The notes under the pieces were generated by a model. It saw only the letters and a list, made by a program, of their open reading frames with translations, did not search any database and was not told where the DNA came from. Both the position numbers and the translations under genes were made by a program. Positions 1-64,000 of a DNA stretch of 64,000 nt are shown here, in pieces (positions within the stretch are counted from its first letter, which is position 1; every line of letters starts with the position of its first letter). Origin of the DNA: Sorangium aterium (lineage in GTDB: Bacteria > Myxococcota_A > Polyangia > Polyangiales > Polyangiaceae); the NCBI RefSeq assembly GCF_028368935.1, contig NZ_JAQNDK010000004.1:1550001-1614000 (forward strand). Reading direction: 5' to 3'.

Positions 1-2
1 TT

Positions 3-3000
3 ATTCTGTGCGAGGAGGCGGGCGACGCGGCGCTCTCCCTATCCACGCTGGATCCGGCCCGTGTCTTCTCGTGCCGGGAGGCGGCTTCGGCGCGGCCGGT
101 CGTCTTCATGTTCCCTGGGCAGGGCGCGCAGCACGTGAGCATGGCGGCGGAGCTCTACCGCGACGAGGGCGCGTTCCGCGAGCAGCTCGATCGATGCGCA
201 GACATCCTCGCCCCAGCGCTCGGCCTCGATCTGCGGAGCGTGCTCTATCCCAGCGAAGCGCAGGCGGAGAGCGCGGCGAGGAGGCTCGATCAGACCGCCA
301 TCACCCAGCCCGCGCTCGTGGCGATCGAGATCGCCCTGGCCCGGCTCTGGATGAGCTGGGGGGTGCGCCCCCAGGCGATGATCGGCCATAGCATCGGTGA
401 ATACGCGGCGGCGTGCGTCGCCGGCGTGCTCACCCTGGAGGACGCCCTGTCGCTCGCCGCCGCGCGAGGACGCATGATGCAGGAGCTGCCCCCTGGCGCC
501 ATGATCGCGGTCGCGCTGCCGGAGGCCGAGGCGCTGGCGCTCGCGACGGACGGTGTGTCCCTCGCGGCGTCGAACGGCCCCTCTCTCTCCGTCCTCTCGG
601 GGCCCCTGGGCGCCGTGGCGGAGCTCGAGAGGAGGCTCTCCGAGCGAGGCGTGGGCGCGCGGCGCCTGCGCACCTCCCACGCGTTTCACTCGTCGATGAT
701 GGATCCTGTCCTCGCGCCCTTTCTTGAACAGGTGAAGCGGCGGAGGCTCTCGGCGCCCGCGATCCCCTATCTCTCCAGCGTCACGGGCGCGTGGATCACC
801 GCGGGGGAGGCGACGGATCCGGGCTACTGGGCAAGACACCTCCGCCACACGGTGCGCTTCGCCGACGGGCTGTCGCGGCTCTTCAGCGACCCCACGCGGG
901 CGCTGCTCGAGGTGGGTCCGGGCGCCACGTTGAGCAACCTCGCGAGGCGCCATCCAGGCGCGCCCCCGGGGCAGATCGTCCAGAGCTCGCTCAGCTCGTC
1001 GAGCGCCTCCACGCAGGGCTCGGCGTGCACCATGGAGGCGCTTGGAGCGCTGTGGGTCCAGGGGGTCCTCGTGGATTGGGAGGGTGTTTACCGCGGCGAG
1101 CGGCGCCGTCGAGTGCCATTGCCGACCTATGCTTTCGAGCGGCAGCGCTACTGGGTTGACCCTCCGGCGCAGCGGCGCGGCAGCGGCGCGGCTGCCGCGC
1201 CGCTCGCGCGGCCGACGATCGATATGGACGTGGAGGCCACCGCGATCGATCGGCTGGAGGCCTTTCTGGAGCAGGACGCGAAGCCGGAGGCGCTGCCGGC
1301 AGGGTTACGAGACCTGGCGCACAGGATATGCGCCAGCCATATCTGCGCCTTCCTCCGCGCAGGCGGCGTCGATACGAGCCGCGGCAGCAAGCACGACGGG
1401 CGGGATCTGTTGACCCGGCTCAGGATCACGCCGCAGTATGAGAAATTCTTCGCGTTTTTCGTGAAGACGCTGGCGGACGACGGGATCGTCGGCGTGAACG
1501 GCGACACGATCACGTTCCTGGCGAGCGAGCGCGACGTGCCGGCCCCGGCCGCGCTGACGGAGGAGCTCTGCCGTTTGTACCCCGATTTCCGGGGCGATTT
1601 CGGGCTCCTTGATTACTGCGTCGGCAGCTACGGGCGCGCCCTGTCGGGCGACATGAATCCCATCGAGGTGCTCCACCCCGATGGGGGCGCCGATCTCCTC
1701 GCGCCGATGATCAAGAATGGGCTCCGGTTCTCGCGCGCGCCCATGTACCAGGCTCTGACGAGGGAGGTGCTCGCCCACGTCCTGGAGAGGGCGGGCGGCC
1801 GCAGGCTGAAGATCCTCGAGCTAGGAGGCGGCGCCGGGCACCTGACCTGGCCGCTCATCCCCTGCCTGCGGGGGCGCGACATCGAATACACGTTCACTGA
1901 CATCGGGAACTACTTCGTCGTCAACGCGAGGCGCCGGGCGGTCGAGCTGGGGATCGACTTCATGCGCTTCGGCGTCCTCGACATCTCGGCCGACGCGGCG
2001 AAGCAGGGGTACGAACAGGGCAGCTACGATATCGTGCTGGCGTTCAACGTCGTCCACGCGACGAGGAGGCTCGACGAGTCGGTCGGGCATATCAAGGAGC
2101 TGCTCGCGCCCGGCGGTATAGCGCTCCTCCTCGAAGCCTCGCACCTCGAGCGGTGGCATACGATGATATGGGGGCTCGAGGAGGGGCTCTGGTATTTCGC
2201 CGATGAGGACATCAGGCCACACTCCCCGATGCTGAACGGGGCGGGGTGGGAAGGCGTCTTTCGGCGGCAGGGCTTCCGGGGCGTCCACGCCTTTCCCAGG
2301 AGCGGCGAGAGGAGGAGCGCCTCGGATTATTCGTTGATCGTCGCGCAGAAGCCCGCGGAGGCGGCGCTCGCGGGCGCGCCGGCGGAGGCGCGAGGGGAGA
2401 CCCCGAGCGGCCGAGACGGCCAGGGCGGCGCGGGGGCCCTCGTCGCTCGGCGCTCGCTGAAGACGGCGTACGTCGCGCCCCGGACCGAGATGGAGCGCAC
2501 GATGGCCGAGGTCTGGCAGCATACGCTGGGCATCGATCGCGCAGGCGTCCACGATAACTTCTTCGAGCTCGGCGGCGACTCGCTCATCGCGGTCCAGCTC
2601 ATCTCGAAGCTGCGCCAATCTCTTCAGAAGCCGCTCGACCAACACAGCTTGCTGAAGTCGCCCACCATTGCGTCGCTCTCCGCGTCGCTCGAGGACGCGA
2701 GCACGTCGCCCGGGCCGACCTTCCGCGCAGCGCGCGAGCTCCCCAAGAACCTCGTCGAGCTCCGGCGCGGCGGCACGAAGCCCCCGCTCTTCCTCGTGCA
2801 CCCCGCCGGCGGGCACGTCTATATCTATCGTGAGCTGGCTCAGCTCCTCCCGCCGGATCAGCCTGTCTACGCCGTTCAGGCGTCCGGCCTCGACGGGGCG
2901 TCGGTCCCCCTCTTCAGCGTGGAGGAGATGGCGGCGCGCTATGTCGACGCGGTCCGGGCGCTCGACCCCGAGGGGCCGTATTATCTGGGTGGCTCGTCGT

Positions 3001-3554
3001 TCGGCGGCATCGTGGCGTTCGAAATGGCCCAGGTGCTCCGCGGCCTGGGCCGCGATGTGGCGCTCCTCGCTCTCCTCGACGCGGGCGGGCCGGGCCACTT
3101 GCCATCCCCGGATATGGAGGAGGATGAGGTGGCCATCCTATCCTACTTCCTTGGCGCAGGTGCGAAGCTCACGGTCTCGCCGGACGACCTGAGGCGGCTC
3201 GATCCGGACGAGCGCATGCGTTACTTCCTCGAGCATGGCCGTCAGGCTGTCCGATTGCCGTCGGACTTCGGTGTCGACGAGCTTCGACCGTTCTTGGACC
3301 TCTTCAAGATGAACGTGAAGGCGCTGAGGGCCTACGCTCCGAGGCCGTATCCTGGGCGCATCACCTTTTTCCGTGCTCGCGAGCGCGACTCGGTGACCCC
3401 CAACACCCCGGAGCTCGCGTGGATCGATCTCACCTCGGGGGGGGTCGACATCCACGATGCGGAAGGAAACCACATCACCATGCATTTCGCGCCGCACGTC
3501 GCACCCCTCGCCGAGCGTCTCACGGCGTGCCTCGGTCAGGCATCCCAAATGTGA
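3..3554 (+). CDS. Type I polyketide synthase, terminal module (AT-MT-ACP-TE), 5' partial
   Basis: The frame is open from the window edge, so the ketosynthase and any earlier domains lie upstream. Numbered from the first ATG (position 108), an acyltransferase comes first with its active-site motif GHSIGE (Ser95) and HAFH at about 191-194, which usually marks malonyl-CoA specificity; it ends near the YAFERQRYW motif (about 341). A helical linker and a SAM methyltransferase follow (glycine-rich LELGGGAGH near 569). Then comes an acyl carrier domain (GGDSL, phosphopantetheine Ser825) and a C-terminal thioesterase (GGSSFGG, nucleophile Ser964; probable His in GNHITM). No KR, DH or ER lies between AT and ACP, so the last extension unit should stay a beta-keto group or be trapped as an enol ether; C- versus O-methylation cannot be told by eye. 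The thioesterase releases the chain. The product is unknown. Confidence 0.93.
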   Translation: MLCEEAGDAALSLSTLDPARVFSCREAASARPVVFMFPGQGAQHVSMAAELYRDEGAFREQLDRCADILAPALGLDLRSVLYPSEAQAESAARRLDQTAITQPALVAIEIALARLWMSWGVRPQAMIGHSIGEYAAACVAGVLTLEDALSLAAARGRMMQELPPGAMIAVALPEAEALALATDGVSLAASNGPSLSVLSGPLGAVAELERRLSERGVGARRLRTSHAFHSSMMDPVLAPFLEQVKRRRLSAPAIPYLSSVTGAWITAGEATDPGYWARHLRHTVRFADGLSRLFSDPTRALLEVGPGATLSNLARRHPGAPPGQIVQSSLSSSSASTQGSACTMEALGALWVQGVLVDWEGVYRGERRRRVPLPTYAFERQRYWVDPPAQRRGSGAAAAPLARPTIDMDVEATAIDRLEAFLEQDAKPEALPAGLRDLAHRICASHICAFLRAGGVDTSRGSKHDGRDLLTRLRITPQYEKFFAFFVKTLADDGIVGVNGDTITFLASERDVPAPAALTEELCRLYPDFRGDFGLLDYCVGSYGRALSGDMNPIEVLHPDGGADLLAPMIKNGLRFSRAPMYQALTREVLAHVLERAGGRRLKILELGGGAGHLTWPLIPCLRGRDIEYTFTDIGNYFVVNARRRAVELGIDFMRFGVLDISADAAKQGYEQGSYDIVLAFNVVHATRRLDESVGHIKELLAPGGIALLLEASHLERWHTMIWGLEEGLWYFADEDIRPHSPMLNGAGWEGVFRRQGFRGVHAFPRSGERRSASDYSLIVAQKPAEAALAGAPAEARGETPSGRDGQGGAGALVARRSLKTAYVAPRTEMERTMAEVWQHTLGIDRAGVHDNFFELGGDSLIAVQLISKLRQSLQKPLDQHSLLKSPTIASLSASLEDASTSPGPTFRAARELPKNLVELRRGGTKPPLFLVHPAGGHVYIYRELAQLLPPDQPVYAVQASGLDGASVPLFSVEEMAARYVDAVRALDPEGPYYLGGSSFGGIVAFEMAQVLRGLGRDVALLALLDAGGPGHLPSPDMEEDEVAILSYFLGAGAKLTVSPDDLRRLDPDERMRYFLEHGRQAVRLPSDFGVDELRPFLDLFKMNVKALRAYAPRPYPGRITFFRARERDSVTPNTPELAWIDLTSGGVDIHDAEGNHITMHFAPHVAPLAERLTACLGQASQM

Positions 3555-3587
3555 TGATGCCGGCGATGTTCACCGTGGAAGCCTGTT

Positions 3588-3607
3588 GGCTCCCCGGTCG
3601 GGGAGCC
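3588..3607 (+). terminator. Hairpin after the PKS gene
   Basis: A perfect 8-bp stem (GGCTCCCC/GGGGAGCC) with a GGTC loop lies 34 bp after the PKS stop. There is no T-run, so it may act as a hairpin-only terminator or as an mRNA 3' end. Confidence 0.5.
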
Positions 3608-3663
3608 GAGGACGCCGACGATCCACCTCCGGCGCACAAAATCGTCGCTGCTGCGAACCTCTG

Positions 3664-3693
3664 TTGACAGTGGCGTCGTGTTGCGCCTACTAG
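3664..3693 (+). promoter_or_regulatory. Sigma70-like promoter before the kinase/ATPase/sensor gene
   Basis: A perfect TTGACA (3664-3669) and a TACTAG hexamer (3688-3693), 18 bp apart, lie about 70 bp before the GTG start at 3762. The -35 box matches consensus fully; the -10 box is only partial. Confidence 0.42.
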
Positions 3694-3761
3694 TCGATGT
3701 CGAACTCTAGCCGTGATCTGCGGATGCACAGTCGACTGTCGTTCTGTGCCGGTGAGGACAA

Positions 3762-6700
3762 GTGGACTCGAAGCAATTCATCACTACCGGTATTCAGCTT
3801 GCGTCCGCGCTCGCAGAGCTCCACGAGAGAAACATCATTCACCAGAACATCTGCCCGCAGAACATCGTCGGAGGCGGCGAGGGCGGAGCGGTGAAGCTGC
3901 GCGAGCCGACGTCTGGCGCGCGCCGCAAGGGTCTTCGAAGCCGAAGCGACGAGCTCAGCGTCTCTGCCGAGATGTTCCCGTACATGGCGCCCGAGCAGAC
4001 GGGGCGCATGAACCGGCCGGTCGACCACCGCGCGGACCTCTACTCCCTCGGCGTCACCTTCTACGAGATGCTGTCCGGCGAGCTTCCGTTGGTCGCCATG
4101 GACGTCCTCGAGTGGGTTCATTGCCACGTCGCCAGGGCTCCGCGCCCTCTCACCGAGGCGGCCCCGGGCGTGCCGCCGGTGATCGCCGCCATCGTGATGA
4201 AGCTCCTGGCCAAGGAGGCGGACGATCGCTACCAGAGCGCGCGGGGGCTCGCGCTCGATCTCGAGCACTGTCTGGCCGAGCTCGAGGCCAAGGCGACCAT
4301 CGAGCCCTTTCGCCTCGGGGCGAAGGATGTGTGGGACGAGCTGCGCTTCCCGGCGAAGCTGTATGGCAGAGAGGCGGACTGTGCGCGACTCCTGGCGGCC
4401 TTCGAGCGAGTGGTCGCGGACGGCGTGGCCGCGCTCGCGCTCGTCTCCGGGTACTCGGGGATCGGGAAATCGTCGCTGGTTCACGAGGTTCACCGGCCTA
4501 TCGTCCGCGAGCGGGGCTTCTTCCTCCAGGGCAAATTCGACCAGTACAAGCGGGACGTCCCCTATTTCACGATCAGCCAGGCGTTCCGGGAGCTGACCCG
4601 TCAGATTCTGAGCGCGAACGAGGCGCAGCTCGGCGCGTGGAAGCGGCAGCTCCTCGATGCGCTCGGCGCGAACGCAAAGCTGATCGTCGATATCATCCCG
4701 CAGGTGGAGCTCCTCATCGGCAAGCAGCCCGACGTCGCGCCGCTGCCGAGCACGGAGGCGCAGAACCGCTTCCATGCAGTGTTCCGGAGCTTCATCGGCG
4801 TCTTCGCCCAGCGCGAGCACCCGCTGGCGCTCTTCCTCGATGATCTTCAATGGGCGGACTTCGCGAGCCTCAAGCTCCTCGAGCACGTCATCACTCACCC
4901 TGAGACGCGGCATCTCCTTGTTATCGTCGCGTACCGCGATAACGAGGTCGGCCCGTCGCATGCCCTGACGACGACGGTGGACGCGATCCGGAGCGCGAAG
5001 GCACGCGTCACCGAGTTCTCGCTCGGACCCCTGTCGCTCGCGAGCTTGACCGAGCTTGTCGCCGACACCTTCCGCTGTTCTCCTGCCCGCGCCGCGCAGC
5101 TCGCGGAGCTCCTGAACCGGAAGACCGCCGGCAATCCGTTCTTCGCGACGCAGTTTCTGGGCGAGCTCTACCGCGAGGGGCTCGTCGGCTTCCGGGGCCC
5201 GGTGGTCGGGTGGATCTGGGATGTCGACGCGATCAGCGCGAAGAACTACACGGAGAACGTCGTCGAGCTCCTCGTGGGCAAGCTCTTGCGCCTGCCCGAG
5301 CAGACGCAGGCCTCGATGAAGCTCGCGGCGTGCATCGGCAACGAGCTCAGCGACGACGTCCTCGCGATGATCTGCGGCAAGTCGCTGGAGGAGACGCGCG
5401 CCGACCTCGAGCCCGCCGTCAGCGAAGGGTTCCTGCTGAGCAGGCGGGACGGCTACAAGTTCCTGCATGACCGCGTTCAACAGGCCGCTTATACGCTCAT
5501 CCCCGAGGAGACGCGCGGCGAGGTGCACCTCAAGATCGGGCGGCTGCTCCTCGAGAGGGCAAAGAAGGAGGAGCTCGCGGAGAAGATCTTCGATATTGTC
5601 AACCAGATAAACCTCGGCGCCTCGCTCATCGGCGGCGTCGAGGAGAAGACTCGCTTCGCTGAGCTCAATCTGATGGCGGGAAAGAGGGCCAAGGCGTCCT
5701 CGGCGTACCGCTCGGCAGTGAATTACCTGTCCGCCGCGTCCTCGCTCCTCTCGGAGGAGAGCTGGGACACCCACTACGCGCTCACGCGCGAGCTCCACAC
5801 GGAGCTCGCGGAGTGCTTGTTCCTGAGCGGCAACCTGGACGATGCGGAGCGGGAGTGCGCAAACGTCGATCGTGCCCGGACCAAGCTCGACAAGGCGACC
5901 TTCTATCGGCTTCGAATGCAGATCTGCCTCGCGCGGGGGGAGAACGACAAAGGCATCGGCCTCTGTATCGAGTGTGTGGGGCTCTTTGGCGTCGAGCTCC
6001 GCACGAAGCCTGAGAAGGAGGTGGTGCTCGCAGAGCTTCAGAAGGTGCGCGACCTCGTCAAGGGCCGCCGTATCGAGGATCTGCTCGATCTGCCCGTGAT
6101 GACGGATCCGGAGATGGCCTCCACGATGAGCACGCTGGCGTGGATCTACCCTTCGGCGTTCTACGTCGATCCGAGCTTCACGGATCTCGTGGTGGGCACG
6201 ATGGTGAGGCTCAGCGTGCTGCACGGCAACGCTCCGGCGTCGACCATGGGGTACGCGTCGTTCGGGGCGGCGCTCTGCGCAAAGTTCGCCGCGTACCAGG
6301 AGGGCTACGAGTTTGGCAAGCTCGCGTGCGACCTCACGGAGAGGCACGGGTTCATCGCGTTCAAGCCGGAGGTCTTCCAGACGCACGCCTGTCTGATCTG
6401 CATCTGGACCCAGCACGTGCGTATGCAGGTCGAATACGCTCATATTGGCTTCGTGACGGGCCGCGAGCTCGGGAACTCGGCGTACGCCTGCTTCAACCTC
6501 CTGCAATACGTCTTTGGAATGCTCGTCCGCGGAGACTCGCTGGAGTCCGTGCACGCCGCGGCCGTGAGCAGCGCCGACTTCATCATCAACGCGAAGATGA
6601 CCTTCGCGGCCGACGTCATGATAAGCGTCCAGCGCTTGACGCTGGCCATGCGCGGGCTGACGGACCGCCTCGGGACGTTCAGCGGCGGCGATTTCGTCGA

Positions 6701-8753
6701 GGCAGATTATGAGAAGCACCTCGCCGCCGAGAACATCCCGCTCGTCCATTTCTTCTACCAGGTGAACAAGCTCCAGGCGCGGTTCATCGCGGGCGAATAC
6801 GAGGAGGCGGAGGCCGCGGGCGAGGCGGCGAAGGGGCTCCTCTGGACGGCCACCGCGGAGACCATCCTGGTCCACGAGTATTATTACTATGCGGCCCTCT
6901 GCGCGGCGGCCCTCTACAAACACGCCACGATCGAGAAGCAGAAGGAGCTCCGCGAGCGCCTCGCCGCGAGCGAGGCGAGGCTGCGTGTGTGGGCCGAGAG
7001 CTGCCCCGCGAACTTCCTCGGCACGCACGCCCTGGTCTCCGCGGAGATCGCGCGTATCGAGGGCAGAGACGGAGACGCGGCGAAGCTCTATGACAAGTCC
7101 ATCCGCGCCTTCCGCGAGGGCGGCTTTGCGCAGAACGAAGGCGTGAGCTCCGAGCTCGCGGCGCGGTACTATATCGACCGAGAATTCGATCTTCTCCCGT
7201 CCATGTACCTCGCGGGGGCCGAGGCCTGCTTCACGCGCTGGGGCGCCCAAGGCAAGGTGCTTCAGCTCGGCCGGATGTACGCCCCGCATTTCGCGCATAA
7301 GGACGCGCCGATCTCCCCGGCGGCCCATGGCAGCGCGGACACGAGCTCGGAGCAGCTCGACACGCTCGCGGCGGTGAAGGTATCCCAGGCGCTCTCGAGC
7401 GAAATGGGGCCCGACAAGCTCCTGGCGACGCTCATGCGCATCGTCATCGAGCACGCAGGCGCGCAGAAGGCGTGCCTGTTCACGCCCGAGGGAGAGGGCT
7501 TCGCGCTCGTGGCAGAGGCCCGAGTGGATCATCGTGAGACCAACGTCCGGGTGGTCGGGCGCGAGGAGGACGCGAGCGTCAGCGTATCCGATTTCCCGGC
7601 GTCGGTGCTCAACTACGTGAAGCGCAGCCGGGAGAAGGTCACCCTGGACGACGCAGCGAAGGACAGCGCGTTCTCGTCCGATGAGTACATCGTCCGCGCG
7701 AGGCCGCGCTCGCTGCTCTGCATGCCGATCTTCCGGCGGGGCGCGCTGGCCGGCCTCCTCTACCTGGAGAACAGGCTCGCCGCGGGGGTGTTCACGCCTC
7801 GACGGCTCGTGTTGCTCGAGTTCATGGCGTCGGTGTCGATCGAGAACGCGACGCTACACGCGGAGTTCGCCCAGGAGAACGCAGATCGAAAGCTGGCCCA
7901 GGCGACGCTGCGGCAAAGCGAGGATCGCCTTCGGAGGCTGGTCGAGACGGCGAGCGTCATCCCCTGGGAGGCCGATCGCACGGCCGCACGGTTCACCTAC
8001 GTCGGCCCGCAGGTCGTGAAGATGTTCGGGTACCCACAGGACACGTGGTATGACGCCGGCTTCCTGGGCGAGCACGTACATCCGGAGGATCGCGAGCGGG
8101 TCCTTCCCCGCTTCCTCCAGAGGGACGCGGTCGGCGCTGACGACGATTTCGAGTTCCGCTTGCGAGCGGCGGACGGGCGGGTCGTATGGCTGCACAACGT
8201 CGTGAGCTCGACGGCGGGCGAGGATGGCAAGATGGCGCTCGGCGGCTTCCTCTTCGACGTCACGGAGCGCAAAGAGACCGAGGCGACGCTGGCGGAGAAG
8301 CTGGCCATCATCCAGGACCAGCAGGCCGCCATTCAGCAACTGTCGACGCCTATCATCGAGGTATGGGAGGGCGTGCTGTCGATGCCTGTATTCGGCTCGA
8401 TCGACACGCACCGCGCCGAGCAGATGATGGATGTCCTCCTCAACGCCGTCGTCCGCACGTCCTGCCGCTATGTCATCATCGATCTGACCGGCGTCGATAA
8501 GGTCGACGCGAGCACGGCCGACCATCTCATCAGGCTCATCCGCGCGGTGCAGCTCGTCGGATCGAAGGGCATCTTGGTGGGGATCCGGCCCGAGGTGGCG
8601 CGCACCGTCGTGTCCATCGGCGTCGATCTATCGTCGTTCATCACGCTGGGGAACCTGCGTGAGGGGCTGCTCTTCTGCATGAGGCATCACGGGCTCGCGG
8701 TCGGGCGGATCCCGTCCGCGTCCTCTGCTGGGCAGCACTCGAATCGAGGGTGA
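3762..8753 (+). CDS. Giant AAA-ATPase/GAF/PAS/STAS signalling protein with a truncated pseudokinase N-terminus
   Basis: 1663 aa, GTG start with GAGG a few bases before it and an in-frame stop at 3753-3755, so the frame cannot extend upstream. Residues 1-180 match only the C-lobe of a Hanks kinase: the glycine loop and lysine strand are missing, the catalytic loop reads HQNICPQN in place of HRDxKPxN, and no DFG is visible, although the MAPEQ and DLYSLG segments remain. An AAA/STAND-type ATPase follows (Walker A GYSGIGKS near 229, Walker B LFLDD near 356), then a long TPR-like helical region (600-1180), GAF (about 1215-1370), PAS (1385-1500) and an RsbR-type STAS domain (1515-1645). Full-length relatives combine kinase, ATPase and sensor histidine kinase; here a STAS domain replaces the histidine kinase. 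It probably signals by nucleotide-dependent assembly and STAS contacts rather than by phosphorylation. Confidence 0.88.
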   Translation: MDSKQFITTGIQLASALAELHERNIIHQNICPQNIVGGGEGGAVKLREPTSGARRKGLRSRSDELSVSAEMFPYMAPEQTGRMNRPVDHRADLYSLGVTFYEMLSGELPLVAMDVLEWVHCHVARAPRPLTEAAPGVPPVIAAIVMKLLAKEADDRYQSARGLALDLEHCLAELEAKATIEPFRLGAKDVWDELRFPAKLYGREADCARLLAAFERVVADGVAALALVSGYSGIGKSSLVHEVHRPIVRERGFFLQGKFDQYKRDVPYFTISQAFRELTRQILSANEAQLGAWKRQLLDALGANAKLIVDIIPQVELLIGKQPDVAPLPSTEAQNRFHAVFRSFIGVFAQREHPLALFLDDLQWADFASLKLLEHVITHPETRHLLVIVAYRDNEVGPSHALTTTVDAIRSAKARVTEFSLGPLSLASLTELVADTFRCSPARAAQLAELLNRKTAGNPFFATQFLGELYREGLVGFRGPVVGWIWDVDAISAKNYTENVVELLVGKLLRLPEQTQASMKLAACIGNELSDDVLAMICGKSLEETRADLEPAVSEGFLLSRRDGYKFLHDRVQQAAYTLIPEETRGEVHLKIGRLLLERAKKEELAEKIFDIVNQINLGASLIGGVEEKTRFAELNLMAGKRAKASSAYRSAVNYLSAASSLLSEESWDTHYALTRELHTELAECLFLSGNLDDAERECANVDRARTKLDKATFYRLRMQICLARGENDKGIGLCIECVGLFGVELRTKPEKEVVLAELQKVRDLVKGRRIEDLLDLPVMTDPEMASTMSTLAWIYPSAFYVDPSFTDLVVGTMVRLSVLHGNAPASTMGYASFGAALCAKFAAYQEGYEFGKLACDLTERHGFIAFKPEVFQTHACLICIWTQHVRMQVEYAHIGFVTGRELGNSAYACFNLLQYVFGMLVRGDSLESVHAAAVSSADFIINAKMTFAADVMISVQRLTLAMRGLTDRLGTFSGGDFVEADYEKHLAAENIPLVHFFYQVNKLQARFIAGEYEEAEAAGEAAKGLLWTATAETILVHEYYYYAALCAAALYKHATIEKQKELRERLAASEARLRVWAESCPANFLGTHALVSAEIARIEGRDGDAAKLYDKSIRAFREGGFAQNEGVSSELAARYYIDREFDLLPSMYLAGAEACFTRWGAQGKVLQLGRMYAPHFAHKDAPISPAAHGSADTSSEQLDTLAAVKVSQALSSEMGPDKLLATLMRIVIEHAGAQKACLFTPEGEGFALVAEARVDHRETNVRVVGREEDASVSVSDFPASVLNYVKRSREKVTLDDAAKDSAFSSDEYIVRARPRSLLCMPIFRRGALAGLLYLENRLAAGVFTPRRLVLLEFMASVSIENATLHAEFAQENADRKLAQATLRQSEDRLRRLVETASVIPWEADRTAARFTYVGPQVVKMFGYPQDTWYDAGFLGEHVHPEDRERVLPRFLQRDAVGADDDFEFRLRAADGRVVWLHNVVSSTAGEDGKMALGGFLFDVTERKETEATLAEKLAIIQDQQAAIQQLSTPIIEVWEGVLSMPVFGSIDTHRAEQMMDVLLNAVVRTSCRYVIIDLTGVDKVDASTADHLIRLIRAVQLVGSKGILVGIRPEVARTVVSIGVDLSSFITLGNLREGLLFCMRHHGLAVGRIPSASSAGQHSNRG

Positions 8754-8802
8754 CCTCGCGGCGACACGAAGAGACACATCGGACATCGACGTTACCTCGT
8801 AG

Positions 8803-8961
8803 AGCGTCGTCCGCTCGCGGGGAGCACGCGCGATCACGGGGATCCAGCCGGCGGTCGCGCACACGATGACCTCGCTCGGCATCGATCTTTCGAGCATGGT
8901 CACGATGCGCACCCCGAAGGACGCGATCCGCCTCTTCTCGACGACCGGCCCAGCCCGCTAG
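8803..8961 (+). pseudogene. Remnant of a second STAS domain (C-terminal half)
   Basis: After a stop at 8800-8802, 52 codons run in one frame to TAG at 8959-8961 with no start codon of their own. The peptide contains ITGIQPAVAHTMTSLGIDLS, which aligns with the end of the STAS domain of the preceding gene (GIRPEVARTVVSIGVDLS) and with the STAS end of the protein at 45615-47297 (ITGIRAELAQTLIDLGVDL). The upstream half of the domain is missing. It looks like what is left of a neighbouring STAS gene or of an older 3' end that was displaced. Confidence 0.6.
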
Positions 8962-8974
8962 CTCGGCGGGCGCG

Positions 8975-9712
8975 TCACATCGGCTCTTGAAGGTCCTTGT
9001 AGCTCGGCAGCGCGCCGAAGTTGAACCCGATGCCGAAGTTGTAGACGACCCCGGGCCCCTCGAGGCTCTTCATCATCGTGAGCTCCGGGTGGATAGCGAA
9101 GCTCTCGGAGGTCCGGAACTGGAACCCGAGGCTGCCTCGGAGGAGGAGGCCATCCGCGGTCGAAGCGGCCTCGTTATCGTCCGTGATATCACCCGAGGCG
9201 AGGCCGTAGGTGACGCCGGGGGTCACCACGATCGAGAACCAGTCCGTGGGGTTCACGCCGAGCATCACCGGCGCGTGAAGGTAGACGATGTGTACCGATG
9301 CGTCGTTGGACGAGAGGTAGAAGTACTGCACCCCCGGATCGACGGCGAGATCGAAGACGCCGCGAACCGGGTTCACCTTGAGATCGACGCCGAACGAGCT
9401 GAGGTTATGGACGTGGGCCCCGAGGTCGAGGATGTCCGTCAAACCGGCTCGGAGCTGATACGAGGGCAGCGTCGGCAGGAACCCGCTGATCGTCCTCGTC
9501 CTCGGCTCCGCCTGTCCGGTGTCCGGATTCTCCACGAGCTCGGCGGTCTCGCCGATGTAGCCGAAGCTTTCGAGCGACACCGAATGCGCGATCTTGCCGG
9601 GCGCCACGGTCCGCGGGGTTCCGTAGGAGTTCGGGTTGGGGCAGCCCGAGAGCAGAGCGCCGAAGAGCAGGACGGCCGGAAGCGCAAGGAGACGAGCAGA
9701 TGGCTTTCGCAT
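8975..9712 (-). CDS. Outer-membrane-type lipoprotein, probable beta-barrel
   Basis: 245 aa. I chose the ATG at 9712 because it gives a lipoprotein signal (LLFGALLSGC, cysteine near residue 23); longer starts would bury it. The mature protein is rich in alternating hydrophobic/polar strands with Gly, Tyr and Phe (for example VVYNFGIGFNFG near the C-terminus), the look of an outer-membrane barrel or a structured surface lipoprotein. I recognise no named family. It stands alone, convergent with the upstream signalling gene. Confidence 0.75.
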   Translation of the reverse strand: MRKPSARLLALPAVLLFGALLSGCPNPNSYGTPRTVAPGKIAHSVSLESFGYIGETAELVENPDTGQAEPRTRTISGFLPTLPSYQLRAGLTDILDLGAHVHNLSSFGVDLKVNPVRGVFDLAVDPGVQYFYLSSNDASVHIVYLHAPVMLGVNPTDWFSIVVTPGVTYGLASGDITDDNEAASTADGLLLRGSLGFQFRTSESFAIHPELTMMKSLEGPGVVYNFGIGFNFGALPSYKDLQEPM

Positions 9713-10031
9713 AGCCGACCATCCTATCCATTCCACACTTGCAATGTCCAGGCGCCTCGCGGAGAAAGCAGCTTTACCGCGGCATGGCTTCACGCGTGGT
9801 TCACGCAAGCCGGGGCCGCCCGCTCGACGCTGTTGGGAGTGTCCTCGTGCAGCGTGGGAGCGCTGTTGTCTCGTCGCGCAACGGTCGTGATGGGTCGATT
9901 CGCCACTCCCTTGTCGGGATCGGGCCATGGAGCGTATACGCCGGCGGCATGCGCTCCTTCCTTCGCCCAGCATCGAGACAGGGCTCGCGCTTTTTGCCCG
10001 ACGGACGGATTGAAAACTCCTGGATAGGGCA
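9713..10031. other. Intergenic stretch without a recognisable gene
   Basis: About 320 bp between the lipoprotein start and a CGCCAAG repeat. Open frames here have no convincing protein character. It should hold the lipoprotein promoter; I could not pick a clear one. Confidence 0.5.
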
Positions 10032-10098
10032 GAATTTTGACTGCCAAGATCGCCGAGATCTTGTCATCTTCTTGGCGTCCTTGGCGCGCTTGGCGGTT
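10032..10098. repeat. CGCCAAG-type inverted repeat, degenerate copy
   Basis: Begins with the block AATTTTGAC (10033-10041), then GCCAAGA, and ends with TTGGCG-rich DNA that partly complements the left arm (about 14 of 20 positions). The same block and arms, better preserved, occur at 37555-37630. A and T are locally enriched compared with the surrounding DNA. Confidence 0.6.
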
Positions 10099-10191
10099 TG
10101 TTTCTCTGTGGATCGATGTGATCGGCGCCTCAGCCGTCGCTTATCCGATGTTGCGCGACACCGAGGCGGCAGGCCGCAACGTCGACGCCGG

Positions 10192-10392
10192 GTGCTTTAC
10201 CACCACGACGGCGTGACCCTGCGGTACCTCGAAGCTGGCAGAGGCAGGCCCCTGGTCATGATCCCGGGATGGTCACGGACGGCGATCGTGGTGGCGCAGC
10301 AAGTCGAGGCATTCTCGCGTCACCACCACGCCATCGCGCTGGAGTTGCGAGAGCACGGAGGCTCGGACAACCCGTGGTACGGCTACCGGGCA
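10192..10392 (+). pseudogene. N-terminal fragment of an alpha/beta hydrolase
   Basis: From a possible GTG at 10192, about 67 codons read like the first strands of a haloperoxidase/epoxide-hydrolase type alpha/beta hydrolase (DGVTLRYLEAGRGRPLVMIP, then HGGSDNPWYGYR). The similarity stops abruptly near 10392, before the nucleophile elbow (GxSxG), and the frame then runs into unrelated sequence ending near 10518. No catalytic residue is retained, so this is a gene remnant. Confidence 0.6.
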
Positions 10393-10510
10393 GGGGCCTC
10401 GCCGAGCAGGCGGGCAGGCATGTCGGACATGGGCGGGCCTTGCTGCCGGCCGCACGGAGAGGTGGACCACCGAGCGGACGGCTACAGCGCGAGCGACCAG
10501 TGCCCTCGCG

Positions 10511-12013
10511 CTACGTGAGCGCGGGGCGGGCGTCGTGGGGGCCCGCCTCGCCGGCAGGCGCCGGCTGGTTGCGCTCCAGCGCCTCGATGCGCCCGAGGAA
10601 CGCGCGCCCTTTGACCGGATCCGTCATGTACACGAACGCCGCGAGCCCCTTGAGCTGCGCGAGCGTCTCGCCCTTGCCTGGCCTCCCGAGCTCCCGGTTG
10701 CGGATCGCCGCGCGCAGCGCGCGCACCCGCTCGCGCGGGACGCGCGCCGCCGGCGCCGCCTCGTCCGCCTGGTTGACGACGAGGCCTGTCACCTTCTGCC
10801 GGCTGCCCTTGCGCATCACGACGGTCTTGCTCGGATGCAGCCGGAAGCCCTCCGAGCTCAGGATCTCCCGGAGCCCGCGGAGCAGCGCGCCCACCGGCGC
10901 GCGCGGCCGCGCGGCGCCGGCGAGGGCGGGCGCCTCGGGCGCGCGGAAGGAGAACGTGAGATCGTCGGCATACCGCGTGTAACGAAGCCCCAGCTTGCGC
11001 GCGAGGCCGGACGCGCGCCGATCGAGCCGCAGGCAGATCGCGTTCGTGATCGCCGGGGAGGTGGGCGCGCCCTGCGGGAGCACGCGCGGGCCCGTGGCCA
11101 CATAGAGCGTCTGCCCTCGGAACTGCACGACGTCCCGCGGCGCCTCCGTCGAGAGGAGCGCCACGAGCGTCGCGGGACCCTCGGCCACACCCGCCTTGCG
11201 GAGCAGGCCGCGCACGCGCCGCCACGTGATCGTCGGGAAGAAGTCCTTGATATCCACCTTGACGATCGTGTCGGCGCCGGCGTGCGCGGCGGCGTTCGTG
11301 ACGATGGATCGGCTCGCCAGGAAGCCGTGCGCCGCGGCGTGGACCGGCAGCTTCTCGAACAGGTTGCGGAGCGCCCAGCGCTGCGCGCGCTTGAGATCCC
11401 GCTTGGGCGACGAGATGGTGCGCGCGCTGCCGTCGCGCTTCGGGATGTGCCACCGCCGGTAATGGGTGCCCGTGTCGACCTCGCGGTGATACGCGAGCCA
11501 GCGGAGCCGCGGGATCGACAGCCCCAGCGCGGTCGCGAGCTCGGCCGCGCCCGGCAGGTCGGGGAGGCCGTGCGCCCGCGCGCGCTCGCTCAGCCCAGGC
11601 ACGTCGAGCCTGTCCGGCCCGACGCGGTCGCTCCAGTGCACGCCCGCGCCAAGGTGGTTGACGTGCGTGGCGACGTAGGCCTCCCAGGCCAGGCGGCGCA
11701 GCGAGCGGCGCTCCCTGGCCTCGACCTTCTTGCGCTCCTTCCACTGCGCGCGCTCCCGGTCGGACATCGCCTTGGGATCGCCGGTCGCGACGGCGCCCTT
11801 CGCCGTGAGCTCCGCGCTCACCCACGCGTCGATCCCGCCCGCCTCGTCGATCGCCTTCCAGCGGGCGACGCGCTCCTCGTGGGCGAGCCGGCGCGCTTCC
11901 ACGCCGCCGGCGGCTTGAAAGCGCGCCGCCGCGCCGCCGGGGGCAGGCGGCGTCGTGATGGGGAGAACGACGGGGGCTCGGGCTTGAACGGTCGCGTCGA
12001 TCTTCGCGGTCAT
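10511..12013 (-). CDS. ret: Retron reverse transcriptase
   Basis: 500 aa, ATG start at 12013. The RT core follows an N-terminal extension of about 170 residues. Seen motifs: NAAAH just before DIKDFFPTI (the NAxxH motif typical of retron RTs), LPQGAPTSP, the active site YADD (codons at 10961-10972), and VTGLVVN (the retron VTG motif). Length and the N-terminal extension resemble the Mx162-type enzymes of myxobacteria. It reads the msr-msd RNA encoded just upstream on the same strand (12098-12360), priming from a branching guanosine to make a branched RNA-DNA (msDNA). Retrons are known to act as anti-phage systems when paired with an effector. No separate toxin gene follows here; only a hydrolase remnant lies downstream. 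Confidence 0.93.
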   Translation of the reverse strand: MTAKIDATVQARAPVVLPITTPPAPGGAAARFQAAGGVEARRLAHEERVARWKAIDEAGGIDAWVSAELTAKGAVATGDPKAMSDRERAQWKERKKVEARERRSLRRLAWEAYVATHVNHLGAGVHWSDRVGPDRLDVPGLSERARAHGLPDLPGAAELATALGLSIPRLRWLAYHREVDTGTHYRRWHIPKRDGSARTISSPKRDLKRAQRWALRNLFEKLPVHAAAHGFLASRSIVTNAAAHAGADTIVKVDIKDFFPTITWRRVRGLLRKAGVAEGPATLVALLSTEAPRDVVQFRGQTLYVATGPRVLPQGAPTSPAITNAICLRLDRRASGLARKLGLRYTRYADDLTFSFRAPEAPALAGAARPRAPVGALLRGLREILSSEGFRLHPSKTVVMRKGSRQKVTGLVVNQADEAAPAARVPRERVRALRAAIRNRELGRPGKGETLAQLKGLAAFVYMTDPVKGRAFLGRIEALERNQPAPAGEAGPHDARPALT

Positions 12014-12097
12014 GTCTCTACGGGAGCGTGGTGGTGAGTCACGATGGGAGCGATTCGGTCCCGAGGACGCCGGACCGTCGATCGCTGTCTCATGTCG

Positions 12098-12110
12098 CCA
12101 AGAGAGGTTC
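12098..12110 (-). repeat. Retron inverted repeat a2
   Basis: CCAAGAGAGGTTC on the + strand; as RNA it pairs with a1 at 12348-12360 over all 13 positions if one G-U pair is allowed. Confidence 0.85.
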
Positions 12111-12140
12111 CAAGCGCATCACCTTCATCGCTTGGTGCAC

Positions 12141-12268
12141 GGTAGCCTCACCGGTTCTCCGGCTAGACGAGCCCTACGGCGTCGGGAGAAACGGCGTTTG
12201 CGAGGTTGTCTCAGCTCTCCCGACGCCGTAGGGCTCGTCTAGCCGAAGAGAACCAAGAACAGGCTACC
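12141..12268 (-). repeat. msd long hairpin (30-bp perfect stem plus lower stems)
   Basis: The inner stem is perfect over 30 bp (12160-12189 with 12216-12245) around a 26-nt loop. Below it are a 7-bp stem (GGTTCTC 12153-12159 with GAGAACC 12248-12254, 2-nt bulge) and an 8-bp stem (GGTAGCCT 12141-12148 with AGGCTACC 12261-12268). This is the part copied into single-stranded DNA. Confidence 0.92.
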
Positions 12269-12347
12269 TTGCGGAGAGTGACTGGCGGTTCCTCCAGAGC
12301 GGCGCGACGCCGCTCCTGCGCTCGAGGCGCGGAGGCTGGTGCGTTCA

Positions 12348-12360
12348 GAACCTCTCCTGG
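12348..12360 (-). repeat. Retron inverted repeat a1
   Basis: GAACCTCTCCTGG on the + strand, complementary to a2 (12098-12110) except for one position that forms G-U in RNA. It marks the 5' end of the retron RNA, about 40 bp after the stop codon of the SWIM gene on the same strand. Confidence 0.85.
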
Positions 12361-12400
12361 CAACACGAACAGTCTCTTTTTCTTGCCCTCCTTCCCATTC

Positions 12401-14287
12401 TCATGCTGACGACGCGTCGGCGTCCACGAACCCAGAGGACGTCAACGCATCCAATCTCTTGAAATACGCGTCGCGCGCTTCGCCGTCCGTGTCAAACCAA
12501 ATGCGCTGGTGTCGAGGCGCTTCGGCGCGCGCCCCCCACGACAGGTGTACTACGCGCTCGTCCAGGGAGACACGGTAGACGACCTCCGCGCCCGAGGCCT
12601 CGCGGCGCACGTACGTGCGCGTCTCCGCGCGGATGAGCGACCGCCCCTCGGCCGTCTGGCGCAAGGCGTCCCGCTCGGCGCGCTCGCGGGCGTAGGCGAC
12701 GCGGAGCGCGATCATGTGCTCGCACGGACCTTCGCGGAGGCCGCTCCGGCGGAACGTGGGGCAGCTGCACCACGCGTCGGAGACGCGGCCCTCGAGATCC
12801 ATCGTGAACCGCGGCGCGAAGTCGCGGTGCGCCTCCCGGTCCGCGACCTCCCCGTGGATCTCGGTGCCCTCGCCGGCGATCTCGTGCACCTTGGTCGGCC
12901 TCACCGCGCCGGGCGCGCCGAGCAGGCGGTGGGCCGCGGCCTCGCGGGGCGAGCTGTAGCGGATGTCGCGCTCGTCCACCGGATCGGCGAACAGCTCGCG
13001 CGGGCGGTAGACGCGGCGCGCGACGTCGTAGAGCACCCGGCCGCGCAGGCACTCGAGCTGGAGCGCCGCGCGGGCGTCCTCGGCGCCTCCGCCGGCCGCG
13101 AGCGAGGCGAGCGGGAGCGGCCCCCGCTCGCGGAGGAGGGCGAGCTGCCTGCCCGCGAGCGCGTCGAGCGCCGCGCGCGCCTTGTCGCCGCCTTTCCCCT
13201 CGCGAGGCATCAGGGCGTCGAACGAGGCGGCGCTGGCCCAGCTGCTGTCGGTCCAGCCCGTGAGCGCGATCGTCAGCGTCGCGCGGCCCAGATCGAGCAC
13301 CCAGAAGACAGGCAGCCCGGGGCCTCGGAGCTCGGCGCGCACGCGCTGCACGTGCGGCAGGAGCCGCGACAGCGCGAGCAGCCGCTGCCGGCCGAAGGTC
13401 CGGACCACGCGCGGCGGACCCTCGTACGGAGGGCCGTGGCCCTCGATCAAGATCTCCCAGGGCTCCAGGATGAGGCGCGGCGGCTTGCCGGGGACGAGCT
13501 CGAAGCGCAGGCCGCGGGGCGGCTTCTTCGCCTTGCGGGTGCGGAGCACGAACAGCGCGTTGTAGAGATCGATCGGCGCGAGCTCGCACGAGACGGCGGG
13601 GAGCGTCGCCGCCGACTGCACCTGCAGGAAGCCGCGGAGCCAGGTCGTCGGGACCTCCAGCGAGCGCTCGATCGGCGTGGCGCCCGCCGCGGCGTCTCCG
13701 CGCGAAGCGCCCGCGTCGAGCTCCACCTTCGCGTAGGCGCGGAGGCGATCGATCTGCTCGACGATGCGCGGCGAGAGATCGACGAAGGCGGTGCCGTGGG
13801 CCGCTTCGCGGCCCTCGAAGAGGTCGCTGGAGAAGGCGAGCCGGGCGTAGGCGCTCTCGTCGCGGGAGAAGACCTCGATCGAGACCTCGTCCGGGTGCAC
13901 CGTGAGCACGGGATCGAGCGCGCCGGAGACCCTCGGCTTCGCGGCGGCGCCGTCGCCCTGGCCCGCCGCGTCGTCGGGGAAGGCGCCCTCCAGGAACGCC
14001 TTCTGGGCCTCCCAGATGGCCGCCGTCGCCTTCTTGCCCTGCTTCATCAGGTAGGCGAGGTACGCGGTCCGATCCCGGCCCTTGTACCGGAGATCGCTCT
14101 CCAGGATGGTCGCCAGCGCGGCCATCGCGTCGCGGAAGAGCGCCGCGTCGCGGACGGTGCCGCGCACGCCGACCGGGCCGCGGGCGCCGTCGAGCGAGAG
14201 GCGCACGCTCGAGTGGAGCGGGGAGGCGGCGAGCTCGCTCGGCGCGGCGTACCGGAGGAGGATCGGGCGGGCGAGTGCGGCCGTCAT
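12401..14287 (-). CDS. SWIM zinc-finger protein with a C-terminal WGR-like domain
   Basis: 628 aa; its ATG overlaps the stop of the upstream WD40-HEAT gene as ATGA, so translation is probably coupled. A SWIM finger is visible near 505-530 (WCSCPTF, then PCEH: CxC...CxH), a fold used for DNA or protein contacts. The last 80 residues look like a WGR domain (LSWGARAE, then a helical stretch EARDAYFKRLDALTSSGF), as in the separate WGR protein at the head of the cluster. The first 500 residues are not recognised. SWIM proteins of the E. coli YehQ kind occur beside WGR and MoxR genes. It probably joins the HEAT and WD40 proteins in one complex; its target is unknown. Confidence 0.85.
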   Translation of the reverse strand: MTAALARPILLRYAAPSELAASPLHSSVRLSLDGARGPVGVRGTVRDAALFRDAMAALATILESDLRYKGRDRTAYLAYLMKQGKKATAAIWEAQKAFLEGAFPDDAAGQGDGAAAKPRVSGALDPVLTVHPDEVSIEVFSRDESAYARLAFSSDLFEGREAAHGTAFVDLSPRIVEQIDRLRAYAKVELDAGASRGDAAAGATPIERSLEVPTTWLRGFLQVQSAATLPAVSCELAPIDLYNALFVLRTRKAKKPPRGLRFELVPGKPPRLILEPWEILIEGHGPPYEGPPRVVRTFGRQRLLALSRLLPHVQRVRAELRGPGLPVFWVLDLGRATLTIALTGWTDSSWASAASFDALMPREGKGGDKARAALDALAGRQLALLRERGPLPLASLAAGGGAEDARAALQLECLRGRVLYDVARRVYRPRELFADPVDERDIRYSSPREAAAHRLLGAPGAVRPTKVHEIAGEGTEIHGEVADREAHRDFAPRFTMDLEGRVSDAWCSCPTFRRSGLREGPCEHMIALRVAYARERAERDALRQTAEGRSLIRAETRTYVRREASGAEVVYRVSLDERVVHLSWGARAEAPRHQRIWFDTDGEARDAYFKRLDALTSSGFVDADASSA

Positions 14288-17200
14288 GCGTTGACTCCTT
14301 CGGGGGTCTCGGGCTCTCTGGAGGAGCGCGCGGACGCGAGCCGCGCCGCGCGAGGATCCGCTGCCTTGCGCTTCGCGCGGCGGTACGCTCGGTACGCGGC
14401 CTTGCGGACGGCGACGTCGGCCTTCTCCTTGGCCTTCTCCTTGCCGAACGCGAGCGCGGCCAGCGCCTCGAGCGCGCGCTCGCCGCCGGCGCGGCCGAGC
14501 GCCGCGATCGCGTCGAGGCGCGCGGAGGCGTCCCCGCCGCTGCCCTGCGCGAGCGAGATCAGCGGGGCGAGCGCGGCGACGTCGCGGCGCGCGAGCATCG
14601 CCGGCAGCGCGAGGCGCCGGCCCGGCTCGGTCGCGGCGAGCGCCGCGAGCGCCTCGGGCGAGGCGACGCGCGCGGTCGGTCCGAAGGCGACCGGGTCGAA
14701 CGGCTTCACCGCCGCAGCGATCGCGGCCGAGCCGTCCGGCGCGAGCGCGGCGAGCGCGGCGGACGCCGAGGCCCGGACGCCGGCGTCCATGTCCTTGAGG
14801 GCCGCCGTGAGCGCCTCCACGGCGCCCGCGGGCGGCGCGGCCCCTGCGGACCTCGCGGCCGACTCGAGCGCGCCGAGGGCGCGCGCGGCCTCGCGGCGGA
14901 CCTCGCCGGGAGCGCCGTCGTTCGAGAGGAGCGCGCGCAGCGCGGGCGCCATCGCGGTCGCGCCGGCGCGCCCCGCGGCCCAGAGGAGCTCGCGCCACGC
15001 CGCGGCCTCGGCGCTGCGCTCGTCGCCGTGCGCGGCCGACCAGCGCTCCGCGGTGCGCTGCGCCGCGGCGGCGAGCGCGCCCGCGAGGGCCCCGCGATCG
15101 CCGGCCACGGTGCCGGCGGCGATGAGCCGCGCGGCCTCCTGCCGCGCCGGGGCGCGCTCGTCCTCGAGCATGCGCAGGAGCGCGGCCACCGGCAGCGCGC
15201 CGCGGCGGAGCAGGCCCATGGCGAGGCGCTGCCGCAGGTTCCCGTCCTTGAGCGCCGCGAGCCGGGGCAAGAGCTCGGCCGGGTCGGCCTCCGCGGCGAG
15301 GTAGCTCGCCGCCGGGCCGGCGATGTCGTCGTGCTGGCTCCCGACCGCGAGGAGCTCGACGCGCGTCCGCTCGCCAGGGAAGAGCTTCTCCAGCGCCTTG
15401 CGCGCGTTCTTGCGGACCTCGCTGTTCCGCGCGTCGAGCGCGCGGGCGAGCGCGGGCTCGGCCGCGCCGTCGCCGAGCAGGCCGAGCTCGTTCACCGCGA
15501 CGACGCGGAGCCTGTCGGGCGTGTCGCCGGCGCGCACCAGCTCTTCGAGAAGCACCCGGACGCGCTCGCCGCCGAGCCAGCGCACGCCCTTCGCCGCCGA
15601 CTCACGGAGATCGACGGAGTCCGCGTGGAGCGCCTGCTCGACGCGCTCCGAGGCGCGCTTGCGGAGCTCGGCGCTCCCCAGCTTCTGGGCGATGCGGCCG
15701 AGCGCCTCCGTGGCGGCGGCCTGCATGCTCGGCTCGATGGGCGCTTCTTTTGTGCCGCCGGCGGCCACCGCCTCGAGCTCCTCCAGCGCGCGGGCGTCGC
15801 CGAGCGTGCCGAGCGCGAGCAGCGCGCGCTCGCGCTCCCCGGGCTCGCCCGCGCGCACGACGAGGAGGAGCGGCCGGAGCGCTGACGCGAGGCCCCGCTC
15901 GGCCACCCCCTCCGCGGCGGGCAGCACGAGCTCGCGCGCGCCCGCGCGAAGCACGGCCTCGAGCGGCCCGGAGGGCGCGCCCTTGTCCTTGACGCGCTTC
16001 GCGTACGACGTCACGGCCGCGACGCGCGTGGGGAGATCGCGATCCGCGAAGAGCGCGACCAGGAGGTCGTTCTGCGCGGGATCGTCGCCGAGATCGAGCT
16101 CGCGCGCCGCGGCGAGGCGGAGCGCCGGGTCCTTCGCGCGCGTGGCGGCGGCGAGGAACGCGAGCGCGAGCGCCGTCTCGCGCTTCTCGCGCTCGCGCCC
16201 CTTGTCGACGATCTCGAGGCACGCCTTGAGCGCGGCGCTCCGGACCTCGGCCGCCTCGTCGTCGAAGCGCGCCGCGAGCGGGCCGGTGGCCGCGGGGTTC
16301 CGCGTGCTCCCGAGCGCGCCCGCCAGCGCGGCGCGGTCCGCCGGCGTGGCGGCCTCATCCATGCGCGCCGCGAGCGCCTGCACCGCCGCGTCGCTCGCGA
16401 GCGCGACGAGCGCCTTGCGCGCGCGCGCCGCCGACGCGGTCGCGCTCTCGCGCAGGAACGCCGAGAGCACGTCGACCGCACGATCGTCGCGGCTGCGGGC
16501 GAGGAGCTCCGCAGCGCGCAGGCGCAGGTCGTCGTGATCGCTCTCCATCGCGCGGCACAGGGCGGGCACGATGCGAGGATCGCTCGACGACGCGAGGCGC
16601 TCGAGCACGCCGAGGCGCAGGTCGGCGTGCTCGCTGCCGAGCGCCGCGAGGAGCGGATCGAGGCTGCCCTTCGGCGAGAGCCGCTCCAGGAGCTCGAAGG
16701 CGTAGCGGCGCACGTCGGGCAGCGCGGAGCTCAGCGCGCGCACGATCTCGGGGCGGGCGTCGCCGCCCCGCGCGGCGATCTCGTCGAGCGCGGTCCGCGC
16801 CACGTCGGCCGACGCCGACGCCAGCCCGAGCGCGAGCGGCTCGCCCGCCCCCGCAGGGAAGAGCGCCTTGAGCCCGGCGAACGCCGCCTTGCGCACGAGG
16901 TGGTGCGGGTCGTCGAGCGCCCGGACGAGCGGCGGGACCGCCGCCGTGCTGCTGACGTGCCCCTTGGCGCAGACGTCGACGATGCGGTCGATGGCGTCGC
17001 GGCGCGTGCGGTGCGCCTCGTCGTCGCCCGCCGAGACCTGCCGGAGGAGGCCCATGTACGCGCCGAACGCGAGCCAGCGCAGCCGCCGCTGCTCGCCCTC
17101 CGGGACCGCGTCGCCGGCCGGCTTGTCGCCCTGCTTCTGGCCGCTCTGCCCGGTCGGCTCGGGCTGCGCGAAGAGGCGGCGGAGCCACCCCTTCGCGGGC

Positions 17201-20200
17201 TTCGTGTCGCTCTCCTCCGCGGCGCGCGGGGTCGTGTCCGCCACGACGTGGGCGCCCGCGGGGCGCAGCGCGGCCACGCGCTTCGCCTCGCGGAAGTAGT
17301 CGACCGGCTTGCGCCGGATGCGGAGCACCTGCGCGGCTGCGTAGCGCTGCTGCGGGTCGTCGCTGGCGAGCGCCTCGGCGAGGCCGACGAGGATGCGCCC
17401 GCGCGCGACCTCGGGCGGCCAGTCCTTCATGCCGGCGGGCTTCTCTCCGTCGGCCGCGCGGCCCTGCTCCGCCGCGTCGGGGCGCGGGGGCATCAGCGCC
17501 TCGATGAGGTGGGCGAGGTACGCCTCCGGATCGGTGCGGAGCTCCAGCGCGCGCGCCGCGGCGAAGCGCACGTCGGAGCGCTGCGACGAGAGCGCGCTCG
17601 TCAGGAGGTCCGGCGGGTCGCCGCGGCGGAACGCCCTGAGGTCGCGCGCGAGCACGATCGCGAAGACGATCTCCTGGACCTCGCGCGAGCTGTCCTCGAG
17701 GCCCTGCAGCATGCCGCCGTAGCCCTCGGGCCCGAGCGCCGCGAACGACATGATCGTCGCGACGCGGATGGGCGGGTGATCGTGGCGCAGCGTGCCCGTG
17801 AGCACCGGCAGCGCCCGCACGTCGCCGAGCCGCGCGAGCCCGTCGGCGGCCCACGACCGCACCGCGACGTCGGCGTGGCCCATGGCGTCGAGCAGGTAGC
17901 CCTCCTCGCCGCGGCGGGCGGCCATCGCGAGCCCGCGCGCGGCCTGCTCGCGCACGTCGGGGTACTCGTCCTTGAGGAGCTCGGTGGCGAAGTACTTGAC
18001 GAGGCGCGGCGAGCCGAGCGTCGCCAGCGCGGTCGCGGCGCGGGCGCGCAGCGGGCCGAGGACCTGGATCGGCAGCTGCTTGAAGAGGGATTGATCGGCG
18101 AGGAGCGCCCGCATCGGGTTGAGCAGCTGCTCGTCGCGCCGGACGGCGCAGAGCTCGGCCGCGCGCACCCGGAGGTCGAGGTGGCTCGACTGGAGGCCGA
18201 CGTGGAGCGGCCCCGCCTCGCCTGGCAGCAGCTTGTCGAGCGCCTCGATCGCCGCGATGCGCGGCCCCGCGTGCTCGTCCTCGAGCAGCTTGCTCAGGGC
18301 GCTGCGCGCGGCCTCGCCCACCGGCACGCGCGTGGCGAGCAGCCGGAGCAGGGCGTTGCGCGCGTCGTCGCCCGCCGGCATGTGCGCGGCCCCGCGCGCG
18401 CCGCTCTCCCGGACCGAGGGGTGGATCGACGCCATGGCGGCGAGGTGCGGCTCCGCGGCCTCCTTGCCGCGCAGCTTGACGACCGCGTCGTACGCGGCCT
18501 GGGCCACGCTCGCGTCGCGGTCGCCGATGGCCGCGTGCAGCCGCTCCGCGGCCCACGGCTGCTCGCCGTGCGCCTTGAGCTCCTCGACGGCGCGCAGGCG
18601 CAGGTCGGGGAAGCGCGCGAGCTGCGCGCGGTCGAGCGCCGTCTGCGGATCCGAGGTGTGCCACGACCAGAGCGTCCGGAACGCCTCGCGGCGGACCTTG
18701 GGCGACTCGTCCTCGATCGCGTCGGCGAGCAGCGCCTCGGCCTCGGGCGGCCTCGGCCCCTTGCCCTCGCCGGCGAGCGCCACGAGCCGGTCGAGCCCGC
18801 GGACGCGGATGTCCTCCTGCGACGAGCGCAGCGACGCCTCGGCCACGACGAGCGGGGCCGACGACTCCAGCCGCGCGTAGGCGTCGAGCGCCGCGGCGCG
18901 CACCGCGCCGTCCGCGTCGTCGAGCATCCAGATGAGCCGCTTCTCGGCGCGGGTGTCCCGGAGCTCGGCAAGCGCGGTCGCCGCCTGCCTTCGCAGCGAC
19001 GGGTCCTGCTCGCGCGTGAGCTGCAGCAGCGCGCCGAGGGCGCGCGTGTCGCCGAGCTGCGCGAGGCCGCGCGCGCCCCGCACCGCCGTGTCCGGCGTGC
19101 GGCAGGCCATCGCGGTGAGCAGCGGCTCGAGGTCGGCCTCGGCGGGCTCGGCCCCCGGGCTCCCCACGCCGGGGATCCGGGCGCGCGCCGCCTTGATGGC
19201 CGCCTCGTCCGCGGCCTTCGCGCCGTCCTTCGCCCCATCCTTCGCGTTCGCCGCGGGCTTCTCCGCGCCGCCCGCGCCGGCGCGCCGCAGGACCTCGGCC
19301 GCGCGCCGCGCGATGTCGATCGCCGCGCGGCCTAGATCCTCGTCGCGCGCCTCGAGCGCGTGGGCGAGCGCCCGACGCTCGATCACCTTCGCCGCGAACG
19401 CGATGCGGCGCACCTCGGCGTCCTCGTCGTCGAGCGCGCGCGCCGCGATCGGCGCGAACTCCGGCGCCGAGAGCCAGCCGGCGAGCGCGGCCCGGATGAG
19501 CGCCTCGACCCGGAGGTCGGCCGGGCCGCGCTCGAAGGCGGCGCGGAGCGGCTGCGGGCCGTCCGGGTGGATCTTCTGGAGCTGGTCGAGCGCCGTGAGC
19601 CGCACCGACGCGTCGCGGCCAGCGAGCTTCTCGGCGATGAGCCCCGGGATGAGCGGCGAGCTGCCGTAGAGCCTCCCGAGCTCGAGGAGCGCCCGGCGCT
19701 GGACGTCCGCGGCGCGGGCGCCGAGCGCTGCCCGGAGCGGGGCGAGCGGCGTGTCGCGCTCGATCGCGCGGAGCGCCTCGAGCGCGGCCATGCGGACGTT
19801 CGGGCTCTCGTCGTCGAGCGCCTCGCGCAGCTTCGCGCGCGCGCCGCGGCGCCCTCTCTCCCCGAGCTCGCGGGCGGCGAGCGCGCGCACCTCGGCATCG
19901 CGGTCCGACCGGAGCACGGGGAGCGCGGCCTCGAGCGCCTCGGGCTCGTCGAGCGAGGCGAGCGTCTTGACGGCGCTCTCGCGGGCCGGTCGCGCGCCCG
20001 AGAGCGCCTGGGCGAGGACATCGAAGCCGTGCGCGAGCTCTGCGGTGCCGTCCGCGGGCACGCCGGCGGCGTCGATCGGGAAGCGCCATACCGTGCGCCG
20101 GTCCCCTGCGGCGAAGACGGCGCCGAGCCCGTCCTTCGCGTCCGCCCCGCCGCGGGCGGCCTGCCCGCGCGCGCCTTTGCGCGCGGCGGCCGGCGCGAGC

Positions 20201-21138
20201 GCGAGCGCGTGCAGCGGCAGCGCGCTCGTCTCCAGCGTGCGCGGCTTGCGCTTGTCCTCGAGCCGGTGGATGCGGATCGCGCCGTCCGCGCCTGCGGACA
20301 GCAGGCGGTCGCCGCTCTCCTTGCCGTCTTCCTGCGGCGGCGGGGTGGGCAGGCACAGGAGCGCGCGGACGCCGCCCGCGTGGCCGCTCCCGTCCGCGCC
20401 GCGCACCTCGCACTCGACGTCGCCGACGAGGTACCAGAGGCGCACGGTGCCGTCGTCGCCGCCCGAGGCCAGCCGCCCGTCGCGCGGCGTGAACGCGAGC
20501 GCCGTGACCGGTCCGTCGTGGCCGGGCATGTTGCGGACGGCGCCCGTCGACAGCGTGACCACGCGGACGACGCCGTCGTCGCCTGCCGCGGCGCAGAGCT
20601 CCCCGGCAGGATCGAAGGCGACGGCGCGGAGCGGCGCCGCCGAGAGCGCGAACGACGAGATCTCGACCGCGGCGCCGGGCTGCGGGGCAGGGGATCCGGC
20701 GCCCTCGCCGACACGGAACACCCGCAGCGCGCCGTCGACCCCCACGGTCGCGAGGCGCGCGCCGGCGTTGAGCGACACGCCCGCGGCGATCGCCGTGGCG
20801 CCGCCCGGGTGCGCGTCGATCGCCCGCCCGTCGGCCCCGCCGCCCGCGAGGAGGCGCAGCGCGCCGTCGGAGCACGCCGCCGCGAGCAGGTCGCCCGCGA
20901 ACGCGAGGCCCAGCACGTGCGCGGGCACGTCGATCGAGCGAACCGGCTTGTTCGCCACGTGATCGAACAGCGTCACCTGGCTCGCGCCGGCGGGGGATCG
21001 CGTGGTCTGCGTCTCGCGCGTCTCGCGCGTCCCGCCCGCATCGCTCGGCGCCGGCGCGCGCACGCCGCCGACCGCGAGGAGCCGCGGGCCGATCGCGAGC
21101 GCGCGGACCTTCTCGTAATGGCCGATCGCGTGGCTCAT
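14284..21138 (-). CDS. Giant WD40-HEAT repeat scaffold protein
   Basis: 2284 aa. The ATG at 21138 overlaps the stop of the upstream HEAT gene (ATGA); longer starts would run into that gene. Residues 1 to about 400 form WD40-like blades (for example GHDGPVTALAFTPRDGRLAS, then DDGTVRLW). The rest is almost wholly HEAT/PBS-lyase-type helical repeats, each with an EVR or DVR-like turn (DAEVRALAARELG and many more), giving an extended solenoid of roughly 1850 residues with a Lys/Ala/Asp-rich linker near 650-690. There is no catalytic motif, signal peptide or membrane segment, so it should be a cytoplasmic scaffold. It is much longer than ordinary bacterial HEAT proteins and is the largest product in the window. 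Confidence 0.9.
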   Translation of the reverse strand: MSHAIGHYEKVRALAIGPRLLAVGGVRAPAPSDAGGTRETRETQTTRSPAGASQVTLFDHVANKPVRSIDVPAHVLGLAFAGDLLAAACSDGALRLLAGGGADGRAIDAHPGGATAIAAGVSLNAGARLATVGVDGALRVFRVGEGAGSPAPQPGAAVEISSFALSAAPLRAVAFDPAGELCAAAGDDGVVRVVTLSTGAVRNMPGHDGPVTALAFTPRDGRLASGGDDGTVRLWYLVGDVECEVRGADGSGHAGGVRALLCLPTPPPQEDGKESGDRLLSAGADGAIRIHRLEDKRKPRTLETSALPLHALALAPAAARKGARGQAARGGADAKDGLGAVFAAGDRRTVWRFPIDAAGVPADGTAELAHGFDVLAQALSGARPARESAVKTLASLDEPEALEAALPVLRSDRDAEVRALAARELGERGRRGARAKLREALDDESPNVRMAALEALRAIERDTPLAPLRAALGARAADVQRRALLELGRLYGSSPLIPGLIAEKLAGRDASVRLTALDQLQKIHPDGPQPLRAAFERGPADLRVEALIRAALAGWLSAPEFAPIAARALDDEDAEVRRIAFAAKVIERRALAHALEARDEDLGRAAIDIARRAAEVLRRAGAGGAEKPAANAKDGAKDGAKAADEAAIKAARARIPGVGSPGAEPAEADLEPLLTAMACRTPDTAVRGARGLAQLGDTRALGALLQLTREQDPSLRRQAATALAELRDTRAEKRLIWMLDDADGAVRAAALDAYARLESSAPLVVAEASLRSSQEDIRVRGLDRLVALAGEGKGPRPPEAEALLADAIEDESPKVRREAFRTLWSWHTSDPQTALDRAQLARFPDLRLRAVEELKAHGEQPWAAERLHAAIGDRDASVAQAAYDAVVKLRGKEAAEPHLAAMASIHPSVRESGARGAAHMPAGDDARNALLRLLATRVPVGEAARSALSKLLEDEHAGPRIAAIEALDKLLPGEAGPLHVGLQSSHLDLRVRAAELCAVRRDEQLLNPMRALLADQSLFKQLPIQVLGPLRARAATALATLGSPRLVKYFATELLKDEYPDVREQAARGLAMAARRGEEGYLLDAMGHADVAVRSWAADGLARLGDVRALPVLTGTLRHDHPPIRVATIMSFAALGPEGYGGMLQGLEDSSREVQEIVFAIVLARDLRAFRRGDPPDLLTSALSSQRSDVRFAAARALELRTDPEAYLAHLIEALMPPRPDAAEQGRAADGEKPAGMKDWPPEVARGRILVGLAEALASDDPQQRYAAAQVLRIRRKPVDYFREAKRVAALRPAGAHVVADTTPRAAEESDTKPAKGWLRRLFAQPEPTGQSGQKQGDKPAGDAVPEGEQRRLRWLAFGAYMGLLRQVSAGDDEAHRTRRDAIDRIVDVCAKGHVSSTAAVPPLVRALDDPHHLVRKAAFAGLKALFPAGAGEPLALGLASASADVARTALDEIAARGGDARPEIVRALSSALPDVRRYAFELLERLSPKGSLDPLLAALGSEHADLRLGVLERLASSSDPRIVPALCRAMESDHDDLRLRAAELLARSRDDRAVDVLSAFLRESATASAARARKALVALASDAAVQALAARMDEAATPADRAALAGALGSTRNPAATGPLAARFDDEAAEVRSAALKACLEIVDKGREREKRETALALAFLAAATRAKDPALRLAAARELDLGDDPAQNDLLVALFADRDLPTRVAAVTSYAKRVKDKGAPSGPLEAVLRAGARELVLPAAEGVAERGLASALRPLLLVVRAGEPGERERALLALGTLGDARALEELEAVAAGGTKEAPIEPSMQAAATEALGRIAQKLGSAELRKRASERVEQALHADSVDLRESAAKGVRWLGGERVRVLLEELVRAGDTPDRLRVVAVNELGLLGDGAAEPALARALDARNSEVRKNARKALEKLFPGERTRVELLAVGSQHDDIAGPAASYLAAEADPAELLPRLAALKDGNLRQRLAMGLLRRGALPVAALLRMLEDERAPARQEAARLIAAGTVAGDRGALAGALAAAAQRTAERWSAAHGDERSAEAAAWRELLWAAGRAGATAMAPALRALLSNDGAPGEVRREAARALGALESAARSAGAAPPAGAVEALTAALKDMDAGVRASASAALAALAPDGSAAIAAAVKPFDPVAFGPTARVASPEALAALAATEPGRRLALPAMLARRDVAALAPLISLAQGSGGDASARLDAIAALGRAGGERALEALAALAFGKEKAKEKADVAVRKAAYRAYRRAKRKAADPRAARLASARSSREPETPEGVNA

Positions 21139-23999
21139 GCGCTCTCCTGTCCGACGCTGGGGAGCGCCCGGCCATCGCCGGCCGCTTGTCCGACGCTCGG
21201 GGGCGCCCGGCCATCGCCGACCGCTTCGAGGCCTTCGATCTCGAGCCCCGGGTGCGCGTGCTTGAGCCGCAGGAGCGCCGCCAGGCAGGCCTGCCACTCG
21301 CCCTTCGCGATCGACCCGGTGAACTCGGCGATGACGGGGGCGACGAGCGCAGCGAACGCCGCGTCCTCGACCGCGAGATCGCGCACGACCTCGATCACGT
21401 GCCGCTTGGCCTCGCTCGCCGAGAGGCGCCTGCGCGAGCCCGCGTCGTCACCCGGCTCCGGCGACCTCCCTGCGGGGATCCCGGACAGCACGTACCGCAG
21501 GAAGCGCCGGAGCGCCTCGACGTCCGCGAACCGCCCCGCGTCCTCGGGCAGCTCCGCCGCGGGGCGGGCGTCGTCTCCCCGCGCCCCGCGCGGCCGCCAG
21601 CCCGGCGGCAGATCGCGCGGCCGGTGCTTCTCCCAGAGCATCCGCACGGCGAAGAGGCGCACCTCGCGGTCGGCGCTCTGCATCAGCCAGCCGAGGCGCT
21701 CGGGGCCGCCGAGCCGCGCATAGTGCTTCAGGATGAGCGAGAGGCCGAGCTCGCGCGCGCTCTTCTTCAGGCTCTCCGTGAGCGCGAAGACCTGCGCCGG
21801 ATCGAGCTCCTCCGGCGTGAGCGCGATCGCCGGATCGGCCGACGGATCGCCGACCTTGCGGAGCGCGTCGAAGGCGATGTTGCGCACCTCCTTCGCGTCG
21901 CTGTGCGCGAGCTCGTAGACGCGGGTCTGGTAGCCCCACGCCCGGAGCTCGGCGCGCGTGATGAGCGCGGCGAAGCGCCGGACGTCGTCCCGCTTGTCGG
22001 AGAGCGCGGGCCAGATCCGCTCGGCGGTGAACGCGCCTCGCTTGAGCGCCGGCTTCAGCTCGAGCTCCTTGGCCTCGCTCTGCTCGGGCCCGAGGACGGG
22101 GTGGTGGCAGCGCAGGTACGTCTGCGCGAACGCGCGCATCGGCTCGGGCTCCTTCTCGCCGAGCGCGAGCGCGAACAGCCTCGCGGTGCCCGCCTCGCGG
22201 TCGCCGCGGCCGCTCGCGTCCTGCCCCGCGTCGAAGTCCTGCGGCTTCATGTGCGACAGGAGGTAGCGGCGCGCGAAGCCGTTCAGCGTCGGATCGGCGC
22301 GCCGCGCGAGCGCGAGCAGCCAGGGCAGCGTGAGCTGCCGCGGCGACACGATCTTCGGGTTGCCGAGCACCTCCAGCGCGACCGCGCGCGTCTCGGCGCT
22401 GAAGACGAGCCCCTTCAGGCGCTCGACGCCCTCGGCGGTCAGATCGGGCAGCGCGTCGGCCTTCTGGAGCCAGGTCGCGACCGTGGACCCGATGCGCTTG
22501 CGCGTGAGCGAGCCGAGCAGCCACGGCGTCCCGATCGCCGCGATCGGGTACTTGCCGAGCGCGTCGAGCGCGGACCTCGTCGCCTGGTAGTCGTCCTCGT
22601 GGCGCGGGTCGTCGAGCACGCGCACCCAGAAGCCCGCCCCGGGCTCGCCCGGCCGGTACTTGGCCTTGAAGTACGCGGCGGCCCACTTCTTCTGCTCGGA
22701 CTCGCCGTAGAGCATGTCGACGAGGAAGCCCTCGGGCAGCTCGGCGCGGTCGAAGCTCTCGCTCAGCGCCTTGCCGGCCCACGCCTCGGTCTCGCTGTGC
22801 GTGAGCAGCCGCCCCAGGAACGCGTGGCCGAGCGCGCGCGGGCTCTTGCCCTGCAGCGCCGACGCCGCGAAGGCGCGCGTGTCCTTGTGCTCGGAGTCGA
22901 GCAGCGCGGCGAGGCGCTCCGGGTCGAGGTCCGTCGCGTGCGCGCGGGCGTACTCGATCGCGAACGTGCGCGCCTTCGCGCTCGGGGAGGCGAGCAGCGC
23001 GAGCGCCGCGTCGTGCAGCCCGAGGCCCCGCAGCTTGCTCTGGTGGAGCTCCGGCGAGCCGAGCAGCGTCTCGATCAGGAACTCGTGCGCGCTCGCCAGC
23101 GGCCGGTACGCGAGGCGGGCCAGCCACGCGGGCGTGACGCTCCGCAGGGTGTCGGCGAAGTCCTTCTTGAGCCCCTGGATCGCGAACTTGGCCGGCGGAT
23201 CGGACTGGCAGGTCGAGAGCAGGAGCATCAGCGGATCGGGCGATCGCTTCCACGCCTCGTCGAAGGCGCGGTGCTTCACCATGTCGTTCGGCGGGACGTT
23301 GCCGTGGAACGAGCGCCCGTCGTACTTGCCCGTGCCGTGCGCCCAGACGTGGTTCGCGACCCAGAGGTCGCCGAAGCTCGTGCCCGGCGCGTAGTGGCGG
23401 AGGACCTCGACCGCGAACTGCGGGTAGAGCTCCGGCGTGCTCCGGCCGAGCTCGCGCAGGAAGCGCCACGCGCGGCGGCGCATGTAGATCAACGTCCCCT
23501 TGGAGACCTCGCGCCGCCGGGTGCGGGAGAGCTCGACGTCGAAGCGGAAGGCGAGCGCGCCGAAGAGCTCCGCGTCGAGCCGCGCCTCGGCCAGCTTGTA
23601 GATGCGCTTGAGCCCGCCCCACGCGCCGAAGACCAGCGGCGCGCTCGTGGCGATGTCGCGCAGCGCGCCGCGCCCTGCGTCCGTGCCCTCCTCGTAGATG
23701 CGCACGAGCAGGTCCGCGAGCTCGAGCCGCGGCGGCGGCGCGGCGTCGACCTGGGCGAGGAAGCGCTTCCATGCGTCGGTCGACTGCTCTCGCCGCTGCT
23801 CGGGGGAGCGCATGCCCTGCGCGCGCGAGAGCGCCTGCAGGAACGCCGTGAAGGTGAGCGCCCCCTCGCGCGGCGGCGCGTCCGGTTTGGGATCCGGCTG
23901 CCCGAGGTACGCCTCGACGACCTCGGCCAGGGTGGGCGAGCCGCTCGTGGCGAGCTGCTTGACGTTCGCGATGTCGATCGGGTTCGGTGAGCTCGTCAA
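21135..23999 (-). CDS. HEAT-repeat protein of the WGR/WD40/SWIM cluster
   Basis: 954 aa. The start is TTG at 23999, chosen because AGGGGAGG lies 5 bases before it. Most of the chain is helical repeat sequence with HEAT-like units (DVRRFAALITRAELRAWG, EVRNIAFDALRKVG, EVRLFAVRMLWEKH). This style is seen in helical partners of WGR proteins such as the MolR/DUF4132 group, but I cannot assign the family. The C-terminus carries a 13-residue duplicated tail. It overlaps the WD40-HEAT gene by ATGA and follows the WGR gene after a 233-bp gap that contains its own promoter. No enzyme motif is visible. Confidence 0.85.
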   Translation of the reverse strand: MTSSPNPIDIANVKQLATSGSPTLAEVVEAYLGQPDPKPDAPPREGALTFTAFLQALSRAQGMRSPEQRREQSTDAWKRFLAQVDAAPPPRLELADLLVRIYEEGTDAGRGALRDIATSAPLVFGAWGGLKRIYKLAEARLDAELFGALAFRFDVELSRTRRREVSKGTLIYMRRRAWRFLRELGRSTPELYPQFAVEVLRHYAPGTSFGDLWVANHVWAHGTGKYDGRSFHGNVPPNDMVKHRAFDEAWKRSPDPLMLLLSTCQSDPPAKFAIQGLKKDFADTLRSVTPAWLARLAYRPLASAHEFLIETLLGSPELHQSKLRGLGLHDAALALLASPSAKARTFAIEYARAHATDLDPERLAALLDSEHKDTRAFAASALQGKSPRALGHAFLGRLLTHSETEAWAGKALSESFDRAELPEGFLVDMLYGESEQKKWAAAYFKAKYRPGEPGAGFWVRVLDDPRHEDDYQATRSALDALGKYPIAAIGTPWLLGSLTRKRIGSTVATWLQKADALPDLTAEGVERLKGLVFSAETRAVALEVLGNPKIVSPRQLTLPWLLALARRADPTLNGFARRYLLSHMKPQDFDAGQDASGRGDREAGTARLFALALGEKEPEPMRAFAQTYLRCHHPVLGPEQSEAKELELKPALKRGAFTAERIWPALSDKRDDVRRFAALITRAELRAWGYQTRVYELAHSDAKEVRNIAFDALRKVGDPSADPAIALTPEELDPAQVFALTESLKKSARELGLSLILKHYARLGGPERLGWLMQSADREVRLFAVRMLWEKHRPRDLPPGWRPRGARGDDARPAAELPEDAGRFADVEALRRFLRYVLSGIPAGRSPEPGDDAGSRRRLSASEAKRHVIEVVRDLAVEDAAFAALVAPVIAEFTGSIAKGEWQACLAALLRLKHAHPGLEIEGLEAVGDGRAPPSVGQAAGDGRALPSVGQESA
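21148..21225. repeat. 39-bp tandem duplication
   Basis: Two 39-bp copies (21148-21186 and 21187-21225) differing at only a few positions. They lie inside the end of the HEAT gene and encode a repeated 13-residue tail (VGDGRAPPSVGQ-like). Confidence 0.85.
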
Positions 24000-24004
24000 G
24001 GCGC

Positions 24005-24012
24005 CCTCCCCT
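24005..24012 (-). promoter_or_regulatory. Strong ribosome binding site deciding the TTG start
   Basis: AGGGGAGG on the minus strand, 5 nt from TTG at 23999. It supports TTG initiation of the HEAT gene. Confidence 0.65.
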
Positions 24013-24028
24013 TGCGGGATGGCCTGGG

Positions 24029-24057
24029 AGAATCGCGAGCCCCGTGGTGCAGGTCAA
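24029..24057 (-). promoter_or_regulatory. Candidate promoter of the HEAT-WD40-SWIM operon
   Basis: On the minus strand TTGACC (24057-24052) and GATTCT (24034-24029) are 17 bp apart, followed within about 25 bp by the strong ribosome site and TTG start. The -35 box is good, the -10 box weak. Confidence 0.38.
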
Positions 24058-24232
24058 GCCAGAGTCGATCTGACGTTGACGGAAGCGTCATCGCCTCCGC
24101 GTGGTGTGCGCTTGTGGGTGGGGCGTGTTCGCGGATGCCGGGGTGCCCCGCGGGGCCCGGAGCCGTCCGGCGCATCGCCTCGAGGCGCGCGCCGGGCGCG
24201 CAGCTCACGCTGTGCAGCTCAGGCCGCGCAGC

Positions 24233-25135
24233 TCACGCCGCGCGCATCCGCGCGACCCGCTCCTCGACGTGCGGGTCGCCGCCCGCGTCGATGCCGGCGA
24301 GGAGCTCCTTCAGCGAGCGCCCGCGGTGGGCGAGGTGCGCCTCGAGGTGCGGCGAGAGCGCCTTCCAGCGCCGCGCCCACCCCGCCTCGGCGCTCATCGC
24401 GCCGTGGTGCGGCCGATCGACGAGCAGGGCGCCGAGCCGGAGGCCGAGCTCGGGATCGTCGAGCTCCTCGAGCTGCCGCTTCAGGAGGGTGAGCGCTCCG
24501 GCGGCCGGCGAGGTCGCTGGCGGGGCCTTCCAGGTGTCGCGCACCGCGCGCGCGAACGCCGCTGCGTCGAGCTCCGAGAGCAGCTCGATCGCGCGCACGA
24601 GCGGCAGGCGATCGCGCGCGCTCGGCGCGACCACGCGGGCCAGGAGCGCGTCCAGCGCGGCGGACAGCGCCCCGTCGGTCGCGGGATCGAGCCCGCCGAG
24701 CGACTCGAGCGCGCGGCGGGCGCGTCGGACGGCGCGCCCGAGCACCCAGCTCCGCCGGCCGCGCGCGGCCGAGACCGCGGCGAGCGCGTGGATGGCGGCC
24801 TTGCGCCGCGCCTCGGTGGCCTCGCCGGGCTGGACGCGCGGCGGCAGATCGAGCTTCGGCGGCGGCGGGGGCGCGGCCGCTCCGGCGGTGGCAGCGGGGG
24901 CGCCGCCGGCGGGCGCGCCGCCCCCGGCGGCGGCCACTTCCTGGTAGCCCTCCCTGAGCTTCTCCGCGACCTTCTTGTCGCACTCGCGCTGCGCGGCCTC
25001 CGCCGTGGGGAACGCCTTCTCCTTGCGTTGCCCGGCGGTCCCCAGCCGCCCGTAGACGACGATGAACGTCGTGTCGTCCACGTCGGCCATCCAGAACTTG
25101 GCGCTCGTCCCCTGCACGAACTCGAACCGGCGCAT
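24233..25135 (-). CDS. WGR-domain protein
   Basis: 300 aa. The N-terminal 65 residues are a clear WGR domain (RRFEFVQGTSAKFW at the start, YGRLGTAGQ at the centre, then the helix ending EGYQEV). WGR domains occur in PARPs, in MolR/YehF-type proteins and in nucleic-acid-linked systems, where they bind nucleic acid or partner proteins. A Pro/Ala/Gly linker (about 70-105) leads to a helical C-terminal region of unknown family. The gene lies 36 bp downstream of the DUF2288 gene and 233 bp upstream of the HEAT gene, all on one strand, which suggests a common job with the HEAT, WD40 and SWIM proteins. Confidence 0.87.
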   Translation of the reverse strand: MRRFEFVQGTSAKFWMADVDDTTFIVVYGRLGTAGQRKEKAFPTAEAAQRECDKKVAEKLREGYQEVAAAGGGAPAGGAPAATAGAAAPPPPPKLDLPPRVQPGEATEARRKAAIHALAAVSAARGRRSWVLGRAVRRARRALESLGGLDPATDGALSAALDALLARVVAPSARDRLPLVRAIELLSELDAAAFARAVRDTWKAPPATSPAAGALTLLKRQLEELDDPELGLRLGALLVDRPHHGAMSAEAGWARRWKALSPHLEAHLAHRGRSLKELLAGIDAGGDPHVEERVARMRAA

Positions 25136-25171
25136 GCGGGCGACGATATCACGCCGCGCCGGCGGCGCGCC

Positions 25172-25468
25172 TCACGACGGCAGCGGCGAGGCCGGCTGGC
25201 GGACCAGCACGAACGGCGCGACAACGAGCGACAGGAAGCGCAGATCGTGCTGCTGCGGCCAGCGCACCAGATCGGCGGCCGTCGGCTTGGTCAGCTTGCC
25301 TGCCGCGATCCAGGCCTCCACCGCGGCCGTGTCGTTCGCGGCCATGGCCTCGCCGACGTCCAGGAGATCGAGATCGGCGGCGACGACGATGACCGCATCG
25401 CGCACTGTGTGGGCGCGGAGATCGGTCCAGAAGACCTCCCCGAGCGTCTTGGCGAGCTGTTCGCGCAT
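25172..25468 (-). CDS. DUF2288 family protein
   Basis: 98 aa, the usual length for this small family. Family-like features: a short helical N-terminus, the hydrophobic strand VIVVAADLDLLDVGEAMA, a central AVEAWIAAG helix and the ending VVAPFVLVR. Function unknown. It is 36 bp upstream of the WGR gene on the same strand and may be its operon partner, although in other bacteria this family is found in varied places. Confidence 0.75.
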   Translation of the reverse strand: MREQLAKTLGEVFWTDLRAHTVRDAVIVVAADLDLLDVGEAMAANDTAAVEAWIAAGKLTKPTAADLVRWPQQHDLRFLSLVVAPFVLVRQPASPLPS

Positions 25469-25593
25469 GGGGGCAGCATAGATCCCGGGCAGCGGCCGCC
25501 AAGCCGGCGATCCGCTGCCCGGGCGACGGCGGGCGGCGGCTGCCGGCCGTGGCGCTCCGGGCAGGCGGCTTGGCCGGAGGCTCCGATCGAGCC

Positions 25594-26595
25594 CTACCAG
25601 CCCATGTTATGGTGAACCCAGCAGTCGATCTGCTCCCAGCCGACCCGCGCCTTGCGATGGCCGTTCAGGATATGGCCCGTGTCGGGGACGATCGCGGTCG
25701 TGACGAACTCGGCGCTGGCATAGAGCGCCGCGTCGGAGTCCACGTACGACGCCGGCTGCAGCGCGTCCGTCTCCCCGAACTGGATCAGCACCGGGCTCGT
25801 CACCTCGTCGATGCCGGCGAGCGTCGGGTCCTCGGAGACGGCGAGGAGGCTCAGGAACTGCCCGCGCGTGAACGTGTCGGCGATGGTGGTGTTGTCGAAA
25901 TCGATGAGCGCCGGGTTCGCGTTCGTGGTGTCGTAGAAGATGGCGGTGCGCATCTCCGGTGGGATCGCGATATAGGGCGTCTGCAGCAGCGCGGAGATCG
26001 CCTCCGACGGGACCGGGATCGGGTGCGGCGTGAAGGCCAGGCCGGTGTTCACGAGGACGTCCGCGTCATTGTAGGTGCTCTGAACGAACGTGTTGATGAT
26101 GGCGCCGTTCGAGTGACCGACGAGCGCGACGCGCGTGAAAGGCGTTTTGTAGACGCCGCCCGGCGTGCGCATCTCGGTGATGATCTGATGGACGCTGTCG
26201 GCGGTCTCGGCCAGGTCGACGAAGTCGCCGTCGGGCCGGCTGCTCTCTCCGGCCCCGAGCATGTCGAGCGCCAGGACGGCGTATCCCTCCTTCGCCATGT
26301 GCTGGGCATAGGAGTAATCGTGTCCGCCGAACGACGGGAGATCCCAGTACTCGTGCGTGTAGGTCAGGCCGTGGACGAGCACCTGGAGGGGGCGGTACTT
26401 GGCGTGACCCTGATAGTAGAGGTAGCCGACGACGTCGTAGGTGTTGCCGTCGGAGAGGGTCACCGGGAACACGAGGCGCTCCACCTTGGTGGGCTGCCTC
26501 GACGACGACGCCTCGGCATTGCCCGAAGAGAGCCCGGCGACCGCGAGCGCCGCCGAGAAGAGTGCCGTGCTGAGTGCGCGATAGTACAAGTTCAT
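25594..26595 (-). CDS. Secreted alpha/beta hydrolase
   Basis: 333 aa with a signal peptide (about 1-30, ending AEA). The fold is shown by VLVHGLTYTHEYW (oxyanion region, near 73), the nucleophile elbow GHSNG (Ser162), a probable acid in GETDA and the histidine in DTGHILNGH. Lipase/esterase-like; the substrate cannot be told. It is exported and has no obvious operon partner; nearby genes are divergent or on the other strand. Confidence 0.88.
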   Translation of the reverse strand: MNLYYRALSTALFSAALAVAGLSSGNAEASSSRQPTKVERLVFPVTLSDGNTYDVVGYLYYQGHAKYRPLQVLVHGLTYTHEYWDLPSFGGHDYSYAQHMAKEGYAVLALDMLGAGESSRPDGDFVDLAETADSVHQIITEMRTPGGVYKTPFTRVALVGHSNGAIINTFVQSTYNDADVLVNTGLAFTPHPIPVPSEAISALLQTPYIAIPPEMRTAIFYDTTNANPALIDFDNTTIADTFTRGQFLSLLAVSEDPTLAGIDEVTSPVLIQFGETDALQPASYVDSDAALYASAEFVTTAIVPDTGHILNGHRKARVGWEQIDCWVHHNMGW

Positions 26596-27411
26596 GAATT
26601 GACCCTCATGGTTGCGGCAGGTGATTGGAGGTGAGGCAACGTCTATCGCGGTGCGATATCCCGTGGTCTCTCAGCTCCAGCGCCGCCACGCCGTGTTCGC
26701 AAACATTGGACCAGAAAGCACCTCTGTCAACAGGATAGCGCACGATCTCCGCCCGCGCCGCCGCTCGGCAGCATTTCGGAGCGTTGTTGGTCTCCAGCGC
26801 GACGCCCGCGGGCTCGCCGGAGCCTCGCGGTCCGTCGTGAGGAGTGGACGCTGCACGGGTCTTTGCGTGATACCGCAATGATTTGCACGGGTGGGTGGGT
26901 GACGCCGGCTGCCGGTGCCGGCACATGTGCCAGGGAATGCCTCATCATGATGGCTTCTGTGCTGGCGAACAAATCTCCCCAGGCTTTACGGCTCCTGCCG
27001 GACGTCATGGCCAGAAGACGCCATCGCGGTACGGACATCGTTTGATGAAATGGTGTGCGATTTTTATGGCTCCGCTGCATTGTGCTCACGGGTCCACGGG
27101 TGATGGATCCCCCGCGGACGATTCCCGGCGATCCTCGGCCCTCGGCGCGGCGCGGGCGCGCAGCCGCGGCGCTCCTGGTGAGCGCTGCCCGCGGGGCTGT
27201 GACGTCAATGCCGCTCAGAAGGTCGCTTCGGCGCCGATGCTCGGTACGGTATGATGATGGGTCCGAGCGTCTCCGGCTCGCATCCGCGCAGGAGCGAGCG
27301 CTCGTCAAGCAAAACCTACCGGCGCGACTGGCGGGCCGAGCGCCACGCGCCTCGCCGAGGTCGCGCTGGACGCCCGCGCCGTCCCTGCCGTAGATAGCTG
27401 GCAGCGCTGAC
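26596..27411. other. Long intergenic region without a recognisable gene
   Basis: About 815 bp between two divergent genes. Codon bias of the open frames is poor and no motif is seen. It must carry the promoters of the hydrolase (minus) and the nuclease (plus), but no clear boxes stand out. Confidence 0.5.
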
Positions 27412-28434
27412 GTGGGCTCGAACAGGAAGCGACAACAGAAGTCCTCGGGGTTGCGCGTGCTCGTCGCGCTCCTCGTGACCGGGCTCAGCGCGGTGGGGGT
27501 CAAGTGTGGCCTCGAGCGCGGGCTCGACGGGCTCGGCCTCGACCTCGGCGGCGGCCGCACCTCCAGGCCGTCGCCGACGCCCGGCCGATCCGGCAGCGCC
27601 TCGCCGCCGAAGGCCGCTCCGCCGAAGGGCTCCCCGCCGAAGGACGCGCCGTCCTCGCGCCCGCCCGCGCCGAGCCCCCACCTCGAGCTCGGCGTCCCGG
27701 CCCGCACGGGAGCGCGCGCCGCGCGGACCGACGCGTCCGACGATCACCTGATGATCAAGCCCCAGTACGCCCTCTCCTACAACCGCTCCAGGAACGTGGC
27801 GAACTGGGTCAGCTGGAGGCTCGACGCCGCCTCGTTCGGGGACGCGCCCCGCCATCGGGGCAAGTTCCTGGCCGACGCCGCGCTGCCGGACGGCTGGTAC
27901 CGCGTGCAGCACGACGACTACACAGGCTCCGGCTTCGATCGAGGCCACATGGTCCGCTCCGAGGAGCGGACGCGGACCCCCGACGACAACAAGGCGACGT
28001 TCCTCCTCACGAACATCCTGCCGCAGCGGCACGAGCTCAACGCCGGTCCGTGGCTGAGGCTCGAGGAGGCGTGCCAGGAGCTCGCGCAGAAGGAGCGGCG
28101 GGTGCTGTTCCTGATCGCCGGCGGCCTCTTCGACGAGCGCGAGCGCCCGGCGGCCACCATCGGCAAGGACGTCGCCGTGCCCGACGCGTTCTTCAAGGTC
28201 GCCGTGGTCCTCGAGCCGGGGCAGGGGCCCGACGACATCGGCCCGGCGACGCGGGTCATCGCGGTGGTGATGCCGAACGAGGCGGGCATCCTCGATCAGG
28301 GCTGGGGGCAGTACCGGACGACGGTGGACGAGATCGAGCGGCGCGCGGGCTACGACCTCATGACCGCCCTCCCCGAGGCCGTGCAGCGGACGCTGGAGGC
28401 GCGCGTCGACGACGGGCCCGCCGGCGCCCGCTGA
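27412..28434 (+). CDS. nucA: DNA/RNA non-specific endonuclease (NucA type), membrane-anchored or exported
   Basis: 340 aa from a GTG start. A hydrophobic signal or anchor (about 15-30) is followed by a Ser/Pro/Lys-rich linker (about 45-95), then the nuclease domain. The metal-dependent active site is intact: GFDRGHM (174-180, catalytic His179) and TNILPQ (metal-ligand Asn201). The family cuts DNA and RNA without sequence preference in the periplasm or outside the cell. Its convergent neighbour, ending 11 bp away, encodes a NuiA-type inhibitor, the partner known for Anabaena NucA. Confidence 0.88.
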   Translation: MGSNRKRQQKSSGLRVLVALLVTGLSAVGVKCGLERGLDGLGLDLGGGRTSRPSPTPGRSGSASPPKAAPPKGSPPKDAPSSRPPAPSPHLELGVPARTGARAARTDASDDHLMIKPQYALSYNRSRNVANWVSWRLDAASFGDAPRHRGKFLADAALPDGWYRVQHDDYTGSGFDRGHMVRSEERTRTPDDNKATFLLTNILPQRHELNAGPWLRLEEACQELAQKERRVLFLIAGGLFDERERPAATIGKDVAVPDAFFKVAVVLEPGQGPDDIGPATRVIAVVMPNEAGILDQGWGQYRTTVDEIERRAGYDLMTALPEAVQRTLEARVDDGPAGAR

Positions 28435-28445
28435 GCGGCGCGCGC

Positions 28446-28856
28446 TCAGGTCTCGACGACCTTCGTCACGAGGCCGAGCCACGCGCCCGACGGATGGCGG
28501 CCGACGACGTAGACGTCGATCGCGACGCGCCCGACGCGGTAGACCCGAACGTCGGTGAGGTGGCGCTCGAGCAGGTCCATGAGCCGCCGGTATCGCCCCG
28601 CCTCGGCCAGCGCCGCGTCGCCGGCGTCCCCCGGCAGGTCGATCACCGGTGCGAAGAGGTCGCCCGCCGTCGTGACCTCGACCGGCGTCGCCGCGCCGAG
28701 GCCCTCGGCCGCGAGCAGCGCGGCCGGCGAGGACGCGTCGCCGCGCGACCGGAACGGGCGCAGCTCGTGATCGGACTCGCTGGGGAACAGCAGGCCCTGC
28801 GCGGCCTCCGCGAGGGATGCGAGGAGCTCTTCGGGCGAGATGGATGAGGCCTGCAT
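28446..28856 (-). CDS. nuiA: Nuclease A inhibitor-like protein (NuiA family)
   Basis: 136 aa from the ATG at 28856, preceded by GGAG; Anabaena NuiA has about the same length. The N-terminal helix and loop EELLASLAEAAQGLLFPSES and the C-terminal end GLVTKVVET match the family. Family members bind the active site of NucA-type nucleases and block it. There is no signal peptide, so it should stay in the cytoplasm and protect the cell from nuclease before export. A longer frame to 28997 exists but lacks family similarity. Expression is from its own promoter, opposite to the nuclease. Confidence 0.8.
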   Translation of the reverse strand: MQASSISPEELLASLAEAAQGLLFPSESDHELRPFRSRGDASSPAALLAAEGLGAATPVEVTTAGDLFAPVIDLPGDAGDAALAEAGRYRRLMDLLERHLTDVRVYRVGRVAIDVYVVGRHPSGAWLGLVTKVVET

Positions 28857-29067
28857 GTGGATCTCCGGGCGGCTGCTCGGCGAGCGCGGGCTCGCCGTGG
28901 GGTGATCATTCCACCGAGAAGCCAGCGGAGAATCCGCTTGCTCCCTGGGCTTTGGCGATGGTACCGGGACCGCGCCCGCCCTGCGGATCCGATCCACCCT
29001 TCCGCTTTCCTTCGCCGCGTTGCATGCTCGGGCGAGACCCGAGCAAGGAACAAGGATTCAAGGTGCC

Positions 29068-30141
29068 ATGTCCAAGATGAAGCTCAAGCCCGGCGTGATC
29101 ACTGGCTCCGCTCTTCAGGAGCTGTTCGAGTACATGAAGAGCGTCGAGTGTGCGCTGCCGGCCGTGAACGTGATCGGCTCGCACAGCACGACCGCCGCGC
29201 TCCAGGCGGCTCGAGAGGCCAAGTGCCCCATCATCATCCAGTTCTCGAACGGCGGCGCCCACTTCTTCGGCGGCAAGTTCCTGGACAACAAGGGTGAGAA
29301 GGCCGCCATCGCGGGCGCCGTCGCGGGCGCGCACTACGTGCGGAACCTGGCCGAGGCCTACGGCGTGCCGGTCATCCTGCACACCGATCACGCCGCGAAG
29401 AAGCTCCTGCCGTGGATCGACGGCCTGCTGGAGCACGGCAAGAAGTTCTTCGAGAAGAACGGAGAGCCCCTGTTCTCCTCTCACATGCTCGATCTGTCCG
29501 AGGAGCCGCTCCACGAGAACCTCGAGATCTGCCAGAAGTACCTGCGGCAGATGGCGGCGCTCAACATGACGCTCGAGATCGAGCTCGGCGTCACGGGCGG
29601 CGAGGAGGACGGCGTCGACAACAGCGGCATCGACAACTCGAAGCTGTACACCCAGCCCGCGGAGGTGCTCGCCGCGTACGACGCGCTGAAGCCGATCGGC
29701 AATTTCACGGTCGCCGCGTCGTTCGGCAACACGCACGGCGTCTACAAGCCGGGCAACGTGCAGCTCCGGCCGCCCATCCTGAAGAACTCCCAGGACGCGA
29801 TCCAGAAGGAGCGCAAGACGGGCGCGAAGCCGGTCGACTTCGTGTTCCACGGCGGCTCCGGCTCGTCGCGCGAGGAGATCCGCGAGGCGGTGTCCTACGG
29901 CGTCATCAAGATGAACATCGACACGGACACGCAGTGGGCCTTCACGCAGCCCATCAAGAAGTACATGGACGACAAGGGCGCCTACCTGAAGTCGCAGCTC
30001 GGCAACCCCGAGGGTGAGGACAAGCCCAACAAGAAGTACATCGACCCGCGCGGCTGGCTCCACCTCGGCGAGAAGGGCGTGGCGGCGCGCCTCGTCGATG
30101 CGTGCAAGGACCTGAACTCGTTCGACAAGTTCGAGTTCTGA
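29068..30141 (+). CDS. fbaA: Class II fructose-bisphosphate aldolase
   Basis: 357 aa, as expected for the class IIA enzyme (E. coli FbaA is 359). Start ATG at 29068 with AAGG upstream, so a longer reading from 29020 is not needed. Zinc-site and active-site motifs are present: HTDHAAKK, ELGVTGGEEDGVDN, NTHGVYKPG, FHGGSGS. It cleaves fructose-1,6-bisphosphate to DHAP and glyceraldehyde-3-phosphate in glycolysis and gluconeogenesis, in the cytoplasm. It is a single gene with its own terminator. Confidence 0.97.
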   Translation: MSKMKLKPGVITGSALQELFEYMKSVECALPAVNVIGSHSTTAALQAAREAKCPIIIQFSNGGAHFFGGKFLDNKGEKAAIAGAVAGAHYVRNLAEAYGVPVILHTDHAAKKLLPWIDGLLEHGKKFFEKNGEPLFSSHMLDLSEEPLHENLEICQKYLRQMAALNMTLEIELGVTGGEEDGVDNSGIDNSKLYTQPAEVLAAYDALKPIGNFTVAASFGNTHGVYKPGNVQLRPPILKNSQDAIQKERKTGAKPVDFVFHGGSGSSREEIREAVSYGVIKMNIDTDTQWAFTQPIKKYMDDKGAYLKSQLGNPEGEDKPNKKYIDPRGWLHLGEKGVAARLVDACKDLNSFDKFEF

Positions 30142-30158
30142 TCCGCGGCGAAAGCGAA

Positions 30159-30178
30159 GGCCCCGCTCGCGCGGGGCC
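30159..30178 (+). terminator. Terminator hairpin of the aldolase gene
   Basis: Perfect 8-bp stem GGCCCCGC/GCGGGGCC with a TCGC loop, 17 bp after the stop codon. No T-run follows. Confidence 0.65.
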
Positions 30179-30246
30179 GGAGCGACGCCTGTCGAACCTC
30201 GCCGCCGCGACACCGCGGCGCGCCGATCAACCCACGGGCTGGCTGC

Positions 30247-30660
30247 TCACGAGGGCGACGGGTGCGCCGCGCTCAGCGAGTGGGCCGGCGCCGCCACAGC
30301 AGGGCGGCGGCGAGGCAGCCGGGAGAGCGGCAGGCCGAAGAGGCCGAGCACGGTGAGCTCGATCCCGAGCACGGGCAGGAACGTGGGTCCCGAGAGCCCC
30401 GCGGCGAGGAGCTGGACGAGGGCGAGCGGCGCCGCCACCGCCAGGAGCGCTGTCGGGTAGGCGACGCCGTGCAGCAGTGCGAGCAGCACGCCGACGATCC
30501 CCACCGTGAGGCCGCCGTCGACGCTGGGGGTCATGTCCAGCGCGCCCGGCGCGCGCAGCGCGGCGCGGATCCACAGCAGGGAGCCAGTCCCCAGGAGGAC
30601 CAGCGCGATCGGCAGATTGGCCGAGGAGCGGGTCGTCATCTTCGGTATCTGGAAAGCCAT
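30247..30660 (-). CDS. Small multi-pass membrane protein
   Basis: 137 aa from ATG 30660 (a second ATG at 30639 is possible). Four hydrophobic segments are visible: LPIALVLLGTGSLLWI, LTVGIVGVLLALLHGV, LLAVAAPLALVQLLAAGL and VLGIELTVLGLFGL. No family recognised. It may be an inner-membrane accessory protein; there is no clear operon partner. Confidence 0.5.
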   Translation of the reverse strand: MAFQIPKMTTRSSANLPIALVLLGTGSLLWIRAALRAPGALDMTPSVDGGLTVGIVGVLLALLHGVAYPTALLAVAAPLALVQLLAAGLSGPTFLPVLGIELTVLGLFGLPLSRLPRRRPAVAAPAHSLSAAHPSPS

Positions 30661-30788
30661 GGTTCCGGCCATGACAGCACGCGTTGTGCCATTGCGGCTC
30701 CCGGGCGGCGGCGGGCCGGCCGTCGCGCTGCGCGATGCAGGGAGTGCGGGGCGGCGCACACCTTGCGCGCCACGATCCGTCGGTCGCG

Positions 30789-31154
30789 TCAGGGCGAGGG
30801 CGGGCCGGGCTCCTCGCCGGCGCCGGGCTCGCCCGCGTCAGGGCGCTCGTGCGTTCGCGGCGGGCGCGCTGGCTCGACGGGCGCGAGCCGGATGCCCAGG
30901 TTCATGAGCTTCACACAGTCCTGCTCGCACGTGGGCCGCCCGCCGGGGAGAAGCGAGCAGTGTGCGACCTCGACGGGCTCCTCGGAGCGGCCGTCGACGA
31001 CAAGCCGACACCGCACGGGAGCCCCGGTCCGTGGACAGACCAGGGTGGCCTCCGAGGTGTGGTAATGCCGCCGGGCAAGCAGGCTTCTCGCCCCGACGAT
31101 CAACACCACGACGCCGCCCGCAGCCACCAGCAGCACGACGAGCCAGTCTGCCAT
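30789..31154 (-). CDS. Membrane-anchored cysteine-containing small protein
   Basis: 121 aa from ATG 31154, preceded by a GGGGG ribosome site. One N-terminal transmembrane segment (WLVVLLVAAGGVVVLIVGA) carries a short domain with four cysteines (LVCPRTG, RCRL, HCSL, TCEQDC) that may bind metal or form disulphides, and a Pro/Gly/Glu-rich tail. A neighbouring plus-strand small protein (31542) also has a set of cysteines and an RCPR motif. Function unknown. Confidence 0.6.
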   Translation of the reverse strand: MADWLVVLLVAAGGVVVLIVGARSLLARRHYHTSEATLVCPRTGAPVRCRLVVDGRSEEPVEVAHCSLLPGGRPTCEQDCVKLMNLGIRLAPVEPARPPRTHERPDAGEPGAGEEPGPPSP

Positions 31155-31541
31155 CGCGACCCCCTGTGAAGAGCGCTGCGGCGTCCACCGCAGCACAGAC
31201 GACGCAGCAAGGGGTGCGCCAGGCGCTGCGCCGAGGCGTGGGCCCAGCCGGCGCGGCAGGGCCCACGCCTCGTTTCATCGCAGATGCATTCGGCGCGCCT
31301 CTCGGCGCAGGGCGTGCGCCCAGGAACCCGGGGAGCGGAGCAGCAGCCCGCTCCGCCGCTGTGGTGTGAAGAGCCGTGAGCCGTGAACGTGAGCCGTGAA
31401 GAAGAGGTGGAGTCGGCCGCAACAGGCGCGATGCGGGTGCGGTCCTGGTGGCTCGCCGCGGCGGCGCCGCGGTTCGACATCTTCCGGCTCGGCGATTGCA
31501 AAGCGCCCTTCATCGGCAGATGGCCGCGGGAGGAGGTCACC
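31155..31541. other. Intergenic stretch with a strong hairpin
   Basis: Lies between divergent small genes. Apart from the 14-bp hairpin at 31232-31272 no gene or clear promoter is seen. Confidence 0.45.
31232..31272. repeat. 14-bp perfect inverted repeat
   Basis: 31232-31245 and 31259-31272 are perfectly complementary (CGAGGCGTGGGCCC and its complement) around a 13-nt loop, followed by TTT on the plus strand. It could be a terminator, or on the minus strand a 5' leader hairpin of the gene starting at 31154. Confidence 0.75.
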
Positions 31542-31763
31542 ATGGCCTGTCATCTGGATGAATCGGACAAGCTGGTGTGGATCGAAATCGAGGGGGGCGG
31601 CACCGAGCCACGGAGGGTGCGCTGCCCCCGGTGGGCGGCGACGGTGGACGCGCGGGAGTGCTTCGCCTGTCCGCGCTACGCGACGCTCGCGATCCATCCG
31701 AGCGGGAAGAAGGTCTATCTCGTGTGCGAGCCGTTCGACGAGGAGGCGATCGAGCCCGCGTAA
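31542..31763 (+). CDS. Small cysteine-containing protein
   Basis: 73 aa from ATG 31542, chosen because GGAGGAGGTC lies just before it; an in-frame GTG at 31383 would give 126 aa. Cysteines occur as MACH, RCPRW, ECFACP and LVCEP, a spacing that could bind a metal ion. There is no signal or membrane segment. Not recognised. It resembles its minus-strand neighbour in having a CP/RC-rich short domain. Confidence 0.55.
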   Translation: MACHLDESDKLVWIEIEGGGTEPRRVRCPRWAATVDARECFACPRYATLAIHPSGKKVYLVCEPFDEEAIEPA

Positions 31764-31961
31764 CGGCACGTGAACCCGGAGAGCGTCCGGCCTGGGCGGC
31801 GCTGCGATAGGTGGCACTCGAGCAGTACCACGTCGACCTCGCGGGCCAGCGCACGCTCGGGCAGCGCTACGGCGAGCTGATGCCCGAGGCCTTCGGCAAG
31901 AGGTGATCGCGGCCGGGCGAGCGCGACGCCCCCGCGTGGCGCTCGCGCCCGGGAGCGCCTC

Positions 31962-32894
31962 TCACGATCTCCCGACCCCGATGGCTGCGCTCGCGCGGCG
32001 CGGGCGCCTCAGATCGCGCAGCTTCTCCAGCTCGAAGAACCCCGCGAACGCCACGCCGAGCAGCGGGTACGGGAACAGGATCGCCATCGTGAGCAGCACG
32101 CCGAGGTGGAAGAGCCAGGCGGCGCTGCAGAAGACGAGCGCGACGCGCCGGCTGAACAGGGCGAGCGGCGCGCCGAGCTCCATCGCCAGGCTGGCGAGCG
32201 CGAGGGGCGGGAACAGGAACCGGTAGCGGACGAGCGCGCCGCCGAGCGGAGAGTGCGTGTCGCCGAGCGCGATCTTCCGGACGTTGTCGTAAGCGATGTA
32301 GTTGCGGAGGATGTCGCTCGTCGCCCACTCGAGGCCGCTGTTCCGGAGCTTCGTGATCCCGGCGATGAAATACGACATCACCGTGATCGCGCAGAGCAGC
32401 CGGATCGGCCAGCCATAGCGGCCGTCCGGCGCCGGCGCGGGGGCGCCGGCGCGAAGCGCGGCGCGCGCGTCGAGCGAGTGTGCGTCCGCCGCGGCCCCGA
32501 GGCCGAGCGCGATGACGTGGAGCGCGAGGAGGTTCTCGGTGTGGAACACCATGCCCCAGGAGTTCCGGTAGCTCAGCACCCACAGCAGGAGCGCGCCGAA
32601 GACCGGCCCGGCGACGCGGAACCGGTAGCCCGCCACGAACGCCGCGCCGGCGGCGATCGCCGCGCCGAGCAGGCTGCGCACCGCCCAGAGGGGGAGCGGC
32701 GCGGACAGCACCGAGACCACGCCGACCGGCCTGAAGCTCTCCGCTGGCAGGTGGCCCACCCGCTGGAAGTGCACCGCGCGGACGCAGAGGTACACGAGGG
32801 CGAAGCCGCCGACCAGGAGCCGCAAGAGCGCGAGCCGCTCGGCGGGCGCCTCCGCGAAGAAGGCGCGGTCGAACCGCGCAAAGAGCCGCCTCAT
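31962..32894 (-). CDS. HTTM-type multi-pass membrane protein
   Basis: 310 aa from ATG 32894, which overlaps the stop of the upstream gene as ATGA. About eight hydrophobic segments, an N-terminal helix with ERLALLRLLVGGFALVYL, and the loop YRNSWGMVFHTENLLALHVI fit the HTTM (horizontally transferred transmembrane) family related to vitamin K-dependent carboxylases. The reaction in bacteria is unknown. It forms a two-gene unit with the anchored protein at 32891-33313. Confidence 0.72.
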   Translation of the reverse strand: MRRLFARFDRAFFAEAPAERLALLRLLVGGFALVYLCVRAVHFQRVGHLPAESFRPVGVVSVLSAPLPLWAVRSLLGAAIAAGAAFVAGYRFRVAGPVFGALLLWVLSYRNSWGMVFHTENLLALHVIALGLGAAADAHSLDARAALRAGAPAPAPDGRYGWPIRLLCAITVMSYFIAGITKLRNSGLEWATSDILRNYIAYDNVRKIALGDTHSPLGGALVRYRFLFPPLALASLAMELGAPLALFSRRVALVFCSAAWLFHLGVLLTMAILFPYPLLGVAFAGFFELEKLRDLRRPRRASAAIGVGRS

Positions 32895-33313
32895 CGCGCG
32901 CCCACCTTGCACGTCGCGTGGAGCTTCGAGTCGACAGGGGCCTCCTGCCCTTCGAAGAACGCGACGGCATCGAAGGTGTCGGTCCGGATCTCGACCGCGA
33001 CGAGATCCGCGTAGCCGTCCTGCGCCGCGACGCGCGACGCGATGCCGCGGCAGAGCGCGCGGGCCGCGCGGCCGCCCTGCCGGATGCTCTGCGCCAGCGT
33101 GGCCTTGGCCTGCAGCACCTCCTCGCTGCCCACGAGGCGCGGCGGGATCGGCCGCCGCCCGCCCCGGGAATCAACGCCCACGGCGCGCTCCACGGCGGTC
33201 TGTGCGTCGTGGCGGCCCCACGAGAACATCGGGTAGGTCGACAGCGGAAAGCTGTCCACCGGAGGGCGGCGGAACAGCGGGGCGAGCATGAGGAGCAGAA
33301 GCGCGGCGGTCAC
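32891..33313 (-). CDS. Membrane-anchored partner of the HTTM protein
   Basis: 140 aa from GTG 33313. One N-terminal hydrophobic segment (TAALLLLMLAPLF) is followed by a soluble domain with FPLSTYPMFSW near the membrane. The stop overlaps the HTTM start (ATGA), so the two should be made together and probably interact. No named family recognised. Confidence 0.68.
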   Translation of the reverse strand: MTAALLLLMLAPLFRRPPVDSFPLSTYPMFSWGRHDAQTAVERAVGVDSRGGRRPIPPRLVGSEEVLQAKATLAQSIRQGGRAARALCRGIASRVAAQDGYADLVAVEIRTDTFDAVAFFEGQEAPVDSKLHATCKVGAR

Positions 33314-33384
33314 GCCGTACGCGTATGCCCGGCGCTCGCTGAAGCGAGCGGCCCCGCGCGCGGGCTCGGTCCACGGCCCGCACC

Positions 33385-33474
33385 GGCGCTCACGGCGTCG
33401 CCCTGCGGGCTCGGTCCACCGCCGGCGCCGGCGCTCACGGCGCCGCCCTGCGGGCTCGGTCCACCGTCGGCGCC
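33385..33474. repeat. 45-bp tandem repeat, two full copies plus partial ends
   Basis: 33385-33429 and 33430-33474 are nearly identical 45-mers (GGCGCTCACGGCG...), with partial copies on both sides (from 33362 and from 33475). They lie between the membrane-protein gene and the HTTM pair. In one minus frame they would encode a GPSPQGxAVSAGAG repeat, but no gene is supported there. Confidence 0.85.
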
Positions 33475-33509
33475 GGCGCTCACGACGGCCGCTCCCTCGC
33501 CGCCCGCGC

Positions 33510-35969
33510 TCACAGAGGCCCCGCCGCCGGCGCGCTTCGCCCTGGCACGAGCCCGAGCACCCGGCCCCCGTGGCCGAGCGCGGCCCAGGCGTGCTGCACG
33601 TAATCGATGCGGATCCGGGGAGACGCCATGCTCTCGCTGAAGCCCCCCTCGATGATCACGTCGCGGCTGCACGCGAAGCAGGTCGCAGGCGACCACTGCT
33701 GCCGCACGAGGAACTCGAGCACCCGTCGCATCGACGCCCGGTCCTTCGCGAGGTCCTCGCCGCGCGCCTCCTTGACCGCCATCGCCGCGGCCAGCGCCTC
33801 GCCGAACCCCGCCGTCGCCGTGTTGTGCGGCGGCAGCACGTTGCCGAACCCGTACCCGCCCACGAGATCGGGCGTCACCCCGCTGTCCTCGTCGAGCACG
33901 AGCCGCGACTTGAACGCCACGTAATCGAGGCAGAACCGCTCGTAGTCGTCGCGGCGGTGGTGCCCGAGCGCCGCGCGCGCCGCGAGGCAGTGCCAGTTCT
34001 CCTCCATGTACACGAAATCACTGGCGAAATGATCCCAGTAGCGGTTCGCGTAGTAGTCCATGGCGCGATCGACGGCCGCGCGCACGGCGGCCGCGGGCGG
34101 GAGCTCGGGGCTCGGCTCGCGGGCGGCGAGCGCCTCGAGCAGCGTCAGCGCGAGCACCGACTGGCCGCCCTCGTAGAGCTGCGTCGGGCCGAGGACGGGC
34201 GCGACGCGCGCGAGGTCGAGCTGCGGCGCGAACCCGCCGTCGTCCCGCTGCGTCGCGAGCACCATGCGGGCGAGCCGCCCGATGAGCGCGTCGTGCGCGC
34301 GCGCGTTGTGGATGCCGTCGCGGCACGTGAGGAACGTGACGAGGGTCAGCGCCGTGGGGTTGAGGCCCGCGATCGTCCCGGGGCTGTCCGCGGGGTAAAA
34401 GAGCGCGCCGACGGAGTTGCCTTCGCCGGCCTTGCGCTCGAGCTTCGCGAGCAGCCCGAGCGAGCGCTGCACCACCTTCCCGAGCTCCGGCGTCGCTGTC
34501 GGGTCCTCGGCGCCGACCCCGAGCTCGCACAGGGCGAGCGTCGTGCCGGCCTGCCGCGCGATCGAGAACCCGTCGAACGAGGCGCGCCCGGTGAACGGGT
34601 CGACGATATAGCGGAACATGCCGTCCTTCCGCTGCGCCCCGAGGATGTAGCGCTGGGCAGCGGCCGCCGCCTGCTGCGCGGTCGCCTCGGTGAGCGGGAC
34701 CGACGGCTCTCCGAGCCGCGACAGGAGGTGGAGCGCGCCCTCGTCGTCGACGGCGTAGCTGAGCGTCTCGATCCGCACGAGGCCGTCCCGCGGCGCGGCG
34801 CCGCCGGGGCTGTGGCCGCCGGGCGGCTCGGGCTCGCCGAGGGCGCGGCGCAGGACCGCGAGATCCACGCCGAAGCGGAAGTCGGGGACGCCGGCCAGCG
34901 GCGCGTTCGTGTTGAACGCGTCGAGCGCGATGAGCTGCCACGGCATGAGGCACCGCTCCGCGAGGCAGAGGCCGTCCAGCCCGGGGCGCAGCGACAGCCC
35001 GTCGAGGCCCGGCCCGGGGGAGGCGAGCGGCTGCGCGGCCGAGACCACGTCGATCTTGAGCGGGCCGCGCAGGGCCTCGGCGAGCGCGCCGCGCAGCGCC
35101 GCCGCGGCGTCCTCGCCTGGTGCGGGCTGGAGGCAGCGGGTCGCGACGGCGGCGCGCTCGGGGTCGCGGCCGGGGGCGAGGTGGGTGACGACGAGGGTGG
35201 GGCGGCCGGGCTCCGGGGGCGCGGCGCACGCGGCCGGCGCCGTGGTCAAGAGCGAGGGCGCCTTGGCCGGCGGCGGCGGCGGAGGGAGCGCGTCGAAGGA
35301 TGTGAGCGCCTCGCGCAGCGCCGCCCCGGTGCGCGACGGCGCGCCGCCCGGCACGGGCACGACGTCGGCCTTGGCGACCCGGTGACGGAAGAGCAGCGAG
35401 AGCGCGGCCAGGACCATCAGCGCGGCGAGCGCGGCGAGCGCGGGCGAGGGCCGGCGCTTCGGGCGCAGCAGGCGGAGGCCGCCGGTCGAGGCGACGCCCC
35501 AGCACGCGAACGGCAGCGTGAGGAGCGCGACGACCGCCCAGACCGCGAGCAGCGCCGCCGCGATGCCGGTGCCGAGGCCGCGGTTCAGCGAGGCGACGTA
35601 GACGGCGGAGGACAGGAGCTCGAAGCTCAGGAAGGCGAGGTAGCCGAGCGAGCAGAAGGACGCCGCCCGGAAGGCGCGCGGCGCGAGCGGGTGGGCGAGG
35701 AGCGAGAGGACGGCGGTCGCGGCGTGGAGCAGGGCGAGCGCGGCGGTGACCACGGCGAAGAGCGTCCACGGCCGGAAGGGGAGGGAGAGCGCGGCCCAGG
35801 CGAAGATGGGGGCGTGCAGGGCGCTGAGCAGCCCGACGGCCCAGCGGCGCGTGGGCGGGCGCGGCGAGCCAGCGCCGCGGCTGGCGAGCGTGGGGGATTC
35901 GGGGATCGGGGGGGCGCTGTCCTCGAGCGGCTCCGAGGGCACGGGGGGATCGGTGTCGGGCGCCTGCAT
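33510..35969 (-). CDS. Large membrane protein with an alpha/alpha-toroid-like C-terminal domain
   Basis: 819 aa from ATG 35969. Five hydrophobic segments fill about residues 45-215 (for example LLSALHAPIFAWAALSL and ALAALAALMVLAALSLLF). A Pro-rich linker and a region of unknown fold (about 240-400) follow. The last 350 residues have repeated helices with aromatic and glycine turns (AQRYILGAQRKDGMFRY, QRDDGGFAPQLDLARV, ENWHCLAARAALG), as in terpene-cyclase/glycosidase-like toroids. The polysaccharide or lipid substrate, if any, is unknown. It is not coupled to its neighbours. Confidence 0.72.
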   Translation of the reverse strand: MQAPDTDPPVPSEPLEDSAPPIPESPTLASRGAGSPRPPTRRWAVGLLSALHAPIFAWAALSLPFRPWTLFAVVTAALALLHAATAVLSLLAHPLAPRAFRAASFCSLGYLAFLSFELLSSAVYVASLNRGLGTGIAAALLAVWAVVALLTLPFACWGVASTGGLRLLRPKRRPSPALAALAALMVLAALSLLFRHRVAKADVVPVPGGAPSRTGAALREALTSFDALPPPPPPAKAPSLLTTAPAACAAPPEPGRPTLVVTHLAPGRDPERAAVATRCLQPAPGEDAAAALRGALAEALRGPLKIDVVSAAQPLASPGPGLDGLSLRPGLDGLCLAERCLMPWQLIALDAFNTNAPLAGVPDFRFGVDLAVLRRALGEPEPPGGHSPGGAAPRDGLVRIETLSYAVDDEGALHLLSRLGEPSVPLTEATAQQAAAAAQRYILGAQRKDGMFRYIVDPFTGRASFDGFSIARQAGTTLALCELGVGAEDPTATPELGKVVQRSLGLLAKLERKAGEGNSVGALFYPADSPGTIAGLNPTALTLVTFLTCRDGIHNARAHDALIGRLARMVLATQRDDGGFAPQLDLARVAPVLGPTQLYEGGQSVLALTLLEALAAREPSPELPPAAAVRAAVDRAMDYYANRYWDHFASDFVYMEENWHCLAARAALGHHRRDDYERFCLDYVAFKSRLVLDEDSGVTPDLVGGYGFGNVLPPHNTATAGFGEALAAAMAVKEARGEDLAKDRASMRRVLEFLVRQQWSPATCFACSRDVIIEGGFSESMASPRIRIDYVQHAWAALGHGGRVLGLVPGRSAPAAGPL

Positions 35970-36113
35970 GGTGCGGCGACGCTTAACACGGCGCCTGGCG
36001 CGCACGATCGCCGCCGTCGCTCGAGGGCGGCGCGAGGGGCGGGCGGCCTCAAGGCGCTCGACGCCGGCGCCCTTGGCCTGGAGCGACAGGGACGCGACAC
36101 GACGTCGTCCGAC

Positions 36114-37379
36114 TCAATCGGTGGCACAGCGGATGAGGCCGCCGGCATCCGCGCAGATCGCGGACATCTCTGTTCCCCCGTTCCTGCAGGAGAGCCAAGC
36201 GACGTCGGCGAGGTGGTGGAGGCCGAACGCCCTGCCCGTGCCGGCGTCGATGATCGGCGACCCGCTCGATCCCCCTTCGCTGTCGCACGAGTAGCCGATC
36301 TGCGATCCAGAGACCGTGCCGGAGTAGGTCTGATCGATCGCGTCGATCTGGCAGCGGAGGGTATGTGCGTCATCCCTCCAGAAGCCGATCTCTTTCGGGC
36401 GCCCACCCGGGTGCTGAATGAAGTTGATGGGGTTGCCGACGCTGGGTGCCTTCGTTGTCGGTGTGAGCACGCCCCAGGTCGTCTGAGGGTTGCCCGGCAG
36501 CCTTATCAGCGTGTAGTCGAGGCCGCCTCTGGAACGGGTGCGGGTCCGGCTGTTCGTCTTGAGGAGGGAGCCGCCCATGACGCTCTCGCCTGCCGCCACC
36601 GTCGGGCCTCCGCAGGCCGTGTTCTGGTAACCAAAGCGGGTCTCGAGCGTGGTTGCCTCGTCCTGGGTGCTGATGCAATGGTTGTTGGTGATGAGCGTGG
36701 TGTTGCGGTCGTCCCCGGTTGCGACCAGCCACCCCGTGCACAGGTACATGCCGGTGCCGCGGGCGAAGAGCAGCCGCGCCACAGGCCTCTGCTGGAGGTC
36801 GAGCTCCGGGTGACACGCGATGTCCTCGCGACCCTCCGTGGCACACACGATGTCCGGCGTGCCTCCGCCGGGCCTCCTCGCGAGGGATGCGCTGCCCGGC
36901 GTCGCGTCGCCCGATGTCAAAGAAGCCGGAGCGAGCGCGATCGTCCCGTGGCCGATGTCCGCTATCGAGAACCCGTGGCCACCGCCGCTGGTGCTGTGCA
37001 GCTCGACGATCGCCGTCTCGCCGTCGACGGCGAACGCCCAGACGTCGCCGTCCCCGTTCGGGCCGCGGTCTTCGTACCGAAACGACTGCGTGCCGTCGGG
37101 GCTCGAGACGGTGACGTAATCACCCTTCGCGAGCGAGAAGTCGTCGAAGTGCACGCGCACGAACGTGGCGCCCGGCGAGGTGATCGCCTGTTTCCAGCCA
37201 CCCGCGTACGGGTGGGACGTCTCGGCCGCGTACGCGATGACGTCACCCGCCCGGAGCGGACCGGGCGCTGTCTCGAGCTCGTCTGGGTCGTCGGCTCCGC
37301 CTGCGCCGGGAGCGTCCACGTTCCCGGCACACCCCGTGAGCGCGAGGAGCGACCCAGCGACCAGCATCATTCTGTTCAT
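36114..37379 (-). CDS. Secreted trypsin-like serine protease lipoprotein
   Basis: 421 aa from ATG 37379, preceded by AAGGGGGG. A lipoprotein signal (LLALTGC, Cys17) is followed by an acidic linker, a beta-rich domain (about 40-150) like a bacterial pre-peptidase domain, and a chymotrypsin-fold domain. The triad is visible: TNNHC (His234), GLDYT (Asp288) and GGSSGSP (Ser372). Several cysteines suggest disulphides. It probably digests proteins outside the cell, as in predatory or degrading myxobacteria. It is a single gene downstream of the mrp operon. Confidence 0.87.
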   Translation of the reverse strand: MNRMMLVAGSLLALTGCAGNVDAPGAGGADDPDELETAPGPLRAGDVIAYAAETSHPYAGGWKQAITSPGATFVRVHFDDFSLAKGDYVTVSSPDGTQSFRYEDRGPNGDGDVWAFAVDGETAIVELHSTSGGGHGFSIADIGHGTIALAPASLTSGDATPGSASLARRPGGGTPDIVCATEGREDIACHPELDLQQRPVARLLFARGTGMYLCTGWLVATGDDRNTTLITNNHCISTQDEATTLETRFGYQNTACGGPTVAAGESVMGGSLLKTNSRTRTRSRGGLDYTLIRLPGNPQTTWGVLTPTTKAPSVGNPINFIQHPGGRPKEIGFWRDDAHTLRCQIDAIDQTYSGTVSGSQIGYSCDSEGGSSGSPIIDAGTGRAFGLHHLADVAWLSCRNGGTEMSAICADAGGLIRCATD

Positions 37380-37554
37380 TACAACCCCCCTTCGTCCCGG
37401 CTCGCCGCATGGAAGCGGCGCAAGCGGACGAACCGCATAGGATAGGATAGGATGACGAGCCTGGCAAACACGCCTGCCCGCCGAGCGCCGGGGTAGTCGA
37501 TCGGCGACGCCTCTCCTGGAGCGACAAACGGGTTGAAGCTGCCTGAAAGCGCGA

Positions 37555-37630
37555 AATTTTGACCGCCAAGACGCCAAAAGACGCCAAGGTATTTTATTGT
37601 TCTTATGGCGTCTTTGGGCGCCTTGGCGGT
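37555..37630. repeat. CGCCAAG-type inverted repeat, well-preserved copy
   Basis: AATTTTGAC (37555-37563) leads into a 25-bp inverted repeat (37562-37586 with 37606-37630, 23 of 25 paired) around a 19-nt AT-rich loop. A degenerate relative lies at 10032-10098. It sits 32 bp beyond the mrpG stop and could end transcription of that operon. Confidence 0.8.
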
Positions 37631-37662
37631 TAATTGCTCGCTTGAGCAACGTGATCGGTATT

Positions 37663-38238
37663 CTAAGCCTCGAAGATTTCACGCACGCGGCCGAGCTCTG
37701 CCGGCTCCACGAGCACTTCGAGCCTGTCGCCGGCCTCGAGGATCGTCTGGCCCCGGGGCACGACCGTCCCGCCCTCCCGGTGAACGGCGCGAATGAGCAC
37801 GCCGGCAGGCAGGCCGAGCTCGGCGATACGCTTGCCGACGACGGCGGCCCCGGGCACGAGCTCGAACGTGCGGGTCCTCGGCTCTGTGCCGGCGAGGGTG
37901 TGGGTCGTCGGATCGTAATGCGCCGCGAGCTCGTTCACCACGGTCTCCGGCGAGAGGGGCGTGCTCGTCGTGTAACCGGCGCGAGCGAGCAAGTGCGTCG
38001 CCACGGGCATCGTCAGCGCCACGAACGCGATGATGACGATGGCCCGGGTGGTGACGGCCGGGTCGTAAAAGTGAAGGGCGGAGGCCGAGATGATGCACGT
38101 CATCCCCAACACCGAGGCCTTCGATGTCACCTGGAGGCGCGTGAACAGGTCCGGCATGCGCAGGATGCCCACGGCCGCGAGCAGCATGAAGACGCATCCG
38201 ATGACGAGGAGCGCGCCCTCGACGAACTCGAGGATCAC
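37663..38238 (-). CDS. mrpG: MrpG/MnhG subunit fused to an RCK_C (TrkA_C) domain
   Basis: 191 aa, much longer than ordinary MrpG (about 110-125). Residues 1-105 hold three membrane segments of the MrpG/PhaG family (GVLRMPD-type motif: GILRMPDLFTRLQVTSKAS). From about 118 a soluble RCK_C-like domain follows (TFELVPGAAVVGKRIAELGL, then DRLEVLVEPAELGRVREIF), a fold that binds nucleotides or c-di-AMP in K+ transporters. The ATG overlaps the mrpF stop. The fused domain may gate the antiporter. Confidence 0.88.
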   Translation of the reverse strand: MILEFVEGALLVIGCVFMLLAAVGILRMPDLFTRLQVTSKASVLGMTCIISASALHFYDPAVTTRAIVIIAFVALTMPVATHLLARAGYTTSTPLSPETVVNELAAHYDPTTHTLAGTEPRTRTFELVPGAAVVGKRIAELGLPAGVLIRAVHREGGTVVPRGQTILEAGDRLEVLVEPAELGRVREIFEA

Positions 38239-38501
38239 GACGTCTCCCCCTGTCGCTCGAGGTAGTACGCGAACGCGATGGTGCCGAGGAAAAAGATGAG
38301 CGACAGCACCATCACCGCATCGAGGAGGACGCCGCGGTCGGTCACCATCGCGTAGAGGGCGATGCCCCCGCTGCCGACCGTCGCCATGAGGTCCATGGCG
38401 ACAACGCGGTCGGGGAGGCTCGGCCCGATCAGGAGGCGGATGAACGCGACGACGAACGCCACCGTGACGACGGCGATCGCGACGAGCAAGAGCGGGGTCA
38501 C
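38235..38501 (-). CDS. mrpF: MrpF/MnhF antiporter subunit
   Basis: 88 aa, three membrane segments (LLVAIAVVTVAFVVAFIRLL first), with the conserved GPSLPDRVVAMDL motif. It overlaps mrpE and mrpG by ATGA. A small subunit of the Mrp Na+(K+)/H+ antiporter. Confidence 0.93.
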   Translation of the reverse strand: MTPLLLVAIAVVTVAFVVAFIRLLIGPSLPDRVVAMDLMATVGSGGIALYAMVTDRGVLLDAVMVLSLIFFLGTIAFAYYLERQGETS

Positions 38502-38971
38502 CGGAAGAGCTCCTTCACGCGGCGCTCGAGGTCGCTCTTGATGGTCGCGCGCAGCGCGTCGGCGCTGTCCACGAACATCGCATGGACGAAGAGGACCGTG
38601 CGGTCGCCCGAGACGTCGAGGCCAAAGGTGCCGGGCGTCAGGGCGAGGAGGATCGTCAGCACGGTGATCTCGAGATCGGTCGTCAGATCCAGGGGGACCG
38701 CGACGATGCCGGGGCGGCTCTTTCGCCTGATCGAAATGACGTCGCGGGCGACCCTGAGGTTCGCCCGCACCATCTCTCTCGCATAAAAGAGCATGAACGA
38801 CAGCACCCCTGGCAGCTTCTCGAAATAGGTCGTGGGGCCGATCAGGCGCCGGAGCCAGAGGAGCAAGAGGTACCCGAGGAGGAAGCCGAAGACGAGGCCC
38901 CCCGCGGTGGCGCGGCCGGTCAGGCCCACCCAGACGATCGCCAGGAACAGATTGAGAACGAGGGCTCTCAT
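38498..38971 (-). CDS. mrpE: MrpE/MnhE antiporter subunit
   Basis: 157 aa with N-terminal membrane segments (ALVLNLFLAIVWVGLTG) and the family end region with LALTPGTFGLDVSGD. Overlaps mrpD and mrpF by ATGA, so it is translated in series. It is needed for assembly of the Mrp complex. Confidence 0.93.
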   Translation of the reverse strand: MRALVLNLFLAIVWVGLTGRATAGGLVFGFLLGYLLLLWLRRLIGPTTYFEKLPGVLSFMLFYAREMVRANLRVARDVISIRRKSRPGIVAVPLDLTTDLEITVLTILLALTPGTFGLDVSGDRTVLFVHAMFVDSADALRATIKSDLERRVKELFR

Positions 38972-40479
38972 GGGCGACCCTCCCCCAGCACGGCGCGCAC
39001 GTAGTCGGTCGGATCGGCGAGCTGCGCGGCGGCCCGCCGGACGACGGCGAGGAGCGGCTCGGGCGCCATCCCGAGCGTGACGCCCAGCGCGGTCAACAGG
39101 ACGACCGGCAGGTACAGGAGCGCGCTACGCCGCGCCCCGCTCTCGCGCGGGGCGAGGTCGGCCCCGGCGGGCGCGGGCTTCCAGAAGGCCTCGTTCCATA
39201 TCTTCGTCATCGAAATGAGGGTGACGAGGCCGACGGCGAGGCTCGTGGCGACGACGGCCGCGGCCCCTCGCGAGCCGACGTCGAGCCCCGATCGCACCAG
39301 GATGAGCTTGGCCCAGAACCCCGACAACGGCGGCATGCCGGCGAGGGAGAGGGCCGTGACGAGGAAGCAGGCGGAGAGCCCGGGGCTCCGCGCGAGGAGC
39401 CCGCCCTGGAGGTCGAGGCGGGCGTCTTTCCCCCCGGATCGCATGATCCCGCTGATGAGGAAGAGGTTCGACTTGATGATGGCGTGGTGCAGGACGAAGA
39501 AGATCGCCCCCGAGAGGGACGACAGCGTGAACAGGCCGAGGCCCATGACCATGTAGCCGACCTGGCTCACGCTGTGGAACGCGAGGATCCGCCGGACCTC
39601 CCGGTGGGACACCGCGCCGAGCACGCCGACGGCCATGGTGAAGGCCGCGATCCCGAGGAGGAGCGCGTGGGTGGCTTCCCCGTCGCTCACGAAAAGGAGG
39701 GTGAAGCTACGCACCAGGGCGTAGACACCCACCTTCGTCAAGAGCCCCGCGAACAGCGCGGTGACCGTCACGGGAGGCGTGTGATACGAGTCCGGCAGCC
39801 AGAAGAAGAGGGGGAAGACAGCCGCCTTGATGCCGAACGCGACGAGGAAGATCATCGCGAGGGTGAACCGGATCGGCGGCGCGAGGCTCGGCAGCTTGAG
39901 CGAGAGATCGGCCATGTTGAGGGCGTGCACGGATCCGTAGAGGACGCCGAGGCCGGTGAGGAAGAGGGCGCTCGAGATCAGGTTCATCGCGACGTACTTG
40001 ATCGCGCCCTGCATCTGCGGCCGCTCGTTGCCGAGCACGAGGAGCACGAAGGACGCGATCAGCGTCACCTCGAACCAGACGTACAGATTGAAGAGGTCGC
40101 CGGTGACGAAGACCCCGTTCGTCCCCATGAGGAGCGCGTGCATGAGCGGGTAGAACCCGTGCTCCCGTCGTTCGCGGTCGATGTCCGACAGGGAGTAGAG
40201 CGACGTGGCGACGGCGATGACGCCCGAGAGCAGGACCATCAGCGCCGAGAAGAGGTCGACCACGAAGGTGATGCCGTACGGCGCGGGCCAGCCTCCGAGC
40301 TGGGTCGATTGAATGCCTCCCCGGTGCACGGCGCGGAGCAAGGCGACACCGACGGCGAGCTGAAGGACGCTCCCGATGAGCCCGAGCGCGCGCTGCCTCG
40401 CCGCGCGCCGGAAGGAGAGGAGCGAGAGGGCCGCCGTGGTCAGGGGGACGAGGACGGGCAGGACGAGGAGCACCTTCAT
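38968..40479 (-). CDS. mrpD: MrpD/MnhD antiporter subunit (proton-pumping, complex I-like)
   Basis: 503 aa, about 14 membrane segments, homologous to NuoM/NuoN. The conserved glutamate of the ion path is present ([12 protein letters not shown]), and so are the lysine and histidine helices further on ([15 protein letters not shown]). The usual length is about 490-500. Overlaps mrpC and mrpE. With MrpA it forms the cation/proton path in the inner membrane. Confidence 0.95.
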
Positions 40480-40823
40480 GGGCGGGTCGATTCGAGAGAG
40501 TCGATATCGTCGCTGCCCATCGTCCGATGAACGCGATGAAGGAGGACGACGGCGAACGCGACGACAGCGAAGCTGATGACGATCGCCGTCAGGATCAGCG
40601 CCTGGGCCACGGGATCGGCCGGCGGCGCGTGGAAGGCCCCTTCCCCCTTGGGGATCAGCGGGGGACGGCCGCGGACGACGCCGGCTGCCGTGAGGATGAG
40701 GAGGTTCGTGCCGTGCCCGAGCAGCACGAGGCCGAAGGCGAGCTTCACGATGCTGCGCCGGAGCATGAGGAACAGCCCCGACGCATAGAGCCCGCCGACG
40801 ACGATCGCGAGGAGGACCGTCAT
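40476..40823 (-). CDS. mrpC: MrpC/MnhC antiporter subunit (NuoK-like)
   Basis: 115 aa from ATG 40823, three membrane segments, with [10 protein letters not shown] and the conserved [17 protein letters not shown] of NuoK-like proteins. The start overlaps the mrpB stop (ATGA) and the end overlaps mrpD. Longer readings of this frame upstream are antigenic shadows of mrpA and are not real. Confidence 0.95.
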
Positions 40824-41239
40824 GAGCTCATCTCCGCGGCCATGAGGAGGATCATGAGCACCATGCCCATCACGGCGGCATACACGCCGACGTCGAACAG
40901 CACCGGCGTCCCCACCGCGACGTCGCCGAGCCCCGGCACGGGGACGGTCGCCCACACGCCTTGCAGGAAGGAGCCGCCGGCGACGAGCCCGACGACGCCC
41001 GAGAGCAGGATCGTCGAGAGTCCGAGCCCCATGAGCGTCTGGGGCGCGACGCGGAGCAGCTGCCGCGTCGAGGGGACGTCGTACGCGAGGATGTGGAGCG
41101 AGAACGCCGATGCAATGATGAGCCCGCCGAGGAACCCGCCCCCGGGCTCGTCGTGGCCGCGGAGGAGCGCGTAGATCGAGACGATGATCAGGAGCACCAT
41201 CAAGACCGGCGTGGCGGCGCGCAGGATGACGGAGGGCAT
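40820..41239 (-). CDS. mrpB: MrpB/MnhB antiporter subunit
   Basis: 139 aa, four membrane segments, with the family loop [14 protein letters not shown]. It lies 3 bp after mrpA and overlaps mrpC by ATGA. In many bacteria this region is fused to MrpA; here it is separate, with MrpA ending in its own MbhH-like part. Confidence 0.95.
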
Positions 41240-41242
41240 GGC

Positions 41243-43513
41243 TCAGGCCCCCTTCCGCGTGCGGGTCGCGAGCAGCGCATAGACCCCGATCCCGGCCACG
41301 CAGAGGACCGTGGACTCGCCCAGCGTGTCCATCGCCCGGAAATCCACGAGGATCACGTTGACGATGTCCCGCCCGTGGGCCTCCGGGTATCCCTTCGCCA
41401 CGAAGAACTCGCGCAGGATCGGCTCGGGGGAGAGCGTCGACGACATGAGGATCAATAGGGTCACCGTGACCCCGAAGATCGCGGAGACGATCGCGTCCGG
41501 GATCCACACGCGCGCGGAAGATCGGGGCACGAAGCGCGGCAGGTGGTGCAGGACGAGGACGAAGATGACGACCGTCAGCACCTCGACCATGATCTGCGTG
41601 AGCGCGAGATCGAGCGCGCTGAAGATCACGTAGACGAGCATGACGCAGAGGCCGATCGCGCCGAGCGCGGCGACGACGGCGAGGCGCGATTGCGTGCGCG
41701 TCGCCATGGCCGCGGACGCGAGGATCACGGCCGCGAGCACGAGCTCCGGGAGCGCCACCGTGAGCGACGGGATCGTGAAAGGGAGGCTCCGGAGCAGGGG
41801 CGTCCCGACGAGCACGACCGTCGTCAGGACCGTGACGAGCAGATAACGGCGCAGATGCCCCGTCTGGAGCCGCCCGGTCAGCCACTCCGCGAACCGGAGG
41901 AGCCCCTCGAAGGCAGCGTCGTACACGCGCGCAGGGCCCCAGGCTCCGAGGCGCGCGGCGGCGTCGAAGAGGCGCCCTTCGCGGCCGGAGAGGACGCGGA
42001 AGAGCCCGAGGCCGGCGACGAGGGTCGCGGCGCTGAGCCCGAGCACGGGGGTCAGGCCGTGCCACAGGTGCAATTCGAGCGGCGCAGGCCGGCCGAGGAT
42101 CGCGGTCGCCGCCGCGCTCGGGAGGTCGCCGAGGAGCCGCGGCGCCACCCCGAAGACGAGGCTCGCCGCCGCGAGCGTGGCAGGCCCGAGCCACAAGGAC
42201 GGCGGCGCTTCGTGGGGGAGCGTGGGCGCCGCCGGGGAGCCGCCGAAGAAGGGGCGATAAGCGACGACCAGGCTCACCACGACCAGGAGGGCGCTCGCCA
42301 GGACCGCGGCCCCGGCGAGGACCGCCGTCAGCGAGGGCGGCGAGAGGACGGCCTCGTAGAAGAGCTCTTTCGACAGGAAACCGAGGAGGGGCGGCGCCCC
42401 CGCGCTCGAGATCGCCGCCAGCACGGCCGCCGTCGCGGTGATCGGCATCCGCCGCGCGAGGCCCCGCAGACGGGTGACGTCGCGGGTCCCGGTCTCGTGG
42501 TCCAGGGTCCCCGCGGTCATGAAGAGCGCGCCCTTGTACAGCGAATGCGCGACCAGATAGACAACCGCCGCGGAGACGGCCGCCCGGGTCCCGATGCCGA
42601 GGAGCATCGTGAGGAGGCCGAGCACGCTCACGGTCGAATAGGCGAGGATCCGCTTGAGATCCTCCTGCGTGACCGCGAGCACCGCGCCAACCACCATCGT
42701 GGCGGCGCCGAAGCCCGTCACGACGAGGTACCATTCGCGCGTCGCGCCCAGCGTGGGATGCAGGCGCGCGAGCAGATAGACGCCGGCCTTCACCATCGTG
42801 GCAGAATGCAGGTAGGCGCTGACCGGCGTGGGCGCCTCCATCGCCCGAGGGAGCCAGAAATGAAAGGGCACCTGCGCTGATTTCGTGAACGCTCCCGCGA
42901 GCACGAGGAGCAGGATCGGCAGGTAGAGGGGGCCTCCGCGGACGACGTCCCCCGAGAACCGCGAGATCTGCGTCTCTCCCGTGACCACGACGAGGAGGAC
43001 GAGGCCCGCGAGCATGGCGAGCCCGCCGCCGCCCGTCACGAGGAGCGCCGTCAAGGCGGCTTTGCGCGCCTCCGGCCGCTCGTGGTCCCACCCGATGAGG
43101 AGATACGAGCTCACGCTCGTGAGCTCCCAGCACACGAAGAGGAGAATGACGTCGTCGGCGAGCACGAGGCCCGCCATGGACCCTGTGAACAGGAGCAGGT
43201 AGGCGTAAAACCGCCCGAGCCGCGGGTGCGAGCGCAGGTATCCGCTCGCGTACACGAAGATCAGCGCCCCGATGCCGCAGATGAGCCCGAGGAACACGAG
43301 CGAGAGCCCATCCAGCCTCACCGCGAGCTCCACGCCGAGCGACGGGATCCACGGCAGCGACGTGGGATGGGCCTCGGCGACGAACGCAGTCGCGAACACG
43401 AGCACCTGGAGCGGGAGCGCCGCGAAGAGCCAGCCGGCCGGGCGCCCGAGCCCGCGATAGAGGGCCGGCGCCAGCAGCGCTCCGACGAACACGCTCAGGA
43501 CAGCCCACAGCAT
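41243..43513 (-). CDS. mrpA: MrpA/MnhA large antiporter subunit (NuoL-like)
   Basis: 756 aa from ATG 43513; the frame extends further but without similarity. NuoL-like core with the conserved glutamate ([19 protein letters not shown]) and the [13 protein letters not shown] helix, then extra C-terminal membrane segments (about 600-756) typical of MrpA. It exchanges Na+ (or K+) for H+ across the inner membrane, giving salt and alkali tolerance. It opens the mrpABCDEFG operon, with a divergent lipoprotein gene 211 bp upstream. Confidence 0.95.
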
Positions 43514-43724
43514 CGCAGCAGGTTCCCCTTCGATGCCGGCGAGGGGCCGAGGCGTTCGAGCCCACGGCCTACCGAGCGAGCTCGACGCGCTGTTTGCCCT
43601 CGCTCCCGCGGCGCCGGCGAGCGCGACCGGGCGAGCGCGCCGCGCCGAGCAGCCCGCCTCGTTGCGGCCGCGCGCTCGATGGCTGTGCCGCGATGCGCGG
43701 CGGGCGCAGAGCATCGGATGCGGC

Positions 43725-45491
43725 ATGGATGCGCAGCGCGCAAAGGCGAGGCCCGCCGCCCGCCGCCCGCTCGCGGCGCTGCTCCTCGCAGCGCTGCTCC
43801 TCCTGGCGAGCTGCGGCCGGGCGCCCGCCGCCCGCCGGGTGGAGCCGCGCGTGCGGGCCGTCCTGGAGGCGCGCGGCGCGCCTGCGCTCCCGGCGCCGCC
43901 GGCCGCGGAATCGGTCCCGCTGCTGCTCGTCGCCGACGCCGCGCCCGCGCCCGCGCCCGCGAAGCGCCCGCCGGGAGCGGCGCCGCCGGCGCCGGAGGCC
44001 GTCGTGTCGGCGGCCGTGCCGTTCGCGCCGGGCGCGCTGCGCGACGTCCGGTTCATCCGGCTGCGCGACGCGCGCGGCGCGGCGGTCCCGCTCCGCGCGA
44101 AGCCGCTCGCGGTCTGGCCCAGGGGCGGCTCGATCCGCAGCGCGCTCCTCGTCTTCGGCGCCGCGCTCGCGCCCGGAGAACGAGCGATCTACACCCTGGA
44201 TTTCGGCGCCCCTTCGCCATCATCCCCCTCGCAGCGCGCCGACCGCCCACCCACCCAGGCGCCCCCGGCCCCCCGGCTCACCCAGGTCCCGCAGCCCTTC
44301 CAGGTCCCTCCGGCGGCCGTGCTCGACGAGGCGCTCCTGCCGAACCCGGACGGGCCCATCGCGGCCGTGCTGCCGCCGTCGTGGTACGCGGCGAGCCTGG
44401 TGTCCGGGCCGCAGCTGCCGGCGATGGACGATCGCCGCTTCCCCGGGTTCGAGGCCGGCATCGAGGGCGCGCTCGCCCGCATGACGCCCGCGTACGACGC
44501 GTACGGCGTCACCTGCTCGGCCCCGTACCGCACGTACTACGACGGCCCGCACGCGCTCTACCAGCGCTTCCTCCGCAACGGCGACGCCGCCCGCTACCGC
44601 CGCGCGCGCGCCGAGGCCGTCTGGTACCGGCAGCACGAGCTCAGGTTCTCGCCCGATCGCCGCCTCGCGGTCCACGTCTGCGAGCGGGAGGACTGGACCC
44701 CGGCGGCGCCCCTCTCCTGGCAAGTCCTCCGGCGCATGCTCGGCCAGGGCATGGTCGACGACTACCTGCTCACCGGCGATCCGGCGGCCAGGGAGGCCGT
44801 CCTCGCCATGGGCGAGGCCCTCCGGCAGAACCAGGCCGCGCTCACGGGCGGAAGGGAAGACGTGCTGCGCGTGACCGAGCGCAACATGGCCTGGGTGATG
44901 ATGACCCTGTCGAGCTACTACGCGCTCGACCCGCGGCCGGAGCTCCTGTCGGCGCTGCGGGGGCTCGCGGATCGCACGGTCGCGTGGCAGCAGCAGGGCG
45001 CGTCGGGCGCGTTCGAGCACGACCTGACCCGCGCCGACCCGTCGGAGTGCGAGCGCGGCCCGCGCGGCGGCTCCCCGTTCATGACCGCGCTGCTCGTCGA
45101 CGCGCTCATGGACTACCACGCGCTCACCGGCGACCCGCGGGTCCGCGACGTGGTCGCGCGCGCGGCGGATTGGCTCGCCGAGCGCGCCATCACCTCGGAC
45201 GGGCGCGCGTTCCGGTACCTGTGGGGCTGCGAGACCGACGCGTACGACGACAGCGGGACCGCCGACCTCAACCTGCTGATCGTGCCCGTGTTCGGCGCCG
45301 CCTACGCGCTGACGCGCGATCCGCGGTGGATCGAGGTGGGCGACGCGCTGGCCGACGTCGGCGTGAAGGAGATGCTGGTCAAGGAGCCCAAGCACTGGAA
45401 CCAGGCCATGCGCGCGTTCGGGCGCTACCTGGGGTACCGGGCGGCGCTCCCCGGCGCGGCGAGCGAACGGCAGCAATCTGCCGGTCGCTAG
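43725..45491 (+). CDS. Lipoprotein resembling exo-rhamnogalacturonan lyase-type proteins
   Basis: 588 aa from ATG 43725 (a start at 43533 would put 64 residues before the signal). Lipobox LLLLASC (Cys30). The first mature domain ([20 protein letters not shown], then a [15 protein letters not shown] strand) resembles the RIFT-barrel of PcRGLX/YetA-like lyases; the rest is helical with paired Trp/Tyr motifs ([24 protein letters not shown]), probably an alpha/alpha toroid. It likely acts on polysaccharide at the cell surface; the substrate is a guess. Its TAG stop lies in the palindrome at 45489-45617. Confidence 0.65.
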
Positions 45492-45617
45492 AGCGACGGT
45501 CACCCGCTTCGGATACGGGCCCACCTCGGCGTTTTCGGTGCTCAGCGCACCGGAGTGCGCTTGCGCGCCGAAAACGCCGATCTGGGCCCGTCTCCTGTGC
45601 GGGTGACCGTCGCTCTA
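45489..45617. repeat. 129-bp near-perfect palindrome between convergent genes
   Basis: Outer arms (45489-45507 with 45599-45617, 19 bp) are perfect. Inner arms (GGGCCCA... 45518-45539 with the complement at about 45569-45590) pair with two mismatches, and a GCGCA...TGCGC hairpin forms the tip. The TAG of the plus-strand gene (45489-45491) and the TAG of the minus-strand gene (45615-45617) are both inside the ends. It can act as a two-way terminator. Confidence 0.9.
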
Positions 45618-47297
45618 ATGGCCGTGTCTGCGCCCGGGCGCGGCGCCGTTGCGGGCGTGCGTGCCGTTGACGTGCAGGCCCGCCCTGCCGTCGCCGGCTT
45701 GCTGGAGCGCATAGCCGATGCCGCTCTGGAGCGTCCCCTTGGTCACCACGGCGCCGAGATCGACGCCCAGATCGATGAGCGTCTGCGCCAGCTCCGCGCG
45801 GATGCCGGTGATCACCGTCTTCGACCCGAGCAGCCGCAGCGCCGTCGCCGTGCTCATCAGCGTGCTCGCGACCGCCGAGTCGAGCACCGTCACCCCGGTG
45901 ACGTCGAGGATGACGACCTTCGCCCGGTTCGCCTGGACGCCGTTCAGCGCCACCTCGAGCGCCTGCTGCGCTCGCGTGGAGTCGATCGTCCCGATGAGCG
46001 GCATCACCATGATGTGATCGGTGATCGGGATGAGCGGCGTCGAGAGCTCCGCAAGCCGGGCGCTCTGCGCCTCGATGACCTCCGCCTGAAGCGCGGCGCG
46101 CTCCTCCTCGGCCCGGGCGCGCTCCCCCTCGGCCCGGGCGCGCTCGACGAGCTCCAGCTGCAGGCGCTCGTTCGTCTGGCGGAGCTCCTCCGTCTGGCGC
46201 GCGACCTCGGTCTCCAGGCGCTCGTTCGAGCGGCGGAGCTCGGACGTCATCTCCGCCAGGTGCCCATAAAGCAGGGCGTTCTTCACGGCCACCGCCGCCT
46301 GGGAGGCCAGGAGCCCGAGCGTCTCCAGCTGCGCCGCGAGCAGCGGCTCCGGCGCCGCGTCGCCCTCGATGTAGAGGACGCCGATCAGCTCTCCCTGGCA
46401 CATCATGGCCAGACAGAGGATCGACCTCGGCCCCTTCTCCGCGAGGTACCGCGCGTCCGCCGGGCGAGCGTCGCGGCTCGTGTCCCAGACGAAGATCGAT
46501 TGCCGGGCCCTCGCGACCTCCTCCACGAGCGACACAGCGAGATCGACCCCCGGGCCCACCGGCGTCGAGAGCCCGAGCACCACCGTGTCCGGATCGCTCG
46601 TGATCGACGCCTCGATCACCAGCCCGGACTCGCGCGAGAGGACGAGGACGCCCTTCCGCGCGCCGGCGTGCTCCAGCGTGAGCCGCATCAGCCGGTCGAG
46701 CACGTCGTCGAGGACGATCTCGCCCGAGACCGCCTGCGCCGCGCGGATGACCGTCGCCATCTGCGCCTGCGCCTGCGTGAGCCCCGCGAGCGCGCTCTCC
46801 AGCGCGACCGTGCGCTCTCCCACGCGCCTCTCCAGCTCCTGCGTGAGCCGCTGGAGGGCCGCCTCCGCCGCGATCCGCTCGTCCACCTGCGCGGCCAGGT
46901 GCATCGTCAGCCTCCTGAGCTTCGTGTGCACCCGGACGCGCGCGAGCAGCTCCTCGTCCAGGAACGGCTTGGCGAGGTAATCGACGGCCCCGAGGTTCAG
47001 GCCCTTCACCCGGTCCGCGGACAGGTCCGTGCTCGCCGTCATGAAGATGACGGGGATCGCGGCCGTGGCCGGGTCGCCCTTCAGCTGGCGGCACGTCTCG
47101 AATCCATCCATCCCATCCATCTTCACGTCGAGCAGGATGAGATCCGGCATCCCCTCCCGCGCGAGCCGCAGGGCGCGCGCGCCGTCCACCGCCACCGCGA
47201 CCTCGAAGCCTGAGCCCGTCAGGGTATCGGACAAGAGACCGAGGTTCCTCGGGTTGTCGTCCACGATGAGTATCGTCCCGGCGTCACTGGCATCCAT
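45615..47297 (-). CDS. Response regulator with GAF and STAS domains (REC-GAF-STAS)
   Basis: 560 aa from ATG 47297 with GGAGGG before it. REC domain 1-125 (LILLDVKM, phosphoacceptor Asp57; conserved LAKPF near 110), coiled-coil, GAF (about 195-340), a long coiled coil with many Arg/Glu (about 345-420) and a C-terminal RsbR-type STAS domain (about 425-535; VDVTG-like strand, then GVTVLDSAVASTL). No output helix-turn-helix or kinase is present, so the STAS domain should be the output, acting through protein contacts. The hybrid kinase lies upstream on the same strand, 72 bp away, so the two are probably partners. Confidence 0.88.
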   Translation of the reverse strand: MDASDAGTILIVDDNPRNLGLLSDTLTGSGFEVAVAVDGARALRLAREGMPDLILLDVKMDGMDGFETCRQLKGDPATAAIPVIFMTASTDLSADRVKGLNLGAVDYLAKPFLDEELLARVRVHTKLRRLTMHLAAQVDERIAAEAALQRLTQELERRVGERTVALESALAGLTQAQAQMATVIRAAQAVSGEIVLDDVLDRLMRLTLEHAGARKGVLVLSRESGLVIEASITSDPDTVVLGLSTPVGPGVDLAVSLVEEVARARQSIFVWDTSRDARPADARYLAEKGPRSILCLAMMCQGELIGVLYIEGDAAPEPLLAAQLETLGLLASQAAVAVKNALLYGHLAEMTSELRRSNERLETEVARQTEELRQTNERLQLELVERARAEGERARAEEERAALQAEVIEAQSARLAELSTPLIPITDHIMVMPLIGTIDSTRAQQALEVALNGVQANRAKVVILDVTGVTVLDSAVASTLMSTATALRLLGSKTVITGIRAELAQTLIDLGVDLGAVVTKGTLQSGIGYALQQAGDGRAGLHVNGTHARNGAAPGRRHGH

Positions 47298-47369
47298 CGT
47301 TCTACCCTCCAGGAACAGGAAGCGCGCGCTCCCATCGCCACAACCAAGGCGCGCGCCGTCCAAGCAACG

Positions 47370-50189
<2,820 letters not shown>

Positions 50190-50245
50190 GGCGTTCGTCG
50201 AACCTCCGTGGCGATGCTGTCCAGGTGCTCCGCGGGCCGCGGCGA

Positions 50246-51262
50246 TCACTCCCGGTTCGTGGCGGGCGGCAGGAACGACGAATCGAAGATGTTGTCGAGG
50301 TCCGGGCGGCGCCCCAGCTGCCCGTCCTGGACAAGGAAATCGATGTGCTTGTTGACGAGGGGGGCCAGCGACGTGGGGTCGTTGTTCGGGGCGAACCTCC
50401 GTCGGACCTCCTCCAGCGAGAAGAGCTCGTATCCGTCCGTGCTGATGTCCGAGGCCGGGATCTTGAGCGCCTTCGCGATGATCTCGTTGCCCTCCTGCGG
50501 GTGGGCCTTCCAGAACTCGACGGCCTGAAACCAGGCCCGGATGAAGGCGCGGACATCGTCGGGCCGGTCGCGCAGCACCGTGCTGCGGAAGAGCGTGAAG
50601 TCGGCGAACAGCCCGGGCGTCTCCTTGCTCGAGAAGACCGGCTTGGCGCCGGATTTTGCCGCCTGCGTGACATAGGGCTCCCAGGTGTGCCCAGCCTGGA
50701 TTGTATTGTTCGCCAGGAACGGAGCGACGTCCGTCTCGCTCACGTTGACCAGCGTCACGTCGTCGATGGCGAGGCCGTTCCTCTCCAGCATCTCGCTGAC
50801 GAGCATTTCGCCCATGGCGCCGGTCTTGGCCGCGATCTTCTTCCCCTTGAGATCGGAGATCGTCTGGATCTCCGGCCGCGCCATGATGACGTCGGCGCCC
50901 GCCGTCTGGCCGGAGTAGAGGACGACCCGCGCATCGGGCTCCCTCGCGAGGATGCGCACGACGACCTCCATGGTCCACGGCAAGCCGTCGACCTTGCCCG
51001 CCGTGAAATCGGAGATCATGCCGTAGAGATCCGGGTTGAAGACGAGCTCCACGTCGACGCCCTGCTGGTCGAAGAAGCCCTTCTCCTCGGCGATCGACAG
51101 CGGGAAGTACCCGAGCCAGTAGCCGTGGCTGAAGCGGAGCGGCGGCCGCGCCTCCTTGCCCCGATCGCCGGGCGACGGATCCGGCTGGCACGCCGAGGCG
51201 AGGACGGACAGCGCGGTGACCGTGAGCCATCCGAGGGTGCGTCGCACAGCCGATGTCTTCAT
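50246..51262 (-). CDS. Substrate-binding lipoprotein (NMT1/SsuA-like)
   Basis: 338 aa, lipoprotein signal with Cys25 ([11 protein letters not shown]). The periplasmic-binding fold is shown by [34 protein letters not shown] and [15 protein letters not shown]. Relatives bind nitrate, sulfonates, taurine or thiamine precursors. No permease or ATPase gene lies beside it. The gene is 56 bp upstream of a hybrid histidine kinase with a Cache-like sensor on the same strand, so it may act as a sensor partner rather than a transporter part. Confidence 0.85.
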
Positions 51263-51550
51263 GGTCGGGGCTCCTTCCCGGGGCGTGCAGAGCGCGTGTC
51301 GAACGGGCGCGCGACGGGCTCCCGCCGCGCGCCGTGATCCCGGCGCCGAGACGACGGCCCGACTGCGAGGCCCCCCTGCATGTTGCGCAGCCTACCATGA
51401 ACCGACGCGGCGCCGCGATGCCCGGCGACCGGATCACGGCGATCCCGGGGCTGTCTCGAGGAGCGCCGACGCCGTCTGCCCGAGAGGACTGCCTCGCACC
51501 GCCGCGGCCCCTCGGTAGGTTGCTCGGCGCAGGTGTGCCGAAGGCATCGA

Positions 51551-51583
51551 TTGCTGAAGCAAAACCATTGCGATATTGCAATG
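51551..51583. promoter_or_regulatory. Two adjacent palindromes upstream of the cytochrome gene
   Basis: TTGCTGAAGCAA (51551-51562) and CATTGC-N6-GCAATG (51566-51583) lie about 100 bp before the ATG at 51682. They look like operator sites, and no promoter was picked. Confidence 0.32.
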
Positions 51584-51681
51584 CGAGCCGGCCACGACTA
51601 CCTTTCAATAACCTTCGCGCCTTATCGTCTGCTTGCCATTCGAAATCATGTGAGGAGAACCCCACTCATCGGAGGTGACTC

Positions 51682-54486
51682 ATGGCCTCGTACTTTGTCG
51701 TGCGCGACGTCCTCTCCCGTCTCGTCGCGGCGTCGGCGCTGCTCGTGGGCCTCGCGGCCGGCCGATCCGCCGAGGCGGCGTCGTCTTTCACCCTCTTCGA
51801 GAGCGGCCATGTGCGTCCGCTCGCGCTCTCCCCCGACGGAAAGCTGCTATTCGCCGTGAACACACCCGACAACCACCTCGAGGTGTATCGGGTCAAGGAT
51901 CAGGGTATCGAGCACCGCGCCTCCATCCCCGTCGGCCTCGAGCCGGTGGCGGTGGCGGCGCGGAGCGATACCGAGGTCTGGGTCGTCAACCACCTGTCGG
52001 ACAGCGTGAGCGTCGTCGAGCTGTCCCAGGGGGCGCGCTCGGGCCGGGTCGTGCGGACGCTGCTCGTGGGCGACGAGCCGCGGGATATCGTGTTCGCAGG
52101 CCCAGGAAAGCGCCGCGCGTTCATCACGACGGCGCATCGCGGACAGAACATCCCGTTCGACCCCCAGCTCACCAGCCCCGGCGTGGGCCGGGCGGACGTC
52201 TGGGTCTTCGACGCCGACCGCCTCGGCACGACGCTCGCCGGCGCGCCGCTCACGATCGTCACGCTGTTCAGCGATACCCCGCGGGCGCTGGCGGTGACGC
52301 CGGACGGCAGCAAGGTGTATGCGGCGGCCTTCCACTCCGGGAACCGCACCACCTCGCTCCACGAGGGCTTGATCCCGAACGGCGGAGAGGCGGCGGGGGG
52401 CGTGCCCGGGCCGGCCACCAACGCGGAGGGGATCCCGCACCCGGAGACGGGGCTCATCCTCAAGTTCAATGGTGTCCACTGGGTCGATGAGCTGAACCGC
52501 GTCTGGGACAGCTCCGTCCGGCTCTCGCTGCCCGACAAGGACGTGTTCGTCATCGACGCGAACGCGAGCCCGCCGAGGCAGCTGCCCGGCGCCGCGGGGT
52601 TCTACACCGGCGTCGGCACCATCCTCTACAACATGGCGGTCAACCCGGTCAGCGGGAAGGTGTACGTGTCGAACACCGAGGCGGGGAACGAGAAGCGCTT
52701 CGAGGGGCCCGGGATCTTCGCCGGCCACACGATACGAGGCCACCTGCACGAGAGCAGGATCACCGTCCTCGGCCCGGCGGGCAGCGTCACGCCGAGGCAC
52801 CTCAACAAACACATCGATTACGACGCCTGCTGCGCCCCGGTGCCGAACGTCGAGAACCAGAAGAGCCTCGCGCTCCCGCAGCAGATGGCCGTCACGGGCG
52901 ACGGCAAGACGCTGTACGTGGCGACGATCGGGTCGTCCAAGATCGGGGTGTTCAGCACCGCTGCCCTGGAGAACAACACCTTCACGCCGAGCACCTCCAA
53001 GCAGATCCCGGTGCCCGGCGGCGGCCCGACGGGGCTCCTGCTCGACGAGGCGCGGCGGCGCCTGTACACGATCACGCGCTTCGACAATGCGATCTCGATC
53101 CTCAGCACGACGACCAGGGCAGAGATCGCGCACGTGCCGATGCACAACCCGGAGCCGCCGAGCGTGGTCGCCGGCCGCCGGTTCCTCTACGACGCGTCGT
53201 TCGCGTCGAGCCACGGCGACTCGTCGTGCGCGAGCTGCCATGTTTACGGCGACTTCGACAGCCTGGCGTGGGACCTCGGGAATCCGGACGAGGTGGTCCT
53301 GGACATCCCGGGGCCGTTCGAGTCCCACCCGCTGGACTTCGGGATACTCGACACCCACCACCCGATGAAGGGGCCGATGACGACGCAGAGCCTCCGCGGC
53401 ATGGCGAACCACGGGCCGATGCACTGGCGCGGCGATCGCACCGGGGGCCGCGACGAGCCGAGCGCGCATCCGGACAGCGGGACGTTCGACGAGGTGGCGG
53501 CGTTCCTTGAGTTCCAGGCGGGGTTCACGGATCTCGTGGGAAGGAGCGAGTTCATCCCCGAGGCCGACATGCAGGCGTTCGCCGATTTCATCCTGCAGGT
53601 CACCTATCCGCCCAACCCGATCCGGGCGCTGGACAACTCGCTCACGCCGGCGCAGCAGGCTGGGCGCAGCTTCTTCTTCAACAACGTGTCCGATTTCAGC
53701 GAGGAGGGCACCTGCGTCTCGTGCCATGTGCTCGACCGCCACGCGAACGAGGAGTTCGGCGTCGATGCGCCGGGCTTCTTCGGCGGGGATGGCCGGTACA
53801 CGTTCGACCTGGAGACCGAGGCCTTCAAGTCGCCGCACTTCCGCAATCTGTACCAGAAGGTCGGCATGTTCGGGATGGCGAACAACGATCTCTTCCCGGG
53901 CAGCGACGCGTTCCTGGGCGATCAGGTCCGCGGGTTCGGCTTCAACAACGAAGGGGGCGTCCCGACGCTCTTCCGCTTCGTGAGCTCGGCGACCCCCGAC
54001 ATGGGGTTCAACCAGTCGCCGCTCACCCCGGGCGGGTTCCCGCCGGGGCCGGAGGGCGACGTGATGCGGCGCCAGGTGGAGCAGTTCCTGCTCGCGTTCG
54101 ACAGCAACCTGGCGCCGATCGTCGGGCAGCAGGTGACGCTCACCCGGAACAACGCGGCCGTGGTTGGGCCGAGGATCGATCTGCTCCGCGCGCGGGCCGA
54201 TGCAGGGGAGTGCGATCTCGTGGTCAAGGGATCGGACGACCACGAGACGGCGGGATTCCTCTACGTCGGCGCGGGCCTGTTCATCGGCGACCGGCTCTGC
54301 GACGCGCCGATCCGCGACGCGGCGCTGCGGCACCGGGCCTCTCGCAATCGGGGCGAGCTGACGTACACGTGCGCGCCGCCTGGCTCGGGGGAGCGGATCG
54401 GGCTGGATCGCGACGGCGACGGATTCCGCGACGGCGACGAGGAAGACGAGGGCAGCGACCCGGCAGACCCGTCGAGCACGCCCTGA
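51682..54486 (+). CDS. Exported beta-propeller di-haem peroxidase-like protein
   Basis: 934 aa, signal peptide ending near RSAEA (about 33), strong ribosome site GGAGGTGA. Residues 35-500 carry YVTN-like repeats (SPDGKLLFAVNTPDNHLEVY and others), a seven-blade propeller. Two c-type haem sites follow: SCASCH (Cys516, Cys519, His520) and CVSCH (Cys678, Cys681, His682), as in MauG/cytochrome c peroxidase relatives. It is probably periplasmic and handles electrons or peroxide; the substrate is unknown. It is a single gene, possibly under the palindromes at 51551-51583. Confidence 0.87.
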   Translation: MASYFVVRDVLSRLVAASALLVGLAAGRSAEAASSFTLFESGHVRPLALSPDGKLLFAVNTPDNHLEVYRVKDQGIEHRASIPVGLEPVAVAARSDTEVWVVNHLSDSVSVVELSQGARSGRVVRTLLVGDEPRDIVFAGPGKRRAFITTAHRGQNIPFDPQLTSPGVGRADVWVFDADRLGTTLAGAPLTIVTLFSDTPRALAVTPDGSKVYAAAFHSGNRTTSLHEGLIPNGGEAAGGVPGPATNAEGIPHPETGLILKFNGVHWVDELNRVWDSSVRLSLPDKDVFVIDANASPPRQLPGAAGFYTGVGTILYNMAVNPVSGKVYVSNTEAGNEKRFEGPGIFAGHTIRGHLHESRITVLGPAGSVTPRHLNKHIDYDACCAPVPNVENQKSLALPQQMAVTGDGKTLYVATIGSSKIGVFSTAALENNTFTPSTSKQIPVPGGGPTGLLLDEARRRLYTITRFDNAISILSTTTRAEIAHVPMHNPEPPSVVAGRRFLYDASFASSHGDSSCASCHVYGDFDSLAWDLGNPDEVVLDIPGPFESHPLDFGILDTHHPMKGPMTTQSLRGMANHGPMHWRGDRTGGRDEPSAHPDSGTFDEVAAFLEFQAGFTDLVGRSEFIPEADMQAFADFILQVTYPPNPIRALDNSLTPAQQAGRSFFFNNVSDFSEEGTCVSCHVLDRHANEEFGVDAPGFFGGDGRYTFDLETEAFKSPHFRNLYQKVGMFGMANNDLFPGSDAFLGDQVRGFGFNNEGGVPTLFRFVSSATPDMGFNQSPLTPGGFPPGPEGDVMRRQVEQFLLAFDSNLAPIVGQQVTLTRNNAAVVGPRIDLLRARADAGECDLVVKGSDDHETAGFLYVGAGLFIGDRLCDAPIRDAALRHRASRNRGELTYTCAPPGSGERIGLDRDGDGFRDGDEEDEGSDPADPSSTP

Positions 54487-54584
54487 GGGTCGCGCCGCGC
54501 CCCTCGCTCGCGCGGCTGGCCACGTCATCGCTACGCAGCTCGTCGCTCGGGGCGGCCTGGCGACGAGCTGCGCGAGGGGCGACG

Positions 54585-55151
54585 CTACCCCGCCGGCCGG
54601 AGCCGGAACGCGCCGCAGTCGGGGTGCTCGATGCGCCCGGCGAAGAGCGAGCCGTCGAACGCGAGGTCGCCCTTCATGCCCACGGTGACGTAGTTGGGCG
54701 GGCGCTCGAGCCAGGCGCCGGGCGAGAACGATGCGGTCCGCGTCTCGGCGTCGTAGCGGCCGCTCATGAGGTATTTGCCGGCGGCGCCGGACTCGGCATG
54801 ATGAAAGCCGAACACGGCCTTGATCCTGTCGCCCTTGACCTCCAGGATCCGGAACGTCATCTCGGTCGTGCCTTGCGGGCAGTCGTAATCGCCGATCCAG
54901 GTCCGCGTCCGCTCGAACGGGTTGTCACCGGGGAATTCGTCCGGCACCCAGCCGTCGGCCGCCGTTGTCGCCGGCGCCGGGGGCGGATCCTGGAGGACGA
55001 TGTAGATCGTCTCGGCGGCGGGCGGCGGCTCCGGCGCGCGCGGCTCGGCCAGCGTCGGCGCGGGGCCGCACCCGGCCAGCAGGAGGGCCGCGCACGCGGC
55101 GCAGCGCAGGGCCGAGCGCCGTCGGGGAGCGGGGGCGTTCGCGGTACCCAT
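54585..55151 (-). CDS. Lipoprotein of unknown function
   Basis: 188 aa with a lipoprotein signal (AALLLAGC, Cys28), a Pro-rich linker and a compact C-terminal domain that resembles small lipocalin-like beta structures (EMTFRILEVKGDRIKAVFGF). It is 40 bp downstream of the lyase-like lipoprotein on the same strand and may be co-transcribed with it. No family recognised. Confidence 0.65.
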   Translation of the reverse strand: MGTANAPAPRRRSALRCAACAALLLAGCGPAPTLAEPRAPEPPPAAETIYIVLQDPPPAPATTAADGWVPDEFPGDNPFERTRTWIGDYDCPQGTTEMTFRILEVKGDRIKAVFGFHHAESGAAGKYLMSGRYDAETRTASFSPGAWLERPPNYVTVGMKGDLAFDGSLFAGRIEHPDCGAFRLRPAG

Positions 55152-55191
55152 GCGCGGGAGAGTACCACGGGGAGGGCGCGAGGCGCGCTCT

Positions 55192-56355
55192 TCAGCGACG
55201 GCAGCCGATGCGCTCGGTCGCCACGACGACGTCGTCGTAGAGGATGGTGTGCGTGTCGGAGACGGTCATGCCGAGCTCTTCCATCTCCGCCCGCCGGCGA
55301 GCGTTGGAGTCGCGCTCGTAATAGGCGTCGAGCATGAAGCTCTTGAAGCGCACGTCATCGCTCGATCGGAAGTCGAAGCCACCGAACGGCTCGGGGGGCG
55401 TGCACGCGCTGAAGTCGCACCCTCCCGTGTGGAACTGGTCGCGGAGCCAGGTGCCGTCGGGGTAACCGGGGCGGTAGTCGCCGATCGGCACGCCGTCGAT
55501 CCAGAACGCCAGCGCGCCGTCGCTCTGGCCGACCGTGTTGGCGCGCGCGTGCATCTCGACGCAGAACCAGCGGTCCCGCGGGAAAGGCGCCTGCCCCGGG
55601 GGCTTGAAGCCGTTTCCGTAGTGGTACGTCGTGCCTTGATCCCCCGCGCAGCCGGGCGTCGCGGTCCCGTCGTTGCAGCGACCGGAGCGCATCTTGTACC
55701 AGTAGACGTAGAAATTGAAGACGTCGTCTGTGTTCGTGTCGAAGTCGAACCAGAAGCCCCCGTCTCCGGGCGGCACCGTGTTCGCGAGGCCGCTGCTGTC
55801 CCAGCTCTCGTTGCCCGCCGCCATGCGCACCCAGTGGTGCGGGTTCGGGGCGAGCTCGGGGAAGCGCACGTGGAAGCGCCAGTAGATCTCGTCGACGCGC
55901 TCGTGGGTGACCCACGTGGACGACGAGATGTACGTCTCCTCCGCCAGATCGGCGGTCGTCACGGTCGAGCGGAGGTAGCCCTGCCCGGCGTGGGCGGTCG
56001 CCGCGTCGGCCTCGATGTGCAGATAGCGCGTGTCGGCGGTGGGCCCGTCCCAGCGCCCCCAGCCTTGCTCGAAGTCGTCGTGGAAGAGCACGGCGGGGTC
56101 ATCAGCGATCCCCACGTCGCCCGGGTAGCGCTCGCTCAGCGTGCCGGACGGCGACGTGTCGCCGCCGCCCCCGCCGCCATCGTTCGTTCCGCCGCCCCCG
56201 CCGCCATGGCTCGTCCCGCCGCCGCCGCCGCCGCCGCCGGCGTGCGGCGAGGGCGCGTCCAGCCCTGCGCCGCCGTCGCCGCCGGAGCCCGACGTGGAGT
56301 CGCAGGCGGCGAGGAACATCGCGATCATCAGGGGAAATTGCAGATGGTTCTTCAT
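55192..56355 (-). CDS. Secreted lipoprotein, polysaccharide-lyase-like (jelly-roll)
   Basis: 387 aa. Short lipoprotein signal (MFLAAC, Cys18). Residues about 38-66 are three glycine runs of eight, six and six residues separated by TSH and TND. The catalytic-looking domain (about 80-350) has FHDDFEQGWGRWDG, RFHVRF, FWFDFDTNTDDVFNFYVYWY and DRWFCVEMHARANT, like lectin-type jelly-roll lyases (PL14-like). It may cut or bind polysaccharide outside the cell. The start is uncertain because the ribosome site GGAAGG touches the ATG. Confidence 0.62.
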   Translation of the reverse strand: MKNHLQFPLMIAMFLAACDSTSGSGGDGGAGLDAPSPHAGGGGGGGGTSHGGGGGGTNDGGGGGGDTSPSGTLSERYPGDVGIADDPAVLFHDDFEQGWGRWDGPTADTRYLHIEADAATAHAGQGYLRSTVTTADLAEETYISSSTWVTHERVDEIYWRFHVRFPELAPNPHHWVRMAAGNESWDSSGLANTVPPGDGGFWFDFDTNTDDVFNFYVYWYKMRSGRCNDGTATPGCAGDQGTTYHYGNGFKPPGQAPFPRDRWFCVEMHARANTVGQSDGALAFWIDGVPIGDYRPGYPDGTWLRDQFHTGGCDFSACTPPEPFGGFDFRSSDDVRFKSFMLDAYYERDSNARRRAEMEELGMTVSDTHTILYDDVVVATERIGCRR

Positions 56356-56688
56356 CCTTCCACGCTATCTGCAGCTCCGCCGCCTGCGCGAGCGCCCGAG
56401 GAGAAAATGCGGAATACCCGGTGGCGGGCGGTGTAGGTTCTCTGTCCGGCGAGCCGCGCTCAGGATCAGGCTGCCCTCAGGGCGATCGGAGAAACTCCGG
56501 ATCTTGCAGACCTGTGTTCGCATTGAAAGCGCTTGACAGAACGATGGCGGGTTGGTTGACCTTCCGCCAGGAATCGCGACCCTGAAGCCAGCGCCAGCCG
56601 GACTGTCGGACTGAAAGCGACCGTTCAGGTCGGCGACATGCTCCGTCTCCGCGACGGCGAAGAACCGTGATTGAAGCGAGGTGCGTCG
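56356..56688. other. Divergent intergenic region
   Basis: About 330 bp between the lyase-like gene (minus) and the DUF4239 gene (plus). A TTGACA occurs at 56533-56538, but I see no convincing -10 box at the right distance. No gene recognised. Confidence 0.45.
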
Positions 56689-57468
56689 ATGCCCGTGCCT
56701 GGACCGCTCGATCGAATTCCGCTCTGGTTGCTCCTGGGGATCACGATCGTGGTCCTGGTGCTCGCCGTCGAGGGCGGCTACCGGCTGGGAGGGTACCGGC
56801 TGCGCCGCGCCGAGGGGGAAGGCGGGACCCACGTGCTCGCCCTGGTCACAACCACGATGGGCCTGCTGGCACTCGTCCTGGCGTTCACGTTCGGCTTTGC
56901 GGCGACCCGCTTCGAGGCGAGGAAACATATGGTTGTCGACGAGGCCAACGCCATCGAGACGACCTACCTGCGCGCCGGCCTGCTCCCCGGCGACCGCGGC
57001 GCCAAGGTCCGCGAGCTGCTGCGTGACTACGTGGCGTCGCGTCTGGAGGGGGCGAGGCCCGACAACTTCGAGCAGGCGGTGCGGCGCTCGGAGGAGCTGC
57101 ACCGGGAGCTCTGGAAAGAGGCGGAGGTCGCCGGACGAGATCACCCCAGCTCGCCCGTCGTGGCGCTCTTCATCGAGTCGCTGAACCGGACGATCGAACT
57201 CCACACGATGCGCGTCAGGGTGGCCGTCCGCAGCGGTATTCCAGGGGTCCTGTGGGCGGCGCTCTTCGCGGTCGCGATCCTGAACCTGATGGCCGTCGGT
57301 TATCACGCCGGTCTGGTCAAGACGCGCCGGTCCCCTGCGGTCGCGACGCTGGTCATGAGCCTCTCGGTCGTCATGCTGTTGACCGCCGACCTCGACCGCC
57401 CGCAGGAGGGGGCTCTGAAGGTGAGCCAGGAGGCGATGATCGAGCTGCGGCGCACGATGGGCGAGTGA
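56689..57468 (+). CDS. DUF4239 membrane protein (bestrophin-like)
   Basis: 259 aa from ATG 56689 (TTG at 56671 would add six residues). Four membrane segments; the family motif is ALVLAFTFGFAATRFEARKH, followed by DEANAIETTYLRAGLLP. Members resemble bestrophin channels in topology, but transport has not been shown. It is 97 bp before the DUF2252 gene on the same strand, so the two may form an operon. Confidence 0.8.
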   Translation: MPVPGPLDRIPLWLLLGITIVVLVLAVEGGYRLGGYRLRRAEGEGGTHVLALVTTTMGLLALVLAFTFGFAATRFEARKHMVVDEANAIETTYLRAGLLPGDRGAKVRELLRDYVASRLEGARPDNFEQAVRRSEELHRELWKEAEVAGRDHPSSPVVALFIESLNRTIELHTMRVRVAVRSGIPGVLWAALFAVAILNLMAVGYHAGLVKTRRSPAVATLVMSLSVVMLLTADLDRPQEGALKVSQEAMIELRRTMGE

Positions 57469-57565
57469 GCCTCCCGAGCGCGTCAGGCGGACCGGCGAGG
57501 ATCCGAGCAGCATATCTCACACGGTCGTGGGGCGATGAGCGCCGAGGGAGGGACGGAAGACGGAG

Positions 57566-59014
57566 ATGGCCACCGTAGACGGAGCATCAGACGGATCATC
57601 GACGGTCGCGGGGGAGTGGGCGATGCCGCACCTCACCGCCGAGGAGCACGCGGCTCGCGGGAAGGCGGAGCGCGCGGAGATCCCACGTGCCGCGCACGCG
57701 AACTGGGAGGCGCTGCCCTACCGGCCCGATCCGATCGCGCTTCTGGAGGAACAAGCGAAGACCCGCGTGCCAGAGCTCGTGCCGATCCGCTACGGCCGGA
57801 TGCTGGTCTCCCCGTTCACGTTCTACCGGGGCGCAGCGTGCGTGATGGCCTCCGATCTGGCCGCGACGACGCGCTCGGGCCTGAGGGTGCAGCTCTGCGG
57901 CGACGCGCACCTCTCGAACTTCGGGGTGTTCGGATCTCCCGAGCGCCGCATGGTATTCGACATCAACGACTTCGACGAGACGCTCCCGGGACCGTGGGAC
58001 TGGGACGTGAAGCGGCTGGCCGCCAGCTTGGAGCTGGCCGGGCGCGACAACGGCTTCTCGAAGGCGGCGCGGTCCGACATCGTCCTGACGACCGTGCGCG
58101 CGTACCGAGAGGCAATGCGGAGCTTCGCGGCGCTCCGCAACCTCGACGTCTGGTACGCGAGCCTCGACATCCAGCAGATCCTCGACCGGTTCCGCTCGCA
58201 GGTGGGTCGCGATCGTCTGAACGTCACCGAGCGCAACCTCGCGAAGGCCCGGGCGAAGGACAGCCTTCAGGCCTACGAGAAGCTGACCCGCGAGGTGGGC
58301 GGCCGGCGGCGAATCATCAGCGATCCTCCCCTGATCGTCCCGATGGAGGATTTCGTGCACGGCGTGGACCGCGAGCAGCTCGAGCAGCAGGTGCGCGAGA
58401 TCCTGCGCGGCTATCGCAGCACCCTTCAGGCCGATCGGCGGCACGTGCTGGAGGGGTACAACTTCGCGGACATGGCCCACAAGGTCGTCGGGGTCGGGAG
58501 CGTCGGTTTGCGCGCCTGGATCATCCTGCTGTTCGGCCGTGACGACCAGGACCCGCTCTTTCTGCAGGCGAAAGAGGCGCAAGCGTCGGTCCTCGAGCGG
58601 TTCCTCGGCAAGAGCGCGTACCCCAACAGCGGCCAGCGCGTGGTGGCGGGCCAGCGGCTGATGCAGGCCGCGAGCGACATCTTCCTCGGCTGGCAGCGCG
58701 TGAAGGGCGCCGACGAAATCGAGCGCGACTTCTACGTGCGCCAGCTCCGCGACTGGAAGTTCTCGGTGGACATCGCCGCGCTCGATCGGGTCCTGTTGAC
58801 GACGTACGGCGGCCTCTGCGGCTGGACCCTGGCGCGCGCGCACGCGCGCTCCGGCGATCGGATCGCGATCGCGGCTTACCTCGGGAAGGCGGACACCTTC
58901 GACAAGGCGATCGCCGCGTTCGCGATCGCCTACGCCGATCAGAGCGAGCGCGACCACCAGGCGCTGGCGGCCGCGGTGAAGAGCGGGCGCATCCAGGCCG
59001 AGAGCGGGCTCTGA
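57566..59014 (+). CDS. DUF2252 family protein
   Basis: 482 aa, usual length for the family. The conserved parts are FYRGAACVMASDLA, CGDAHLSNFGVFGSP and FDINDFDETLPGPWDWDV, which form a kinase-like or aminoglycoside-phosphotransferase-like core in my reading; the activity is unknown. No signal or membrane segment. It follows a DUF4239 gene, and both have independent ribosome sites. Confidence 0.85.
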   Translation: MATVDGASDGSSTVAGEWAMPHLTAEEHAARGKAERAEIPRAAHANWEALPYRPDPIALLEEQAKTRVPELVPIRYGRMLVSPFTFYRGAACVMASDLAATTRSGLRVQLCGDAHLSNFGVFGSPERRMVFDINDFDETLPGPWDWDVKRLAASLELAGRDNGFSKAARSDIVLTTVRAYREAMRSFAALRNLDVWYASLDIQQILDRFRSQVGRDRLNVTERNLAKARAKDSLQAYEKLTREVGGRRRIISDPPLIVPMEDFVHGVDREQLEQQVREILRGYRSTLQADRRHVLEGYNFADMAHKVVGVGSVGLRAWIILLFGRDDQDPLFLQAKEAQASVLERFLGKSAYPNSGQRVVAGQRLMQAASDIFLGWQRVKGADEIERDFYVRQLRDWKFSVDIAALDRVLLTTYGGLCGWTLARAHARSGDRIAIAAYLGKADTFDKAIAAFAIAYADQSERDHQALAAAVKSGRIQAESGL

Positions 59015-59193
59015 GCGGCGGGCATGGCTCGAGCAGGGCAGACGAGCGGACTCGAGACGACGCGCTGGCGATGAGGGATTGGAAGGGCGGGAGGCTTTCA
59101 GGAGCTCGGTTCGGCCGGATGTTCAGACCAGCCCGACGCTCGCGTGAGCTCCTTGCCTCGCCTTCGGGATCCCAGGGCCCGCGATGCAGCCTC

Positions 59194-59922
59194 TCAAGGC
59201 CGCACGAAGGCGGGCGCCACGAGCACCCCGAGGACGGTGAACACCGCGATGGGGGCGACGTGACTGGCCAGGACGTGCAGCAGCGCCGAGGCGGGGCAGT
59301 GGATGACCAGGGCGAGGCCCGCCCACGCGCCGCTCGCGGCCCCCAGCGCGGCTCCGCGGAGCCGCGCCGACACGGGGACGGCATGGCGCAGCGCCCAGGA
59401 GAGCGCTCCGAGCGCGAAGGCGCCGACGATCGCGGCGACGGCCATGCACGGCAGCCCGAAGGGATGCAGCCGCGCGGACGCAAGAACGGCCTCGGGATCG
59501 GCGGATTGCAGCGGAAAGAGGAGGGCGAACACGAGAAATGTGGGCGCTGTCGCGAGGCTGGTCGCGCCGAGCAGTCGCGCGGCGGATCCAAATCCGGCCG
59601 GGCCAGGACGGACGGCGACCGCCGTGGTGCCAGCGGTGAGGAGCGCGATCAGGGCGAGCTCGAGCGCCAGCTGCTCGGGTGGGAGAGAGGGGAGATCCGC
59701 GCGCAGCACGGATCGGCCGAACAGCGCGTGGCGCCCGAGCAGCGTGATGGCAAGGGCGCCCGGAAGCGCGCAGGCGACCAGCGCCAGGCGATGTCGGAGC
59801 GGCCATTGTGGCGTCGGCGTCTCCGCGATCGCCGTGGCCAGGCGGGCGTGGAGCTCATCCGGCGGACCCGGCGCCGATTCGAAGCGACGGGGGATCTCGT
59901 GTGCAAAATCCTTCTCGATCAT
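59194..59922 (-). CDS. NrsF-like anti-sigma factor (membrane protein)
   Basis: 242 aa from ATG 59922; its start overlaps the stop of the sigma fragment (ATGA). A short N-terminal cytoplasmic segment (DELHARLATAIAETP) and six membrane segments (LALVACALPGALAITLLG first) match the NrsF/DUF1109-type anti-sigma family, which holds an ECF sigma at the membrane. Here the sigma partner is reduced to region 4, so the anti-sigma may now be an orphan or control another sigma. Confidence 0.72.
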   Translation of the reverse strand: MIEKDFAHEIPRRFESAPGPPDELHARLATAIAETPTPQWPLRHRLALVACALPGALAITLLGRHALFGRSVLRADLPSLPPEQLALELALIALLTAGTTAVAVRPGPAGFGSAARLLGATSLATAPTFLVFALLFPLQSADPEAVLASARLHPFGLPCMAVAAIVGAFALGALSWALRHAVPVSARLRGAALGAASGAWAGLALVIHCPASALLHVLASHVAPIAVFTVLGVLVAPAFVRP

Positions 59923-60179
59923 GGCTTGCCTTCGTCCCACCCTGCGTGGCGTAGCGCAGTTCTGATCTGCTCGTAGGCGCGATGGGCGCGCTGCTTGACG
60001 ACGTCGCCGGTCGTACCGAGTACGCTCGCCGCCTCGGCGACGCTGAGCCCCTCTTCCCGCAGGAGGACGTACGCGCTTCGGTTCTTCTCGGACATTCTCT
60101 GCGACGTCGACGCTACAACGTCGTGCTGCGGCGACCCAGCGCAGGTCGGGAGACCGCGAAGAGAAGGCCGCGCCCGCAA
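59919..60179 (-). pseudogene. ECF sigma factor reduced to region 4
   Basis: 86 aa open frame. Only the last 58 residues (from 60095) are sigma-like: SEKNRSAYVLLREEGLSVAE, then AASVLGTTGDVVKQRAHRAY, the -35-binding helix-turn-helix of region 4. Region 2 (the -10 and core-binding part) is absent here and in the other frames up to about 60360. The gene still ends with ATGA into the anti-sigma gene. It is either a dead sigma factor or a region-4-only decoy; I favour decay. Confidence 0.75.
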
Positions 60180-60367
60180 GCGCGGGGCCGAGCGTCTCAG
60201 CGACGGTTCCTAAGGTGTAGTCGGACGTGCGTGCGAATTATCCCGGCAAACGACCGCCCTGTCCTTCGCCTGCTCCCAGCCGCCCCAGGGGAAACCGGAC
60301 GCCGACGGCGTGGTCGTGCTGCGGTGAGTCGGTCGTGTGAGTCATGGGTCTGCGTCGTGGCAGTCGG

Positions 60368-61429
60368 CTACCTTTGCCACTCGATCTCGGTGACCGGAAT
60401 GCCGTGATCGCTCCGCCGGGAAGGTCCGCGTCCCGGGTTGACCGCACGGCGTTCATCCTGGAGGTGGTCGTTGAAGATGCGGGTATTGCGCACGGTGGCG
60501 ATGCGATCGGGATTGCGATGGAAGAACTCCTGGCTGACGAATATGTGATCGAGGAGCTCGTAACGGCCGTTGAAGATGTGAGTGTAGCTGACGTCGCGAT
60601 AGCTCTCCTGCTCCTCGAGATCGTGAACGCTGTAGAGAAGACGGTCCCACTCGACCTTCTTCTCCTCGAGGCGCGCGAAGCGGAAGGGCTCCTCGCCGGC
60701 GATGATCTGCGTTGTGACGGCCGAGAGGTCGTCGTTGAGGTCGCCGAACAAGATCACCGGCTTCTGGTTGTTCTGGGTGGCGTCCACGATCAGCTTTCGG
60801 AGCGCGATGGATTCCGCGGCACGAACGATGAGGGAGCGAGCGCTGCCCGCGGCGGTCACGATCGGGTTCTTCTCGTCGGCTATCTCGCGCTCGAGGAGCA
60901 GCGGGCGCTTCGATTTCAGGTGGGCGACGAAGACCGTGGCCGTGACGTCGTCCCGTAGCTGGACGTCGGCCTGGATCACAGGGCGCTGAAAGCGGGTGAC
61001 GGGAAGCCGTTTGAGGTCGGTGGCCGCCTCTCCGCCCTGAATCTCGATTCCCTTGACCTCGTCGGGGAACTCGACGACTGTTCGCGCGGCGATGATCGGA
61101 TATTTGGAGATCAGCCCCACGAAGGGGCCCGCTGCTTCCTTTCGATCGTTTGCGTCGCTCGTGATGTTCTTTCCGTCTTTGATGTCGGGAGCATAGGCGT
61201 GGTCAAACCCGGCGAGCGTCGTGACCTTGTTGAGCGCCGTGGCGCTGAAGAGCTCTTGAAGCCCCGCCAGGCTGACATTGCCCTCCTTGAGGACGCGGGC
61301 GATCCATTCGACCTTGTCGTCGTATACTTCGGTCGAATACGGTTTGTCGTTCGGGCGTCCAGCGAAGAACACGCCGGGGTGCAGGAGATTCAGGGTGTTG
61401 AACGTCGCGATGGCGAAACTCTTGGCCAT
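60368..61429 (-). CDS. Endonuclease/exonuclease/phosphatase (EEP) family enzyme
   Basis: 353 aa from ATG 61429 with GAGGGAGGG before it; longer readings are not supported. EEP motifs: FNTLNL, GLQEL (metal-binding Glu), HLKSKRP, FGDLNDD and the C-terminal SDHGIP (catalytic Asp-His). No signal peptide. Substrate unclear; members are nucleases, phosphodiesterases or lipid phosphatases. It is divergent from the FHA-sigma54 gene. Confidence 0.85.
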   Translation of the reverse strand: MAKSFAIATFNTLNLLHPGVFFAGRPNDKPYSTEVYDDKVEWIARVLKEGNVSLAGLQELFSATALNKVTTLAGFDHAYAPDIKDGKNITSDANDRKEAAGPFVGLISKYPIIAARTVVEFPDEVKGIEIQGGEAATDLKRLPVTRFQRPVIQADVQLRDDVTATVFVAHLKSKRPLLLEREIADEKNPIVTAAGSARSLIVRAAESIALRKLIVDATQNNQKPVILFGDLNDDLSAVTTQIIAGEEPFRFARLEEKKVEWDRLLYSVHDLEEQESYRDVSYTHIFNGRYELLDHIFVSQEFFHRNPDRIATVRNTRIFNDHLQDERRAVNPGRGPSRRSDHGIPVTEIEWQR

Positions 61430-62006
61430 GGGGCCCTCCCTCGAAGGTGACGATTTCCTGGTGCAATGGTACAGCGCGACGACATCGACTGGAAGAGTAA
61501 TGCAATCGATCTCCGCCCTGCCCACGGCAAGGGTGGGGAGCGTGCGGGCTCCCGACGGGTGTACGCCGCTGCTGGGCGCCGGTGACATTTTCCTCTGCGA
61601 GCCCCTGGCGATCACGCCACGCCGCGGATCGACGAGGCGCGACGCACGCGCCTCCGCGGCCGGACGTGAGGCAGATGTAGCGATTGGCCTCGGCTGCGGC
61701 CTGGTCGTGCCGGCCAGGGAGCTGGTCGAATCGGCCAGCCGATCGCCTCGCGATACGCTCCGTTCGCCGCATCCAGGCCATGCCCGAACGAGCCCTCGCG
61801 ACGAAGGCGCGCAGCGCCCACGATGGCTCGATCGTGCCCCCGTCCGGGCGCTCCTGTGCGCTGCGCAAGGCGCTCGCGGCGTTCCTTGTCGATCGACGAC
61901 CCGATGCAGCGCACGCCCGTGGACGACGAGCAACCCGCGCGGCTGCCGCTCGGAATGCCGCCCCTGGCATATTGACCGCGTCTGCCCGACTGGGTACGAC
62001 TGGTTC
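61430..62006. other. Divergent intergenic region
   Basis: About 575 bp. Open frames here (one runs into the FHA gene) show no protein similarity by eye. It should hold the promoters of both flanking genes; none could be picked with confidence. Confidence 0.45.
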
Positions 62007-63401
62007 GTGCCGGGTGAACCTGATCAACGAACGCTATCCGCCACGGGCGGACAGCGGTATCTGGACAAATCAGGCAACGGCAGCTTTTTGTTTCTGGTCG
62101 CGGACAGCCATCGGCCGCTTGCGTCGTCGGCGCGCATCGCCCTCGACGACGTCGAGGAGGTCGTTATCGGCCGCGGCAATGCCCGGAGGCTGGAGGTCGC
62201 GGACAGCGGCTCACGCCGGCGCGTCGAGATCCAGCTCGACGACCCCTGGCTCTCGTCGAGGCATGCGCGGATCATGCGGGTCCTCGGCCGGTGGTGCTTC
62301 GAGGATTGCGGCTCCAAGAACGGCAGCATCCTCAATGGGGCCCCGCGGAAGCACGCCGAGCTCGGGGAGGGCGACGTGCTCGAGCTGGGCCGCACGTTCT
62401 TCCTCTACCGCGCGGCGATTCCCCGCGGCGCCGAGCAGGTCACTCTGCTGGAAGCGTCGAGCCTCGCCGCGCACGTCCCTGGGCTGCTCTCCCTCGTCCC
62501 GTCGCAGCTCGAGATGTTCGAGCGGCTCAGGGTGGTGGCGGCCTCCACCATCCCCGTGCTGATCCAGGGCGAAACGGGCACGGGCAAGGAGGTCATGGCG
62601 CGCGCCATCCATTCGCTCTCGGGCAGGCCGGGCGCGTTCGTGGCGATCAACTGCGGTGCGCTGCCGCGGGATCTGGTCGAAGGCGAGCTCTTTGGGCACA
62701 GGAAGGGCGCCTTCTCCGGGGCCACCGAGGATCGCCCCGGGCTCGTGCGCAGCGCCGATCGCGGGACGCTCTTCCTCGACGAGATCGGCGATCTGCCCCT
62801 GTCCGCCCAGGTGGCCTTGCTCCGCGTGCTCCAGGAGCGCGAGGTGCGCCCCGTGGGCGGCACGCGCTCGATCCCCGTGGACCTCCGCGTCGTGGCGGCC
62901 ACACACCGGCCGATCGAGCGTATGGCGACGTCGGGCGACTTCCGCTCCGACCTGCTCGCGCGGCTCTCCGGCCACGCCATCGAGCTCGCGCCGCTCCGGG
63001 CTCGCCGGGAGGACCTCGGCCTCATCCTCGGCGCGATCCTGCGGCGCGTCGACGGAGAGCGCGCCGAGCACATCCAGCTGCACCCTCGCGCGGCGCGCGC
63101 CCTCGTCACGTACGGCTGGCCGCTCAACGTGCGCGAGCTCGAGCAGTGCATCACGACCGCGGTGGTGCTGGCGCAGCGGGGTACCATCGAGCTCGATCAC
63201 CTGAACAGCGCGCTGAGGCGCAACGCCGCCGACGCGACGGAGCAAGGAGACGATCCTACCCGGCCCGAGGAGCTCAAGGCGCTCCTGCGCGCGCACAGCG
63301 GCAACATCGCCGGCGTGGCGCGCGCCATGGGCAAAGCCAGGATGCAGATCCATCGCTGGTTGAAGCGCTACGAGATCGACCCGGATGATTTCCGCCACTG
63401 A
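62007..63401 (+). CDS. FHA-domain sigma54-dependent transcription activator
   Basis: 464 aa from GTG 62007, chosen because family relatives begin near EPDQRTLSATGG; the frame runs further up without similarity. FHA domain about 45-125 (IGRGNARRLEV, SSRHARIM, SKNGSILNG), which reads phospho-threonine. Sigma54 AAA+ domain about 165-395 with Walker A GETGTGKE (near 188), GAFSGA near 235 (usual GAFTGA with T to S) and DEIGDLPL. A C-terminal Fis-type helix-turn-helix ends at 464. A Ser/Thr kinase gene follows 33 bp later, the usual myxobacterial arrangement in which the kinase may phosphorylate the activator or its partner. Confidence 0.9.
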   Translation: MPGEPDQRTLSATGGQRYLDKSGNGSFLFLVADSHRPLASSARIALDDVEEVVIGRGNARRLEVADSGSRRRVEIQLDDPWLSSRHARIMRVLGRWCFEDCGSKNGSILNGAPRKHAELGEGDVLELGRTFFLYRAAIPRGAEQVTLLEASSLAAHVPGLLSLVPSQLEMFERLRVVAASTIPVLIQGETGTGKEVMARAIHSLSGRPGAFVAINCGALPRDLVEGELFGHRKGAFSGATEDRPGLVRSADRGTLFLDEIGDLPLSAQVALLRVLQEREVRPVGGTRSIPVDLRVVAATHRPIERMATSGDFRSDLLARLSGHAIELAPLRARREDLGLILGAILRRVDGERAEHIQLHPRAARALVTYGWPLNVRELEQCITTAVVLAQRGTIELDHLNSALRRNAADATEQGDDPTRPEELKALLRAHSGNIAGVARAMGKARMQIHRWLKRYEIDPDDFRH

Positions 63402-63434
63402 GGTGCTGCGTCGCGGCCGTGGGATGAGGCGGGC

Positions 63435-64000
63435 ATGACGCCGGACACGGTCGTCGCGTCTCGCTACCGCGTCCTGCGTCGCCTGGCCGCGGGCGCGATG
63501 GGCGCTGTCTACGAGGTGATCGACCTCCAGACGGAGCGCCGACGGGCGCTCAAGGTGATGCACGCTCATACGGTCGAGCGCGCCGACCTGAGGGAGCGAT
63601 TCGCGCTGGAGGCCCGCGTGTCCGGCCAGGTCGACAGCCCCGCGCTCGTCGACGTCGTCGACGCGGGCGTCGATGACGCCACGGGGACTCCGTTCCTCGT
63701 GATGGAGCTGCTCCGGGGGGAGACCTTGAGCGAGCGGCTCGCGCGCGTGGGCGGCCACGCGCCGGCCGAGGTGCTCGCCTATCTCGGTCAAGCCGCGCCG
63801 GCCATCGACAAGATGCACCAGCTCGGCATCGTCCACCGCGACCTGAAGCCGAGCAACCTGTTCCTGGAGCAGCGAGAGCACGACGCCCCGCGCATCAAGA
63901 TCCTCGATTTCGGCGTGGCGAAGGTGCTGCACGAGGGCGCGACCCGCGGCTCGACCGGCGCGGCCGGGACGCCGATCTACATGGCGCCGGAGCAGTTCCA
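63435..64000 (+). CDS. Hanks-type serine/threonine protein kinase, 3' partial
   Basis: Runs off the window after about 188 residues. Start ATG 63435 with GAGGCGGG before it. An active kinase: glycine loop AAGAMGAVYE, lysine in RALKVM, catalytic loop HRDLKPSN, DFG (ILDFGVAK) and the activation-segment end MAPEQ. It lies 33 bp after the FHA-sigma54 gene, so both may form one phospho-signalling unit. The C-terminal part, where a sensor or membrane domain would be, is not in view. Confidence 0.9.
   Translation, partial: MTPDTVVASRYRVLRRLAAGAMGAVYEVIDLQTERRRALKVMHAHTVERADLRERFALEARVSGQVDSPALVDVVDAGVDDATGTPFLVMELLRGETLSERLARVGGHAPAEVLAYLGQAAPAIDKMHQLGIVHRDLKPSNLFLEQREHDAPRIKILDFGVAKVLHEGATRGSTGAAGTPIYMAPEQF

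Follow-up and report, generated by a model that had tools for sequence, protein, structure and literature searches.

We know of no function for the myxobacterial retrons, the first class of these elements to have been found, and a locus of Sorangium aterium raises the question of what holds, and what makes use of, the DNA hairpin that such an element encodes. The window (the whole stretch of 64,000 nucleotides analysed here) carries on its minus strand a retron RNA with a perfectly paired 30-bp stem, followed by the gene of a retron reverse transcriptase (RT). Retron types are said to have been defined by Mestre et al. 2020, and the type names used here are those of PADLOC.

Parts of the subject are already known. 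Type XIII is established as a gene set in PADLOC, and the accessible part of PMC6868368 describes the CAGC context of the branch G, vertical inheritance and the repeated sequences of Ne160. The Sorangium retron belongs to a known type; what comparison adds is the clamp fold, a stem with a fixed length and a freely varying sequence, and ncRNAs that are unlinked and multi-copy. Type XIII is named in the accessible part of PMC11953036 merely as one PADLOC match of a Variovorax strain, and the accessible part of PMC12548924 makes no mention of it. Among the literature matches listed, which came mostly from outside subscription papers, nothing was found on a type XIII mechanism or a retron clamp, on a single RT shared by many unlinked msr-msd genes, or on a type XIII stem of fixed length and free sequence.

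The retron RNA

The first-pass annotation had proposed a complete retron RNA at 12098-12360, on the correct strand and ahead of a retron RT, and this is borne out by folding, by the profile matches of the RT and by covariation. Read on the minus strand, as are all features of the RNA and its operon, 12360-12098 has a folding energy of -169 kcal/mol, compared with -104.8 +/- 5.1 for 200 dinucleotide shuffles (z -12.5), and none of the 200 equals the native energy. The proposed limits were accurate to 3 bases: the a1/a2 stem extends to 12363/12095, placing the ncRNA at 12095-12363. In the fold of 12363-12095, the 19-nt a1 repeat (12345-12363) pairs with the a2 repeat (12113-12095) to form an outer stem of 19 bp, followed by a further 4 bp. 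The candidate priming (branch) G, G12336 in CACCAGCC, lies in a CCAG loop; it was picked out in the first annotation, and its surroundings match the CAGC context of the branch G in Mx162 and Sa163, as given in the accessible part of PMC6868368. The msr (12291-12335, defined by the fold and by alignment A2) comprises a GCGC hairpin and a 9-bp GC hairpin, both enclosed by a CCTCC/GGAGG stem, and the msd hairpin follows.

The msd core, from GGTAGCCTGTTCTTGG to CGGTGAGGCTACCG (12140-12268), is delimited by near-constant length and covariation. Its variable stem is formed by a 30-nt 5' arm (12245-12216) and a 30-nt 3' arm (12189-12160) that pair perfectly, as had been claimed, within a longer, 34-nt arm pair that is 97% complementary. 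The stem is closed by a 26-nt tip, GCTGAGACAACCTCGCAAACGCCGTT (12190-12215), similar among relatives. The DNA strand expected from template 12286-12119 folds with a z of -10. With the geometry of Mx162 (8-nt overlap, 162-nt DNA; accessible part of PMC6868368) taken as an analogy, an msDNA of about 160-168 nt is to be expected, which revises the initial estimate of 145-160 nt.

A covariance model (R1), built from 25 sequences including the window RNA, matches the window genome at this locus alone (E up to 1), and no Rfam family matches at gathering score within the window. In a simple consensus scan, neither a sigma-70-type promoter nor a terminator was found at the window ncRNA, which was counted toward transcription as part of the operon.

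The type XIII operon

In the window the gene order is WGR, HEAT-ARM, WD40-HEAT-ARM, SWIM, msr-msd and RT. The WGR-domain protein (24233-25135, 300 aa) matches Pfam WGR at E 1.1e-15 and PADLOC WGR_XIII weakly, at E 0.0011. HEAT-ARM 1 (21135-23999, 954 aa) and HEAT-ARM 2, a WD40 and HEAT/ARM repeat protein (14284-21138), match PADLOC HEAT-ARM_XIII with 1067.3 and 1337.9 bits, respectively. The SWIM protein (12401-14281, 626 aa) matches SWIM_XIII at E 1.2e-146 and has a Pfam SWIM zinc finger at residues 495-526, and the RT (10511-12013, 500 aa) matches RT_XIII at E 3.9e-147 as well as RVT_1. The NAxxH, YADD and VTG motifs reported earlier for the RT are all found, and their columns are invariant across 12 aligned rows. 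For HEAT-ARM 2, ATG 21138, which overlaps the HEAT-ARM 1 stop, is probably the start codon rather than GTG 21297: with several relatives, the alignment to the longer open reading frame begins only at residue 54 or 57; with some others it begins at residue 1. The first annotation overlooked the operon around the RNA, with its SWIM, two HEAT-repeat and WGR proteins. Elsewhere in the window, 3762-8753 on the plus strand encodes a 1663-aa protein with kinase, AAA, GAF, PAS and STAS domains.

Judged by its gene content, with adjoining RT_XIII, SWIM and HEAT-ARM genes and a WGR gene, the locus is a type XIII retron; the set of RT, SWIM, HEAT-ARM and WGR is identical to that by which PADLOC recognizes the type. 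No killing domain was recognised among the proteins of the locus. In a genome scan in which 80 of 582 loci were retained, SWIM is present in 72 and HEAT-ARM 2 in 34. Of 41 RT matches, 20 loci were tested; SWIM adjoins the RT in all 20, and HEAT-ARM 2 occurs in 8 of them. Every SWIM match among 39 relatives adjoins an RT of the type XIII kind. The kinship to Mx162 (Retron-Mxa1) and Sa163 (Retron-Sau1) suggested by the first-pass annotation holds as a likeness of described features rather than of compared sequences: the CAGC context is the same, and the Sorangium RT has a long N-terminal extension (RVT_1 from residue 190), as do the RTs of Mx162 and Sa163, two myxobacterial retrons for which vertical inheritance was assumed (accessible part of PMC6868368).

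A predicted sliding clamp

Residues of about 38-345 of the SWIM protein are predicted to adopt a PCNA-type sliding-clamp fold, and a distant SWIM protein gave the same prediction. The structure model of the window SWIM, made from 20 sequences (pLDDT 84), matches PCNA, 9-1-1 and beta clamps with a best Foldseek E of 3.5e-6 and a best VIA-align Z of 14.6 (rmsd 2.6 over 211 residues, 11% identity). A SWIM protein of Hyalangium, from the second branch, is about 34% identical to the window SWIM over the aligned part; its model was made from 24 different sequences, none common to the first alignment (pLDDT 78), and matches at Foldseek E 2.5e-10 and Z 21.4, with an rmsd of 2.8 over 234 residues of a 245-residue PCNA. 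Comparison with a viral library again returned a clamp for SWIM. By sequence, a SWIM-family profile run against solved chains picked up no clamp (E up to 1). Unlike PCNA, 9-1-1 and beta clamps, to which it is about 10% identical, SWIM carries an extra C-terminal region with the zinc finger. Sliding clamps touch DNA through helices. In the window model, six helix arginines (R50, R71, R216, R247, R298 and R300) are conserved in 20/20 rows, and R34, R181, R256, R259 and R294, which lie off the model helices, are also fully conserved. A clamp fold in common proves no function.

A stem of fixed length and free sequence

The msd was compared across 25 related ncRNAs, units whose core duplicated one already included being left out, as was the RNA of locus L034 (G005:C900). 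Changes on both sides are found in 36 of the 51 msd pairs. Cells changed on both sides number 388, against 113.9 in shuffles, and 94.7% of 1275 cells are paired, against 31-45% in slid-partner controls, a comparison that favours unslid over slid versions since the reference structure is that of the window RNA, itself one of the rows. The number of doubly changed pairs is less telling (36 versus 33.2 in shuffles, with 20/500 shuffles reaching it), and the covariation counts are not independent because the rows are related. The msr-msd of L034 is broken up by N and by a duplicated segment some 51 nt long, a probable scaffolding artefact.

G-U pairs account for 5 of 729 standard pairs (0.7%) in the variable 30-bp stem, where 21 further cells are unpaired, versus 16/190 in the basal helix and 26/214 (12%) in the msr hairpin. 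Since a constraint on the RNA should leave G-U pairs, their near absence suggests that selection acts on the DNA copy or on the hairpin in its DNA form, which is indirect evidence for the importance of reverse transcription. A motif search that reached 140 nt identified 90 units; in 87 of them the 5' and 3' msd motifs stand 100-105 nt apart, the other three being parsing errors. The msr, tip and basal motifs are conserved across phyla. The pattern of substitution suggests that the variable stem is maintained as a DNA duplex, with its length fixed and its sequence free.

Several roles for the stem sequence were considered and rejected. Stems as spacers copied from elsewhere are contradicted by the window stem, which matches only its own two arms in the genome at up to 3 mismatches; the same stem, the one examined for this purpose, has no match to its central 20 bases in viral contigs, as against the idea of viral spacers. 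Palindromes are in excess, with 52 hexamers over 53 arms (37.9 in shuffles; reached in 3/500) and 12 10-mers over 34 planctomycete arms (2.2 expected; reached in 0/1000 shuffles). Despite this excess, a reading of the stems as restriction-site baits was dropped because the window stem has zero hexamer palindromes.

Placement of the RNA

The position of the RNA relative to the RT varies. At some loci the SWIM-RT gap measures 257-736 nt and contains the ncRNA, others are almost gapless, and at four loci a gap of 110-141 nt contains a repeat. In planctomycete gaps (L068 9827-9968, L071 9810-9944, L086 6065-6179) an inverted repeat of the CACAGAG/CGCAGAG type is seen, which is probably not an ncRNA but a repeat element of the genome. 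Model R1, run on 29 whole genomes (27 with little or no gap and two with cis arrays), has matches in 26. This refutes a loss of the ncRNA in small-gap relatives: it lies outside the gap in 24 of the 27 genomes, with no match for L079, L082 and L085. At 20 of 25 small-gap loci, a perfect hairpin of at least 15 bp is absent from the fetched stretch.

In part of the genomes, the RNA sits at the operon head, about 40-50 nt upstream of HEAT-ARM 1 where the start is clear. In others it is far from the RTs matched by alignment A1, which RTs unlike A1 would escape. Minicystis rosea has its RNA at 2.75 Mb and RTs at 0.88 and 15.28 Mb, plus a third, weakly matched RT at 4.60 Mb; Nannocystis sp. RBIL2 has an RNA pair at 1.36 Mb and RTs at 3.66 and 4.59 Mb on the same contig; and N. 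poenicansa has a pair at 7.77 Mb and RTs at 10.18 and 11.15 Mb. The complete chromosomes of M. rosea and N. poenicansa are the best support for unlinked RNAs, because draft genomes can hide linkage. An RNA on a separate contig was indeed wrongly taken as unlinked for L063, where HEAT-ARM 1 follows the RNA on that contig, and linkage may be hidden likewise in other drafts. Multiple units also occur together, with two of different stems in a deltaproteobacterial MAG (L054 2200-2840) and three of different stems in Enhygromyxa salina (L060 9516-11890), two of which lie past the RT.

The tandem pairs of the two Nannocystis genomes, more than 2 Mb from the RTs matched by A1, recall by description Ne160 (Retron-Nex1 of Nannocystis), in which msr-msd is repeated with no RT nearby (accessible part of PMC6868368). 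Unlinked ncRNAs may therefore explain this RT-less retron, from which the Sorangium locus differs in having a single ncRNA adjoining its RT.

In a tree of 57 RT rows, for which the RNA position class was set from coordinates beforehand and rows without a known position were kept as unknown, the window belongs to a clade of 24 (support 96/89) whose members mostly carry the RNA between SWIM and RT. In a second clade of 24 (100/99) the RNA is at the operon head, unlinked or unknown, and a branch without HEAT-ARM 2 comprises eight rows. RNAs off the RT operon occur at several places in both clades, so that relocation of the RNA has probably happened more than once. A neighbour gene common to the unlinked copies was sought at 29 loci and rejected: only HEAT-ARM 1 reaches five genomes, at operon-heading copies, and the other neighbour clusters stem mostly from two Nannocystis species.

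Multi-copy RNAs in planctomycetes

Unlinked RNAs are most numerous in planctomycetes, where copies were counted with model R1 at E up to 1. Gemmataceae strain CJuql4 has 9 copies, one at the operon head and 8 elsewhere. The L071 genome has the RNA at 19 places (one partial, one on the RT-bearing contig), the L072 genome has 10 copies, some partial or degenerate, and the L086 genome has 8, of which 6 are strong. With stricter filters, nine of 41 genomes drawn from the family of CJuql4 were positive, with 9, 5 and 5 copies and, in six genomes, a single one.

The base, tip and length of the planctomycete units are constant. Pairing of the stem was scored in 40 units of the CJuql4, L071, L072 and L086 genomes, with an arm frame of 29 positions, one bulged base included. 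No more than 2 mismatches are seen in 34 units and 3 mismatches in 2, whereas 3 units pair poorly and 1 is not evaluable. Among the 39 evaluated units, similar arms are found only in L192 and L200, which belong to one genome (97%), and all other pairs are below 70%. This stricter recount overturned an earlier view that all planctomycete stems are perfect and unique.

A terminator-like hairpin follows within 110 nt after 27 of 31 unlinked copies, versus 13 of 531 stretches drawn at random from these loci, in a test that omitted L156, L215, L220-L222, L229, L230 and one unit of L217. None follows the operon-heading copy of CJuql4, nor, the Minicystis copy excepted, nine other listed unlinked or paired copies from other lineages. 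By eye, a promoter-like pattern common to the planctomycete copies lies upstream. From these flanking signals the dispersed msr-msd copies (L191, L192, L197-L230) look like stand-alone genes. Retron searches confined to the surroundings of an RT therefore miss part of the system where msr-msd genes are unlinked and multi-copy.

Proposed mechanism and alternatives

We infer a sequence of events that leads from operon transcription and msDNA synthesis through a clamp on the msDNA and its release to phage defence. The ncRNA would be transcribed within the long operon transcript and then fold, and the RT would copy it from the 2'-OH of G12336, yielding a branched msDNA of about 160-168 nt. This msDNA would be a rigid hairpin of DNA whose 30-bp stem is perfectly paired and whose base and tip are conserved. 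The SWIM clamp may bind or encircle its duplex, reading length and shape rather than sequence; a duplex-holding ring ignores sequence, and the ligand is constant in length, pairing, base and tip but free in stem sequence. The WGR protein is predicted to be a DNA-end-binding partner and the HEAT proteins scaffold partners of SWIM. The clamp on the msDNA would keep the complex in a resting state and, by analogy with other retrons, damage to the msDNA during phage infection would free the complex to act. This effector step is a guess, since a killing domain was recognised in no protein. That a type XIII retron copies msDNA from G12336, and that a PCNA-like SWIM clamp grips this msDNA and is released upon phage damage, appears to us reasonably probable.

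A broader generalization is put forward more tentatively, with slightly less than even confidence. Type XIII retrons may be clamp-based immune or DNA-sensing machines in which a SWIM ring, together with WGR and giant HEAT proteins, holds the msDNA as a duplex rod whose length is fixed and whose sequence is free. A single RT operon would, in several lineages, serve many unlinked msr-msd genes, each with a different duplex of about 28 bp; Sorangium would represent the one-RNA form, and a distant operon would supply the missing RT of Ne160.

The most serious alternative, although we hold it to be unlikely, is that the retron is vertically inherited and serves a cellular function, such as the sensing of DNA damage or replication, rather than phage defence. 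The ncRNA is found as one copy in each of 6/6 Sorangium genomes, the window genome included (E up to 1e-4), and the RT is 86-91% identical in all five others. The neighbouring genes are the same as far as the fetched stretches extend, with the position of WGR and HEAT-ARM 1 conserved in the three congeners whose stretch reaches there. Purifying selection acts on the RT (dN/dS 0.24-0.29 against four Sorangium genomes) and on SWIM (0.19-0.26), and in other systems WGR and clamp domains are typical of DNA repair. The presence at one place in all six Sorangium genomes is unlike a typical patchy defence gene and speaks against the defence view. Beyond Sorangium, however, the RNA is patchy, with 3 of 33 other relatives positive at E up to 1e-4, and PADLOC counts the gene set as a candidate defence type. 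Matches to the RT occur in 131 plasmid records; none of these covers 80% of its length, and identity is below 60% throughout.

A somewhat less likely proposal is that SWIM is a processivity factor acting on the RNA-DNA or DNA product of the RT, enabling long or many DNAs, with the msDNA as a primer or substrate and not as a guarded decoy. The predicted clamp fold is consistent with this idea, as is the proximity of the two genes: SWIM is the neighbour of the RT, overlapping or almost abutting it at many loci. The nearly fixed length of the msd, however, leaves no evident long product, and other retron RTs work without a clamp. Finally, a decaying or inert element, its hairpin perfect only via template switching between the arms, is very improbable: arm-to-arm copying could explain the near absence of G-U intermediates, and some planctomycete copies are poorly paired, but the dN/dS values of RT and SWIM are well below 1, the msr, tip and basal motifs are conserved across phyla, and most unlinked copies remain well paired.

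To return to a clamp that grips the msDNA, a sliding clamp would account for a stem that is fixed in length yet free in sequence, and a clamp encoded in the operon offers a concrete biochemical handle, with predictions that are testable with purified protein. The unlinked msr-msd genes provide a possible solution to the puzzle of Ne160 and its missing RT, and a clamp partner together with scattered hairpin genes may help to explain the purpose of msDNAs.

Further observations

The window genome has a second type XIII-like retron, at 847770-848963 of contig C6 (locus L046 13764-17970), with an RT 44% identical to that of the window. It has its own SWIM gene and no match to HEAT-ARM 2, and its gap contains, by eye, a different hairpin RNA that model R1 does not match. 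Short motifs also recur in the RTs, namely (G/S)FW(D/N)..K near the start (L042-L047, L050) and KKKWWKLF at the C-terminus (L040, L049). These could be clamp-docking peptides.
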